Source: Argopecten irradians (taxonomy: Eukaryota; Mollusca; Bivalvia; Pectinida; Pectinidae). Taken from it: a stretch of 64,000 nt of DNA. The stretch spans positions 59,494,567-59,558,566 of the forward strand of contig NC_091135.1 in NCBI RefSeq assembly GCF_041381155.1, read 5' to 3'. Positions 1 through 64,000 of this stretch are shown piece by piece (positions within the stretch are counted from its first letter, which is position 1; every line of letters begins with the position of its first letter). The notes under the pieces were generated by a model. The model was given only the letters and a program-made list of their open reading frames with translations, made no database searches and was not told where the DNA came from. The position numbers were made by a program, and so were the translations under genes.

Positions 1-218
1 GGTGTTAATGTATACCGTGTGTATTGTTGTAGGTGTTAATGTATACTGTGTGTATTGTTGTAGGTGTTAATGTATAACGTGTGTATTGTTGTAGGTGTTA
101 ATGTATAACGTGTGTATTGTTGTAGGTGTTAATGTATACTGTGTGTATTGTTGTAGGTGTTAATGTATACCATGTGTATTGTTGTAGGTGTTAATGTATA
201 CCGTGTGTATTGTTGTAG
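1..218 (+). repeat. 31-bp tandem repeat ending in the IPO4 3' splice site
   Basis: Seven near-identical copies of a 31-bp unit (core gtgttaatgtatac, then gtgtgtattgttgtag). The last copy ends exactly at the AG used by the exon starting at 219, so each unit carries a pyrimidine-rich TTGTTGTAG acceptor-like end. Copies differ at one or two positions. The array begins at or before the window edge. Confidence 0.95.
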
Positions 219-3200
219 GTAAAGACATTCTGCCCTACTTGTCCACACTGATGGAGCATCTGATCAACGTCCTCAAGACTTCACCCACGAGTCGACCCAA
301 GGAGCTGGCAATCAGTGCCATCGGGGCTGCCGGTCAGTTCAGTGTTAATTGAGCATTGTTAATTTAACAGCATATGACTTAGAAAATAAGCTTATGTCAT
401 GGCGCAGCGTCCATCCTTCCGTCGTCTGTCAGTCCGTCCGTCAACATTTCCTTTAAAACAAGGTAGAGGTGAATCCTTTAAATCGCTACTAGTCATAGAG
501 TTCTGCACGGATTGTAACCAAATTTGGCCAGAAACATCCTTGTGAGAAGGGGAACATAGTTTGTATACATTTTGGCTCTGACCCCCTGGAGCATAAAGAG
601 TAGGGCCCAAAAGGAAATTTAAAGCTAAATCTTAAAATTGCTTCAGAAAAGAAACCGGTATATCCTGTATATAGAACATTACTTAGCATTACAAACCAGG
701 TGAGTTATACAGGCCCTCTGGCCTCTTGTTTTTGCCCTGACTAAACTTTACACTAAACGTTCAAGCTGAGAACATCAACCACTTAGATAGCACCAAAGAA
801 GTTCCTACCATATGCACTAAATCAGCCTTTCTTAAGTATTCCCATTACATCTTTCTGAATTTTATTCCATGATTACTATAATACAGGACAAAAGATTCCC
901 ATTAGCCTTGAATAGAGCTCTGGACTTGGACCTCAATATTAAGATAGTCCTGCCTTGATGTGTCGCCCTATCCATTCTAATAATCAAATCTCTTTACACA
1001 GTAAATGCAGCTAAGACAGAGATGAAACCTTACTTTCCTTTTATCATTGAACAATTCAAAAGCTACCTGATGGCTGGAGAGGATGAGGAGATGAGAAAGC
1101 TACAAATACAGACTCTAGGTAAATCTTCTTTGATTAAGGCTTTCAATGAGATTTGTTTTATACAGATTTTAGATGAGATTTGTTTTATACAGATTTTAGA
1201 TGATACTTGTTGAGATTTTGTTTGAAACAGACTTTAAATGAGACTAGTTTGAAACAGACTTAAGATTAAACTAGTTTCATACAAGACACCCTTGGTTTGT
1301 TGACCCGCGGGATGGGGCTAGACAATTTGTATTCAGATTTCTGCTCATTTCCCGTCCCTACTAGATACCCTTGGTATGTTGGCCCGAGGGGTGGGGCTAG
1401 AGACCTTCCTACCACTCGCAAAGGAGTGTGCACAGCTCGGCTTGAATCTCCTACAAACTGTGGATGATCCTGACCTCCGCAGATGTGTGTGAGTATATTT
1501 GACAAAGTTTTAAGTTAAACACTAATCATCATAATTGTTTTTTACAAAGTAACATGCTAAAGAGAGTAAAGATTTTCCATTGTTTTTCATGACCCATATC
1601 TTAAATTCCTCCATTAATATTAGATGTTAATAGTAGAATGACATTTGACACATACCCTGTCAACTCTTAACATCACAAAGACAATTTATTTCATGCTAAG
1701 TGTAAAAGTTTTGAATCTTGAGTGTACAAAGCATTTCTTTTAGAACTGAATTTTCAAACATGTAATATTTTACCTCTCTTTCAGAATCAGCCTTTAATGT
1801 TAAAAGAATCAATTAATGGCATTAAAATATTTAATACTATTTCAAAAGATCAAAAATACCTTTCAATAATTATATGGTATGTTATAGGGGTACTATTGGT
1901 CTGTCACTAAACTATTGAAAAAGGAAGATACACTTTTTTAGCCCACCATCAAATCACCTTTCGTCTTGTGTTCCGTCCGTTAACAATTCTTGTTACCGCT
2001 ATTTCTCAGAAAGTACTTAAGGGATCTTTTTCAAATTTCATATGTAGGTTCCCCTTGGACCCTAGTTGTGCATATTGCATTTTGGGACCGATCAGTGAAC
2101 AAGATGGTTGACCGGCGGCCATCTTGGATTTTGATAGTTAAAGTTTGTTACCTCTATTTCTTAAAAAATACTGAAGGGATCTTTCTCAAATTTCATATGT
2201 AGGTTTCCTAGGGCCCTAGTTGTGCATTTTGCATTTTGGGACCGATCGGTCAACAATATGGCCAAGTGGCCGCCATCTTTGAATTTGATATTTATCGCTA
2301 GAAATTAATTAAGGGATGTCTCTCAGATTTCATTATGTAGGTTCCCCTAGGGCTTTAGTTATGTATAGTACCTTTGGGACTGATCGGTCAACAAGATAGC
2401 CAACCGGCTGCCATCTTGGATTTCACCTCTGCTTCTCAGGAAGCAATGAAGCGATCTATCTTAAATGTCATTTGTTGTATGTTTTAAAAAGTTTGAAAAG
2501 CAGGGAAAAGATCCCTCTTTCCGTTGTCAGACATAGATCATTCTTTGGTGGGTGCCAAGATCCCTCTGGGATCTCTTGTTAACACACAAAACGACCAAAT
2601 ATTAAAATGACCAAGAAATCAAATGGGACTAATTGGCATATCATGTGATAAATGATAACATTTCTGTAGACTATTGCTTTAATTGATGATGGAATGTTGT
2701 TTTTAAAAAGATGATATCTTGTGCTAACAAAGAATTATGTTCCATGACAACTGGAGATACTAAATCCTGTACAAACGTTGTCAGGTACTATGTAGTATAT
2801 GAATTAGTCCTGTTAAAAGCCAAAACAAAAAGAAAATCACTAAAAAATCCCACATTCACTTGTTCCTAATTTGCTGTATTGTATCCATTATGTTGACAGA
2901 TATGGGCTGTTTGCCTCGCTTTCTTGCATCATGAAGAGTGATATTGGTCCATACCTGGAAAATCTCATCACACATATGCTTGGCTCTCTGACATCAACAG
3001 ATGGGGTAAAGGTAGGTATACACACAATCACATATTGTAGATATGCAATTGGGTTTTGTATCAAAAGATCCCTCATACCAATTTTTAGTCCACCATCATC
3101 AGATGGTGGGCTACTCAAATCGCCTTTCGTCCATCGTCCGTCCGTTAACAATTCTTGTTACTGCTATTTCTGAGAGAGTACTGACAGGATCTGTCTCAAA

Positions 3201-6200
3201 TTTCATATGCAAGATCCCCTAGGTCCCTAGTTGTGCATATTGCATTTTGGAACTGACTGGTGAACAAGATGGCCGACAGGACGCCATCTTGGATTTATGA
3301 CAATTTAAGTTTTTTACTGCTATTTCTCAGAAATCACTGAAGGGATCTGTCTCAAATTTCATGTGCAGGTTCCCCTAGGTCATTAGTTGTGCATATTGCA
3401 TTTTCAGACCGATTGGTGAACAAGATGGCTGACAGGACGCACTCTTGGATTTTGACATTGAAGTTTGTTACCACTATTTCTCAGAAAGTACTGAAGGGAT
3501 CTGTCTCAAATTTCATGTGCAGGTTCCCTTAGGACCTTAGTTGTGCATATTGTATTTTGGAACTGATCGGCCAATAAAATGGTCGACAGGTAGCCATCTT
3601 GGATTTTGATAATGAAAGTTTGTTACTGCTATATATCTCAAAAAGTACTGAAAGAATCTTTCTCATATTTCATGTGTAATATGTAGTAAAAGTTTGAAAA
3701 GCAGAGAAAAGATCCATCTTTCCATTGCCAGATATAGATCATTCTTTGGTGGATGCCAAGATCCCTCTGGGATCTCTTGTTTTGTGAATAATGCCATTTT
3801 TAGGTCACCTGAAAAGGAACTCTCAAGTGACCTATTCTAATCGCCTTCTGTCCGTCATTGTCCGTTGTATGTCCGTAAACAATTGACATTTTAGACTTCT
3901 TTTCCAAAACTGCTGAAGCAAATTCAATAAAATTTTGCACAAACCTTCTTAAGGCATAAGGCCAATCAAAACTGAATTATATGGTCCCCACCTCCCAGGG
4001 GACTGTGGTAGTGGCCAAAAGGGGTAAAATTGACTAAAACAATCTTCTTCTCCACTCACAGATGTAGTAGAATCAAATACTTTTCATAGATAGAAAGGTC
4101 TTAGCTCCTTTACAAAAATTGTGAATTATATTACCCTAGGGTCTCTTGTTTCCCCCTGGGGAGGTTTACTATAGTTTATATATGGAACATATAATGAACA
4201 TTATTTGCTTAATTTTCGTAGGAAATGAGTCAAACTTGATTAGAATTATTAGTCTGAGATAAAGCATTTAAAGATCCATATCGGTCCTCGCTGACCCCCT
4301 GGGGGACCAGAGTGAAGGACCAAACAGGGTCAAAATGCCTAAAATTTCAAAAAATCTTCTTCTGAGTTCACAGATTTGATGGAAGCAAATACTCTTCATA
4401 GATTAAAAAGTCAAATTTTTAAAATCACTGACAGACTTCTAGGGCCAGTATATAGTGTTTAAATGTCTTTGTTTTATTCTATATGCGAACTCTGGTGACC
4501 GTTAAGGCCTATGGGCCTCTTGTTATTATTAAGCTGATGAAAAATAAAGAATGATTTAAATAACCTTCTCACAAATCATCCATCAGAATTATTCCGTCTT
4601 TGCATATTGCAGACTTACCTCCCTTGCGGGTAGGTATTCATTTTGACGTCATTATTTTGTGATCGAAACTCATGTCATTTTCTCTGAAAAGTAAATACTT
4701 GCAAACCTATGGCGTCACAACCAAAACCAACCCTAAAGGGCAGATAACTCTTTAATGTGCAAATACAGAATACCTCTACAGAAATAGCCAAATTACCGTA
4801 TATTCTTTTTGAAGCTCAAATCTTACAAGACTCGCAACTTGACACCAACCCCTTTTCACATTTTGTTGCTACACATAATCAGATGCTTGAAAGTTTATAA
4901 ATATTCTAATCCAAATGCAACTTAAATACTGTTGTGCATAACTTGAAGAAATTATGAGAAATACTACACACAGATACATATATAGGTAGATAACCAATAT
5001 TTTAGGCACATATAAAGACAGCAGAGGAAGAAGTGAGCTTGTTTAATGAGGAAGATTTTGGAGAAGAGGAGGACATATCTCAGGAAGACGACGAGGATGA
5101 ACAACAACATATAGAAGGGTAAATGTGATGGCTTTGTGCTTAATATCATGTCAGTCCTGGGCTCTAGTTTTGTCAGGGGTATACCACCATAACTGTAGCA
5201 TAACAGTTTGTCAGGGGTATACCACCATAACTGTAGATAACAGTTTGTCAGGGGTATACCACCATAACTGTAGAATAACAGTTTGTCAGGGGTATACCAC
5301 CATAACTGTAGAATAACAGTTTGTCAGGGGTATACCACCATAACTGTAGAATAACTGTTTGTCAGGTATACCACCATAGCTGTAGAATAACAGTTTGTCA
5401 GGGGTATACCACCATAACTGTAGAATAACAGTTTGTCAGGGGTATACACACATAACTGTAGATAACTGTAGATAACTTTTGTCAGGGGTATACCACCATA
5501 ACTGTAGAATAACAGTTTGTCAGGGGGCTGTATAACAGTTTGTCAGGGTATACACCATAACTGTAGAATAACAGTTTGTCAGGGGTATACCACCATACTG
5601 TAGAATAACAGTTTTGTCAGGGGTATACCACCATAGCTGTAGAATAACAGTTTGTCAGGGGTATACCACCATAACTGTAGAATAACAGTTTGTCAGGGGT
5701 ATACCACCATAACTGTAGAATAACAGTTTGTCAGGGGTATACCACCATAACTGTAGAATAACAGTTTGTCAGGGTAACCACCATAACTGTAGAATAACTG
5801 TTTGTCAGGGGTATACCACCATAACTGTAGAATAACAGTTTGTCAGGGGTAAACCACCATAACTGTAGAATAACTGTTTGTCAGGGGTAACCACCATAAC
5901 TGTAGAATAACAGTTTGTCGGTAACCACCATAACTGTAGAATAACAGTTTGTCAGGGGTAAACCACCATAACTGTAGAATAACAGTTTGTCAGGGGTATA
6001 CCACCATAACTGTAGAATAACAGTTTGTCAGGGGTATACCACCATAACTGTAGAATAACAGTTTGTCAGGGGTATACCACCATAACTGTAGAATAACAGT
6101 TTGTCAGGGGTATACCACCATAACTGTAGAATAACAGTTTGTCAGGGGTATACCACCATAACTGTATAATAACTGTTTGTCAGGGGTAAACCACCATAAC

Positions 6201-9200
6201 TGTAGAATAACAGTTTGTCAGGGGTATACCACCATAGCTGTATAATAAGAGTTTGTCAGGGGTATACCATCATAACTGTAGAATAACAGTTTGTCAGGGG
6301 TATACCACCATAGCTGTAGTATAACAGTTTGTCAGGGGTATACCACCATAGCTGTAGAATAACAGTTTGTCAGGGGTATACCACCATAGCTGTATAATAA
6401 CTGTTTGTCAGGGGTAAACCACCATAGCTGTAGAATAACAGTTTGTCAGGGGTATACCACCATAGCTGTAGAATAACAGTTTGTCAGGGGTATACTACCA
6501 TAGCTGTAGAATAACAGTTTGTCAGGGGTATATTACCATAGCTGTAGAATAACTGTTTGTCAGGGGTATACCACCATAGCTGTAGAATAACTGTTTGTCA
6601 GGGGTATACCACCATAACTGTAGAATAACAGTTTGTCAGGGGTATACCACCATAGCTGTAGAATAACAGTTTGTCAGGGGTATACCACCATAACTGTAGA
6701 ATAACAGTTTGTCAGGGGTATACCATCATAGCTGTAGAATAACAGTTTGTCAGGGGTACCACCCAGGGGTATACCATCATAGCTGTAGAATAACAGTTTG
6801 TCAGGGGTATACCACCAAAGCCGTGGAATATTTAATGGATCACAGTAAATTAAAGGAAAATATTGCACCAGGTGTAACAATGGTGTACAGTGTATATGAC
6901 ATGAGCAGACTGTGAAACCTACTGCTGTTCTGATGCCGTCTGATATCTCTGGATGTCTCTGTTTGATATTAACAGGATCAGTGTAGAGAATGCATTTGTG
7001 GATGAGAAAGAAGACACTTGTTGTGCTCTTGGAGAACTGGCTCAAAATTCAGGGTAAGTCAGTGTTTGTAGAGGTTAATGTATCAATCATTGTAATAGTA
7101 TGAAAAAAATACTTGCTCTGTCTATGAAAACAAACTAATTAACTACATTTTAAAAACCAATTGATCCATTAAAGCTGTGACATTGTGCTTTATAACATTA
7201 TAACAAAGTACTGTTGTCCAACAAAGTTCATCATGATACACAATCAATACAAAATCAATGTGATCATAGGTTGGACCTTATTGGTTGCAGGGCAGCATTC
7301 TTTCCTTATCTGGAGAAAAGTTTTAAGGAAGTCTTTGATATGATGGAATATCCGGCCCAGGGTGTAAAGCGTACAGCCACCGCAGCTCTTGCACAGATGT
7401 GTATCTGTGTCCACAAGGCTAACACCGAATCTCCATCACCAGAAACACAAACAAGTATGCTGTAACTAAGTATCACTAGTCTTATGAGATAGGCGACTTA
7501 ACTTGCTTCCTATACAAATGAGCACTACATATAAATTTTGCCACACATTTGACGTCACACGTGGCACGCTTTCCAGTCATTGCTCATATTTTAGCGTTCT
7601 GCCGAACAGCATGGCTACATTTTGCTAGATCCGGCCTTCGTCTGCCACTTGCTGAAGGGCAAATTGCGCTCCATTGTGCTGTAAGTTAAATATTTGTCTA
7701 CTTTCTTTATCCCACATTACTGTACATATTTTATTATGTAATCATGTTCGTTTTGTGTGTTTTGATAAAGGGGCAGATCGCCTCGAAAATTTGACAATTT
7801 TTTGTCCACACGGTTGGAATTACTTCCTTTTATTAACCATTTGAAGTAATTCGTATCCTACAGACTTTGATAGTACATGTTGTATCCATGTCATCTGGAA
7901 AATCCTGTTGATATTACTTTTTTGACCCCTAGTCTTATGTACACAAACAAGTATGCTGTAACTACAGGTTTACGACGCGCAAAAAAAAAAAAAATACTAA
8001 AAATACTGAAAGGTTGTTTACTTAGCCGTGTATCCCATTTCCAGAAAATGGGGTAATTAATTTTAAAATGCTCTGAACACCACAAAATCATCCGATCTGA
8101 ATATTTTTTAGCTTACATTGAAGACAATTCCTTACTGGTCACTATGGTATATGATATGATGGGATTATGGGCGATTCTTGTGGTGTTCAGAGCATTTTAA
8201 AATTAATTACTCCATTTTCTGGAAATGGGATACAGGGCTAAGTAAACAACCTTTCAGTATTTTCTTTTTTTTTTTCCGCGCGTCGTAAACCTGTGCTGTA
8301 ACTAAGTTTGTTTCACTAGTCTTATGTATGGTAGGGGTGTAACAATACATCCGACTATCAATATATTGCGATTGTATGCTTCTCAACTCGGTCAATCGAT
8401 GGCAATTTCAAAAAGTCGATAACAATCGCTGATATTACGCCAAACTATCGATAAGTTCAATTGTCAGATATTTTTCTGTAACTTGGAATAAAATCATATA
8501 CTCACAGAGGATTGATAAACAGACTAACAGTCACAATGAAATGTAACTTTTTCCATGCTATTTAATCAAAACGCAAACAACGACAATGTTTTCAATCCTG
8601 TTAGAGTAAGTACTGATATGCTAGCAGGTAAAGGGAACTAACCAATACTGCACTAGATGTACGTCATGGCGGCCAATTCATCGGCTGAATTTTAATATAA
8701 TTCGGAATGCAATACTATCTCAACACTATTGCAATTATAGACTGCAATAGTTAAACTATCATAATAGTGTTTTTCCCTGATAGCAATAGTATTGCAATAG
8801 TTAAAATTGTAGGCGATAGTCACCCCTAATGTATGGTCTTTTCAAACAGATAAGGAAAAGTTGACTTTGATGTTCATCTCCTCTGTGAAGTGCTTGAAGC
8901 TTCTCTAGCTCTTTCAATGGCACTTGTTACACCTAAAATGGTTATAACATGCATTATTATATGGCTGTGTGTTTTGCTCGCTCCTGATTGGCTGAAACTA
9001 CACTTTCCCACCAAGATACAATACGATATCCATCAGAAAATTCTGAACTATGCATTGTGACGTCATCCCAGGTTGATATAAGATTCCAAAACCCCCAGGT
9101 GGTACCCAAATATAGAAATCTTGCATTGTGACATCATGTAAAATGATGTCACAATCACTTCACAGGTTGATATAAGATTCCTAAGGGTCCAGGTCGTACC

Positions 9201-12200
9201 CAAATGTAGCGTAAAGGGAATTTCTGTGATGTCAAATATCTATTGTGACATCATCATTCAGCGAGATGTGACGGAGAGCAGCAGGTTTACTGCAATCAAT
9301 GTGACCCTGCCAATATTTGTGTGTACATTTTTGTCAGATTTTTCAAATAGTAAGTAAAATGTATTACGTGGTGTTTTCTCCATTTTATTGATATTATCAG
9401 CCTTCATTTTTAGCTCACCTGGCCCGAACGGCCGGTGAGCTTATGTCATGGCGCGGCGTCCGTCGTCCGTCCGTCCGTCAACATTTCCTTTAAATCGCTA
9501 CTAGTCATAGAGTTCTGCATGGATTGTAACCAAATTTGGCCACAAACATCCTTGGGGGAGGGGAAACAGAACTTGTATAAATTTTGGCTCTGTCCACCCC
9601 CGGGGCAGGAGGGGCGGGGCCCAATAGGGGAAATAGAGGTAAATCCTATAAATCACTACTTGTCCTAGAGTTCTGCATGGATTGCAACCAAATTTGGCCA
9701 CAAACATCCTTGGGGTAGGGGGAACAGAACTTGTATAAATTTTGGCTCTGACCCCCCGAGGGCAGCAGGGGCGGGGCCCAATAGGGGAAATAGAGGTAAA
9801 TCCTTTAAATCTCTACTTGTCCTAGAGCTCTACATGAATTGTAACCAAATTTGGCCACAAACATCCTTTGAGGAAGGGGAACAGAACTTGTATAAATTTT
9901 GGCTCTGATCCCCCAGGGGCAGGAGGGGTGGGGCCCAATAGAGGAAATAGAGGTAAATCCTTTAAATCGCTACTAGTCATAGAGTTCTGAATGGAATGTA
10001 ACCAAATTTGGCCACAGACATCCTTTGGGGAAGGGGAACAGAACTTGTATAAATTTTGGCTCTGACCCCCGGGGGCAGGAGGGGCGGGGCCCAATAGGGA
10101 AAATAGAGGTAAATCCTTTAAATCACTACTAGTCATAGAGTTCTGCATGGATTGTAACCAAATTTGGCCACAAACATCCTTGGGGGGAAGGGGAACAGAA
10201 CTTGTTTAAATTTTGACTCTGGCCCCCCGAGGGCAGGACGGGTGGGGCCCAATAGGGGAAATAGAGGTAAATCCTATAAATCACTTCTTGTTTTGTTTGG
10301 ATTGTGACCAAATTTGGCCATAAACATCCTTGAAAAAGGGGAACAGAACTTGTATAAATTTTGGCTCTGAACCCCTGGGGGCGGGAGGGGTGGGGCCCAA
10401 TAGGGGATTTAGAGGTTAATATTAAAATTCCTTCAGAAAAGAAACAATGAACCTGTATTCAGAACATTACTTGGCATTACAAACCAGGTGAGCGATACAG
10501 GCCCTCTGGGCCTCTTGTTAGCCCACCATCATCAGATGGTGGGTTATTCGTCTGTGGTCCGTCATCCGTCCTTCCGTCCGTCCGTTCGTCCTTCCGTCCG
10601 TTAACATTTCTTGTTACCACTATTTCTCAGAAAGGGCTGAAGGGATCTTTCTCAAATTTCATATGTAGGTTCTCCTAGGGCCCTTGTTGTGCATATTGCA
10701 TTATGGGACCGATCGGTCAACAATATGATCGCCAGGCAGCCATCTTGGATTTTGGTAGTTAAAGTTTGTTACAGCTATTTCTCATAAAATACTGAAGGGA
10801 TCTCTCTCAAATGTCTCATGTAGGTTCCCCTAGGACCCTTGTTGTGCAAATTGCATTCAACAAGATGGCCGACAGGCCGCCATCTTGGATTTTGATAATA
10901 GAAGTTTGTTACTGCTATTTCTCAGAAAGCAATGAAGTGATCTGTCTCAAATTTCATGTGCAGGTTCCCTTAGGTCCTACTTATGCATGTTACATTTAGG
11001 AACTGATCGATGAACAAGATGGCCGGCAGGCCACCATCTTGAGTTTTGATAATTGAAGTTTGTTACCGCTATTTCTCAAAAAATACTGAAGGGATCTGTA
11101 TCAAATTTCATGTGTAGGTTCCCCTCGAGGTCTAATTGTGCATACTGCATTTTCCGACCGATCGGTCAACAAGATGGCCAACAGGTAGCCATTGTCAGAC
11201 GTAAATCATTCTTTGGTGGGCGCCAAGATTCCTCTGGGATCTCTTGTTCTCTTCAAAATTATTCAACAGGACTATTGAGTATTGGAGAGAGGGGCTACTC
11301 AATATCATGAAAAAGAAATACATGTACATATACATGTAGTCAAATGGTTTACATCATGTGAATGCCACATAATAAAACAGATATTGACCTGTTTTCAGGT
11401 GGATACAGTGATTTATCAACCCTCGAAAGTGATATAACCCTTCGGTCTTCGGCCTAGGGTAATATTGCTTCCTGAAGCTGATAAATCACTGTATCCACCT
11501 GAAAACAGGTCAATATTTGTATAATATTCCACACTGAAATATTACTGAACTCTTGACTTAACATCTCTTTTATCTATATAAACCATAATGGGCATATCCA
11601 TGATTTTGAGTGTTATAAGTATCCAGGCTTTCTGTTGATATTCCAACCATTCTGTTCTCAGTACTGACAGCCATGTTAAACAATGTCGTGGGAAAATACC
11701 TTGAGCTGATAAAGACGGATGCTGACCGTGAGATTGTGATGACCGTTATAGACAATTTGGCGGAGATGCTGGGCAACATTGGTCAGCCAGTAGTACAGGT
11801 CCAGGGTGCTGTGGATGCCATTCTATCCAGGATGAAAGAAGTCTTCACTCATAAGGTGATCTGAACATAAAATTTTATAGCTCGCTGTAGTAATAAAGAC
11901 AACACTATCATATTATATTATGAATGACTGATAAGATGTACACTATTATATTATGGAGTATTGATAAGAACAGTAGCATGCTGGGATGAAGGGCTACCAA
12001 GTTTGTTCAAATGAATGACCTTGACCTTCATTTAAAGTCACAGGGGTCAAATAGGCTAAAAATCCTTTAAACAGCTTCTTGTGAATTACTAAGAGTCCTA
12101 GAGACCTGATATTGGGCCCGTGACATGCTGGGATGAAGGGCTATCAAGTTTGTTCAAATGAATGACCTTGATCTTCATTCAAGGTCACAGAGGTCAAAAA

Positions 12201-15200
12201 GGCTAAAATCTTTAAACAACTTCTTCTCAAGAACTGAAAGGCCCAGGTTACTGATATTGGGCATGTAGCATGCTGGGATAAAGGGCTACCAAGTTTGTTC
12301 AAATGAATGACCTTCATTCAAGGTCACAGGGGTCAAATAGGCTAAAATCTTGATAAACAACTTCTTATCAAGAAACGAAAAGCTCAGGGTACTCATACTG
12401 GGCCTGCAACATGCTTGGATGAAGAGCTACCAAGTTTGTTGAAATGAATGACATTGACCTTCATTCAAGGTCATGGGGTCAAATATGCTAAAATCTTTTA
12501 AACAATTTCTTCTAAAGAACCGAAAGTTCTAGCATGCTCATATTGGGCATGCAGCATGCTGGGATGAACGGCTACCAATTTTGTTCAAATGAATGACTTT
12601 GACCTTCATTCAAGGTTACATGGGTCAAATAGGCTTAAATCTTTAAACGGCTTCTTTTCAAGAACCAAAAGGCCCTGGATACTCATATTGGGCCTGCAGC
12701 ATGTTGGGATGAAAAGCTACCAAATTTGTTGAAATGAATGACATTGACCTTCATTCAAGGTCACAGAAGTTAAATAGGCTCAAATCTTTTAATGAATTCT
12801 TCTCAAGAACTGAAAGGCCCAGGATACCCATTTTGGGCCTGCAACATGCTTTGGTGAAGGGCTACCTAGTTTGTTCAAATTAATGACCTTGACTGTCATT
12901 CAAGGTCACAGGGGTCAAATAGGTCAAAATTTTAAACAACTTCTTGAGAATAACTATGAGGCCTCGGGACCTGATATAGGGCCTGTGACATGCTGGGATG
13001 AAGAGCTACCAAGTTTGTTCAAATGAATAACCTTGATCTTCAATCAAATCAAGGTCACAGAGGTCAAATAGGCTATAATCTTTAAACGACTATGTTATAT
13101 TGTGTTAATAGTCAGATAACCATTAAGGCCCATGGGCCTCTTGCTTTTCAGTTACAAAAGCTACTTACTTTTCACCATTACCACCATTGAAAAGTTTGCG
13201 CTTCGAATTTTACTTTAAGATAAAAACATAAGAAATATGTTTTTTTATTAATTGCATCCCGAAAAAATTCTGTGGCTTTATATCCTATATGGAATGAAGT
13301 ACTGATGGCGCATGCACCAAAGTTGTCGGCAGTTGAGCATCTTTAATTTATTTCATTATATATTCCAACTCAGGTGATCATGTGGCCTAAGGCCCATGGG
13401 CCTCTTGTTATTTTGCTGTAATCAATATTGATGCTGGTATCGTTTGTGCGATGAGATGAGATGAAGAGGTTTTGCCGAGTCTTCTAATCTTTCTGTTGAC
13501 ACCAAAGTAAAACTTGTATTGTAAGATACTGACTGTGTATTTTGTTTAACCTGTAACCTTTTTTCATTATACATGCAGATGGCATTCAAAATGAAAGGAA
13601 ATGGCCGGTTATTTATATGATTTCGCTATAAGCGAGATGCTTCTTTGATGATCCGAGAAAAGATGCATGCACTAAAGCGAATAAGTGTGTTCTCCTTTTT
13701 ACTACCGTGGGAAATATGTAAGCAACGTAATTCCGGTGATTGTGACATCACTGTTTGGCGGGACTGACTGACGATTCAAAAGTGATGTCACTGGAGCATC
13801 AAATTTAGAATTGGGAATCAAAATAAAGAAATTAGACATTTATTTACTTACATTGTCATATTTTTCTATTGTAGCTGTTACAGGAAATTCTTATTATCTG
13901 GTGTCCAGTTCTATGCCCGACTAATGTTGATATTAGTGCTGAAAATGGATTGTTTATTGATATTGTTCCGCTTCTTTTGTTGTGTTTAAATTCGCAATGT
14001 TGAAGGGCGTCAGAACGCTTGTTTTCAACCGGAATAAACACTGTAGGGATAAAGACCTTGCATGTATGGCAACAGTGGATATTTGCACCGGGAGAATTTT
14101 TGCAGACCAGGAACCAAGATTGCCGCCATGGCATGCAATTGGTCAAAATTGAACAAAAAGGAACATGGTTGAGAGCATAAATCTAATACAATTATAGGCA
14201 TTGTTGTGCCTAAGACATTAACTTTAAATGATGTGACTTTCCAAAAAGCATTTTTCTTCCACGAAATAAAATTTATTTACCTGTAAAACAATGTCACACC
14301 ATTATTCAGGGGAGGTCACTCTTGTCAAAGTAGGCTCAGTGGAGATTGGGGGAACTTTATGTGATGGCACAGGTCACAATTAGATCCTGTTATTAGTTAT
14401 ATTAGTTCTATTATTTCAATCCTTCATAATAAAACTGAATACAAAATATGTTACTGCTTTGTGAAGTTGTATGAAGAGTACAAACGTCTCCTAACTGATA
14501 ACTCAAGTAAACATATATTTCTGCTACAGTATTCACTAATATTTTTGTAGCATTAACAACATCTTTGGTTGGTGAAAATATTTACCACTAGATACTCACT
14601 GAATTTTATAAATAAGCGTTGATTTATTCTATAAATAGCTGGCCTGTCAGGATGAAGATGAAGAGGAGGAAGATACTGAAGTGGCCGAGTTTGATGGGAT
14701 GCTGATTGAGTCCGCAGGTGATGTCCTACCACTAATGGCCAAACTACTTGGTGGTCAAGCTTTCCTGCCTTTCTTCTCAACCTTTCTAACAGACCTCCTA
14801 AAACGATTGGTTAGTAGATAGTAGCTGGATAATTGGTCTTTCTAACAGACCACCTAAAACGATTGAGTTAATAGTACCTCCTAAAACGATTGGTTAGTAA
14901 ATAGTAGCTGGATAATTGGTCTTTCTAACAGACCACCTAAAACGATTGGTTAGTAAATAGTAGCTGGATAATTGGTCTTTCTAACACACCACCTAAAACG
15001 ATTGGTTAGTAAATAGTAGCTGGATAATTGGTCTTTCTAACAGACCACCTAAAACGATTGGTTAGTAAATAGTAGCTGGATAATTGGTCTTTCTAACAGA
15101 CCACCTAAAACGATTGGTTAGTAGATAGTAGCTGGATAATTGGTCTTTCTAACAGACCTCCTAAAACGATTGGCTGGATAATTGGTCTTTCTAACACACC

Positions 15201-18200
15201 TCCTAAAACGATTGGTTAGTAGATAGTAGCTGGATAATTGGTCTTTCTAACAGACCTCCTAAAACGATTGGTTAGTAGATAGTAGCTGGATAATTGGTCT
15301 TTCATTGATCAAAGTCTGAATAAGTGTATTTAAATATGATTTGACGGTTTCAGTGTATGAAATCTAGCTAAATATGAAGTATTGCATCTTTTTATAAAAA
15401 ATAGTTTTGTTAGTGATTAAAAGTCAATTATTTTACCTTCAATTATTTCTTTAATAGAAGCAGACGAGTTCTGTAGCAGAGAGGTCATTTGCTGTAGGGA
15501 CGCTAGCAGAGATTGTACAGGCCTGTGGGACTGCTATCCTTCCCTTCACTGACACATTGTATCCACTGTTCATGAAGATGGTGAGGGACGAGGACGAGGA
15601 AGTCTCTAGTAATGCTGTGTTTGCTGTAGGTGTCCTGATAGCTAATAGTGAGGAGAAACTATACTCGTATCCTTTTGTCTGGTATAATAGTTCCACTCAT
15701 ATGGGAATATGGTGTTTTCTCACCCTCAGTTTTTACCCAGCCTCTTGTTTGGTAACTCTCAGATTATGAACTGGCATGTGTCACTGGCATGTTATCAAAT
15801 AGGAAAAATGTAATTGCTAATAATTGGAAGGATTAGGGATAAAGTCAAGATATTGTGTGGTAATTCAAAATGCTATGTTAATGTAATATATGATGTTCAA
15901 GCTATTATGACTTCTTTAATTTCACTATTTTCTGAATAGCAACTCTAATCTGTCAATTGTTTAAAGAGTAATCATCGATTAAATTAGTAATTCAGGACAG
16001 AATTTTACCGTCTCTCCTAATTCTGCAATAAAAACAAAGATAAGTTTGAATTTATCCTTAGCCACTTATCAGACAATACCCAGATGTCCTCAAGTGCTTA
16101 TTCGACATTCTAAGTAAAGCGGAAAATCCCCGTCTCCTAGACAACATCTGTGCTGCCACCTGTCGGATGATAATGACTAACAAAGCTGGTGTGCCAATGT
16201 CACAGGTTTGTTTTTTAAAGCAGCATTTGAAGGTGTCATGATGTGGTCAATTCTCAGATTGTTTTAGCTTAGGGCTGTTCCAGCAAAACATATATGGCAC
16301 CCAGGGAAGGCACTTTAAAGGTGGGTTCAAAATAAAATCACTTCTGTGCCAGGGTCACGTTTCAATAAAATCACTTCTGTGCCAGGGTCACGTTTCAATA
16401 AAATCACTTCTGTGCCAGGGTCACGTTTCAATAAAATCACTTCTTTGGGTGGGTCTATCTGAAGCACTTTTTGAAATAAAATACAAAATTTGTGTTTTAT
16501 AATGTTGCTGTCAGTCATCCTGACTACAAAAATAACTGTTGAGAACAATTTTAATTTCTGACTATATTAATGTGTTGTTCATCTTCAAAAAAACACAATT
16601 ATTTTATTTCTGGGTGTTTTGATATATTAATGACAGAAATACTGTTGTCATCAACAGATCTTTATTTAAATTCACTGGTATTACGTCGAGGAAAAAGTGG
16701 CACTTTACAAGCTTAAGTGTGAATGTCCAGATGTCTACTCTTGCATTACGCTTGTGAAACACTTTAGTAGAATTTCTTCTGGTTCTACAAGGATTGTACC
16801 TTTATACAAATTTAGTAATACAGTACAATTTTGTCCTAGGACTCTTCGGTGATGCTAGAAATCAAAATATGTAAATCCGAAAAATCGCTTCTATGCCATG
16901 GTTGGGTACACAAAAAAATAGATATGTGTGGGGGTCAACAAAATTGAAAATTGCTTCTATCAGTGAGTCTCCCAATTTCAAAGTGCCTTCCCCCCCTACC
17001 ATATTTGTTTTGCTGGAACAGCCCTTACCGTCATCAGATGATGGGCTATTCAAATTGCCTTTTTTTCGTGGTTTGTCGTCCATCTTTAAACAATTATTGT
17101 TCATGCTATTTGTCAGAAAGTACTGAAATGACTTTTCTTTCATGTTCAGGTTCCTCTTGGATTGTATATGTATATTACATTTTGCGACTGATCTTCAACA
17201 AGATGGCTTACTGGCAGCCATCTTGGATTTTGTTAGGTGCATTTTGTTGTCACTATTTTCCAGAAAGTACTGTGTGGAGCTCTATGTATATGTAGGTTGC
17301 CTTTGGTCCCTAGAGTTCAATACATTTCGTGAATTATCAGATAACAACATGACCAATATACAGCACATCTTGGATTTTGACACTTTCACAGAAAGTACTA
17401 ATAAGAACGGTACAAATTTGTCCTAGGACTCTTCGGTGATGCTAGATATCAAAATATGTAAATTCAAAAATATGCTGGATCAAATAAAAAAAATAATTTG
17501 CTTCTATGCCATAGTCTCGTTCACAAAAAATAGATATGTGGGGAGATCAACAAAATTGAAAATCGCTTCTATCAGTGGGTCTCCTGATTTCAAAGTGCCT
17601 TCCCCCCTACCATATATGTTTTGCTGGAACAGCCCTTATAACTTATAGCCCTGCATATCTATTTGATAGCAAAACCAAACACAACATGACGGACAGTTGC
17701 CATATTGAATTGACAATTGGAGTGTGTTGCTGCTATGCATACTCCATATGAAGTTTCACCATGTATATTCAATGTTTTCAAAGTAAAAGTAAAAAGCAGG
17801 GACTTGTGTTCTAAAAATACTTGAAATTATCAAAAATGTGATTGTTGTGTTTGACAGGTCGTGCCTGTGGTGATGCAGTGTCTGCCCCTGAAGGAGGACT
17901 TTGAGGAGAATGCCACTGTATATAAATGTCTGTCAGACCTCTATAGTAATGGTGATTCAGAGGTCAGTGTTTTACTAGCTCGTCTATTTCAAAGGGATGG
18001 TCAGCTTAAGGGATCGTCAGCTTAGTCCATAATTTTCAAAGGAGTGGTCAGATTATTCATGTTCAAAAGGGGTGGTCATCTCATCCTATAATGTTCCAAT
18101 GGGGTGATCAGCTTAAGCTATGTTCCAAAGGGGTGGTCAGCATAAGTCATGTTCTAAAGGGGTATCAGTTTATCCTATGGTGTTCCAGAGGGGTGGTCAG

Positions 18201-21019
18201 CCTGTCCTAGGATGTTCTGATGGGGTGATCAACTTATCATATAACATTCTTAAGGGTTGGTCAGCTTATCCTATGATATTGCAAAGGGGTGCTCAGCTTA
18301 TCCTATGGTGATCCTAAGGGGTGCTCAGCTTATCCTATGGTGATCCAAAGGGGTGCTCAGCTTATCCTATTATGTTCCAAAGGGGTGCTCAGCTTATCCT
18401 ATGATGTTCCAAAGGGGTGCTCAGCTTATCCTATGATGTTCCAAAGGAGTGCTCGGCTTATCCTATTATGTTCCAAAGGGGTGCTCAGCTTATCCTATGA
18501 TGTTCCAAAGGGGTGCTCAGTTTATCCTATGATGTTCCAAAGGGGTGCTCAGCTTATCCTATGATGTTCCAAAGGGGTGCTCAGCTTATCCTATTATGTT
18601 CCAAAGGGGTGCTCAGCTTATCCTATGATGTTCCAAAGGGGTGCTCAGTTTATCCTATGATGTTCCAAAGGGGTGCTCAGCTTATCCTATGATGTTCCAA
18701 AGGGGTGCTCAGTTTATCCTATGATGTTCCAAAGGAGTGCTCAGCTTATACTATGATGTTCCAAATGGGTGCTCAGCTTATCCTGTGATGTTTCAAAGGG
18801 GTGCTCAGCTTATACTATGATGTTCCAAAGGGGCCGCTCAGCTTATCCTATGATGTTCCAAAGGGGTGCTCAGCTTATCCTATGATGTTCCAAAGTGGTG
18901 CTCAGCTTATCCTATTATGTTCCAAAGGGGTGCTCAGTTTATCCTATGATGTTCCAAAGGGGTGCTCAGCTTATCCTATTATGTTCCAAAGGGGTGCTCA
19001 GCTTATCCTATGATGTTCCAAAGGGGTGCTCAGTTTATCCTATGATGTTCCAAAGGGGTGCTCAGCTTATCCTATGATGTTCCAAAGGGGTGCTCAGCTT
19101 ATCCTATTATGTTCCAAAGGGGTGCTCAGCTTATCCTATGATGTTCCAAAGGGGTGCTCAGTTTATCCTATGATGTTCCAAAGGGGTGCTCAGTTTATCC
19201 TATGATGTTCCAAAGGGGTGCTCAGCTTATCCTATGATGTTCCAAAGGGGTGCTCAGTTTATCCTATGATGTTCCAAAGGGGTGCTCAGCTTATCCTATG
19301 ATGTTCCAAAGGGGTGCTCAGCTTATCCTATTATGTTCCAAAGGGGTGCTCAGCTTATCCTATGATGTTCCAAAGGGGTGCTCAGCTTATCCTATGATGT
19401 TCCAAAGGGGTGCTCAGTTTATCCTATGATGTTCCAAAGGAGTGCTCAGCTTATCCTATGATGTTCCAAATGGGTGCTCAGCTTATCCTGTGATGTTCCA
19501 AAGGGGTGCTCAGCTTATCCTGTGATGTTCCAAAGGGGTGCTCAGCTTATCCTATGATGTTCCAAAGGGGTGCTCAGCTTATCCTATGATGTTCCAAAGG
19601 GGTGCTCAGCTTATCCTATGATGTTCCAAAGGGGTGCTCAGCTTATCCTATTATGTTCCAAAGGGGTGCTCAGCTTATCCTATGATGTTCCAAAGGGGTG
19701 CTCAGCTTATCCTATGATGTTCCAAAGGGGTGCTCAGTTTATCCTATGATGTTCCAAAGGAGTGCTCAGCTTATCCTATGATGTTCCAAATGGGTGCTCA
19801 GCTTATCCTGTGATGTTCCAAAGGGGTGCTCAGCTTATCCTATTATGTTCCAAAGGGGTGCTCGGCTTATCCTATTATGTTCCAAAGGGGTGCTCAGCTT
19901 ATCCTATTATGTTCCAAAGGGGTGATCAGCTTATCCTATGATGTTCCAAAGGGTTTATCAGCTAATTAATGATGTTGTGTCTGCATCTCCAATCAATATT
20001 TGCTTTAGATTGTTACTTGTCATAGATAACTTAATTGATTTTTGCTATCAGAAACATTATTGATGACAAGATCATATTTCACACAAATTTTGACTTTAAA
20101 TCATCTCCACTCAGAAAATAGGTTTTCAGATATCTAGTAATTGCTGGGATTTTAGATGGATGATGCTGGCCTATGAGACTCTTATTTTATGCAAACAAAC
20201 TGAGTTCTTGTTAAGAGATCTATATGCATGTTCATTTTTGTTAATATTCATGATTATATTTTCACAGATTTTGAAGCAAACTCCAAAGTTACTTGAAGTT
20301 GTATCCCAAGTTTTAAGTTCAGAAGGATTTAAATTTGGTGAGTATGAATGCAAACAAAATACCAGTTACAGTATCTTTTTATAAAGATTAGATATTAAAT
20401 TAGGTGTTGTTTTGGTTACTATATTTCTTATCCTCAGCTAAACATTTGTTCTCACTTACAATAAAAACTGTTTAAATGGCCAGACCTAATCCATTTATCA
20501 GGTGTGGATCAATATTAAGTATATTCAATATTTTCAAAGAAAAAGTGAAAAGAAGGGAATAGCAGAGAAAAGATCCATTGTTCTAGTGACTGACATAGAT
20601 CATCCTATGGTAGATACAAAGAACCCTAAGTGACTGACATAGATCATCCTATGGTAGATACAAAGAACCCTCTCTGATCTCTGAACTCTTTTGTAACCAT
20701 TCAGGAGATTTTCAGTGCATCTTTCATTTGTTGGTTGATTTTCAGTGACTGATCAATTGAAATATATGAAGTCTTTGTTTTGCAATCTGATATCTCTTCA
20801 AATGTATTGAGATGACCTGTTTGTATGACTTTGTGATTGTTGTGTTTGACAGGTTGTTCCTGCTGTGTTCTACCAGAAACACAGTCCATGCTGATTCAGC
20901 TAGTGAAACTCATCCACAGGCAATTCCCAGACGACTTCAAGGCTATCACACAGAGCCTAGCCCCGGAGCAGGCCAGCAGGCTGGAGAAATGTCTAGCATA
21001 CGCCAATGGTGCTGCCTAA
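219..21019 (+). CDS. IPO4: Importin-4, C-terminal 14 exons (5' partial)
   Basis: Nuclear transport receptor of the importin-beta family, built of HEAT repeats, which carries histones and ribosomal proteins into the nucleus (family knowledge). Exons read from phase-consistent GT-AG junctions: 219-332, 1002-1118, 1365-1488, 2900-3011, 5006-5118, 6976-7053, 7291-7454, 11662-11855, 14639-14809, 15458-15666, 16073-16205, 17858-17962, 20268-20337, 20877-21019 (stop TAA 21017-21019). They join without frame conflict into about 614 residues, against roughly 1,080 for vertebrate IPO4, so the N-terminal part lies upstream of the window. Recognition rests on colinear matches to remembered IPO4: the acidic loop EEEDISQEDDEDEQQ, the second acidic loop before AEFDGMLIESAGD, SVAERSFAVGTLAE, SSNAVFAVGVL, LLDNICAA, LPLKEDFEE, and a C-terminus ETQSMLIQL...SLAPEQASRLEKCL. 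Introns carry several tandem arrays and mobile elements. The acceptor of the last exon has an in-frame alternative 24 bases upstream. Confidence 0.93.
375..730 (+). mobile_element. Hairpin-ended non-autonomous element, subfamily A (worn 5' end)
   Basis: Matches the fuller copy at 9411-10519: gcttatgtcatggcgc head, CCGTCCGT-rich stretch, core unit with 'ccaaatttggcc', and a 3' end with a ggcc palindrome followed by TCTTGTT. The 5' hairpin is degraded. It sits in the intron after the exon 219-332. Confidence 0.7.
1135..1262 (+). repeat. Short tandem duplications in IPO4 intron
   Basis: A unit of about 30 bp (agatttgttttatacag plus attttagatg) is repeated twice almost exactly, then in two diverged copies (gtttgaaacagactt...). 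The intron then continues into a decayed copy of the next exon's start (see 1283-1322). Confidence 0.75.
1283..1322 (+). pseudogene. Decayed duplicate of the start of IPO4 exon 1365-1488
   Basis: The stretch beginning gacacccttggtttgttgac matches the exon start at 1364 (gatacccttggtatgttggc) at about 33 of 38 positions, then diverges. It would read DTLGLLTRGMGLD against DTLGMLARGVGLE in the real exon. It lies 80 bp upstream of the real exon in the same orientation. No donor follows, so it is probably not used. Confidence 0.8.
1939..2580 (+). mobile_element. Hairpin-ended non-autonomous element, subfamily B
   Basis: Starts TTTTTTAGCCCACCATC and has a CCGTCCGTTAACAATT segment. The core contains about three tandem units of about 115 bp, each with a CAAGATGG...CCATCTTGG inverted pair. 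It ends GATCCCTCTGGGATC followed by TCTTGTT. No coding capacity is seen. Confidence 0.8.
3086..3781 (+). mobile_element. Hairpin-ended non-autonomous element, subfamily B
   Basis: Starts TTTTTAGTCCACCATCATC with the hairpin CCACCATC/GATGGTGG and continues with the CCGTCCGTTAACAATT segment. Four core units carry CAAGATGG/CCATCTTGG pairs, and the 3' end is GATCCCTCTGGGATC plus TCTTGTT. It inserts 74 bp downstream of the IPO4 exon ending at 3011. Confidence 0.85.
3801..4150 (+). mobile_element. Hairpin-ended non-autonomous element, subfamily C
   Basis: Head TTTTTAGGTCACC with a matching GTGACC about 20 bases later forms a 5' hairpin. It is followed by a CCGTC-rich stretch (gtccgtcattgtccgtt), a core with 'cagatgtagtagaatcaaa', and a 3' palindrome ACCCTAGGGT plus CTCTTGTT. 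The core sequence is unlike subfamilies A and B, while the order of parts is the same. Confidence 0.75.
4260..4524 (+). mobile_element. Subfamily C element, 3' part
   Basis: The core resembles that of the element ending at 4150 (the 'cacagatttgatggaagcaaa' segment), and the 3' end is GGCCTATGGGCC followed by TCTTGTT. No head is seen, so it is probably 5'-truncated or joined to the preceding copy. Confidence 0.6.
4588..4772. mobile_element. Diverged inverted-repeat element (MITE-like)
   Basis: The left end (tctttgcatattgcagac, ttacctcccttgcgggt) and the right end read in reverse (tatttgcacattaaagag, ttatctgccctttagggt) form an imperfect terminal inverted repeat of about 45 bp. No target duplication is clear. 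Confidence 0.5.
5168..6818 (+). repeat. 38-bp minisatellite, about 43 copies
   Basis: Tandem array of cagtttgtcaggggtata plus ccaccataactgtagaataa. Many copies are near-identical; some have lost a few bases, and an 'atagctg' variant becomes frequent toward the 3' end. It fills the intron between exons 5006-5118 and 6976-7053, starting 50 bp after the donor. Open frames across it are by-products of the repeat. Confidence 0.97.
7442..8323 (+). repeat. Duplication of the end and donor of IPO4 exon 7291-7454, with later insertions
   Basis: The exon tail and donor region (acacaaacaagtatgctg, taact, then cactagtcttatg; 7444-7487) recurs at 7929-7963 and continues at 8295-8323. The second copy is split by the inverted-repeat element at 7964-8294. 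The order cactagtcttatg / acacaaacaag / taact is kept. Confidence 0.75.
7964..8294. mobile_element. MITE with long inverted repeats and 9-bp target duplication (Mutator-like)
   Basis: Begins ACAGGTTTACGACGCGC and ends with its reverse complement. The arms extend over 130 bp on each side (cccatttccagaaaatgg, ttaattttaaaatgctctg and their complements), with a spacer of about 70 bp. It is flanked on both sides by GCTGTAACT (7955-7963 and 8295-8303). Long terminal inverted repeats plus a 9-bp duplication are typical of Mutator-like elements. There is no transposase. Confidence 0.85.
8332..8828. mobile_element. hAT-type MITE with 8-bp target duplication
   Basis: Starts TAGGGGTGTAACAATAC and ends with GTCACCCCTA, and is flanked on both sides by ATGTATGG (8324-8331 and 8829-8836). 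The TAGGGGTG/CACCCCTA ends with an 8-bp duplication are the hAT signature. The 497-bp interior is non-coding and rich in CAATAGT/ACTATTG motifs. Confidence 0.85.
9050..9215 (+). repeat. Two-copy direct repeat with CRE-like palindromes
   Basis: A unit of about 100 bp (gcattgtgacgtcat ... ggttgatataagattcc ... gtacccaaat) occurs twice. The second copy contains an exact palindrome pair TGTGACATCAT/ATGATGTCACA. No gene is seen here. Confidence 0.6.
9411..10519 (+). mobile_element. Hairpin-ended non-autonomous element, subfamily A (full copy)
   Basis: The 5' head TTTTTAGCTCACCTGGCC...GGCCGGTGAGC forms a hairpin, followed by a GTCCGTCCGTCCGTCAACA segment. Six to seven tandem core units of about 150 bp follow (ccaaatttggccacaaac, ggggcccaatagggg). 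It ends CAGGTGAGC, GGCCCTCTGGGCC and TCTTGTT. The ends carry complementary CTCACCTG/CAGGTGAG (sub-terminal inverted repeat). No coding capacity. Confidence 0.88.
10519..11248 (+). mobile_element. Hairpin-ended non-autonomous element, subfamily B, abutting the previous one
   Basis: Its head TTAGCCCACCATCATC with GATGGTGGG begins at the very last T of the preceding subfamily A element. CCGTCC repeats, four core units with CAAGATGG/CCATCTTGG pairs, and the 3' end CCTCTGGGATC plus TCTTGTT follow. Confidence 0.85.
11381..11516. repeat. 38-bp perfect inverted repeat (foldback)
   Basis: Arms at 11381-11418 (ATATTGACCTGTTTTCAGG...) and 11479-11516 are exact reverse complements separated by 60 bases, and the loop itself has a weaker inner stem (gatataaccc / gggtaatat). 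It lies in the IPO4 intron before exon 11662-11855. It may be a foldback MITE; no target duplication was found. Confidence 0.85.
11965..13145 (+). mobile_element. Array of eight ~144-bp units ending in GGCCCATGGGCC + TCTTG
   Basis: Eight copies of a unit with catgctgggatgaag, gctaccaagtttgttcaaat, and an internal inverted pair tgaccttcattcaaggtca. The final unit ends aaGGCCCATGGGCC plus TCTTG, the 3' signature of the hairpin-ended families. Subfamily C-like lines such as 'aacttcttctcaagaac' occur in each unit. The 5' hairpin head was not recognised. Confidence 0.8.
13146..13409 (+). mobile_element. Short 3' remnant of a hairpin-ended element
   Basis: The only firm evidence is the 3' end caggtgatcatgtggcctaa followed by GGCCCATGGGCC and TCTTGTT at 13390-13409. 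The body to the left is not recognised. Confidence 0.4.
14784..15310 (+). repeat. 56-bp tandem repeat made from an IPO4 exon tail plus its donor
   Basis: The last 24 bases of exon 14639-14809 (tttctaacagacctcctaaa, acgattg), the donor GTTAGT and about 25 bp of intron (gtagctggataattg) are repeated about ten times. Most copies keep both the exon tail and a usable-looking GTTAGT; two are shortened. The unit is not a multiple of three. Confidence 0.95.
16266..17029. mobile_element. Inverted-repeat DNA element inside IPO4 intron
   Basis: The left end (agggctgttccagcaaaaca, tatatgg) and the right end (ccatatttgttttgctggaa, cagccctta) are reverse complements. The similarity extends further inward through gggaaggcacttt/aaagtgccttcccc and a 'cttctgtgcc' segment. 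A 33-bp tandem repeat (gtttcaataaaatcacttct, gtgccagggtcac; 3-4 copies, 16328-16443) lies in its left half. Non-coding. Confidence 0.75.
16815..17639 (+). repeat. Direct duplication of the right end of the inverted-repeat element around a subfamily B fragment
   Basis: A block of about 215 bp running from 'tcctaggactcttcggtgat' to 'gctggaacagccctta' occurs at about 16815-17029 and again at about 17415-17639. Between the copies lies a worn subfamily B element (catcagatgatgggctattc; aagatggctt / agccatcttgg). The second copy has about 15% differences. Confidence 0.75.
17986..19965 (+). repeat. 32-bp minisatellite, about 60 copies
   Basis: Tandem unit ttccaaaggggtgctcag plus cttatcctatgatg. The first eight or so copies, nearest exon 17858-17962, are diverged (for example 'caaagggatggtcagctta'); the centre is nearly uniform with a few repeated variants (ttatg, cagttt, ctgtg). 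It fills the intron starting 24 bp after the donor. Reading frames through it are repeat artefacts. Confidence 0.97.
20530..20690 (+). mobile_element. Subfamily B 3' fragment with a 44-bp direct duplication
   Basis: It resembles the subfamily B end ('agcagagaaaagatcc', 'cagacatagatcattctttgg'). A block agtgactgacatagatcatc...caaagaaccct is present twice in a row. The terminal palindrome is lost. Confidence 0.55.
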
Positions 21020-21084
21020 CATGTCTACCACAGACTCCCCATCTCATCTGTCGTGTTAAAAGGCTCGCTTTTATTGCTGATTTT

Positions 21085-21396
21085 TAGCTCACCTAGCCTA
21101 AAGGGCCAGTGAGCTTATGTAATGGAGCAGCGTCCGGCGTCAGTCAACTTTTCACAAAAATCCCTCTTAGTCATCACGGCTGAATGGATTTTCACTAAAT
21201 TTGGTCTGAAGCTTCCTTGGGTGAAGGGGAACCAATCTTGTATAAACAATGACCCTGGCCTCCGAGGGGCTTGAGGGGTGGGGCCCAATAGGGGAAATAT
21301 AGCAAATTCTTTAAAATCCTTCTCCTTCTGTAGGAATGAAGGGATTTAGTCTGAAGCTTCTTTGGGTGAAGAGAAACCAATCTTGTATAAATGGTG

Positions 21397-21431
<35 letters not shown>

Positions 21432-21747
21432 AGGGGCCTGAGGGGCGAGGCCCATTAGGGGAAATAAAGCAAAGTTTAAAATCCTTCTTCTGTTGGAATG
21501 AAGGGATTTTAAGTTCTAATTTAGTCTGACACTTCCTTTGGGTGAAGTGGAACCAATTATGTATAAATGGTGGGGCTGTTCCCCCAGGGGCCACAGGGGC
21601 GGGGCCCTATAGGGGAAATATAGCAAATTCTTTAAAATCCATCTGTAGAAATAAATAGATTAAGTTCAATTTTAAAGCCTTCAAGTTGGTAGCTTGTGTT
21701 CTTAGCCTGAAGCAGGTGAGCGATACAGGCCAAATGGGCCTCTCGTA
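21085..21747 (+). mobile_element. Hairpin-ended element, subfamily A variant with a poly-C tract
   Basis: The head TTTTTAGCTCACCTAGCC...GGGCCAGTGAGC starts 65 bp after the IPO4 stop. Four core units follow (tcttgtataaa, tggggcccaatagggg), then CAGGTGAGCGATACAGGCC and GGGCC plus TCTCG at the end. One unit contains a run of 34 C (21398-21431) where sister units have five to seven. Confidence 0.8.
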
Positions 21748-24254
21748 TTTGGCTTTCACTTAATCCAGTTGATAAGGCGCATGCACTTTGATGAAAGATT
21801 ACATATGTAAAGGAATGGTACGGAAACAGATACTATAAATCAAATTTCTTTTCGTGTCTACTATATGTACAGTTAGTAGATATATTTGACAGTTAGCCAG
21901 CTGTCAATCAAACCCGCCCAGGTACCACATGTTACTTAGCATTGTATATGCTCTGACATTTGCTGTGATATTCAATGTGTTCAAGTACCTGGGCGCGACA
22001 TCTTGTGGTGACAGACTGGTAAATTTACATTGATAGAGAAATTTGTGAAAATAAATCACTGCACAGAGAAAATTATTCAGAGTAGCCTTAACAAGAGTTG
22101 TCTGTCCTTGTCATAGGACTGACAATTAAACATCTTCAGTTTTAGCTCTTGAATTACGATTGGGAGCAGATTTTATATCCCTGGTATCATTGTACGTAAG
22201 TGACTGGATTATCAAGGGTCCACTCTTCTTTTATGTTAAATAGATTTATGATCATCTGCTGAGATTTGCAATCATTGGCTTTGCTTGTTGATAATTGGCT
22301 GTTCACGCAAAAATGACATTGTGCCAAATGTTAATTTCCTGGACATGTTTCTGTATTAGGTGCTGGCTGAAGTAAACCTGTTATTATTTAACAACACATG
22401 AGTTTTTATACAATTTTCTGTTGTTATTGTTTCAACTTTTTGAATTTTTTTTCTTGGATTTCAATCTAATCAATGTACACTCTGTTATGAACTTGTTTTC
22501 TTAGTGTGTCATTAATTTAATTATTTACCAATGATAAGTACATGATTACATCTCTTTGCATGTATTTTTTCATACACAGGAAACGATCTATGGACCAATT
22601 TTAAATACAAATGTTCTGTTAAATCTAAGTGACAGAGATGATACTGGGTAAATTTAGAATAAGACAGGCAGATATAGTCAAATCTTGTCCACTCACACTT
22701 GTAAGTAAAAGACCCAAATTGTCCTCTACATAGTTAAGTGAACTAAAGGGCTTTGAGTGGCTAACTTTGGATGTTACCATGGTCCCACTCCTGTAAGTTT
22801 ACAAAGTTTGACTGGACCTAAACTGCTTCTTATTGGTTGGGAGCATTAGTATTGGAGGTGATGGAAATTACTTGAATATTTATTTGTTGATTTCCTTTGG
22901 TTTGATGTGGCATCTTATGTTTTGCTTTTCATGTTGTATAGGTAAAACATATACAACTCTACAGAATACCATAGCCTCCTGCCAAAGAATCCTAACTAAA
23001 ATAAGCAAGTTAGCTTTGTCAAAAAATTTATATTTTCTTACTAGACAAACATTTGGTCATCCTTTTTTGTAAAGTTTTTAAAATATGTTGATTACATTTC
23101 TTGTAAATAGTGTAAATATTAAAAGATATATTTAGCGTTAAACTGTGGGAAAAAAAATATCCATTTGAAATATTTTCATAACCATTGAATGAATTAAATC
23201 TGATGCATATTTTAAATTTATGTATGAAATACCTTACATATATATTTTAATTACCTTTACTTGAGTTGGTGGTGTATGTTTTTCCTCGTAGATTCGAAAG
23301 TGTTTATCAAGGTTGTGGGGCAAACATATATTTATTCAATCTTTAAATTAAAATGTACATGATGCGAATTAACTTAATATACCATTTTCGTTCCAAAATG
23401 AATTATAGTTTAAAATGTTAAAAGAATTTCTTTGGAAGTAAACTTTTTTCTTGGATAGATGATAGATTATTCAGTATTAAGTTCATGTGACCAATTTTTG
23501 ATCATACTGGCATACAAGTTTGTGAAGCTAGTGTCTTTGATGGTGGTTGGCTTCCGGGAATTCTGGATGATTTCCTTATTTGTACATTGTTAAAGTCTTT
23601 GTTTGGTTTAACCAGCTGTCTATAAAACAGAAATGGGAACTTATTTGAGATATTTACAACCTCTCTACTTTCATTAATACTACACAGTGATTGGTCATCC
23701 TCTGTCTGTGATGTGATATTTCATAGTTTTAATGAATTAAAAGAAATAGAAGTAACTGAAAACAAACTCCAATTGATATAGTCCACAATAAGTTGGCAAA
23801 CATTATTCAGCTTATCCATGGCACGCACAACAGACTCATAGTAACTGAAGGAAAATACTAATTTGTCTGCTTCTGTTTTTGTTAGAGAAAAAAACCCACT
23901 TTTTTTCCAAGTATTACTGTGTGTCCATGAGCAAATTGTTTGATTTTAATTTCAATATTGAAAATTGTTTCTTAAGTATATGATGAAACTGGACACCAAA
24001 TCCATTTTAATTTTCTATTTCTGGTTCATGTGTGTAAAAAAAATTATCTATTGGCTTACCAGGTAATGTATTGAAGTTTGTTTCTGTACTTGTACAGCAT
24101 AATCACCTAAGTGCATTTCAATAAGTAATTTGATTGTTGCTGATAATTGTACTCGCTTGAGTCTGTCCCCTCATTTGTTTTCTTTGTTTTGTTGATCCTT
24201 TGCTACTTATCAGCATTTGTTTGTTTCCAGTAACAAACTTTCATCCTCATGTGC

Positions 24255-24260
24255 AATAAA
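24255..24260 (+). terminator. Candidate polyadenylation signal AATAAA
   Basis: AATAAA in the context gtgcAATAAAacaaatg, followed 25-45 bases later by T-rich gtttcttttgcttgtac. It is the best signal in the + direction after IPO4 and before the subfamily B element that starts at about 24340. Confidence 0.45.
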
Positions 24261-24339
24261 ACAAATGATAACCAAACCTGAAGTTTCTTTTGCTTGTACA
24301 TATTTAGTAATGGTATTTGTAAGGTAAACAGTTGAAACA

Positions 24340-24763
24340 ACTATTATTCAAATCCCTTTCGCCCGTGGTCCGTCTGTCCGTTAACAATTCTTGTTACTGC
24401 TATTTCTCAGAAAGTGCTGAAGGGATCTTTCTTTATACTTTTTAATGTAGGCTCTCCTAGGACTGATCGGTCAACAAGATGGCCGCCAGGCAGCCATTTT
24501 GGATTTTGATAATTGATGGTTGTTACTGCTATTTCTCGGAAAGTACTATAGGGCTCATTCTCAAATATCATACGTATAGGCTCCACATAGGCCCTAGATT
24601 TGCATAATGCATTTTGGGACGGATCAGTGAACAAGATGGGTGCCAGGCCACCATCTTGGATTTTGATAGTTAAAGTTTGAAAAGCAGAGAAAAGATCCCT
24701 CTTTCAATTGTCAGACATCGATTATTCTTTGGTGGGCGCCAAGATCCCTCTCGGATATCATAT
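24340..24763 (+). mobile_element. Subfamily B element, both ends worn
   Basis: Contains gtccgtctgtccgttaacaa, core units with CAAGATGG/CCATTTTGG and CAAGATGG/CCATCTTGG pairs, and an end resembling ggtgggcgccaagatccctc. The terminal palindrome is degenerate. Confidence 0.7.
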
Positions 24764-27254
24764 ATTCTTCAAATGAACAAAGACATTTGGTATTAGTACC
24801 AATTCTTTTTCCATTTCTTATATACCATATGATGATGAGCTTTGGAGAATACCTGTTGCACTACTGTTAGGTTATTCTGACTTTTGACCTAATAAAAGTT
24901 TAAATATTGGTCCCATAGTGCACAGTATCCGGTACATACAAAACTTGCACCAAGTGTGTTGTACAATCCACTAACTAGAATGCTCAATGTCATCTATAGC
25001 TAGAAGCCCTTTATCCCAGCATACAACAGGTGGCAATATCACATCTGGGTTTGTTGATTGTTTAAATTGAAAATATGATGACGATGTCTGGCTGGATGGA
25101 GGGCAGATCTCGCATCACACCATGAGCTCACTCTTTATAAAAACACACCCACAGATAATCATGGATGTTATACCATAAGGTTGCTAGGATCGGTGAGCTA
25201 AAAATAACACACATAATCATTTTATCATTGGATTTTAATCACTTCCTTTGATATGACAAATGACAAATACCTTTCACAAACTTCCATTATGATACAACTA
25301 GGAATCATTTAAACAAGGAATCAACATTCTAAAATAATGCTCATTACCCCAGATGTCGAACATCTTGATGTAAATTAAAAATCTCAAAACAAATCGGTCC
25401 CCTTCAGACATGGACATCTGTAATTACATGATCAGGTGCAGCTAATGCTATGTATGATTTCCATCAAACACTCAAATCACCCTACAATTGGAGATACATG
25501 TACTTCAATCTGAATTAACAGAATCACAGTATGAGCATATTGCACTTAAGCATAAAAACATATATAATATATCTTCATCATTATTTATCAAATCAACACT
25601 GGTGCGAAATAAATCTTAACATCACACCAGGAATTAATGGTGATCTATGTCTGATGTATGCTAGTTAGACTCCAGATAAGATTCTGTGAATTAGTACCTT
25701 ATCAGTAAGTTTGTAACAGAACATGAAATAAAAACAATAATTATTCATTGAACTATTCTTTGTTAAAATAAGCATTATAATTGTAAATGATGAACACCCC
25801 CAACAAAGTGTACTTTGGTGTAAATGTGAACCAATGTCAATATGATAAACTATACAGCCATACTTTCTATAATTGTGTTTCAAAAGTGTAATCCTATGAG
25901 ATATTCTATCAAAGATCTTCATCACATGCATTATTACTGGTACATACAGGAAAACGATAGTCAAACCTGCTATTAAAGGACACCTCTATATAAAGGACAG
26001 ACTTGTTAACCCCGTTGACCTCGGTGAAAAAGACATTTATGTTGTGTTTGATGTCCTTTACAGACAGGTTTGACTGTATAATGTACCTCATAATTCAAGT
26101 GACATTAACCACCAGGTAAATACACCATACCTATCTGATGTAGGTTACACAATAAAAGCACTCATGTGGATGTCTTCATAAAACTAAAAATGTCTGTAAA
26201 ACATAAATACCCAAACCTCCATATTTAAATGAGATGAGACGAGATGATAACCCTAAACATAAAAGATCATGAAAAACTTTGTGTGTCATATGAATGCACA
26301 CAAGACATCCGTGTGCAGTAGTTATTAGAGCATGTGTATTCATGCACCAACGATGTACACACACCAATATAACAAACAACATTGAATTATCATCAATCAA
26401 ACTTAACAATTACATGTATATAACAATACAATAATCACAGATGCTGGCTTCGTGTGTTAAAACATTACAGGTAAGAAACTGACTAAACTTTCTTCATGAC
26501 ACTAGAAAGAGTGGGAAATAAACATTCATCATGACAAACGTACAGAAAACGGTTCAGAATGGCTAGTCCTCGTGAACATGATCATGGATTAAAGTTACTT
26601 TGCACACACTTAGGCACTCATGATAAATGCATAACTTGATTCCCATTATAGCCTTTTATAGATAAAAACCTAAAGTGAAACAACTTTTAGTAGTAAAATG
26701 TAAGAGTAAAACAAGATTAATAATTTGTAGTCCCACAAGTTATTAACTTACCTTTATACCACACTTATCAATTCCTAAACAAATCTAAATGGATACAATG
26801 TAAATTATAAGATAATTTTAATAATAGTGATCGTTTCCCACCTTTTCTCCTTGATGAGAGCACTCTGATTTCTGATTAGGTATTAGTAATATAGTACTGA
26901 ATACTGACTGATATGAATTGCAAGTAATGCCCACTTGATTGGTGTACAAGTGGACTGAGTAAATGTTCCTGTAAACGTAGAACTACAAGCACCATTTGTG
27001 TCCACCAGGATCTATTAGCTGTACTTAGACAGGTCCGATACCTGGTTTTGTTGAAATACTAGCTCTACTGAACTTAATATCTTGTACTCGTTAATCAAAT
27101 TTGAATTATTGTATTGTACATTATCTTGGTGTCATTGTAAGAATAACCTTTGTTATAACTGTGTGTTTCAATATATCCCTAATAACTTCAATAATGTTTA
27201 TATCATTGGTCTTTGGCACCACTAGAATCTTGACCATCGGTCAACACATTATGG
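24764..27254. other. Intergenic spacer between convergent IPO4 and LONP2
   Basis: AT-rich sequence with no recognised coding exons on either strand; it includes the unassigned 3' UTR of LONP2. The only structured item is the small inverted-repeat element at 25956-26080. Confidence 0.5.
25956..26080. mobile_element. Small MITE with TAGTCAAACCTG-type ends
   Basis: The left end gatagtcaaacctgctatta, aaggacacc and the right end gatgtcctttacagacaggt, ttgactgtat are imperfect reverse complements of about 30 bp around a 65-bp centre. No autonomous partner is present. Confidence 0.65.
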
Positions 27255-30200
27255 TTATAACTTGCTGGGCACCGCATGCTCATTAACCATGGAAGGGAAA
27301 CCCTCGTCAAAGGCTGCATTCAACACATCCTCCAAACGATTTGCCAGAACTATCGTCAGGTCATTCTGAAATCAGTAACATGAATGTGTTTCACAAAACC
27401 ATATATCAACTTCAGACATAGACCAACTGAGAATTATGCGTGTATATAAACCCCTACCGCTGACTTTTATCGATGTATTGAATGAGTGTACTGTAGCCGT
27501 GTTATTTATAGGCTCGAGTAGTCACCAAATCCACAGGTAAATTGGTACTGGATGCTACGCTCCGGCCTCTCATCCAGCTAAACGAAACTGAATGGCTAGT
27601 TAGCTTAACTGATCTATATATCAAAACAAAACAAATATTCTTCAAATTGCATCAACATCCACTTGACTAGTATGTCTTTACTTTAGATATTTTAACAAAT
27701 ATTCATATTTCTAGTAAAATTGCATATGAAACTCCTTATAAATCTAATAATGCTCATTACGTAGGGAACCGCCATGTGTCCCAGCTGCAGGTCGTGTGCA
27801 AAAAGTCAAAACACACATGGGACTTATTTAGGATTTTCAATAAGTGGTTTGTAATATTATTACAGAAAAACTAACAAGCTACAAGGTTAGTGGCATTTTT
27901 AACCGTACTGTTATATATAATTAGCCATCAGCTTGGATCTGGTTACCTACAAAATGTAGTGAGTTCACTCACAATGTGATTATTGCAAGCCAACGTATCT
28001 GCTATCCAAATTGCTCTTTAAAGTTTGTTAATGATCTCAAACACACTAATAACTTATTGTGGCAATTTGAAGTAACTAGATTATAATATTTTCAAATAGT
28101 TCTGATAACTATTCATGTGTAATATCTCCAGACATTGACATGTGTATGGAGTACGGCGGACTTTACATGTTTTTTACATGTTCTGCAAGATATTTCATTG
28201 TTTCAGAACTTTACGGTGGCCAATAAAAGAAAACAAACACAATGCAATTATATTATGTTATTTCTTCTAAATACAACACTTCTTTGTGCAAGTTATCAAG
28301 CATTTATTGTGAATGTTTTTGCAATGAAACTACCACCTTTCTAACATTGAATTTGTGATTCCCCGGAAATTGTTTTCCCCCCAATTTTTAAATGCGCAAT
28401 ATATACCGATAGTAGATTTTTTCAGCCCTAAGAAAAAATGCATGTGTAAAGTACACTGGTGTGTAAGTTACACAAGTTTTTACAGTATTTGTAACAATAA
28501 CGAATGTGTTTGGTAGAGCTAATATAGCCAGAGTGCCCGCGATTTACCTGTGGAATCGGCGACAGTACTCGAGTTTATAAATAACTAGCTACACTCATTC
28601 AATTCATCGATACAAGTCAGCGGTAGAGCGGTAGGGGTTTATATACACGCGTCGTTCTCAGTTGGGGTAGCATGGCTGTAATACCATCCTATTAGTGTCG
28701 AGTAATTCAATGTGGCAGTAGCAAGATCCCAAAATGACGTAGGTAAAGTACAATTTATCGTCCATTAGTCCCACCTTCTGGTGATTGTGACGTCATCTTT
28801 TTTTTTTTTTTTTTTTTTATAATTTTTATTTTTTTCCAATTTCATTGATACATAAGATCTCATTCACACATCATCGTCCTCATCCTCATCAGTTAATCGT
28901 GACGTCATCTTTTGGCGTGAATTATGTGATGATATAATCACCTGAACGTGGGACTAATTGATGGTAAATGGTACTTTACCCACATTGTTTTGGGATCTCG
29001 GACCCCCATATTGTTATGTTACACTTACCTTGACATTGTTAGGGATTTCTTGCAGGTCCTTTTCGTTACGTTTGGGAAGGATAATTCTTCGTAATCCTGC
29101 TCTATGAGCTGCAAGAACCTTTTCCTTGATGCCTCCAACCTGAAACAAATAAGATCAAATGGATTCAACCCTATGAAAAAAACATTCTCGGATATTCCAA
29201 AAAGTGGAATAATCTGAAACTGGATGAAACAATTAAAAAAAGTCTCTAAAAATGGTGATATAACAGTCAGAATTAATATAAGTATTCCATGTAAAGACAC
29301 TGGTATAAAGTGCTCAAATTACATTGGTAAACCGTAAATCTTTAAAATTTTGAAAAATCTCAATCTTCATACTGTATTTGCCATACCACAGCTTGTAACT
29401 CCCAGGAATTTTATACCAATTGGACAGAAAGCTCATTGCTTATAGGTACCAAATACAAGTTATTTTTATGTTGCTTCCCATGATATTCAATTACATTAAA
29501 ATATTGAAAATTGAGTTTTATCATGCATAACAGATACCAAATAAGACTTACTGGCAGCACCAGGCCCCTCAGAGTTATCTCCCCTGTCATTGCAGTGTCT
29601 GACCTTACACAGCGTTTACTTAGTAAGGAAACCAACACTGTTACCACGGTAACACCAGCAGATGGTCCATCCTTTCCTACGGCTCCAGCAGGGAAGTGAA
29701 CGTGTATATCCCTTTTATTGGCAGCATTCACACTCCCACTCAAACCAAGCTGTAAGGAGAACAGGACTTTAATCCTTACTTAAATGAGTGTCAAAGTTAA
29801 CTCCGGGCTAGATGAATAAGTATTATACAACCACATCAGGTTCACCAGAAAACTACTGACCTACTGAAAATGACTGGTAGGTTGTACTCTTACATTATTA
29901 ATCTCCACTAAGAATATAAGGAACAAATGAAGCTGAGCACCATACTTTTCATGATACTTACCTTGACAGCATTGCTCCTGACCCAATTAAGGGCAAGGTT
30001 GGCAGACTCCTTCATCACATCTCCCAGCTGGCCTGTTAGAGTGAGTTTACCTTCCCCATCCATACTGGTGGCCTCTACAAACAGAATCTCCCCACCCATA
30101 GGGGTCCAGGCTAGACCAACAGCAACCCCAGGCTGGCTCAATCTCTGGGAAACCTCACTTTCAAACTGCGGTGGCTGTCAAACAAAGGATATAAGAAGGC

Positions 30201-33200
30201 GTATGGTTTACAAATACTTACTGTACTTACTGTAAATTGTAACTTGTCTAAACTGAATAGCACCAGGACCAGTATATTTGGTCGGTATAGTATGGTTCCC
30301 TGATGTCACCAGAACCAGTATATTTGGTCGGTATAGTAAGGTTCCCTGATGTCACCAGGACCAGTATATTTGGTCGGTATAGTAAGGTTCCCTGATGTCA
30401 CCAGGACCAGTATATTTGGTCGGTATAGTAAGGTTCCCTGATGTCACCAGGACCAGTATATTTGGTCGGTATAGTAAGGTTCCCTGATGTCACCAGGACC
30501 AGTATATTTGGTCAGTATAGTAAGGTTCCCTGATGTCACCAGGACCAGTATATTTGGTCGGTATAGTAAGGTTCCCTGATGTGACCAGGAACAGTATATT
30601 TGGTCGGTATAGTAAAGTTCTTTGATGTCACCAGGACCAGTATATTTGGTCGGTATAGTAAGGTTCTTTGATGTCACCAGGACCAGTATATTTAGTCGGT
30701 ATAGCCAATTTTATGGATTTTCAAACTTTTAAAATGATACCAGAATACATAGGGGACTGGATTAGACAACTGCTAGTTTTGTTTTACTGTAATTTAAAAA
30801 TATTGCTAATAACAACGTAATGAGACACGTATAATGAGATCTAGATAAAACAGTTTACCCCCAGTATGTCCTCCAGTGCGACCTCGTCGATCACGATCGG
30901 CATCTCCGGGGGATGTGCCAGAGTGGAGGCTTCCTGTGACATGGACTCCGACACTGTCTCGTTATCAATCTGCTTCTTGTCCAGCTCAGATGCAGGCTTC
31001 TCTTCCTTGGATTTCGGTGATGTCTCTGCTACTCTGACAGCCACAGCGCGACACACTCCACCTATCTTACGCTCAAGGTTCCTTACTCCAGCCTCTCGGG
31101 TGTATTTAGAGGCTGCAACAAATACAAGTAATGATCTCTGAACCAGGTAAATGAAATCTTACTTTTCTATCAGCTTCAGGCCCAGATAGAAGGGCACAGG
31201 AAGAAACAAAGAAATCCTAAATTATCAGAAAGGGTTGTATAACACAATACTGATAGAAATAAACGTTCTCAATTTTTATATTAGTTATGATATTTTTTGG
31301 CTGCATTTTTGTTATGCTAAATGATAAAGAAACACATGTACATGAAGAATAGCCAGAGTACCATACATCTTCTCATAGAACTTAACATCATGATATTGTG
31401 ACGTCACAACCGCAATAACTAATGAGAAAGGTGGAAAAGCAGAACATATCTAATACTTACCAATAAGCTGAACAGTATCCATGGGTATTTGAATCTGCTC
31501 TGCAGTCAGGCCATGCTCCTTCAGTTGTTTGGGTATCAGGTGGCGGTCAGCAATGTTGATTTTCTCCTCCTGAGTGTAGCCAGGAATCTGAATCAGCTCC
31601 ATCCTGTCCAGGAGGGCTGGCGGAATGGTAGCCATGTTGTTGGCTGTGGCTATAAATAGCACTTGGGACAGGTCAAAAGGCACATTCAGGTAGCTAAGTG
31701 TTTGATCAAGGAAATATTGCTTCAATTATGTACATATTAAAGATGTCCCAAGTGGTAAGATGAAAGAGCAGTAAGGGTTGAGTATACAGATTACAGGCTG
31801 TACTGAGGTCAGGGGATGATGGCAGAGGGAAGTAAAGCAATCAGAGAAAGGGGTCACAGAGGTGAAGGGGTTTGTACAAAGGAGTGGAGGCTGTACAGAG
31901 GACAGAGGCCAAACATAGATGTCAACATGAAATACAGAGGTCAGTGGAATTAAAGACAAGGGCTACATGGGTGTAAGTAGGTTTTTACCACCAGTAGTTA
32001 CGTTTAACAATGATGTATGAAGTTGCTGTAGTGATACAGCAATGGACATGCTTCTACCTTTACCAAGGATACTGATCTGTAAAGGAATCATTCTGTGCAG
32101 GGTCGAGAACCTCCAGTAAGGCAGCAGCAGGGTCACCATGGAGTGACTTCCCCTTAAATATAGGTAACATTACACTAATGAAAGTTTACTATTAATCAAA
32201 AGTTTACTGGAAGGAAGCCAAGTGGCAAAATTTACGATAGTCAAGAGCACAGACTAACAACAGAATCAATTGTGTTCCTGAAAATAAACATCAGAATCAA
32301 AACAGAAGATTTTACATATAAGTGGTTAACTATTAAACAAAACACTGGGGTAAATAGAATATTATATCAGAAAATATGACAATTGAGTCAGTAATTTTTA
32401 CGAAGCATACTAATTTATACTAATTTAGTGAAACAGTCTGAATAGTTGAACCATCCTACAAATATCAAAACCTTCAAACATGTATATTCCAAACTTATAC
32501 AGTGGAGTGTGTTACAGTATTAACTTTCACTCTTTCACCCATACAGTAATTAAACAAAAGCTTACAAGTTTATCAACTTCATCCAGCAGAAACACAGGGT
32601 TATTAGTTCCGACCAGTTTTAGTCCCTGAATTATTCTCCCAGGCATGGAGCCAATGTAGGTACGTCTGTGCCCACGGATATCAGACTGGTCACAAATTCC
32701 TCCCAGCGAAATTCTGAAATCAGAAATTATTTTTTGGTTAGGAAAGTGTTACAATACACCTGATTGGTGACACTTAGCTAGTGAAAATGTAATTAATATA
32801 CACATGCCATGAGATTGGTGACACTTAGCTAGTGAAAATGTAATTGATATACACATGCCATGAGATTGGTGACACTTAGCTAGTGAAAATGTAATTAATA
32901 TACACATGCCATGAGATTGGTGACACTTAGCTAGTGAAAATGTAATTAATATACACATGCCATGAGATTGGTGACACTTAGCTAATGAAAATGTAATTAA
33001 TATACACATGCCATGAGATTGGTGACACTTAGCTAGTGAAAATGTAATTAATATACACATGCCATGAGATTGGTGACACTTAGCTAGTGAAAATGTAATT
33101 AATATACACATGCCATGAGATTGGTGACACTTAGCTAGTGAAAATGTAATTACGTAATATACACATGCCATGAGATTGGTGACACTTAGCTAGTGAAAAT

Positions 33201-36200
33201 GTAATTAATATAAACACGCCATGAGATTGGTGACACTTAGCTAGTGAAAATGTAATTAATATACACATGCCATGAATAACATTTCCCAGTGAAATTCAAA
33301 GTATCCATAATCAAGAATATGAAGAGCTACTTTAACAGCTAGACTATGCTATTTACATCTAGATGTTATACTTTCAAGCATTTTACCCAACACATCTAGA
33401 TGTTATACTTTCAAGCATTTTACCCAACAATACCTATAAGTACCTAGTTACTGCATGACCTTATGGCTGAGAATAACATCAGACCATCAGAAAAAAACAT
33501 TTTTGGTATATTGTATATATATATAAACAGCATGTCAACCTGCTCAATAACGAGCTTCATGAACTGACTGAAGCAGAAATACCAGACAAACTGAATACAA
33601 ACATTCTCTTAAAGAGATTAGTGTCTCTGAGAGTCTGAATGGATATATTTCCTTGGAAATTTTTTACAACATGACGCTTTTTACACAAAGTATGCACCAT
33701 AAAGCCACTTAAGATACACTAGAACACAAGACTTGTTGGAGCAGAAATTCTCCATTGAATTCATATGTTTACTATGGATGACATAACTGGAGGTGGGATC
33801 TTTACCTGTGGAATTCTCTGCCTAAAGTGTGAGCTATAGACTTGCCAATGCTGGTTTTCCCCACCCCTGGGGGACCCACAAAGCACAGTATTGGTCCACG
33901 CAGTGTCTGTTTAAGCTGACGCACTGCCAGATACTCCAAAACTCTCTTTTTAGGTTTCTCCATACCATAGTGGTCTTCATCCAAATCTTTCCTGAAATAC
34001 CATTGTATTGATTCTCACAAAACTTTTAAAACTTTTAATAGTCAAGTCATATTGATTCTCACAAAACTTTTAAAACTTTTAATAGTCAAGTCATCTATTC
34101 ACATGAAAACTTGAACTTGTGTCATTGAATTAAATTGATTTGTTGAGTGTCGTGTTATTTATGCAAACAAGCAAAAAGATGAAAGAAACACAAACTGTAT
34201 TTTGCTGTTTAAGGCCATACATTTACACTAGGACTATAGCCTTATCATGTCCAAGTCTTTAAGACAAAAACTAATGCCATGATACATGAAAGGTCAGTTG
34301 TAATATGGGGGTGATCATAAGAAACCTGATCTGTTATATGTCTGTATACATACCTGGCTTGAGCAATATCTAAAGCATCCTTGCTGTGTTTGGACCAAGG
34401 TAGCTCTACCATCAAATCTAGGTAGTTCCTGAGTGAGAAATCAAAACATACAATATACAACACAACGCTGACAAGCATGTTAAAGTGGAATTTTCAACTG
34501 TATAAAAAAAAAAAATTTTTATAAGGTCAAAAGTGTACCACTATTATCAGAAAATTCATTGTTAAATAAAATTTATTCTCAACAAATGACAATGTGACAA
34601 GAAATGAAGACATACTGTAAAGACAGAGAGTTTAACTGTGTAAGAAGCAATAACTCCCGGGCATATTATAATTTATATGTAAATGACACTGTATGTAGAT
34701 TTTTTAACCAAGGATGATGGATCCTTACCTGATCATAGCATGTTCGGGCATCTGCTGGGGCATTTTCTTTAACCGTTTAAACTCCTTCAAGGCCGCCTTT
34801 AGAGCATGTTCTGGCATGTTGGCAGCCCTAATGAAAACATATTAACAATTAAGAGAAGCTTTCTTTCTCAGGTAGGAGGGCTTTTGAACTAAAATAACTA
34901 GCATATCAACTATGAAAGCAACTTTACCTGAGCAAATTGTTTTGATTAATTTCTGTACAAATTTCTGAGAAAAATCATAATGGAGATTGTTAAGTGTTTT
35001 TAAATAAGCTCTAAATTTCACTCACCGTCTGTATTTCATAAGGACATTACGTATAGTGTGATCTCATTACTAAAGCAAGATGATATTTTTTATCACTAAA
35101 GCAAGATGATATTTTTTAAAATTTTGAAAATTTTAGATATGTTTATTTGTGCCGTTTGACTATTCTGTGGTTGTTAAAGGCAGCTTTGGGTGAAGCCAGA
35201 GTACCAGGAGGAAACCACCAGACTATAGCAAGTACCAGGCAACTCTTCTCACCTGGAGAATGGGTATGTAAACCATATGACTACAATAAAAGTATGAGAT
35301 ATATTCCTCTTACTTGATCTTCTGTTCTAGGTCTACCATCTCGTCCATATCACCGTCCTCATCCTCATCAAGCTCAGAATTTATCTTCCCAAACACACGC
35401 TTCATGTTACCAGGACGATTGCTTCCATCTTTCTTTGTGATGATTTCAAACTTGTCCTTCCTTGTTTTTTGCAAAAGTTTTAGTCCCTGTATAAATCATG
35501 CATAGACGTTTTATTGAATTTGCTTAAAAATAAATAAGTTACATTGCATTGGAAACTAAAATCTTTTTAAGCATAATTTAACACAGTTGCAATGGTAGAA
35601 CATTTTGTATAACAAAAAGAAAGGAATTGTAAAAATATCATTTTACACTAAAGTCCTACCTCAATTTGTCTCATGAGCAGAGGCAGTGCTTTCTTGAACC
35701 TCTCTGTCAAGTCAATGGCATCCAAAACCTGAATCTTCTCCGAGTATGAGGCTTTCACTATGGCTGCACAAATGTCGGGAAGGTGTTGATCAGGGAGCTT
35801 TTCTAACATTTTCTGTAACAGACAATTAGAAAGATAACAATTCAGATTCAGTTGTAGAAGTGTTTGGTTCAAGCATATTTACCATGGTAATCACAATAAA
35901 CAATACCAGGGACATTATAAAGTCTACAAAACCATTAGAAAGTAATGCTTACCTGTACAATGGCACAGAAAATCAATTACATGCATGTAGAAAAACAATT
36001 TCTTCTAATCTTTTTAGATATTTACAGACTGACTTTTCTGGGGATATTTTACACAACTTTCAGATGCATCTAATATTTTTCATTAATAAGAATAATCTTT
36101 TTTCTGTATTTACCTTGAGTTTAGCTACGACAGGGATAGATATATCAAGCATGTCTACAAGTTTAGCTGCCTGTTCTCGAAAATTTTCTGCCAAAATGTC

Positions 36201-39200
36201 CAACTCTCCCATGTTCTTCAGCGTTATATTATCATCTGAATCATATAAAGGATCATATAAAATGACCAATTAATATTATCAGTCAAACCAGAAAGGGTAG
36301 GTACCGTATGTAATTTAAATATTGGACATCTTTATTACAATGGACATTCAGGAAAATGGTTTTTTTTTATCTTTTATTTATTTTTTTTGCATTGGCTATT
36401 TTCAAAAAGGCTATGAGAATTACTTGTGTTTCAGAATACATGTCATATTATTTTAAGGTAATGTACCTTTATAATTACTGATTGAGATTGTGAACCTACC
36501 AATGACCCCAGGAAGTTTGTCAAGTTGAGTAACCGTTGCCACCGGATACGGTGTCTCCTGGAGAAGTTCCTGGAGTTTAAAGCGACATAGGCCTGTAACC
36601 AGTAGAGTATACGCTGGTTTAGGCCAGTTGGTACCCGTTACCTGGACAACCACAGCAGCTGTACCAATGTGGTGGATAGACGACAGGTCATCTCCCTTGC
36701 AACAGATAATTGAAGGATTGTAGATTATATATATTCATCCTCGATACTCCAGGGGTTCCGATCACTTACGATCTCTACACCCCTGGCCTATCTCATAGTA
36801 AAACTGGAGGCAACAGAACAAGTAATTTAGTCCTTTAATGCACATCAAAAGATGTCTTCTTTTGAGAGTTCCATTCCCACAGTGATGATGTTTCAATGGG
36901 GTGTGGTTACACATTGCCTAACTTGTTTTTTGGGAATTGTTTTACTGGTAGTCAATTAAGTGGTAGTGTTGCTGATGGCTTTCCAGCACAAAGTGGAGTT
37001 GTATTTCTATAATGGTAATTTGTGTTGTATGTTCACCAAAAATTTATTATAACTAATGAACTCTGTTCGGGTACTCGTACATCACAGCATACTGAAATAA
37101 GAATCACTGTTTATTTGTTATAACATGTATGACATTTCAGATTTTGTACCTGTTCATCAGTAGGGTCCCTTGGAATCACACCAATAATGGTACTACTCAA
37201 AGTATTTCTGCTCAGCAGACGGCCCTTCACCATATTCATGCTATAATGAAATACAAGAATAAGTATGCATTTGGCAGAAAAACAAGAGGCCGAGAGGGCT
37301 TGTATCACTCACCTGCTTTGTAATGCCAAGTAATTTTCTGAATACAGGTTCATTGTTTCTTTTCTAAAGGAATTTAAATACCTACCTCTATTTCCCCAAT
37401 CAGGCCCCAACCCTCCTGCCCCGGGGAGTCAGAGCCAAAATTTATTCAAACTCTATTACGTACCCTTTCCCCAAGGATGTTTCAGGCCAAATTTGGTTAC
37501 AATCCATGCAGAACTCTATGACTAATAGCGATTTATAGGATTTACCTCTATTACCTTTATAGCGCCCCGCCCCTCCTGCCCCCAGGGGGTCAGAGCCAAA
37601 ATTTATACAAACTCTGTTCCCCTTCTTCCAAGGATGTTTTTTAAGTGTCTTTAACTCTAAAATAATGGCCGGAACCGGAGTCAGGGATCGAAATCCTGAC
37701 TTTAATTTTTTTTTTCGTAGAAAATTGAGAAAAAAATTAGCCTAGTTTATACATGAAACTGATGGTTTGTTGAAATTATTACGTACATGTTTCTTATAAA
37801 ATGTATCTTCAGTGATGAAAGGGTGAACACTTGGATAGAGATTATTTACAAAGTATATTTATGATATCATTCACTAAAGAGAAACTATAATGGAAACAGC
37901 AACTGTTTTTAAAATTCTTGTTAGTTTGTTTTAATTTTGTTAATGTTAGTGACAATATCAGCTGAACATAAAATCAATTAAATGTCAACTGGATCTAGCA
38001 TAGCATACAGTTAATATATTTATATGATGACCTGGCCCGACACCAAACGGTGTCGGCTTATTCCACGTTTTGATATAGCAGTGAGCTCTGGCCCTAAACC
38101 AGACATCTATCTGTCATAATGTCTAAGTCTGGTGTCAGGGCCAGAGTATCTCGGGCTACAGAGTATATATATAACCACTCTGGGTAAGTCTCTATGTTAT
38201 ATAACTGTATAAGTCCCCGGCCCCAATGACAATGTATATTGTACTCCTACACGTGTATGAGATCTTATTCCACCTTGATAACATTGTGTGACGCAACGTT
38301 AAAAAGTATTTCGTTGTGTTAGCCTCTAACATTGTTGGAGTTATATTGTTGATAATATGAGGGGTTAAAATTTGGGACCAAATTATTAAGTGTACGTAAC
38401 GTCATGTTACCCAAATTGGCACGCTACCCAAAATGGCACACTTTTCGATAATATTGCTTCCGTTTTAATTCACTTTGGAAATTTTCTTTTAGCTGTTGCT
38501 ATAATTATTCCCTGATCATCATGAAATTCTTTAATGGTGATATTTCCACATGACCATAGCTAGGAGGGATTTTGTTCAGCTATAAACTTGAGAAAATACC
38601 TGAAATCAAGTGTTACGGTAAATATTGCCCCGTGCGATGACTCTAGTTTTCCACTTTTCGCTCAATAGTCTGCTCTAAAAAGTGTGGAAATGGTATAAAC
38701 TATGTCTAGAACACAAATTTAATCAATTTAGTTGTCAGTTACTTGGTAGTTTCATAGTTCAGAGCTGTTTTATCCTCAGTAAATGTTGATTTTCTAGTAT
38801 GGAAATTTTTCATCTGCGATAATGTGCGCATGCGAAATGAAACAAAGGTGCGCTCGAGTAGCACTTATACATCCAAGAGTTACTTCCCTTATGCCATTTA
38901 TATGTTTATTTAACAGTAAAACACACACAAAGCTTACAAAGGCAAAATATGCCTAAATATTGTCGTAAAAATTATGTAAGAAAGGTAAGTGATAACCATA
39001 AAGATGAAATTTTACCTGCGTAATGACTACATTGATTTTGACGTCAATCATCCAAATAATACATATAGAGAAAAGTGTTCAATGGCATTAATTGTTGATT
39101 TTTGTATTGTAGTTTCAATATAAGTCAAATTATATTTGAAATATCCCGATATTTTTCTATGCTCACTGTTTTTACCTGGGTGTGCCAATCTGGGTACGCG

Positions 39201-42200
39201 CACCTGGTTGATAGCAGGTGCGTTCCAGACCTGTATCCAAGGATGCTATTTATGGAAACACGTGCAGAAAGAATTCCAAACATAAACCAACAGACAGATG
39301 ATAGGCTCTATTTGTAAGATTGATACAAAAATTGGAATTTTATTGCAATCTGAAAAATAGATGCTTAAAAATAAGAATCAAAGTACTGAAAGTACTAAAT
39401 GGCTCGGTCTCGATATTACGAGGAATATATTTCTAAGGTCAATACAACTGTAGTTTTGTACAATAAGAAATCAATTTGGCTGGTGTTCCTTCCAGTTTGG
39501 ACTTTTGAGGATTCCTTGGACACCAAGGTGTAAAATAAGAGACACATACTAAAATCTTGGAAGCCCATTCTAATATTTCCTATGATGTTATATGTCAAAT
39601 GATTTTATGACACCTTTAGCGTTTTCCTTGTTAATTTGATGTTAATGAAAATATCCATTCTTAATGACTATTGTCATCAAGTTCCTGGGACCACAGTATC
39701 AGTTAACAAGTATTGTTTTGCAGCAGAGAAAGACAAGGGGCATACTTTTCTATGCCAAAATGTCTTAAATATAGAATATATCTGTCCTCTAGAAGACTTA
39801 TCAATATCACCATGTGATTTTTTAATAAATTGGTCAATTGGTATACTTTTAACAAGTTTTGTAATTATTCTTTTGTAAAACAGCAAGTTGATTGATATAC
39901 ATTGTATCCGAACTTCAATTCAAACCGGATAACTTGTTAGCTCACCATAAACCATGAAATTGTTTGTACACTTTCTTAACTTCATGATCGTTTCCCATAC
40001 CTCTGATGAGTATAATAAAACTGTCATTACAAGTGAATCAAATATTTTCAGTTTAAGATGAACAGGAAGAGATACATTCCTTAATTTCTTATAAACAGCA
40101 AACGCCGATTTAATTGTTTGTTCAGCAGGTTTTTTCCCTTTCTTTAAAAACGCTACCATTAACATTATTTTCTGTACCTAGATATGTAAACAATTCTTAT
40201 AAATCTAATTCTGTATTCCATAACATCAACTGGTGTTGTTGTACCGATCTACATCTTGAGAAGATCACAATTTTTATCTTTCTGATATTAAGTTCTAATT
40301 TCCATGTTATGCAATATTGTTAAAATTCATGTAACACTTGTTGTAGACCATCAGATATTTCTGATATCATAAAAGTGTTATTGGCAAATAATATGATAAC
40401 AAGTTTGGGATACATTCCAATATCATATACCGTAAAAAATGGTATAATTTTGCGCAGGTAATTTTTAGGGCTGAAAATGCTTAAAAAATCTACTATCAGT
40501 ATATTTTGCGCATCAACAAAATGGGGAAAACAATGTCCAGGGAGTCCCAAAACCGATGTATGAAGGTGACAATTTCAATGCAAAATATTCCCCATAAATG
40601 CTTGACAACTTGCACAAAAAGTGTTGTATTTAGAAGAAATAACATATGAAAACCGCATTGCGTTTGTTTTCTTTTATTGGCCACCGTAACCTGAAACTGA
40701 AATATCTAGCAGATGTCCAAAACATCGGCGGTCTGGTCCGCCGTACTCCGTGCACATGTCAATGTTTTGAGATATTACACATGAATAGTAATCAGGAATA
40801 TTTGAAAAGAGTAGAATATATTTACTTAACTTGGCACAATAAGTAATTAGTGTGTTTGAGATCATTAGCAATCAACAGCAATCAGCTAGCGGATACGTAG
40901 TTTAGCTTGCAACAATCACAGTGTGCATAATTTGTCAAGATTTGTAAGACAAAATATTCTTTTCCACCAGGTAAGATTCTAAGTCATAAAGGTAGATTGA
41001 AAATAGGAAGGGAGATAAAATAACCAGATAAATATTTGTAGCGGGATCAGACTGGGTTGATTGTCGGCGATCAGGTAGCTCAGTCGGAAGAGCTACATTT
41101 TCTTCTCTCCTGTTACAAAATTGGCACCCAACTAAATAACCAACGGTTGTGGTGTTTGAAAGGGTCTCGTATGTATTCAAAAAAGGAGGGAGGAGTGTAG
41201 CGGGACTGGACTGCGTCGATTATCGATGACCAGGTAGAGCACGGTAGAGCACTCAGCTAGTGTTCGGAGAGTCCCGGGATCGAATCCCGGTCTTGTTGCT
41301 ACATTTTCTCCTCTCCTGTTACATATGGTACCATACTGTGCATGTAGATATTCAAAGTAAATCAACAATGTTCGCTGATCTTGCAGAATTGCCTTACAGT
41401 GTTATAATGAATGCAGTAAATGTATGTCTCATTGGTGTGATTGATTTAAAGGCAGTTCATGTGGTGACCGAAAAAAAGGTAAAATCAATACTTTCAGAGT
41501 GATCAGGGAACATTGATAGTCAAGGCGGGAAAAACATAAGACGACCTGTGTTATACAAATAATGTTTAATTGATTTTCATTAAATTGTCTCGAAGGTGAT
41601 GATTAGTGTGTTATGAACGATAAGCTTAATATGTTTTTGACAAAAAATATAAACAGCTAAAGTCATATTGTGTTTTAAATTTAAATAATCTTTTATTTAT
41701 TCATTTCATTTCAAGCATGTACATGTCATAGAATATAAACAAATATCAGGTATATGCTTAAATCATATTACAGTTAAATTCACAATAAGGAATTTGAAGA
41801 TGATGATAGTAATTATTTTCGGATTGAAAATCATTACAATATTAAGCTTCCACAGTTGAAAATTACTTCTTTTTGTTCACACAATTCTTCTCCTAGACTG
41901 TTTCCAGTTGAAATGATACATGCATGCTGACATTCTGTAAAACATAAGGAAACAATAAATGTATTAACAGAGTAATTACTGAAAAGGCCAATATCATATA
42001 ATTAAACATTTTAATCATAAATAGCAATACCAGCATAGAGGAAATATTATTGAATTTTAATTTCCGCTGTTCTTCAGTCCTCCTGTTCTTACATGTAAGA
42101 GTTTTGTCCTTCATAAATTGATTGTAATATACAGTCTATAGCAGTTGTTATATAATGTGCACAAAGAAGTATAAATACACACGTATGCATGGGTACAGTG

Positions 42201-44003
42201 GTAAATTAATAAGTTATACAGAAAATGATGGTGCTTATCATGAAAAGCGTAAAGTCTATTTTGTTGAGTAAAAAGTTAAAAAAACTAACATTGTTCACAC
42301 CCTAAGATGTAATCTCACTCAAAACTGTGATCAGGTGGGCTTTTGTGCGATTGCATTTGTAAGACTGTGCCAGGTGGTAGAGATTAGTTCCGCTCGAGTG
42401 ATCACACAATGCAAGTGAGAGTCGGGAATATGTTTATGTAAGTTTTAATTGCTAATCTCTGATGCTTGTTGGTAAAATATAACTCAGGATAATTGCTAAA
42501 CAATTAACAGTTTTCTCTACATTTGTTACAGATTGAAACAGCTTTTTAAGTGCCGTTTAACGGAAGAATTATGAAGAAGAAATCGGCATTTTCGTCGATC
42601 TAGTAGTCCAAAAAATATCACTTCGAGTTATATGAACATTCCATATATGATTTATGTCATTCGGCCAAAAATGTATACTTCGTATTACCTAGTTTAATGC
42701 ATATGCTGTATGTATATGATCAGAACGTCAAGCTCCTGTGGTGAAAATAACTAAAATGTTTTAAAAGTATGGTTTAGTGGTAATCTCTGAACGTGCTTTA
42801 GTATATAGATATAATCTGATATTTATACTGGTGCTTATACAATTATCGATAATAATGGATGTGGTAAATATCCATACCTTATTAACTGCCGTTAGTTTTA
42901 AGATTACGCCACCTTGGACATTTACAAAATGTTCACCGTCTGTCACGTGCTATTTTATCAGTAGTCCAAGTTTGTCCAAAATTTTGTTAGAGTTGTCTTT
43001 CTTCCATTGTGGATTTACACGTACATGTGGCATAACGCAACCGTGATAAAATCTCCATATCATCCTGAAATATATTTGCTCCCGAACTAATATGATTCAA
43101 AGTGCAAAAATCATTATTGTAACAATTTTAATGTTTGAGGTGAAATATAGATTTCATTTTTTCCGTTGCGGGATAATTGTCACTAGTAGGGACTAAACGC
43201 GTGGGGCGAAGCGAAGCATTTTCGGGACGAAACGCCTTCATGTATTGAAAACAACATTTTCGGGACGAAAAGTCTAGATACATTGTACACAATTCAAGTG
43301 AAAATTTTCCAACCTAAGATCATTTGGATGATGTATATGGTAAGGATATGAAAGTAGTAATCTACTATTCCCATTTCAACATTACAGATACGTTTATTTC
43401 AGTAACTTTCATATTCAAAATTTGCTATTTAAAATTCCCGGTAAAATCAAAGTTGTTGAATACACTGCCGCTAGGAGCGCTAGTATCTGCGAGCAAGTTC
43501 TTAGCCAATCATATTGAGGAACTTGACTGAAAGAGAATTTTGCAACCACGATCACAATGGCGAGGTGACCCTCGCCAAAAATGTGTGCCAATCTGGGTTA
43601 CATGACGTTACAAATATACATTTGCAGGGTTTTGGAGAAATTTCATAACATCTAATCAAGCGATAATAATATACAACAGAAATGGTTGTTCGTGAAAAAA
43701 ATGTTAACTTAAAGGTAGCCAACTTGTAAACAGTAAAGTTATGTTAGTCTAGGCCTACCTGTTATATAAAACGTGATACAGACAGTATAACACTGATAAG
43801 TCAAGCATTGGCCGACATAGATAAATACTTAATAATTATGGTCAAAAATGAATCCCATCTGTAAATTTATACAAAATGGACAGAACAAATACTTACTTGC
43901 GCATACTCCTGACAGGAATACGCATAGAAGACCCAGGCAGAAGGACATTGTCAGCTACTAAAAGCAAAGGAAGACGACGGGGGATTGTTATGGTCGACGC
44001 CAT
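27255..44003 (-). CDS. LONP2: Peroxisomal Lon protease homolog 2, complete
   Basis: ATP-dependent Ser-Lys protease and chaperone of the peroxisomal matrix, which degrades damaged or processed proteins (family knowledge). Seventeen exons, in coding order: 43897-44003, 37150-37240, 36500-36695, 36114-36235, 35660-35812, 35314-35486, 34729-34827, 34354-34428, 33806-33991, 32566-32713, 32073-32152, 31461-31693, 30859-31112, 29962-30174, 29552-29749, 29029-29139, 27255-27365. Lengths sum to 2,550 nt, giving 849 aa (human about 852), with every junction phase agreeing. Visible parts: N-terminal substrate-binding domain ([28 protein letters not shown]), Walker A GPPGVGKT near residues 378-385, Walker [10 protein letters not shown] near 442-450, GYTQEEKI, protease domain with catalytic Ser in GPSAG (about 740) and Lys in GGIKEK (about 781), and C-terminal SKL (PTS1). 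The start ATG at 44001-44003 precedes [14 protein letters not shown]. Intact; no frame breaks. Confidence 0.97.
27411..28681. mobile_element. 1.3-kb non-autonomous inverted-repeat element, copy 1
   Basis: It shares almost its whole interior with the copy at 52680-53977. The right end (cggtaggggtttatatacac, gttctcagttggggtagca, tggctgtaa) is the reverse complement of the left end (caactgagaa...gcgtgtatataaacccctac), but the first 20 bases on the left are worn. It lies in the last LONP2 intron, 46 bp from the acceptor of the final exon. No coding frame. Confidence 0.85.
28724..28997. mobile_element. Foldback element with ~50-bp inverted ends
   Basis: The left arm agatcccaaaatgacgtagg, taaagtac...ccattagtcccacc and the right arm gtgggactaattgatggtaa, gtactttacccacattg, ttttgggatct are reverse complements at about 80%. 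The interior contains a T-rich tract and two TGACGTCATCTTTT sites. It inserts 42 bp from the end of the 1.3-kb element. Confidence 0.75.
30261..30704. repeat. 46-bp minisatellite in LONP2 intron, 9-10 copies
   Basis: Unit ccaggaccagtatatttggt, cggtatagta, aggttccctgatgtca. The copies are nearly identical. It lies between exons 29962-30174 and 30859-31112, starting 87 bp upstream (in gene orientation) of an acceptor. Confidence 0.96.
32755..33275. repeat. 51-bp minisatellite in LONP2 intron, about 10 copies
   Basis: Unit ttggtgacacttagctagtg, aaaatgtaattaatatacac, atgccatgaga. 51 is a multiple of three, so one frame stays open over eight copies on the minus strand (a repeated [17 protein letters not shown]); this is a consequence of unit length, not a gene. 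It starts 42 bp beyond the acceptor of exon 32566-32713. Confidence 0.96.
33335..33432. repeat. Short two-copy direct repeat in LONP2 intron
   Basis: acatctagatgttatacttt plus caagcattttacccaac occurs twice in succession. A similar two-copy duplication (tattgattctcacaaaactt, ttaaaacttttaatagtcaa) lies at 34007-34095. Confidence 0.8.
36725..36815. mobile_element. Fragment related to the element at 45817-46060
   Basis: Shares cctcgatactccaggggtt, a 'gatcacttacg' segment and 'cctatctcatagtaaaa' with the fuller inverted-repeat copy. It is truncated, with no right end. Confidence 0.5.
37281..37640 (-). mobile_element. Subfamily A element, minus strand, 5' truncated
   Basis: Reads AACAAGA GGCC ... 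GGGC...CACTCACCTG at its low-coordinate end, which is the reverse complement of the subfamily A 3' terminus. Two core units follow (ccaaatttggttacaatcc, ggggtcagagccaaaattta). The head is missing. It lies in LONP2 intron 1. Confidence 0.75.
39920..41015 (-). mobile_element. Non-LTR retrotransposon (LINE) reverse-transcriptase fragment, interrupted
   Basis: The minus strand reads typical RT pieces in order: [17 protein letters not shown] (about 41010-40960), then after an inserted segment [15 protein letters not shown] (about 40400-40360; the YADD-type motif is changed to FANN), [25 protein letters not shown], and [20 protein letters not shown] with SSEVWE (about 40060-39990). Frameshifts and stops separate the pieces, and the catalytic aspartates are lost. 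The clade is not determined; the motifs fit the Jockey/CR1/I group. It is dead and 5' truncated. Confidence 0.8.
40430..40925 (-). mobile_element. Partial third copy of the 1.3-kb element, inside the LINE
   Basis: The reverse complement matches the right half of the copies at 27411 and 52680: 'ctattcatgtgtaatatc', 'acggtggccaataaaagaaa', 'cttctaaatacaacactttt', 'gtgcaagttgtcaagcattt', 'tagtagattttttcagc'-like. Its outer end differs (gcgcaaaattataccatttt). Confidence 0.75.
41037..41323 (+). mobile_element. Miniature LTR element (TRIM) with tRNA-like LTRs
   Basis: Non-coding LTR-retroelement derivative. LTRs at 41037-41117 (81 bp) and 41196-41323 (128 bp) both start TGTAGCGGGA and end CTCTCCTGTTACA. 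A primer-binding-like TTGGCACCCAAC follows the first, and a purine tract (aaaaaaggagggaggag) precedes the second; the internal part is 78 bp. The 3' LTR carries a tRNA-like module with a TTCGAAT-type B box in a 5-bp stem (CCGGG/CCCGG). No 5-bp flanking repeat was seen. Old, non-coding fossil. Confidence 0.8.
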
Positions 44004-44287
44004 TTTGTTTAAATGACCCATCAAGTTGAAAGGTCAGAGGTCAGGGTCAAAGTACATCTAAACAGAGCCACGTGGTCTACAGAATCAGCTGGTATCTGGA
44101 TAAAATTACTACTAATCAATTAGGGTTTTAAAAGGAAAGAAATACAGAGACAAATAAGTAACACAAATTATCAATATATGTCTCTGCGACTTACATGTAT
44201 TAAATAAATCCAATCTATACTACATATAGCTAGTTTACATAAACAATTACATAAACCACCTGTTGTCTATTCATGCACACAGGATAT

Positions 44288-44471
44288 AGTTACAGTTTAT
44301 AAAATTATGGACCCACCAGGGTGTCCTAGGACCCAATTTTAGGTGTTTTAGGGGGTCTAGATAAAAAATCTGTAAAAATCATAGTTAACATATTACTAGT
44401 ATATACGTATTAAGTACTATGTAGAGTAAAACGCATAAAAATGGTGGGTCCATAATTATACAAACTGTAAC
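44288..44471. mobile_element. Tc1/mariner-like MITE with TA target
   Basis: Ends GTTACAGTTTATAAAATTAT, ggacccacc and the reverse complement ggtgggtcc, ATAATTATACAAACTGTAAC form inverted repeats of about 30 bp. Both sides are flanked by TA. 184 bp, non-coding. It lies just upstream of LONP2. Confidence 0.75.
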
Positions 44472-44599
44472 TAATTCTCAGATCCCTGTGTTCATGCAGT
44501 GATCTTTTAAATCCAGGTGATGATACATATAATAGATATAAACAACAATTGAATTGATCAAAGTATATAATAAAAAGATATACTACAGTATTTATCATA

Positions 44600-45165
44600 A
44601 TATTATGTAATATTCAAAATCTTCTGCTGGACTTTATAAATGATTGCACAAGTTCAATTACATGACAGTTTACTTCCAAAGCCAAGTTTTCATTTCCGTA
44701 ACGTAATACATTTAAATTTACTTGTATCTTTAGATCATTTAAAACATTGAGCATATCTGTACGGGCAGCAACATAATTTTGACATTCAAAAAAGAAATGA
44801 TTTGCATTTTCACAAGTGTAGCCACAATTTATACAAATAGAATTTGGTGCCAAATTTACACGTAAAAGGTCATCTTTTAGAGAACTACACTAATGTCTTA
44901 ATTTAGTATTTATAAGATTAAATTTTCTTTCTCCATAATTAAAATAATATGGTAGACTAGTAGAAATAGGTTGAGAAAGAGCTAGTTTAAAGGAAGAAAA
45001 GGTAGGGATTTAACATGACATCTAAGTTGTTCCAGCTTCTTAAAGTAGTGGGAAAGAAATTTTTTGTTGTAGTAGATAGTCGATGATTTGGAATTTGGAA
45101 ACTTTCACTATTTCTTAAAGTAAGGATTATAATTATACATGGACACCATACATATTAAAATATAA
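44600..45165 (-). mobile_element. LINE 3'-terminal fragment
   Basis: The minus strand encodes the C-terminal tail of a non-LTR retrotransposon polyprotein: YGERKFNLINTKLRH, SSLKDDLLRVNLAP, then a zinc-finger-like CINCGYTCENANHFFFECQN, ending SFIKSSRRF at 44614. It is 5' truncated and contains an internal stop. Confidence 0.7.
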
Positions 45166-45816
45166 ATATATGATACAATCAATTTTTAACTGAAATATTG
45201 TTCAGGTTTACCATAGAAAAATATCAACCAAAGTTTGACGATGTTTATCAAATTTGTAATAAATAAATACTGTAAAGACTTTAAAAGTTAAACGAATGAC
45301 GTTGTAACAAACATTTGCTACAAAAAAAAAAGAAATAAAGCTAAATTTATGAATCGGTGATATATTTTTATACTGTACTATGTATGGCATGCTTTACCTA
45401 AATGATATTAATTATTTCCCGACAGATACAGAATACCAGTATAGTTGTTGAAGACTTCTAACTGGCAGAGAATGCTGTAAACGTGTAGATGAATGGATAT
45501 TTACTCACGAGCTTAAAACTGACGGATGATTCCTGTTTTCATAGAGAAATCACCCATACGCATATGACATTTTAGATGATAGAAACAACTGTCAAAAAAT
45601 CATATTAAGACTGATGACAGCACAAGTAGATGGACGTGACAGCCTAGATAAAAATTGATCTAGGCAACCTAAAGCTTGTAGCTCTGGAAGACGGACGGAC
45701 GATTTCTGACAGATGGTTGTCGTCAACGGCGTGAAGACAGCTATGTTAACTGTTAACACACAGTCAATGATAAATTTAGTCGATGCATGTGCTGATGCTT
45801 AATAGAATATCAACCT

Positions 45817-46060
45817 ATATCCTTGATATTCCAGGGGTTACTATCACTGGCGTAATACCCACCCATGGACTATGTCATAGTAAAATACACCACACAGCAC
45901 CACAGGTGAAAAAAACTGACCAATCACAGGCCTGCAGATACTTCATTTGAAGATTACAGAGATGTACATGTGACTTTATATTTTGCCTACAGTTTGCCTA
46001 TGAAATAGTCCACAGGTGAATATAACATTAGTGATAGTAACCCCTAGAGTATTGAGTATG
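45817..46060. mobile_element. Inverted-repeat element of ~245 bp
   Basis: The left end tatatccttgatattccagg, ggttactatcact and the right end ttagtgatagtaacccctag, agtattgagtatg are reverse complements of about 32 bp. The interior is non-coding. Related fragments lie at 36725-36815 and, more distantly, at 48825-48890 (tcctcgat...atcgagga). Confidence 0.7.
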
Positions 46061-46597
46061 ATCAAAATACGGATTTACAGAAGTTTTTTTCTATTAAACT
46101 TTGAAGACATTTTGTATTTATGATGTGAATATTCCAGAGACTCAGTTTGGTCATCACAATTTTATACGATATGAAAACCATGTATGTACACTGCGGAGAT
46201 AATTCTGTGAACATTTGATAACACTCAGCACTAGTTTGCGGTATACTGTAAATCAATATATATGTTTGTCCTTTATCAGCTAGCCCTACCAATATCGTAT
46301 ACACCGTCCACACTGTACGGCAAGGGCACATATACAGTAATACGTGCGATTACCAAATCATCCGGAACAAATACCAGATTCAAAATCACATTAAGAAACA
46401 CGTTCGGTCTGAACCCTGGAGTAGTGTACAACGTGTCCCACATGTGTATTTGCAGCGGACGTGAATATTTGCTGAGACCAATTACCTTCCGGAACAATAT
46501 GTGGATATTTTACACAAATCGTACACAAGACAAGGCGTGAAGAATTATTGATGACAATGTACTTAGTGACACGGTGCTAGTCACCTGTTAGTTAATT

Positions 46598-47836
46598 ATG
46601 GCAAAGCGTGTTATCCAGAACGTGGAGAATGACTACCTCATGTGCAGCATCTGTCTCGGTCGCTATGACGACCCGCGTCTGCTGCCGTGTGGACACACTT
46701 TTTGTAAGGAGTGTTTATCCGGACACATCCAGCAGACAGTTATCGACAGAAACTCCCGCCACTTCACCTGTCCCATCGACAGGAACATGGTATCGAGACC
46801 GGCAAACCGGGCACCAAAGGATTGGGCAGGTCTTTTCCCTTCGGACACATTTTTATCGAGCTTATTAACTACTGTTCTCCAACACGAAAGCGGACAGGTA
46901 AATAACAGCTCATCCCCAACACATAAAAACGTGCGATCCTCAGGTAACGATAGACCGTTTCGTCAATCAAATGTTTCTAACGGCAGACACTGTCATCGTT
47001 CAAATAACTTTAACGACAGACCATTTCGTTCAGACTTTTCCAATGAGAGACAATTTCATTCAAACGTTTCTTACGACAACCCATTTCCTGTAGAGCACGC
47101 CGGACCGTCATTCGACACAGGACCATCATACGGTCAAAGTCATATAGCCGAAGGATTAACGTGTGTAGAGCATCCGGGTAGAGAGCTCGAGTTTTTCTGC
47201 CTTGGTTGCAACTCTCTTGTTTGTGCCTATTGTGCTGTCAGAGGCCACAGAGGTCAAAGATGCGAATGTATCTCTATCGGAGACGCTGCTCAGAGACTTC
47301 GACCACGCATGGAAGCATTGAGGAGGAGGCTTCGTGGGCAGATGTCCCGGGTAGAACAACTGAGTAGAGGGGAGGCGCCAACTGATGGCACGCTTGACGT
47401 TAGCAGAACCAGAGCAATGGAAAAACTGGACGAAATAGAAAATAATCTCAGTAGATTCGCCGAGGCGTGTTTGGGGAGCGTGGAAGAACTACGTCAACAG
47501 ACAAGAGAGGCGGGTCGAGGTTTGATGACAGAAAACACACAACTCTCCCGCCTCTTTGACAGTATACAGGAAACAAAACTAACGTTTGAAAATGTAGTAA
47601 GTTCTAATTCTGGACCAGATTTGTTGAATTGGTTATCAAGAATGGAAAAACAAGCAGACGACTACGACACTGCCATTTCATCGACGTCACAGACCAACAC
47701 GCCATCTGAAGCTGAGTTTGTAGCACACACTGTATTCGGCAACTTCCTAAGAAACCCCCCTCCAGTCGGATCAGTAAGGGTCAAACAGGACACTGGTAGT
47801 CAAACACAACGTAGTCAGGGATGCAGGCTTCAGTAG
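46598..47836 (+). CDS. RING / B-box / coiled-coil protein without propeller (TRIM-like E3 ligase)
   Basis: Single-exon gene, 412 aa. RING finger at residues 16-61: C16-x2-C19, C31-G-H33, C36-x2-C39, then C58-P-I-D61, so the eighth zinc ligand position is Asp instead of Cys. A long polar linker (asparagine, serine and arginine rich, 95-180) is followed by a B-box at about 189-225 (CVEHPG...CLGCNSLVCAYC...RGHRG), then a helical, coiled-coil-like region (RLRPRMEALRRRLRGQMSRV; about 235-345). It ends shortly after NFLRNPPPVGSV, where its downstream paralog continues into a basic linker and beta-propeller. RING-B-box proteins act as E3 ubiquitin ligases (family knowledge). The start ATG aligns with the paralog start. 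The shorter form could be real or derived by loss. Confidence 0.88.
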   Translation: MAKRVIQNVENDYLMCSICLGRYDDPRLLPCGHTFCKECLSGHIQQTVIDRNSRHFTCPIDRNMVSRPANRAPKDWAGLFPSDTFLSSLLTTVLQHESGQVNNSSSPTHKNVRSSGNDRPFRQSNVSNGRHCHRSNNFNDRPFRSDFSNERQFHSNVSYDNPFPVEHAGPSFDTGPSYGQSHIAEGLTCVEHPGRELEFFCLGCNSLVCAYCAVRGHRGQRCECISIGDAAQRLRPRMEALRRRLRGQMSRVEQLSRGEAPTDGTLDVSRTRAMEKLDEIENNLSRFAEACLGSVEELRQQTREAGRGLMTENTQLSRLFDSIQETKLTFENVVSSNSGPDLLNWLSRMEKQADDYDTAISSTSQTNTPSEAEFVAHTVFGNFLRNPPPVGSVRVKQDTGSQTQRSQGCRLQ

Positions 47837-49933
47837 GATAGCGTTCATTCCTTGTTACCATAGAGACGACCATTTACTATATGATGTGTATTTCAAGCAT
47901 TGATGACATCATAGTGAAGACTTGTGAAAAAATTGCTTGCAAAGCCAGACTTGAATTTAACATAATTTCGATACGTAAATACGAGTTGTGATTCAGTTCC
48001 ATTGGAGTCATGTCTTTCTGTTGATAAAGTTTATAGGAATGCTGATAAAACATTGGACCTTATGAATGCTTGGAACGGTACAGGGACATGCTTCAGTTAC
48101 TCTCGGTATCCAAGATAATATTAAAAAGGAATTACTGGTAAAATAGTAACTGGAAAATACAAAATGAAGGGAGGATACTTCGTGATGACACCACTAAACA
48201 AAACGTGTTGACTCTTAAATCCAGAGTAGACTGCCTTTGTTTTTTACTAGCCATTCTTATGCAAAGGACTCAATGATGTTCGAAACCTGATATAGTGTGA
48301 CGGTACTCTATTGGCTAGTTGCCATTATTTATATGTAAATGATACTGAAACGTGCTTATTTCAACCTTAGCCCAAACTAGAATTTGTATAGGTTAAGAGT
48401 TATGACGAATTTGCACATGTATTAGCCCCAAAGTCCTGATGCAAAAAGCGATAAAATAAGATTACTATTAAGATGTGCATGATTACAGTACCTTACGATG
48501 GTACACTCAATGGATTGAAGTAATTCAGTATAGTATGATTCCTTTTTCTCTCCCTTCAGTAATTTATTTCTCGTATTTCTCAGTATCATTGACATCTGAC
48601 ATTATATCGATAGATAGACTGACCCACAGAAGACGTACACCTTATTGTATCATTCATGAATATAAAAGGTGCTATTCATTCCACTCATATTTAACAATTT
48701 CCATGATACTCTTAGATTATTAAAGTATTTTATACCAATGTGCGTTTGTCCATTTTTTACCGAGCGTACCAAACCTATGTTCCCCCCCTGGAACTACACC
48801 GAAACTTCACCATCAAACTCGTGCCCCGATCCTCGATAAGGAGGGGGTTATATCGGCAGTGATAGCTGGAATATCGAGGACGGTTTATTTAAGCACTATT
48901 CTCAATGTCTAATTGGGTTATGAAGTCATAGACAAAAAACGGAAGGATATTCTACATAGACGCGAATACCCCAAAAGATATTGAGAATAATGTTACTGAT
49001 TAGGCATAAATTGCCGTGATTTTACTTACTTTTACAGTTAAACAAATTGAGTGATGGTGCATTGATATCTTATCCAATAATTCAGTTTGGCCAATGACTG
49101 TGCCGCTTTTAAAATTCCCCGCGAACACGTTCTGTATTTATGACGTCATAATACTTGACGTACAACTCGTTCGGTCTTTGGAAAAATAACCTCAAAGATC
49201 TAACGAATAGAAATGAGTAACATATGAAATTAAAATTTTGAGTGATATTGACCTTCAGTCACATATATAACTCTAGATTACAGCACCACCTTGCTGGCGA
49301 TATGTATCAGGAATCCAGTATGAAACATTGCCCCGCCAATGTTTTTGATTGTGTTGTTTACACTGGTCTGTGCTCAGTCGTTTATAAGGTTGATTTAAAC
49401 ATTTAATCTAGAGTCATTATTTCTGTCAGATATATGATTGTACACTGGATAAGACTGTAATCCCGAATGGTTACACATGTGTACACGAATCACTGACGGA
49501 TACATATACCACTTAAACATTTAAAACCAGGGAACACAACACATATTTATATCATTATGAAAATATCGTGTTAAATGAAGTTTTAATCAGACTAAGAATA
49601 ATACACCGTCTACTGCACCGTCTTAAATATTAATCCGGAATGGGTACATATTTAGTAGTTGTGTGGCAGATTGGATACCAAGTGCTCTTTGAATGACCGA
49701 ATGTGACGCCATATGTTCCCTACAGTGGCGGTGACCATCGATTCCAGCCAGGGTAGACCTACCCAATATTGTAGGAAACATTCGATAAGGAACACCAGGC
49801 CTACTTCTCAATATTTCAAAATAATCGTTCGGGTAAACTATGGACATTTGACCGTTCGATATGTTTGCTAGGGTGTCATATACAGTGACTTTTGGAATGG
49901 AATAGTCACAGAGACGTCAGTGTAAACCAGAGG
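47837..49933 (+). other. Spacer between the two RING/B-box genes
   Basis: No coding exon was recognised on either strand. A cytosine run and a short inverted pair (tcctcgataagg ... atcgagga; 48830-48890) lie in the middle. There is no relic of the missing propeller directly after 47836. Confidence 0.5.
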
Positions 49934-52081
49934 ATGGCCCAGCGAGTGATATCAGGCGTGGAGAATGACTATCTGATGTGTAGTATATGTCTGGGTAGGT
50001 ACACTGACCCCCGCCTGCTTCCATGTGGACACACCTTCTGTAGACAGTGTCTGTCTGATCACATACAACAGACCGTCAATGGTCGGGATAATCGCCAGTT
50101 CATGTGTCCCATAGACCGTTCACCCGTGCAACGTCCCACCCAGAGTCGTCAACCCCGGGAATGGGCAAGTATGTTCCCTGAAGATTCCTTCTTGGCCAGT
50201 TTACTTCACGCTGTTCATTTACACGAGGATGTCCGAGCGGGCGGACACAGTGTTGCCGCTCCCTCAATGAGACGTCAACTAAACAGACCAGTCCCATCTG
50301 GTTCTAATGTGGATCCCCAGGCAGCCAATGAAGACCCCCCTCCACCCCCGAGAAATCTCTCTGAGGGTCTAACCTGTGTGGAACACGCGGATAGACTATT
50401 AGAATTCTTTTGTCTCGGTTGTAACGTGCTTGTTTGCGCTCATTGTGCGGTTAGAAACCATCGATCTCCAAGATGTGAATGCATTGCGGTTGATGAGGCA
50501 ATAGAGAGACTGCGGCCACGCGTCGATACTCTACGTCAACGTTTTCAGAACCAAATGGATCGAATAGAGCAGGTCAGCAGAGGAGAAATACCAGTTGATA
50601 TGGTGCTAGAAAATAGTAAACCGCGTGTGTTACAAAGACTTACTGAAATGGAAACACAGCTGTCAAGATTCACCCAGATATGTCTTCAAAGTGTTGAAAA
50701 TCTCCGCCAGGAAATTCGCGAATCCAGCGTTAATACAACAGGAAACCCACAGTTATCATTGCTATTCGATGCAATTCAAGAGACCAACCTGACATTTGAT
50801 AACGTCATGCAGACAAATTCTACTCCAGATTTGTTGAACACTTTATCTCGAGTGGAATCGCAAGCCGATGAATACGATGCTGCCATGACGGCTATTTCAG
50901 AATACAGTTCACCTTCCGAGATTGAACTTCATACAAATGCCGCTTTCAATAACTTTCTTAGAAACCCCCCGCCAGTTGGTTCAATAAACATCAAAAGAGC
51001 CCCAAGGACACATTCACAGGTTCAAAATACACGAGTTAACCAGACAACAGCCAACACAAGATCCAGCAACAGAGCTGGGCGTGACCAGAACACGAGAAAT
51101 AGTCAAGGACAGAGTACTAGATCCAATCAAGGGCAGATCTCTAGAATCAGGAGAGAAGGAACATTTAATATTGCACCAGCAAACCGGACTGGTGCCCCTG
51201 TGTCACAACAAACTCCAATCGTCCGTCCGACCGTTACTCCCCGCAATGCCCCACGTCAGATGAATCCCCGGAGGAGAAAAGGTCCACAGAAAAGTAAGTC
51301 GACGATTAACGTGAAAAACCTACAAGAGGACACAATGACGTGGCAGCTGACTGGCATAACGTTTGTCGGATATTCAGTAGTGGTGGTAGATTCCTACAAT
51401 CATATGATTCGTCAGTGTAGCATCGCTGGATCACCAACACTAAATAAGACTCTGTACATTGAAAGTCCATTGGGCATCACTAGTCTGACGGACCCTACGG
51501 AAATAGCAGTCACACAGCCAGACAAACGAAAGGTTGTGGTCATCAGTCTTGACCCAGATATACGGGTCAAGGAAACGATCGCCACACAGAAACCGTATGA
51601 GGCTATCTGCCAGCTGAACGGAATTTATTTTGTTGTGACATGTACGGATGGACGTCGCTGTGTGGATATCATAGACCGAGTTGGTAGAATACAAAAAAGT
51701 ATAGAAAGATCGCAGCTGTTTAGGACGCCTAGATACCTGTCCATCACCTCGACCGGCACTATCGTGGTCAGTGATAGGGAACAGAAACACGTGGTGTGTA
51801 TTTCTCAGACTGGACAAGTACAATGGACATATCCTACTCCCGCCTCTCCGTGGGGTGTGGCCGTAGACGGGGCTGGACAAGTCTACGTGTGTCTTGACAA
51901 TAGCTGTGTTCACGTGCTATCAGAAGACGGTGAGCTAGTGGACGACAGTTTCTTGGCCGCAAAAGATGGGATACGAGTTCCCTATGCTATCTGTGCACGA
52001 TCACGCCAAGTAGCAATAACCGAGTTCGGTTCCAGTCTTTTTGCTCCGAACAGTCCATGGGTACATGTTATTTCAGCATAA
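49934..52081 (+). CDS. RING / B-box / coiled-coil / beta-propeller protein (TRIM-NHL-like E3 ligase)
   Basis: Single-exon gene, 715 aa, in tandem with and paralogous to the gene ending at 47836. ATG 49934 gives MAQRVISGVENDYLMCSICL, aligning with MAKRVIQNVENDYLMCSICL in the paralog; upstream in-frame codons lack an ATG. RING at residues 16-61, again ending CPID with Asp at the last ligand. B-box at about 148-184 (CVEHADR...CLGCNVLVCAHC...NHRS), coiled-coil region at about 190-310, a basic low-complexity linker (Asn/Arg/Ser/Gln rich, about 360-455), and a C-terminal domain of about 255 residues with repeated blades (VVVVDSYNHMIR, KVVVISLD, YLSITSTGTIVVSDR, WGVAVDGAGQVYVC) typical of the NHL-like propeller in TRIM2/3/56/71-type proteins. 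The propeller probably recruits substrates. No specific ortholog can be named. Confidence 0.92.
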   Translation: MAQRVISGVENDYLMCSICLGRYTDPRLLPCGHTFCRQCLSDHIQQTVNGRDNRQFMCPIDRSPVQRPTQSRQPREWASMFPEDSFLASLLHAVHLHEDVRAGGHSVAAPSMRRQLNRPVPSGSNVDPQAANEDPPPPPRNLSEGLTCVEHADRLLEFFCLGCNVLVCAHCAVRNHRSPRCECIAVDEAIERLRPRVDTLRQRFQNQMDRIEQVSRGEIPVDMVLENSKPRVLQRLTEMETQLSRFTQICLQSVENLRQEIRESSVNTTGNPQLSLLFDAIQETNLTFDNVMQTNSTPDLLNTLSRVESQADEYDAAMTAISEYSSPSEIELHTNAAFNNFLRNPPPVGSINIKRAPRTHSQVQNTRVNQTTANTRSSNRAGRDQNTRNSQGQSTRSNQGQISRIRREGTFNIAPANRTGAPVSQQTPIVRPTVTPRNAPRQMNPRRRKGPQKSKSTINVKNLQEDTMTWQLTGITFVGYSVVVVDSYNHMIRQCSIAGSPTLNKTLYIESPLGITSLTDPTEIAVTQPDKRKVVVISLDPDIRVKETIATQKPYEAICQLNGIYFVVTCTDGRRCVDIIDRVGRIQKSIERSQLFRTPRYLSITSTGTIVVSDREQKHVVCISQTGQVQWTYPTPASPWGVAVDGAGQVYVCLDNSCVHVLSEDGELVDDSFLAAKDGIRVPYAICARSRQVAITEFGSSLFAPNSPWVHVISA

Positions 52082-52329
52082 AGCTAACGGAGTCCAGTGG
52101 TGCTAGGAATATATTCTGGTGTTACCTCGGATATCAAAAGGACTACATATTTGTATTACCCCCCCTGGTTGTATGGAGACATGACGATTCATCATTAAGA
52201 TATTATCCCCTGTTCATTCTAGTGATATTTTGCATACTTATAAATCAATTCTCGTATGCAGTTGAACAGAACAGCGTTGATCAAAAGTATTTATGCATGT
52301 TATTACAACTGAGTCGTAAATTACCGTGT

Positions 52330-52640
52330 AGCTTGCATTTAAAGGGACAGTTCAGTCTAAGAGAACATTAAAATTTGTACATTTATCGGAAAAAACCCAG
52401 TTCTAATGGAAATTAAATCAGTCGATTTTACTGTGACATGCCAGAAAAGTCCATGGTGGTGAAATGCGTGTGAAATGTTCAAACCCGCTCGCTGTCCGCC
52501 ATTACACATTGTGGTCGAACATCTTGTATGCCGAACCCTGTCCCTTGCTCGTAGAGTAATGCTACATTTGTCTAGAACTGCTCAAATCGCTCTGACAGTA
52601 GTGTGTTTACCTTATTAGGTGATTTGTCTTGCCTAAAAAT
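52330..52640. repeat. Possible dispersed repeat starting ttaaagggacagttcagtc
   Basis: The start ttaaagggacagttcagtct resembles the ends of dispersed repeats common in bivalve genomes. No inverted partner or target duplication was found here, so this is a weak call resting on resemblance only. Confidence 0.3.
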
Positions 52641-52679
52641 CATTTTGTCACCTGCACAGTGGTTATGTAGTTGATTTCT

Positions 52680-53977
52680 TTACAGCCGTGCTATCCCAGC
52701 TGAGAACGATGCGTGTATATAAACCCCTACCGCTCTACCGCTGACTTGTATCGATGTATTGAATGAGTGTACTGTAGCCATGTTATTTGTAAACTCGAGT
52801 ACTTGTCGCCAAATCCACAGGTAAATTGGTACTGGATGCTACGCGCGGGCCTCTCATCCAGCTTAACGAAACTGAATGGCTAGTTAGCTTAACCGATCTA
52901 TATATCATCAACAATGCGTCTGTATCTACTTAAAACAAAACAAATATTCTTCAAATTGCATAAAAATTCACTTGACTAGTATTTCTTTATTTTAGATATT
53001 TTAACAAATCTTCATATTTCTAGTAAAATTGCATATGAAACTCCTTATAGATCTAGCGATGCTCATTACGTAGGGAACCGCCATAACATGTCCTGGCTGC
53101 AGGCCGTGTGCAAAAAGTCAAAACACACGTGGGATTTATAAGATGAGTCCTAAACTGTCCTATATTTAGGATTTTCAATAAGTGGTTTGTAATATTATTA
53201 CAGCAAAACTGACAAGCTACAAGGTTAGTGGCATTTTAACCGTACTGTAATATATAATTAGCCATCAGCTTGGATCTGGTGCCGTACAGGTAGTGAGTTT
53301 ACTCACAATGTGATTATTGCAAGCCAACGTAAATGCTATCGGATTGCTCTTTAAAGTTTGTTGATGATCTCAAACACACTTATAACTTATTGTGGCAATT
53401 TTAAAGTAACTAGATTATAATATTTTCAAATAGTTCTGATAACTATTCATGTGTAATATATCCAGACATTGACGTGTACGGATCGAGCACGGCGGACTGC
53501 CAATGTTTTTGACATGTTCTGCAAGATATATATATTTCACTGTTTCAGTTACGGTGGCCAATAAAAGAAAACAAACACAGTGTAATTATATTATGTTATT
53601 TCTTCTAAATACAACACTTTTTGTGCAAGTTGTCAAGCATTTATTGTGAATGTTTTGCAATGAAATTACCACCTTTATAACATTGAATTTGTGGTTCACC
53701 GGACATCGTTTTCCCAAAAATTGCAAAATATACCGAAGATAGTAGATTTTTTCAGCATTTGAAGCGATAAGAAAAAATACATGTGCAAAGTACACTGGTG
53801 TGTAAGTAACACAAGATTTTACGGTATTTGTAACATTTACGATTATGTTTGGTACAGATGTAGCCAGAGCGCCCGCGATTTACCTGTGGATTGGCGACAG
53901 TACTCGGGTCAGCGGCAGAGCGGTAGGGGTTTATATATATGTACGCATCGTTCTCAGTTGGGGTAGCACGGCTGTAA
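52680..53977. mobile_element. 1.3-kb non-autonomous inverted-repeat element, copy 2 (whole)
   Basis: The left end TTACAGCCGTGCTATCCC, agctgagaacgatgcg, tatataaacccctaccgc and the right end are reverse complements over about 68 bp with few differences. The interior is nearly the same as at 27411-28681. No coding frame; the superfamily is unclear. No target duplication is evident. Confidence 0.88.
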
Positions 53978-54186
53978 CGTGAATGACTTTGGTTCGGATA
54001 TGGGTACAGCGCACATTTTGTACCCGCTTAATCGTATTGATCAACGATTTGTAAATACAACGGTATCAATTAAAATACTAAACAATGACGTGGAATTTCT
54101 CAATATTTTATGTTATATGTTTCATAAGAAATATAGAACAATACATTTATGCCATATTTTGCTTCTTCGTTATGTAAAAGAATTAG

Positions 54187-54405
54187 GCCGCGGTGGCCAA
54201 GTGGTTAAGATGTCCCGACATATAACCACAAGCCCTCCACCTCTGGATCGCGAGTTCGAATCCCATGTGGGGAAGTTGCCAGGTACTGACCGCTGGTCGG
54301 TGGTTTTTCTCCGGGTTCTCCGGCTTTCCTCCACCAACAAACCTGGCACGTCCTTAAATGACCCTGGCTGTTAATAGGACGTTAAACAAATAAATCATAA
54401 TCATA
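54187..54405 (+). mobile_element. tRNA-derived SINE with 13-bp target duplication
   Basis: The head GCCGCGGTGGCCAAGTGGTT has a Pol III A box, and GCGAGTTCGAATCCC is a B box about 50 bp later. The central region ttctccgggttctccggctt, tcctccacc is typical of molluscan SINEs, and the tail is gttaaacaaataaatc. It is flanked by GTAAAAGAATTAG at 54174-54186 and 54406-54418. The intact duplication suggests a fairly recent insertion. Confidence 0.92.
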
Positions 54406-54418
54406 GTAAAAGAATTAG

Positions 54419-57400
54419 CCCGAATGAATTGTCTCTTTAACAAAATATGCAAACAATATCTGTATACATTTCAGATGGAAATCCACAAGGTTCGGAACAT
54501 ATTTCTGTCACCAAACCAAAACAGCCATGTCATCATATTAACTAGTGTTTATAGAAGGTACTACCAACGTTTGTTAGATCGGGTTGACTTTACCAAAGCG
54601 TACAAACTAAGTCTTATTGACGGTTATGACGCATATGGCGGTTGTAACTTGTATGAAAATGCCATATAGAAAAGCATTTTGATAATAAAACAATGCTCGT
54701 TTTATATAGTTTGAGGTGCACTGACTGATGACTGGTTTTGAAAAAAAAACCGTATTTGGATCAAAACATGCAGATTGATGGAAAATGATCCAGATGCACA
54801 CAATTAGTATTTTCTTCTATTAAAAAGTTATCACTCAAGAGATATAATGGCATTGCATAGATGCTCTGGTATCAATTGTAATGACTCCATATATGTCATA
54901 TTGGCGTGAAATAATTTACATCCACCCCATACCAAGGTTTAAAAGGACTCGATGCATATGCTGTTGTTTTGTACTCGTACCCGTAAACGAATTATTCGTG
55001 ACGGAACGTTAAACCCTTCAACTCATGCTGTTTTTAAGTCAAATTCGGTCAAACAAACGCTGGTGTTACCAATAACACTAGTAAACATATTGAGCCACAC
55101 AAATATCTTCTGTACCTGCTGGACCTTTTTTCAATAAAATGTATATTTTCTCGCATATTTTGTCATCATTTGTACATTTTGCGCATTTTTTTTGGTCAAA
55201 TACAGGCTACACAACACTCTATGAGTTTACAGTAATATCTAAGATTAGATATGGCATGTGAAACGTCGCAATACTTTTGTTCTAAAAAATAAACATTTGT
55301 TCAATAACACAAATTACATATTCAAAAAGGTAAATATATGTTCAAAAAATAAATATATGGTCATAAAAATAAATATCTATTCAAATATGCCATAATTAAT
55401 CATGCTGTATACACACTTTATATCAACTTATTTATTTGTGCTCCAAGATATGATATACATGTACATGCAAAATATTACTAGTTTAAGCAAAATAACAATA
55501 TGATTTTCTGGGGCAAACAATCTTCATATGTCACCCAATAAAATGTTATCAACGAATATTGTCAATGTATATTTATATTGGACGAGGAAAATGTGTCTTT
55601 CCGTGAGTTATTGCATTGCACTATGTAACACTCATCACTTGATATTGATAAGTTTAATGTAGCATAGTGCAATCAACCTTGGGTCACCAACGATAGGTTA
55701 AACAATCATCGACCTACATCCAGATAATATATTGTTTATTATACAGAAGATGTTTTTTTTAGATTATAATCGTTTACCGTTCATGATCACAAAAGAAGAA
55801 GTGATATTTTCCAAATCTGATGCAGTTGAACAAAAGTAACTTGATCAGTTGTCAGTTTGTAATTAAAGCAAGCAATAACTTTTGCTGCTACGACGAAATT
55901 CGTTGACTTGTCTAGGTAAATGTAGGCAATCGCTCATATTGTAAAGTACCTACCATATGTTGCTTACTTGTATATATAACGGATAGTGCTAGAATTTGTT
56001 TATCAAGGTTGGATTTTATAAAAGTAATGTATAAACATTTATATTTATTTGATCTTTATATGCAGATGGTACCTGCAAATTATATCGTAAATGGACATAA
56101 ACCGATGCATTTTTAATAATAAAAACTCACCTATAAAATGAAAAACAAGGAATTTAAGTACATGTTAAACATTTAGTTTGAGGTATTTGGACTTAAAAAC
56201 CACACATGAATAATGATAACAATACACGGACATTGATGACACCAGTATCAAAGTATAGCTCTATTTTCTAATCTCAACTAGTTTAAATCTCTACTGGAAA
56301 ATCAAAGGTTAATAAATTCTTTACCCAACAAGGTATTACACAAAATCTGATAAATTATGAAGCGAGTCGACGACATGGATTCTAATCCAAAATTATTCAC
56401 ACAAAAAAAAAAAAAAAAAACACCAGTGCTCGTCACGAATAAAAGAACATGGGTTATATGATCATAAAAAGCATTCCAATATATTGACATAATTCCATAC
56501 AATTTGATATTCGTGAGCTTACACAGACATTCACAGTACAATGTATGCTGCTATAATACTGTGATAATTTTACAGTGAGTTTCCAAAGACAATGATAAAT
56601 GTTTTCAAAATGAAATATTGACGCAAATACTGAACGTAATTGATGAAATGAAGGCAGCGGGTTTAAAACCACAACCTCAAAATAAGCGACATCAGTTTCA
56701 CATTTATTGTTCTTAGATGCATATTACTGTGTATATTTGCACCAATGGTTCAACGTAAAAAAAGAACTTACCTGAACTGAGATGTAGTTGGATCCAACTA
56801 TTTCCCAGTTGTAATACACATTAATCATACTTCTAACTTACTTCATTTAGACGCCCTTAACAAAATATAAAACTGATGTCAGCGTCTCCCTCCTACTGAC
56901 ATGCCGATACAAGGAACTGAATTGGAATCAATGGAAATAATTACTTTTGTATCGAATGAAATGTTTGGAAAGGATTCATTTTTTATTTAACACTTACTTT
57001 TCGTTTGCGTTTCACCTTTTCTCGAACCGGTCTAATAAATACCGAACCAGTCTAACTACATTATATTTTCTGGAATATCAAGAATCTATCTAACTATTTT
57101 AACGATTATACGCCTAACCGGGGTTGATTTTATAGTGTACAGTACAGATAATGTGTTATTTTCAATACGTTAGCATACATGTATGTATAACAACTAGTTA
57201 ATGTCGTGTACTGATAAAGGAATTGTTTAAATCGTAAATAAAGACATTGTATACATGCATGTATAAATATACATGTAGGTCAGAGCGCACGTCTAATGAC
57301 TTTGTACAGATATGTTTCGCCAATATGGTGCTCCTAAATATTACACCATTCACTTTGAGGTCACCTATTGGTAAATTGTACATAAGTATGCTTACAATGC

Positions 57401-57575
57401 ATCAATGCATTTGTCACTTTAGCAATGCTGTCGTTACGTCACATATATATAATGAACTGATATGTTCTCGTCGGTCACGAGATTACATGTGATTTTAAAA
57501 CCGAAACTAAAAGCATAGTGTGTTTTTCCGAGAATTAGTTAATTGGTCGCAGCTAGGGGTGTCTGAAAGACCTTT
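54419..57575. other. AT-rich intergenic stretch
   Basis: No recognised gene. It holds an A-run at 56402-56420 and a decayed foldback related to 61648-61745 at about 55608-55700 (tgcactatg...catagtgcaatcaa, cttgggtcaccaacgatag). Confidence 0.5.
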
Positions 57576-57625
57576 ATGGCGGAAAATGCACTCACGGTAT
57601 CATTACCAAAATCATGTGAATGCGG
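57576..57625 (+). CDS. Candidate orphan first coding exon (low confidence)
   Basis: ATGGCGGAAAATGCACTCAC... opens 16 codons (MAENALTVSLPKSCEC) and runs into the consensus donor GG|GTAAGT at 57626. The context resembles a transcription start with a short first exon. It ends in phase 2 and does not join in frame to the CARD exon, so either it belongs to another transcript or it is chance. Confidence 0.2.
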
Positions 57626-59029
57626 GTAAGTAAAATGGCATTATAAACTGTAAAACGATTAATGCATGGGCCATGGCTTTAAATATGCCGTTTATATATT
57701 TAGGCGGTGTCGTTGATATATACATGTACTGTACATAATTTGAATATATTAGGCTACCCTCTATCGTTCAGGAAGCGATATTGTTCTCAGGTTACTCAGA
57801 ATGTATACCTCGAATACGTTTGATAAAGCTGGGCAGATTTGACTGGGAATAATAGTTGTGCACTCATTATCCTTTGTTAGATTTACCGCCAAAATGAGCA
57901 CTATGTTTTGAAAATATGTGCGTGGAATATCTCTAAGTTGATTAGTACCATTTACTTATTTGTACCACCATATAATGAAGTTTAAGATGGTGTTAATATA
58001 GTTAAGTTGTTAATCCTTAATTTTTTTCCACCAAAGTTTGTTACTAGACAATTGAGATCAAATGGGACCAAACCAATGTAACTAGATCACTGTACACACT
58101 GACTAAATACACAGACAATATTTCTTCATGTAAGTTTATTCACGTGAATTTCATTTAAAAAGGCATTCGCATGAATATTACTAGAGAAGTCAAAAACACC
58201 ACGCGAAGAAATTTTGCCTGTGTATACCATAGCGAAAATCAGGACTGCTGAAGTTGACCAATTAAGCCATTTAACACAATATTTCAAGTCTATCATATTT
58301 GACATCAGATCAATGTGTCTGGATCAGGTCACACTTGTTCAGACCAAAGTTTGGGATAAGGCTGATGAACACCAACATGTTTCACGCCTTTATGCCTTAC
58401 GTGTTTGGTATAAGACACTCACCGATTCGGACTGGTCATGATGATCAGCAACACTACAGGTATATTAGTCACCAGCCTACCTATGTGATAGAGCAGGCTG
58501 AGGCTGGCAATTTGTTGCTTTATCACAACAATATTGTGGAAATGAGGTAGTCCAATATATTTAAAAAGACATTAGAATCAATATGTACTTGATAAGCGAG
58601 TAGATAAAGTGTTTATGAATTTATACAACCCAGACTAACGGATACTTAGAGTGACTTATACCACCTAATATAACAGCGATAACTACAGGTACGGTGGTAG
58701 TGATACAATTTGCAAATACTTTTGGTCGAGGTGAAGAGCAACAAGAGACAACATGGTAATGAACTAAGTTTAAAATACTTTCATATGTACATAATAAAAC
58801 ATTAACCGTTCCGTTATGATTGTAACAAAGATAATTAAAGATGATATATTTTATTAATTCACCTCTTAAATCGGCTTACCACTAATATTTAAACATGTTC
58901 ACAAGTAGCGGCAAATTCCTTTTTAGATTTTGAAAGTCTTCACTTCCTTACTCGTTAATGATGATAGGGTATAATCGATGTATCTTCTCTTGGGCATGAA
59001 ATCTCTCTCGTTTTATGTATGACCAGGGT

Positions 59030-59197
59030 CCAGTTTCACAAACATGTTTTATAAAAGGTTCCTTAACTTAAATTCCCCATAGGAAAAAGATTGCAGATGT
59101 TAAGAAAAAAATATTAAGTTAAGGAACCTTTCCTTTGGAGACTTTTATGTTAAGGAATTCCTTAAAGTTGAGGAAGTTCGTGGAACTGGGCCCTGGA
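59030..59197. mobile_element. MITE with GGGTCCAGTTTCACAAA-type ends
   Basis: The left end gggtccagtttcacaaacat and the right end gttcgtggaactgggccc are reverse complements. Inner ggttccttaactta and taagttaaggaacc also pair. Non-coding. A related-looking but less clear segment lies at 61310-61460. Confidence 0.65.
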
Positions 59198-59507
59198 TAA
59201 TACTATACATGCGAATAATTGATTAAAAATTTTGAAAATGTTATCAGTACATAGTTGACGCAGACATCGAGGTTAGTTTGACCTTTTATATAATGATATA
59301 GTCGAACATAGTTAATAAAGCATGAAACCAGACGTATTCATCCCCTTTGCGATTGTAAATGGCAAAATGTGAATTTGATCTAGATCGGTAAGACGGTTAT
59401 CGGTTACTCTCTGAAGGACACGGTTCTTTCTATTATAAAAGGAGCGGGTTGGTGTGGCTTGTATATAGTGTTAAATACTGTCTCTGTCACTCAGCTGACG
59501 GAGCATG

Positions 59508-59581
59508 CTTCTGTGGTTCAGTCGGTAGAGCCGTAGATTTCCGCGCCGGAGACCCGGGTTCGATTCCTGGTCGGGGCACTC
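59508..59581 (+). other. tRNA-like module in type-2 LTR
   Basis: Contains A-box-like GGTTCAGTCGGTAGAGC (D stem GTTC/GAGC) and B-box GGGTTCGATTCC with a T stem CCGGG/CCTGG. The acceptor arm GCTTCTG/TCGGGGC pairs partly. The same module is at about 61177-61248. The anticodon arm is poor, so this is not called a functional tRNA gene. Confidence 0.7.
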
Positions 59582-59744
59582 GACAAAAATGTGTATTTTG
59601 CACTGTTCTTCTACATTCTTCGCCAATCTAAATAACCAACGGTGGTGGTGTTTGGAAGGGTCTCGTATGTCTTTGAGAGCGAAGATTTCGAGAAAGGAGG
59701 GAGGAGTGTAGTGGGATTGGACTGGGTAGATCATCGGTGACCAG

Positions 59745-60914
59745 TGTGATGATTTACGGTTAGAGTTACCTCCCTTGCATCACGTTTTGTTAACGTTTGT
59801 GATACTACATAGACTGCAATTTGATTAATTGAGTTTAATTATAGTGATGGATTAATTTGCCAAAATGGTAAAATGTAAATTATAATATTGTGGCGATATA
59901 GAAAGGATTTGAATAGGCTCATATAGGTTATTTTGTGTAGCAGATTGAAGAAGAAATTAGAGCTACAAATTACTATATGCAAATGAGCTAATACCACTGG
60001 CAGGGAACATTAATCTTTACTTTTAATGAATCACACAGGTATGGGGGGCCGGGTAGTGTCCTAGGCTCGGTTATAACCGGAACAAGGACGTTAAGCCCCA
60101 TCAATCAACATGGGGGGCCGGGTACTCTGCTCGAAGTATACGTTGGCGAACACTAACATGCTATGGGATTGAGATTGGTCACTGTACAAAGCACTGGTGC
60201 CAGAAGCTCCTGAATAATGGGATGCCTGCAAAGGCTACTCTGGTTATCGGTGTGTAGCTGGAAGCTCCTGAGTAAGGGTTGTCTGCAAAGGCAATCTGAT
60301 GGCATGCACGTTGTATAAGGGTGTCAGTACCAGTGTGTGAACGGCCCTGGGTACGCCAGAAGCTCCTGCATAAGGGGTCGCCAGAAAAGGCTACTCTGGT
60401 ACGCCCTGACCTGCAACATTCTGGTACTGGTGGTTGTATTCAGCAGACGTCTGTAAAATAGGACACTGGCGATTGCGCCAGGGGTTGGTCACTACAGTGA
60501 CAGAGGTAGTGCAGGTGCCTCGGAGCAGGACACTGGTAGTCGTGCCAGGGGTTGTCCCCGGAGTATAACAGGGACAGAGGGTAGTGACATACCCTGGAGT
60601 AAGACACTGTCATCTCGGCGACAGTGATTACTAATAGTGACGCGGCAGAGTGGTAGTGTCTGTACAAGATATAGAGTACAGGTTGCTGGCTAGTTGTGAA
60701 GCCAGGGTTAGTGGACACGACACTTAGGCAGTGTCGGGCATACCGCAGGATGCGGTACCCGTCGTAGGTACGTCGCAGGCGATAGGGACAGAGGTACTGT
60801 CCAGGCCTGTGTACATATCCAGTCGTGTAAATAACTTGTAAATATTGTTCAACTGCTCGACCAGGAAGTCGGTGATCCCGGAGCTCCGTCTAAATTGAGA
60901 GGTTGCACGTTACA
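59745..60914. mobile_element. Solo-LTR-like insertion, 1,170 bp, TG...CA with 5-bp duplication
   Basis: Starts TGTGATGATTTACGG and ends GGTTGCACGTTACA. It is flanked by ACCAG on both sides (59740-59744, 60915-60919), and removing it restores a continuous type-1 LTR. TG...CA ends and a 5-bp duplication fit a solitary LTR of a larger, unidentified LTR retroelement. No coding frame. It is younger than the host array. Confidence 0.7.
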
Positions 60915-60916
60915 AC

Positions 60917-60993
60917 CAGGTAGCTCAGTCGGTAGAGCACTCGGCTAGTGTTCGGAGGGTCCCCGGTTCGAATCCCGGTCTGGCCGCTGCATT
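60917..60993 (+). other. tRNA-like module in type-1 LTR
   Basis: Contains TAGCTCAGTCGGTAGAGC (D arm) and GGTTCGAATCCC (B box); acceptor arms ACCAGG/TCTGGC pair well. The anticodon arm is degenerate. Its position inside an LTR with TG...CA ends argues against an ordinary tRNA gene. Confidence 0.7.
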
Positions 60994-61647
60994 TTCTCAT
61001 CGCCTGTTACAGAATTGGCGCCCAACTAAATAACCCATGGATGGTGGTTAAAGAGTCTCGGGTTGAGATTTAGGAAATCTCAATAAAAACAGGGGGGAGT
61101 AGTGTAAAAGGAGCGGGTCGGTATGGTTTGTAAAAAGTGTTAAATACGGTCTCTGTCACTCAGCTGAAGGAGCATGCTTCTTTTGCTCAGTCGTTAGAGC
61201 CGTAGATTTCCACGCCAGAGAACCGGGTTCGATTCCTGGTCGGGGCACTCGACATGAATGTGTATTTTCCCTGTTCTTCTACACTATCATTGAAAGTGTG
61301 ATGTGGTACCGTTTCACAAAGTGTACGTAACTTTAAATTACGGGTAGACATAGGATTTATGTGCACGTATCTTTACGTGTACGTAAATTTTAAGGGCTTT
61401 TCACGAAACTGTACGTAACTTTACGCGTTTACGTGTAGGTTTACATACACGTAACGAAGACCGGAAGTGGTAATGTCACAATCAATCAATTTTTGTTTTT
61501 CTCAGATATGGCTATGGAAACAATTTGCCAGTGTCTATTATTTGCTTATTACTACCGTTATCCAGATTATTCTCCAAAATAATCAAAACCACACGATTTA
61601 GACGATTACATGTACGTGTATAATAAACTAAGATACATGCAATGTAC

Positions 61648-61745
61648 CATCGTCGGATACCCACGGCTTATCGCACTACACTACGCTACATTTTTGATAA
61701 GTGTAGCGTAGTGTAGTGCGATCAGCCGTGGGTATCCGACGATGG
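61648..61745. mobile_element. 98-bp foldback with 43-bp arms and 7-bp flanking repeat
   Basis: The arms ccatcgtcggatacccacgg...cactacgctaca and tgtagcgtag...cgatgg are nearly perfect reverse complements with a loop of about 11 bases. CAATGTA flanks both sides (61641-61647, 61746-61752), consistent with a target duplication. Non-coding hairpin MITE. Confidence 0.85.
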
Positions 61746-62173
61746 CAATGTACGTGTGTAGCATTTATATGTTAGTTTCCTCTCACATCTGTTTTAATGT
61801 ATATTCTACCTTTAAACGATTAGTTTGAGTTTGTCGTTCAGATGTCATGTCATTATTGATCAAACAGTTATATCTGAAAAACATCCATTTGGGAATGTTT
61901 GAATTTTTGCGAGAATGGTTGATGTGAACATTCATGTGGTTGTATTACTGTAAATCAGTTACTAGTATGCTAAATGCATGTAGCATAAAAATACTCACAG
62001 TTTTTATGGCATCTGTAACGACAAATCGCGATAATGGATATATCTACTAGCTTTCGGAAATCTAATAAGACAGGGCACGTATACAACATGCATATGTGGT
62101 GTAAAGTTAATTGAGTATATTGTATATTGTTTTTACTATTTCGATAACGATTTATATTTCAGTTCTTTGCAAA

Positions 62174-62185
62174 ATGATGTCCTAA
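62174..62185 (+). promoter_or_regulatory. Three-codon upstream ORF before the CARD start
   Basis: ATG ATG TCC TAA lies 14 bases upstream of the main ATG, just after an acceptor-like tttatatttcag (ending 62161) that suggests a spliced 5' UTR. Such short upstream frames can lower main-frame translation. Its use is unproven. Confidence 0.4.
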
Positions 62186-62198
62186 AGAAACCGTTACC

Positions 62199-62974
62199 AT
62201 GGAGACGAGGGAGCGACTTGTCCTCCAAAAGAATCATAGATTCTTGATTAGGAACATTGATTTGAAAACCGTGTTGGAGTATCTGTTTGAACAAATTGTC
62301 CTCAATGCAGACGATAAAGAAAGAATACAGGCCGAAGATACAAATGATGATCGAATTGATAAATTACTAAAAATACTACCCAGGAAGCCGAAGAGCTACC
62401 AGACGCTGTTAGACTGTGTAGACTACCATATCTTGCAAGAACTCCAAGGTTGTACCGTTACAGAAGAAGAGATAAAAAGGGGTAATGAAAGGGATGGTTG
62501 TTGACTATAATTAAGCTTTTTCGCTGTCCTTCCTTTTTGTTAATCGCATTCTGGTTGCGCTGAGTATTTGTGTGGATAAAAAGTGATAAAATAAAGCTGA
62601 TTTGTATATCCAGATATTGGAACACTATCATTCACGTTGTACCACCCATGCTGTATTAGGTAAATGCTTTTTTTGTGTCATTGCTGATTAGTCGGTTGAT
62701 TCGTTTAAATTAATTTTCAGAGGACGGAAAAATTGACAACATTGTTTCTGAGACGCTAAAGGATCTTTTCTGCTTCGAAGAAAAGGCCAATGTTGCAGTA
62801 TCGACATTGGAAGACGAGGTTCGTCAGCAGATCATTGAGTCTGGAACAGAATACAGATTAAAGCAAGATCACCTCCAAACTCTAGTCCTATCCTCTTTTA
62901 CTGGTGTTGTCCTTGGACGAAGGGGAGCGAGGAAAAAGAGAATGTATCCTTTAAAGCTTCATAACGGAGTGTAA
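62199..62974 (+). CDS. CARD-domain protein, 5' exons (3' end uncertain)
   Basis: Exon 1 62199-62481 and exon 2 from 62721 join in frame (G|AG = Glu) at good GT-AG sites. The ATG has a strong context (gttaccATGG) and an in-frame stop upstream. Residues about 8-90 look like a caspase-recruitment domain: six-helix pattern with LKTVLEYLFEQIVLN, DDRIDKLLKILPRKPKSYQT and LLDCVDYHILQEL. Exon 2 encodes a helical segment (IDNIVSETLKDLF, TLEDEVRQQIIESG) ending in basic GRRGARKKR. If unspliced, exon 2 stops at 62972-62974 (about 178 aa); a GTATCC donor at 62944 would instead continue, perhaps to an acidic exon ending near 63559. CARD proteins assemble death, caspase or innate immune signalling complexes (family knowledge). 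Partner domains are not visible. Confidence 0.75.
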
Positions 62975-63510
62975 AAACAAATATAATACTTCATATAATG
63001 ATTGGTTTTTATCAAAATTCAACTTCATAAGCAGAACGTTTTCGGGAATTAGGGTCTCGAATTGAATGAAATACGATTTTCACATTCACACTTTCGTTAT
63101 TTGTTTCATCTACTTGAAATTATGGATTGTTTTCGTCTCCCATCATTAACCCTTTCTAACCTTATGTATGATGATTCTTAGAAGAACCCATAGTATTGTC
63201 GAGGGGTGTATCAGTGTTCCGAGCTGAAGTACCCTCTGAACAATGCCGTAATGCTACCATAGAGATTGCTCTTAGCACTGAATAATTGTCAGTCCTATAT
63301 TACAGTTTGGTTTTCTGTAACACGAAGCAATGATTTTGTTTGTTTGAGTTTTACGGCCCATCGACAACTAATATCATTTAAGGCCATGAAGCAATGACCG
63401 AGCAATAACAGTTACACAGTTTCTGCATAAATGGACTTAATGTTTCAACACAAGTTTTATTTGATGATATTAACTTCTTTAACAAATAAAAAAGATTTGT
63501 TTTATAAAAA

Positions 63511-63559
63511 TCTTTCATGGCGACAAAGGGATGATGATTCTGATAGCAACGAATCAGGT
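63511..63559 (+). CDS. Possible third exon of the CARD gene (low confidence)
   Basis: The sequence gatgatgattctgatagcaa, cgaatcag encodes DDDSDSNES and ends at a consensus donor GTAGGA at 63560. An acceptor at cgacaaag|ggatg would join in frame to the GTATCC donor of exon 2, giving RKKRMDDDSDSNESG. The acceptor has a poor pyrimidine tract. Confidence 0.3.
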
Positions 63560-64000
63560 AGGACTTAATGGTTTAAAATAATTATACCTTTTTAAAGGGT
63601 ATGGGATTATTCCTAGAGGCTTTGTGTAGGGTGTCCGTGCTTTTAAGAAATAGTCATTGTATTTGAAATTGCATTGTAAAAAATGATTACAGTTTTCATA
63701 TTTTATAAAAGATAATGTATTCATGGACTATCTTACACTGTAAACCAACTGTCTTTCGCGAACAATTTATTTCTATGAATTTCGCGTTCAAAGTAATTTT
63801 GAACACTGGATCAAAGTCTACCGTAACGCCAATTTCTAAAACCGCGAAAATTGATCTTAAAATAGATTTGAAAAGAAAATAACGAAATCTAAAAGTCGCG
63901 AAAGAAATATGGTTTAACTGTAGATCATGTCTGAAGCATTTTGTCAGATCACATTTCTAGGAATATAATACCGACATACATTTTAGTATGTTATTTAGTT

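Follow-up and report, generated by a model that had tools for sequence, protein, structure and literature searches.

Several splice donors are carried by a minisatellite of the human IFI6 gene, also named 6-16 or G1P3 (Turri et al. 1995, NAR 23:1854; as summarized in PMC4526556), and according to the same summary two downstream repeat units serve as donors and give rise to isoforms. Human genes in segmental duplications are described as carrying variable internal tandem repeats where exons meet introns, with 27 intron modifications recorded after manual inspection (PMC2812944). Tandem duplications of a 24-bp exonic AGGT segment, with the intron lying across the copies, are described from fission yeast (Zhu and Niu 2013, cited in PMC4974935). 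A published model derives minisatellites from segments flanked by direct repeats of 5-10 bp (Haber and Louis 1998, cited in PMC3389668). Among the titles and abstract beginnings returned by a literature search covering bivalves, splice-junction minisatellites in molluscs were not found.

The 64-kb stretch of DNA analyzed here (the window) contains a minisatellite across an exon-intron junction of the importin-4 gene, IPO4. IFI6 is the known precedent, and the IPO4 array looks like a repeat of the same known kind. As far as IFI6 is described in the sources cited, an exon-end minisatellite supplies several donors to one intron in both genes, and the IPO4 unit likewise combines the exon end with a donor (TTG/GTTAGT, identical in eight of the ten copies; the slash marks the junction). 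The two differ in that later IFI6 donors give isoforms, whereas each later IPO4 donor passes an in-frame TAG; the likeness that the sequence shows is one of structure. Boundary minisatellites occur several per genome both in the human genes of PMC2812944, as described there, and in the present genome. However, the human repeats concern recent paralogs for which novel introns were claimed, whereas IPO4 is a gene for which the assembly searches gave a single locus, with an intron that seems to predate the array. IPO4 and the fission yeast case also have in common several tandem copies close to splice sites, but in the yeast account the repeated segment is exonic with the intron across the copies, whereas the IPO4 intron seemingly came first. 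The Haber and Louis model, as cited, is matched by the direct repeat CTTTC flanking the proposed 56-bp founding segment of IPO4, with the difference that a splice junction happens to lie inside this segment.

The IPO4 junction array

The gene was identified by matches to importin-4 in PDB entries 7unk (E 3.6e-43) and 5xah (E 2.6e-40), which bears out the assignment to IPO4 in the preliminary description. Joining the first donor (14810) to the acceptor at 15458 gives a product whose alignment with importin-4 runs through the junction uninterrupted (FFSTFLTDLLKRL/KQTSSVAERSF against FFAGFLPLLVCKTKQGCTVAEKSF), and the sole gap in the best-scoring stretch is of two residues in the acidic part. The features of the locus are as follows.

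14639 to 14809, + strand: IPO4 coding exon (LACQDEDEEEE...FLTDLLKRL), acceptor AATAG/CTG, donor TTG/GTTAGT, phase 0 (open frame, splice signals, importin-4 alignment)
14782 to 15303, + strand: junction-spanning minisatellite of 10 copies, 2 of them shortened (TRF, copy map)
14782 to 14786, + strand: left CTTTC, in the exon, of the direct repeat proposed to have founded the array (sequence)
14810 to 15457, + strand: intron of 648 nt, or 187 nt once the 461 nt of extra copies are subtracted (arithmetic)
14850 to 14876, + strand: shortened copy of 27 bp without donor, reading GATTGAGTTAATAG (copy map)
15157 to 15198, + strand: 42-bp copy, donor lost with a 14-bp deletion (copy map)
15299 to 15303, + strand: right CTTTC, in the intron, of the direct repeat proposed to have founded the array, followed by non-repeat ATTGATC... 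(sequence)
15458 to 15666, + strand, 3' end approximate: next IPO4 exon (KQTSSVAERSFAVGTLAE...), acceptor TTTAATAG/AAG (splice signals, importin-4 alignment)

TRF reports arrays with a 56-bp period across the junction at 97-98% matches, and a unit of 56 bp in 10 copies lies within the usual definition of a minisatellite (units of about 10-100 bp, several copies). Each 56-bp unit consists of 28 bp of exon tail followed by 28 bp of intron start. In the 64-kb window the + strand has 10 occurrences of AAAACGATTG, each of them within the array (14800 to 15261), and the - strand has 0; all 8 occurrences of AAAACGATTGGTTAGT in the window are also within it; elsewhere in the window the best ungapped match to the 56-mer is 29/56. 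The array at the IPO4 junction is real and far above chance. TRF, the copy map and the importin-4 alignment together uphold the preliminary description of an IPO4 exon tail and 5' splice site copied in tandem about ten times, as a minisatellite astride a splice junction. The array does exist at the position first given, 14784 to 15310, but homology places its bounds at 14782 and 15303, and the 24 coding bases assigned to each unit are in fact 28 (CTTTCTAACAG...CGATTG), with 28 intronic bases.

In DNA searches of the 845.8-Mb assembly, no locus besides the IPO4 one was found among the best candidates scored. A protein search, limited in the same way to the best candidates, returned only both IPO4 exons and one insignificant match (E 0.449). 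Neither search returned a second IPO4 copy or haplotig among the candidates scored, and the array was thus found as one assembly copy.

Eight donors and one open frame

All eight donor-bearing copies read TTGGTTAGT. The donors and the stop codon that follows the first of them are listed with the length that each later donor would add to the exon.

14810 to 14815, + strand: donor 1, GTTAGT, the sole one of the eight predicted to give intact IPO4 (gapless importin-4 alignment; otherwise in-frame stop)
14819 to 14821, + strand: in-frame TAG, read when donor 1 is skipped (sequence)
14893 to 14898, + strand: donor copy, +83 nt (copy map)
14949 to 14954, + strand: donor copy, +139 nt (copy map)
15005 to 15010, + strand: donor copy, +195 nt, frame kept yet TAG passed (copy map)
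15061 to 15066, + strand: donor copy, +251 nt (copy map)
15117 to 15122, + strand: donor copy, +307 nt (copy map)
15215 to 15220, + strand: donor copy, +405 nt, frame kept yet TAG passed (copy map)
15271 to 15276, + strand: donor copy, +461 nt (copy map)

The predicted U1 duplex energy is -6.8 kcal/mol at all eight donors, which supports the earlier notion of a ladder of near-identical donors and rejects the idea that donor 1 is intrinsically stronger. The same notion held that later donors matter through frameshift, which is not supported. Two of the seven later donors keep the frame, and the decisive feature, the in-frame TAG, which ends 12 nt past donor 1, is retained in 7/7 later-donor products, so that the frameshift argument is beside the point. 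Later donors could yield only a truncated protein and not protein isoforms.

A GT inside the exon at 14718 has a better predicted U1 duplex (-8.4) than the array donors. Masking of the later donors by RNA folding was also considered and is not persuasive: mean unpaired probability in a long RNA fold is 0.35 for the first donor and 0.20-0.31 for the seven others, and in local folds the second donor has the highest value (0.42), ahead of the first (0.36) and of the remaining six (0.22-0.30), without a clear advantage for donor 1. With equal U1 pairing, a better exonic GT and unclear accessibility, nothing intrinsic marks out donor 1. In tests with two donors, intron-proximal donors often win. 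From the coding alignment we infer that donor 1 is the donor used for IPO4 and that IPO4 would be made by joining it to the acceptor at 15458, with the other seven donors probably passengers. Transcripts from later donors would meet the in-frame stop immediately and probably undergo nonsense-mediated decay.

Junction-spanning arrays in the same assembly

We sampled 140 exon-bearing loci from the same assembly. Two family searches, with 142 matches for Pkinase and 150 for WD40, contributed their best 30 loci apiece as L006-L065. L066-L145 are 80 more (60 of the 120 remaining WD40 and 20 of the 112 remaining Pkinase matches), picked roughly in list order and blind to sequence, the kinases mostly with short open frames. 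An array was considered when it lay no more than 80 bp from the match, which listed 23 loci, or when it touched the open frame of the match, which added L009, L021, L023, L054 and L094; more distant exon edges are missed by this procedure. Spanning was called by inspecting frame and splice signals by eye, leaving aside L007, L010, L016, L030 and L137 (short repeats in or near the match) and L009, L021 and L023 (repeats inside long open frames).

By this inspection the sample contains nine junction-spanning arrays besides IPO4, and the description of such a minisatellite as "rare" is unsupported for this genome. Six span donors (L055, L074, L093, L101, L102 and L136) and three, in mirror image, span acceptors (L067, L108 and L139). 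One further array spans an apparent coding end. Thirteen loci were inspected and found not to be spanning (L031, L038, L039, L049, L050, L054, L072, L089, L094, L096, L112, L129 and L132). The arrays of L074, L101 and L108 have only 2.0-2.5 copies, and the copies of L055 are just 75% alike. L067 was called by motif search and eye rather than by TRF, which ends at 374, whereas the exon-adjacent copy lies at 385-402, and its array adds about 5 exonic bases.

Some sampled stretches overlap, and a number of them belong to a single gene (possibly so, for example, for L055 and L075); the cases are therefore not independent. Arrays make up 7.6% of the sequence within 400 bp of domain matches versus 0.6% in the matches themselves, figures that count overlaps twice. 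The rate of spanning is 9/228 edges (3.9%), taking two edges for each of 114 distinct open frames shorter than 250 aa. The density of arrays next to exons would predict a rate about twice as high, and no special mechanism is therefore needed.

Donor retention inside arrays was scored on ungapped units only, hence the two shortened IPO4 copies were dropped. In the WD40 gene L093 a single donor 9-mer is shared by 21/21 units while other positions vary, in its counterpart C586 it is common to 20/21 units after the first, and in L102 the GT is present in 10/10 units, whereas L136 has kept it in only 8/18. Array donors are thus neither consistently purged nor consistently kept. The constancy in L093 and C586 could hint at constraint, although the units of one array are not independent.

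Origin of the array and its alternatives

The explanation that we consider likely, on the evidence of sequence, is that nearly neutral minisatellites captured splice junctions, the capture being nearly neutral because a functional exon edge survives in the outermost copy. In IPO4 the intron would already have been present when a tandem duplication took in its first 28 bp together with the 28 bp that end the exon. As the flanks suggest, this founding duplication may have occurred between two direct repeats of CTTTC at a distance of 56 bp, which at 5 bp just reach the 5-10 bp of the Haber and Louis model, and the duplicated segment would then have been amplified to ten copies as a minisatellite. 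The CCTCC variant is found in the exon copy, the copy at 14877 and the last three copies, with CCACC in the other five; the GTAGATAG variant is found in the exon copy, the copy at 15101 and the last two copies, with GTAAATAG in four copies in between. Exon-type variants at both ends of the array fit the exon copy as source, although the series is not clean. When a duplication crosses a donor, the copy that stays attached to the exon is the 5'-most one, so that a complete exon end and donor would always remain. The same process would be recurrent in a minisatellite-rich genome, with its mirror image at acceptors, where the 3'-most copy is the exonic one.

A broader proposal is that junction-spanning minisatellites form a standing class of gene structure here (several percent of exons), with donors and mirror-image acceptors, in which the outermost site is routinely picked and the others are decoys of variable copy number, which determine how much productive mRNA is made and are not the same in all alleles; we regard this as possible but unlikely. 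Less likely again is a regulatory role for the IPO4 ladder, in which the extra donors would be competitors for U1 and a fraction of transcripts that depends on copy number would end at the TAG and decay, tuning the IPO4 level. Its seven extra donors match the first in predicted U1 pairing, an in-frame stop lies within 12 nt of donor 1, and IFI6, as described in PMC4526556, demonstrates that donors in repeat units farther downstream can function. However, the donor has been lost in two of the ten copies, and the sampled junction-spanning arrays, at about half the expected rate, are not suggestive of positive recruitment.

It is very improbable that the array created the intron through tandem duplication of an exonic AGGT segment (the Rogers model), even though the array spans the junction and such gains are described (PMC4974935). 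Half of the unit and the final 154 nt of the intron (15304-15457) do not repeat exon sequence, and the intron was therefore probably there before the array; in addition, the junction is TTG/GTT and not AG/GT, so the IPO4 intron is not duplicated exonic sequence with AGGT. Equally improbable is a false expansion by the assembler, since, prone as tandem repeats are to misassembly, this array is only 522 bp long, lies between non-repeat sequence on both flanks and has copies in a fixed order, told apart by substitutions and two shortenings.

Artificial constructs are the usual means of studying how the spliceosome selects among identical donors of the same transcript. Natural exact tandem copies of an exon end and its donor are provided by IPO4, with eight, and the WD40 gene L093, with at least 21, and mirror-image acceptor ladders occur in the same genome as donor ladders. 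The arrays in several genes are ready-made tests of choice among identical splice sites by position. Capture of junctions by nearly neutral minisatellites also suggests how a genome may fill with minisatellites without breaking its genes: tandem duplication that crosses a junction leaves the outer copy intact.

The junction array of IPO4

The minisatellite lying across an exon-intron boundary of IPO4 in the window (C2:59494567-59558566; assembly of 845.8 Mb in 1508 contigs) is real. TRF reports 56-bp arrays within 14876-15303 and a related 83-bp array starting at 14793, and a direct count finds AAAACGATTG ten times in the window, on the plus strand only, between 14800 and 15261. GTTAGT directly follows AAAACGATTG in eight of the ten copies; the donor is gone from the other two, one shortened to 27 bp and one carrying a 14-bp deletion. 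These counts bear out the roughly tenfold tandem copying of exon tail and splice site proposed in the preliminary description, but not its figure of 24 coding bases per unit: array homology begins at 14782, and the unit therefore consists of 28 exonic and 28 intronic bases. The top ungapped match of the unit outside the array is 29/56. Tandem repeats are abundant in window positions 1-35118 (40 TRF rows, 39 within the first 36 kb of the window).

Features of the junction
14639-14809, plus strand, IPO4 exon preceding donor 1
14782-15303, plus strand, array of ten copies
14810, plus strand, donor 1, the first GTTAGT; seven later donor copies lie within the array
15458, plus strand, acceptor of the next exon

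Exon 14639-14809, the exon from 15458 and one upstream exon, read jointly, match importin-4 in the PDB (7unk, E 3.6e-43; 5xah, E 2.6e-40), in chains that we take to be human. FLTDLLKRL and KQTSSVAERSF, on either side of the junction, align without a gap to FLPLLVCKTKQGCTVAEKSF of PDB importin-4; the gene is thus IPO4, as first proposed, and joining donor 1 to 15458 in phase 0 restores it. None of the other array donors does so, and donor 1 is presumably the one used in RNA. Pfam identifies HEAT-type repeats in the protein, HEAT itself exceeding the cut-off. Among the best candidates scored, DNA searches of the assembly with the array and its surroundings found no locus besides this one, and a protein search of the assembly gave the two IPO4 exons and one insignificant match. 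Two IPO4 acceptor-like regions of the window (17840-17867 and 20835-20862) both contain GATTGTTGTGTTTGACAGGTYGTKCCTG, and between them TRF reports a 32-bp array of 59 copies (18059-19953).

Later donors and origin of the array

The later donors would add 83 to 461 nt. It had been argued that they would usually break the frame; however, the additions of 195 and 405 nt are multiples of three, and the intron start read in frame is GTT AGT AGA TAG, with the stop ending 12 nt past donor 1. All seven later donors therefore pass an in-frame stop, so that the frame argument is not operative; their transcripts would presumably decay. The proposed ladder of near-identical donors stands, with predicted U1 pairing equal across the eight GTTAGT copies (-6.8 kcal/mol). 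An exonic GT at 14718 has stronger predicted pairing (-8.4 kcal/mol), the GT ranking after it within 14640-15457, array donors aside, reaches -5.0 kcal/mol, and predicted accessibility gives donor 1 no clear advantage.

CTTTC stands at the exonic array start (14782) and again at the end of the last unit (15299-15303), where non-repeat sequence follows. In a published model, as set out in PMC3389668, minisatellites are born by duplication of a segment between short direct repeats, and the array could have started by duplication of the 56-bp segment between the 5-bp repeats CTTTC. The flanks fit this model, the match being only 5 bp. Exon-type CCTCC occurs in the first copy, the copy at 14877 and the last three copies, and CCACC in the five others; GTAGATAG occurs in the first copy, the copy at 15101 and the last two, with GTAAATAG in four copies between. 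Both array ends thus retain exon-type variants, in a series that is not clean. The intron probably predates the array, since its final 154 nt are non-repeat and the intronic half of the unit is not exon sequence; subtracting the 461 nt that the extra copies contribute would leave an intron of 187 nt.

Junction-spanning arrays elsewhere in the genome

Exon-bearing loci were sampled through two unrelated families, Pkinase and WD40, as 140 of the 292 listed rows. They represent 138 distinct open frames, of which 114 are shorter than 250 aa and therefore probably come from split genes. By inspection, six loci have donor-spanning and three acceptor-spanning arrays, one of the latter (L067) called from motif copies, as its TRF array stops short of the exon. 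The array had been called rare; with nine further cases in the same genome, it apparently belongs to a recurrent class.

Arrays at exon ends among the sampled loci (stop, end of the in-frame stop after the first donor)
L055, donor-spanning, 56 bp x 3.4, copies 75% alike; stop 4 nt
L074, donor-spanning, 85 bp x 2.0; stop 27 nt
L093, donor-spanning, 53 bp, at least 21.6 copies, continuing past the stretch examined; stop 57 nt
L101, donor-spanning, 39 bp x 2.2; stop 119 nt
L102, donor-spanning, 113 bp, at least 10.1 copies, continuing past the stretch examined; stop 24 nt
L136, donor-spanning, 39 bp x 17.5, less regular continuation to the stretch end; stop 4 nt
L108, acceptor-spanning, 48 bp x 2.4
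L139, acceptor-spanning, 46 bp, at least 17.9 copies
L067, acceptor-spanning, unit of about 31 bp, its motif occurring nine times in the array and once at the exon
L075, apparent coding end repeated, 75 bp, at least 5.4 copies

The exonic copy is 5'-most in every donor case and 3'-most in every acceptor case because of geometry, and the in-frame stop beyond the first donor in all six donor cases is the expectation for ordinary introns. L139 (C9:39078550-39079550, with L150) mirrors the IPO4 array: upstream of this kinase exon, its acceptor and opening bases (GTTGGTCAG/ATCTGTGATTTTGG) recur at least 17 times. L093 (C5:46027200-46028100), a WD40 gene, has at least 21 repeats of exon tail and donor (..TVIVWK/GTAGGT) at a 53-bp period. 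A second assembly copy of its exon on C586 (30200-31800; L146, L147) is identical over the 80 bases preceding the array, has the unit variants in a different order and a first donor GTAAGT rather than GTAGGT, and may be another allele or copy. The donor hardly varies among the units of L093 (21/21) and of its C586 counterpart (GT in 22/22), but many L136 units have lost it (GT in 8/18); these figures support no conclusion on selection because array units are not independent.

L055 and L075 (C12:37902384-37906000), a donor-spanning array and an array repeating an apparent coding end with its stop codon, may be one WD40 gene. L112 (C5:1108700-1109600) has repeats 5' of an exon with several acceptor-like CTCCCTTYTTTCAG stretches and no exon sequence, and L132 (C4:24905150-24906150) a 45-bp array within an intron, with micro-exon-like units (CCCTACAG/AACATACGCAGTCAG/GTAATA).

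Across the 140 loci, arrays cover 7.6% of the sequence up to 400 bp from the matches and 0.6% of the matches themselves. Spanning arrays occur at 9 of 228 edges, counted as two for each distinct open frame shorter than 250 aa. The resulting 3.9% is only a rough figure, given the small number of cases and the dependence among some of them; it is about half the array share in the flanks and several times that in coding sequence. It suggests that arrays are tolerated better at junctions than in coding sequence, with nothing to indicate that junctions actively recruit them. The IPO4 array is mechanistically ordinary.

It also adds to an already known kind, minisatellites at exon-intron boundaries. 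The human IFI6 minisatellite with multiple splice donors, from 1995, is a precedent, as related in PMC4526556; PMC2812944 and PMC4974935 describe, respectively, tandem repeats at exon-intron boundaries in duplicated genes of the human genome, where inspection left 27 intron modifications, and tandem duplication as a route to intron gain. A literature search, mostly at the level of listed records, found neither so dense a recurrence in the conserved genes of a single genome nor a donor/acceptor mirror image of junction-spanning arrays. The main value of the IPO4 finding is the natural replicate set that it opens up.
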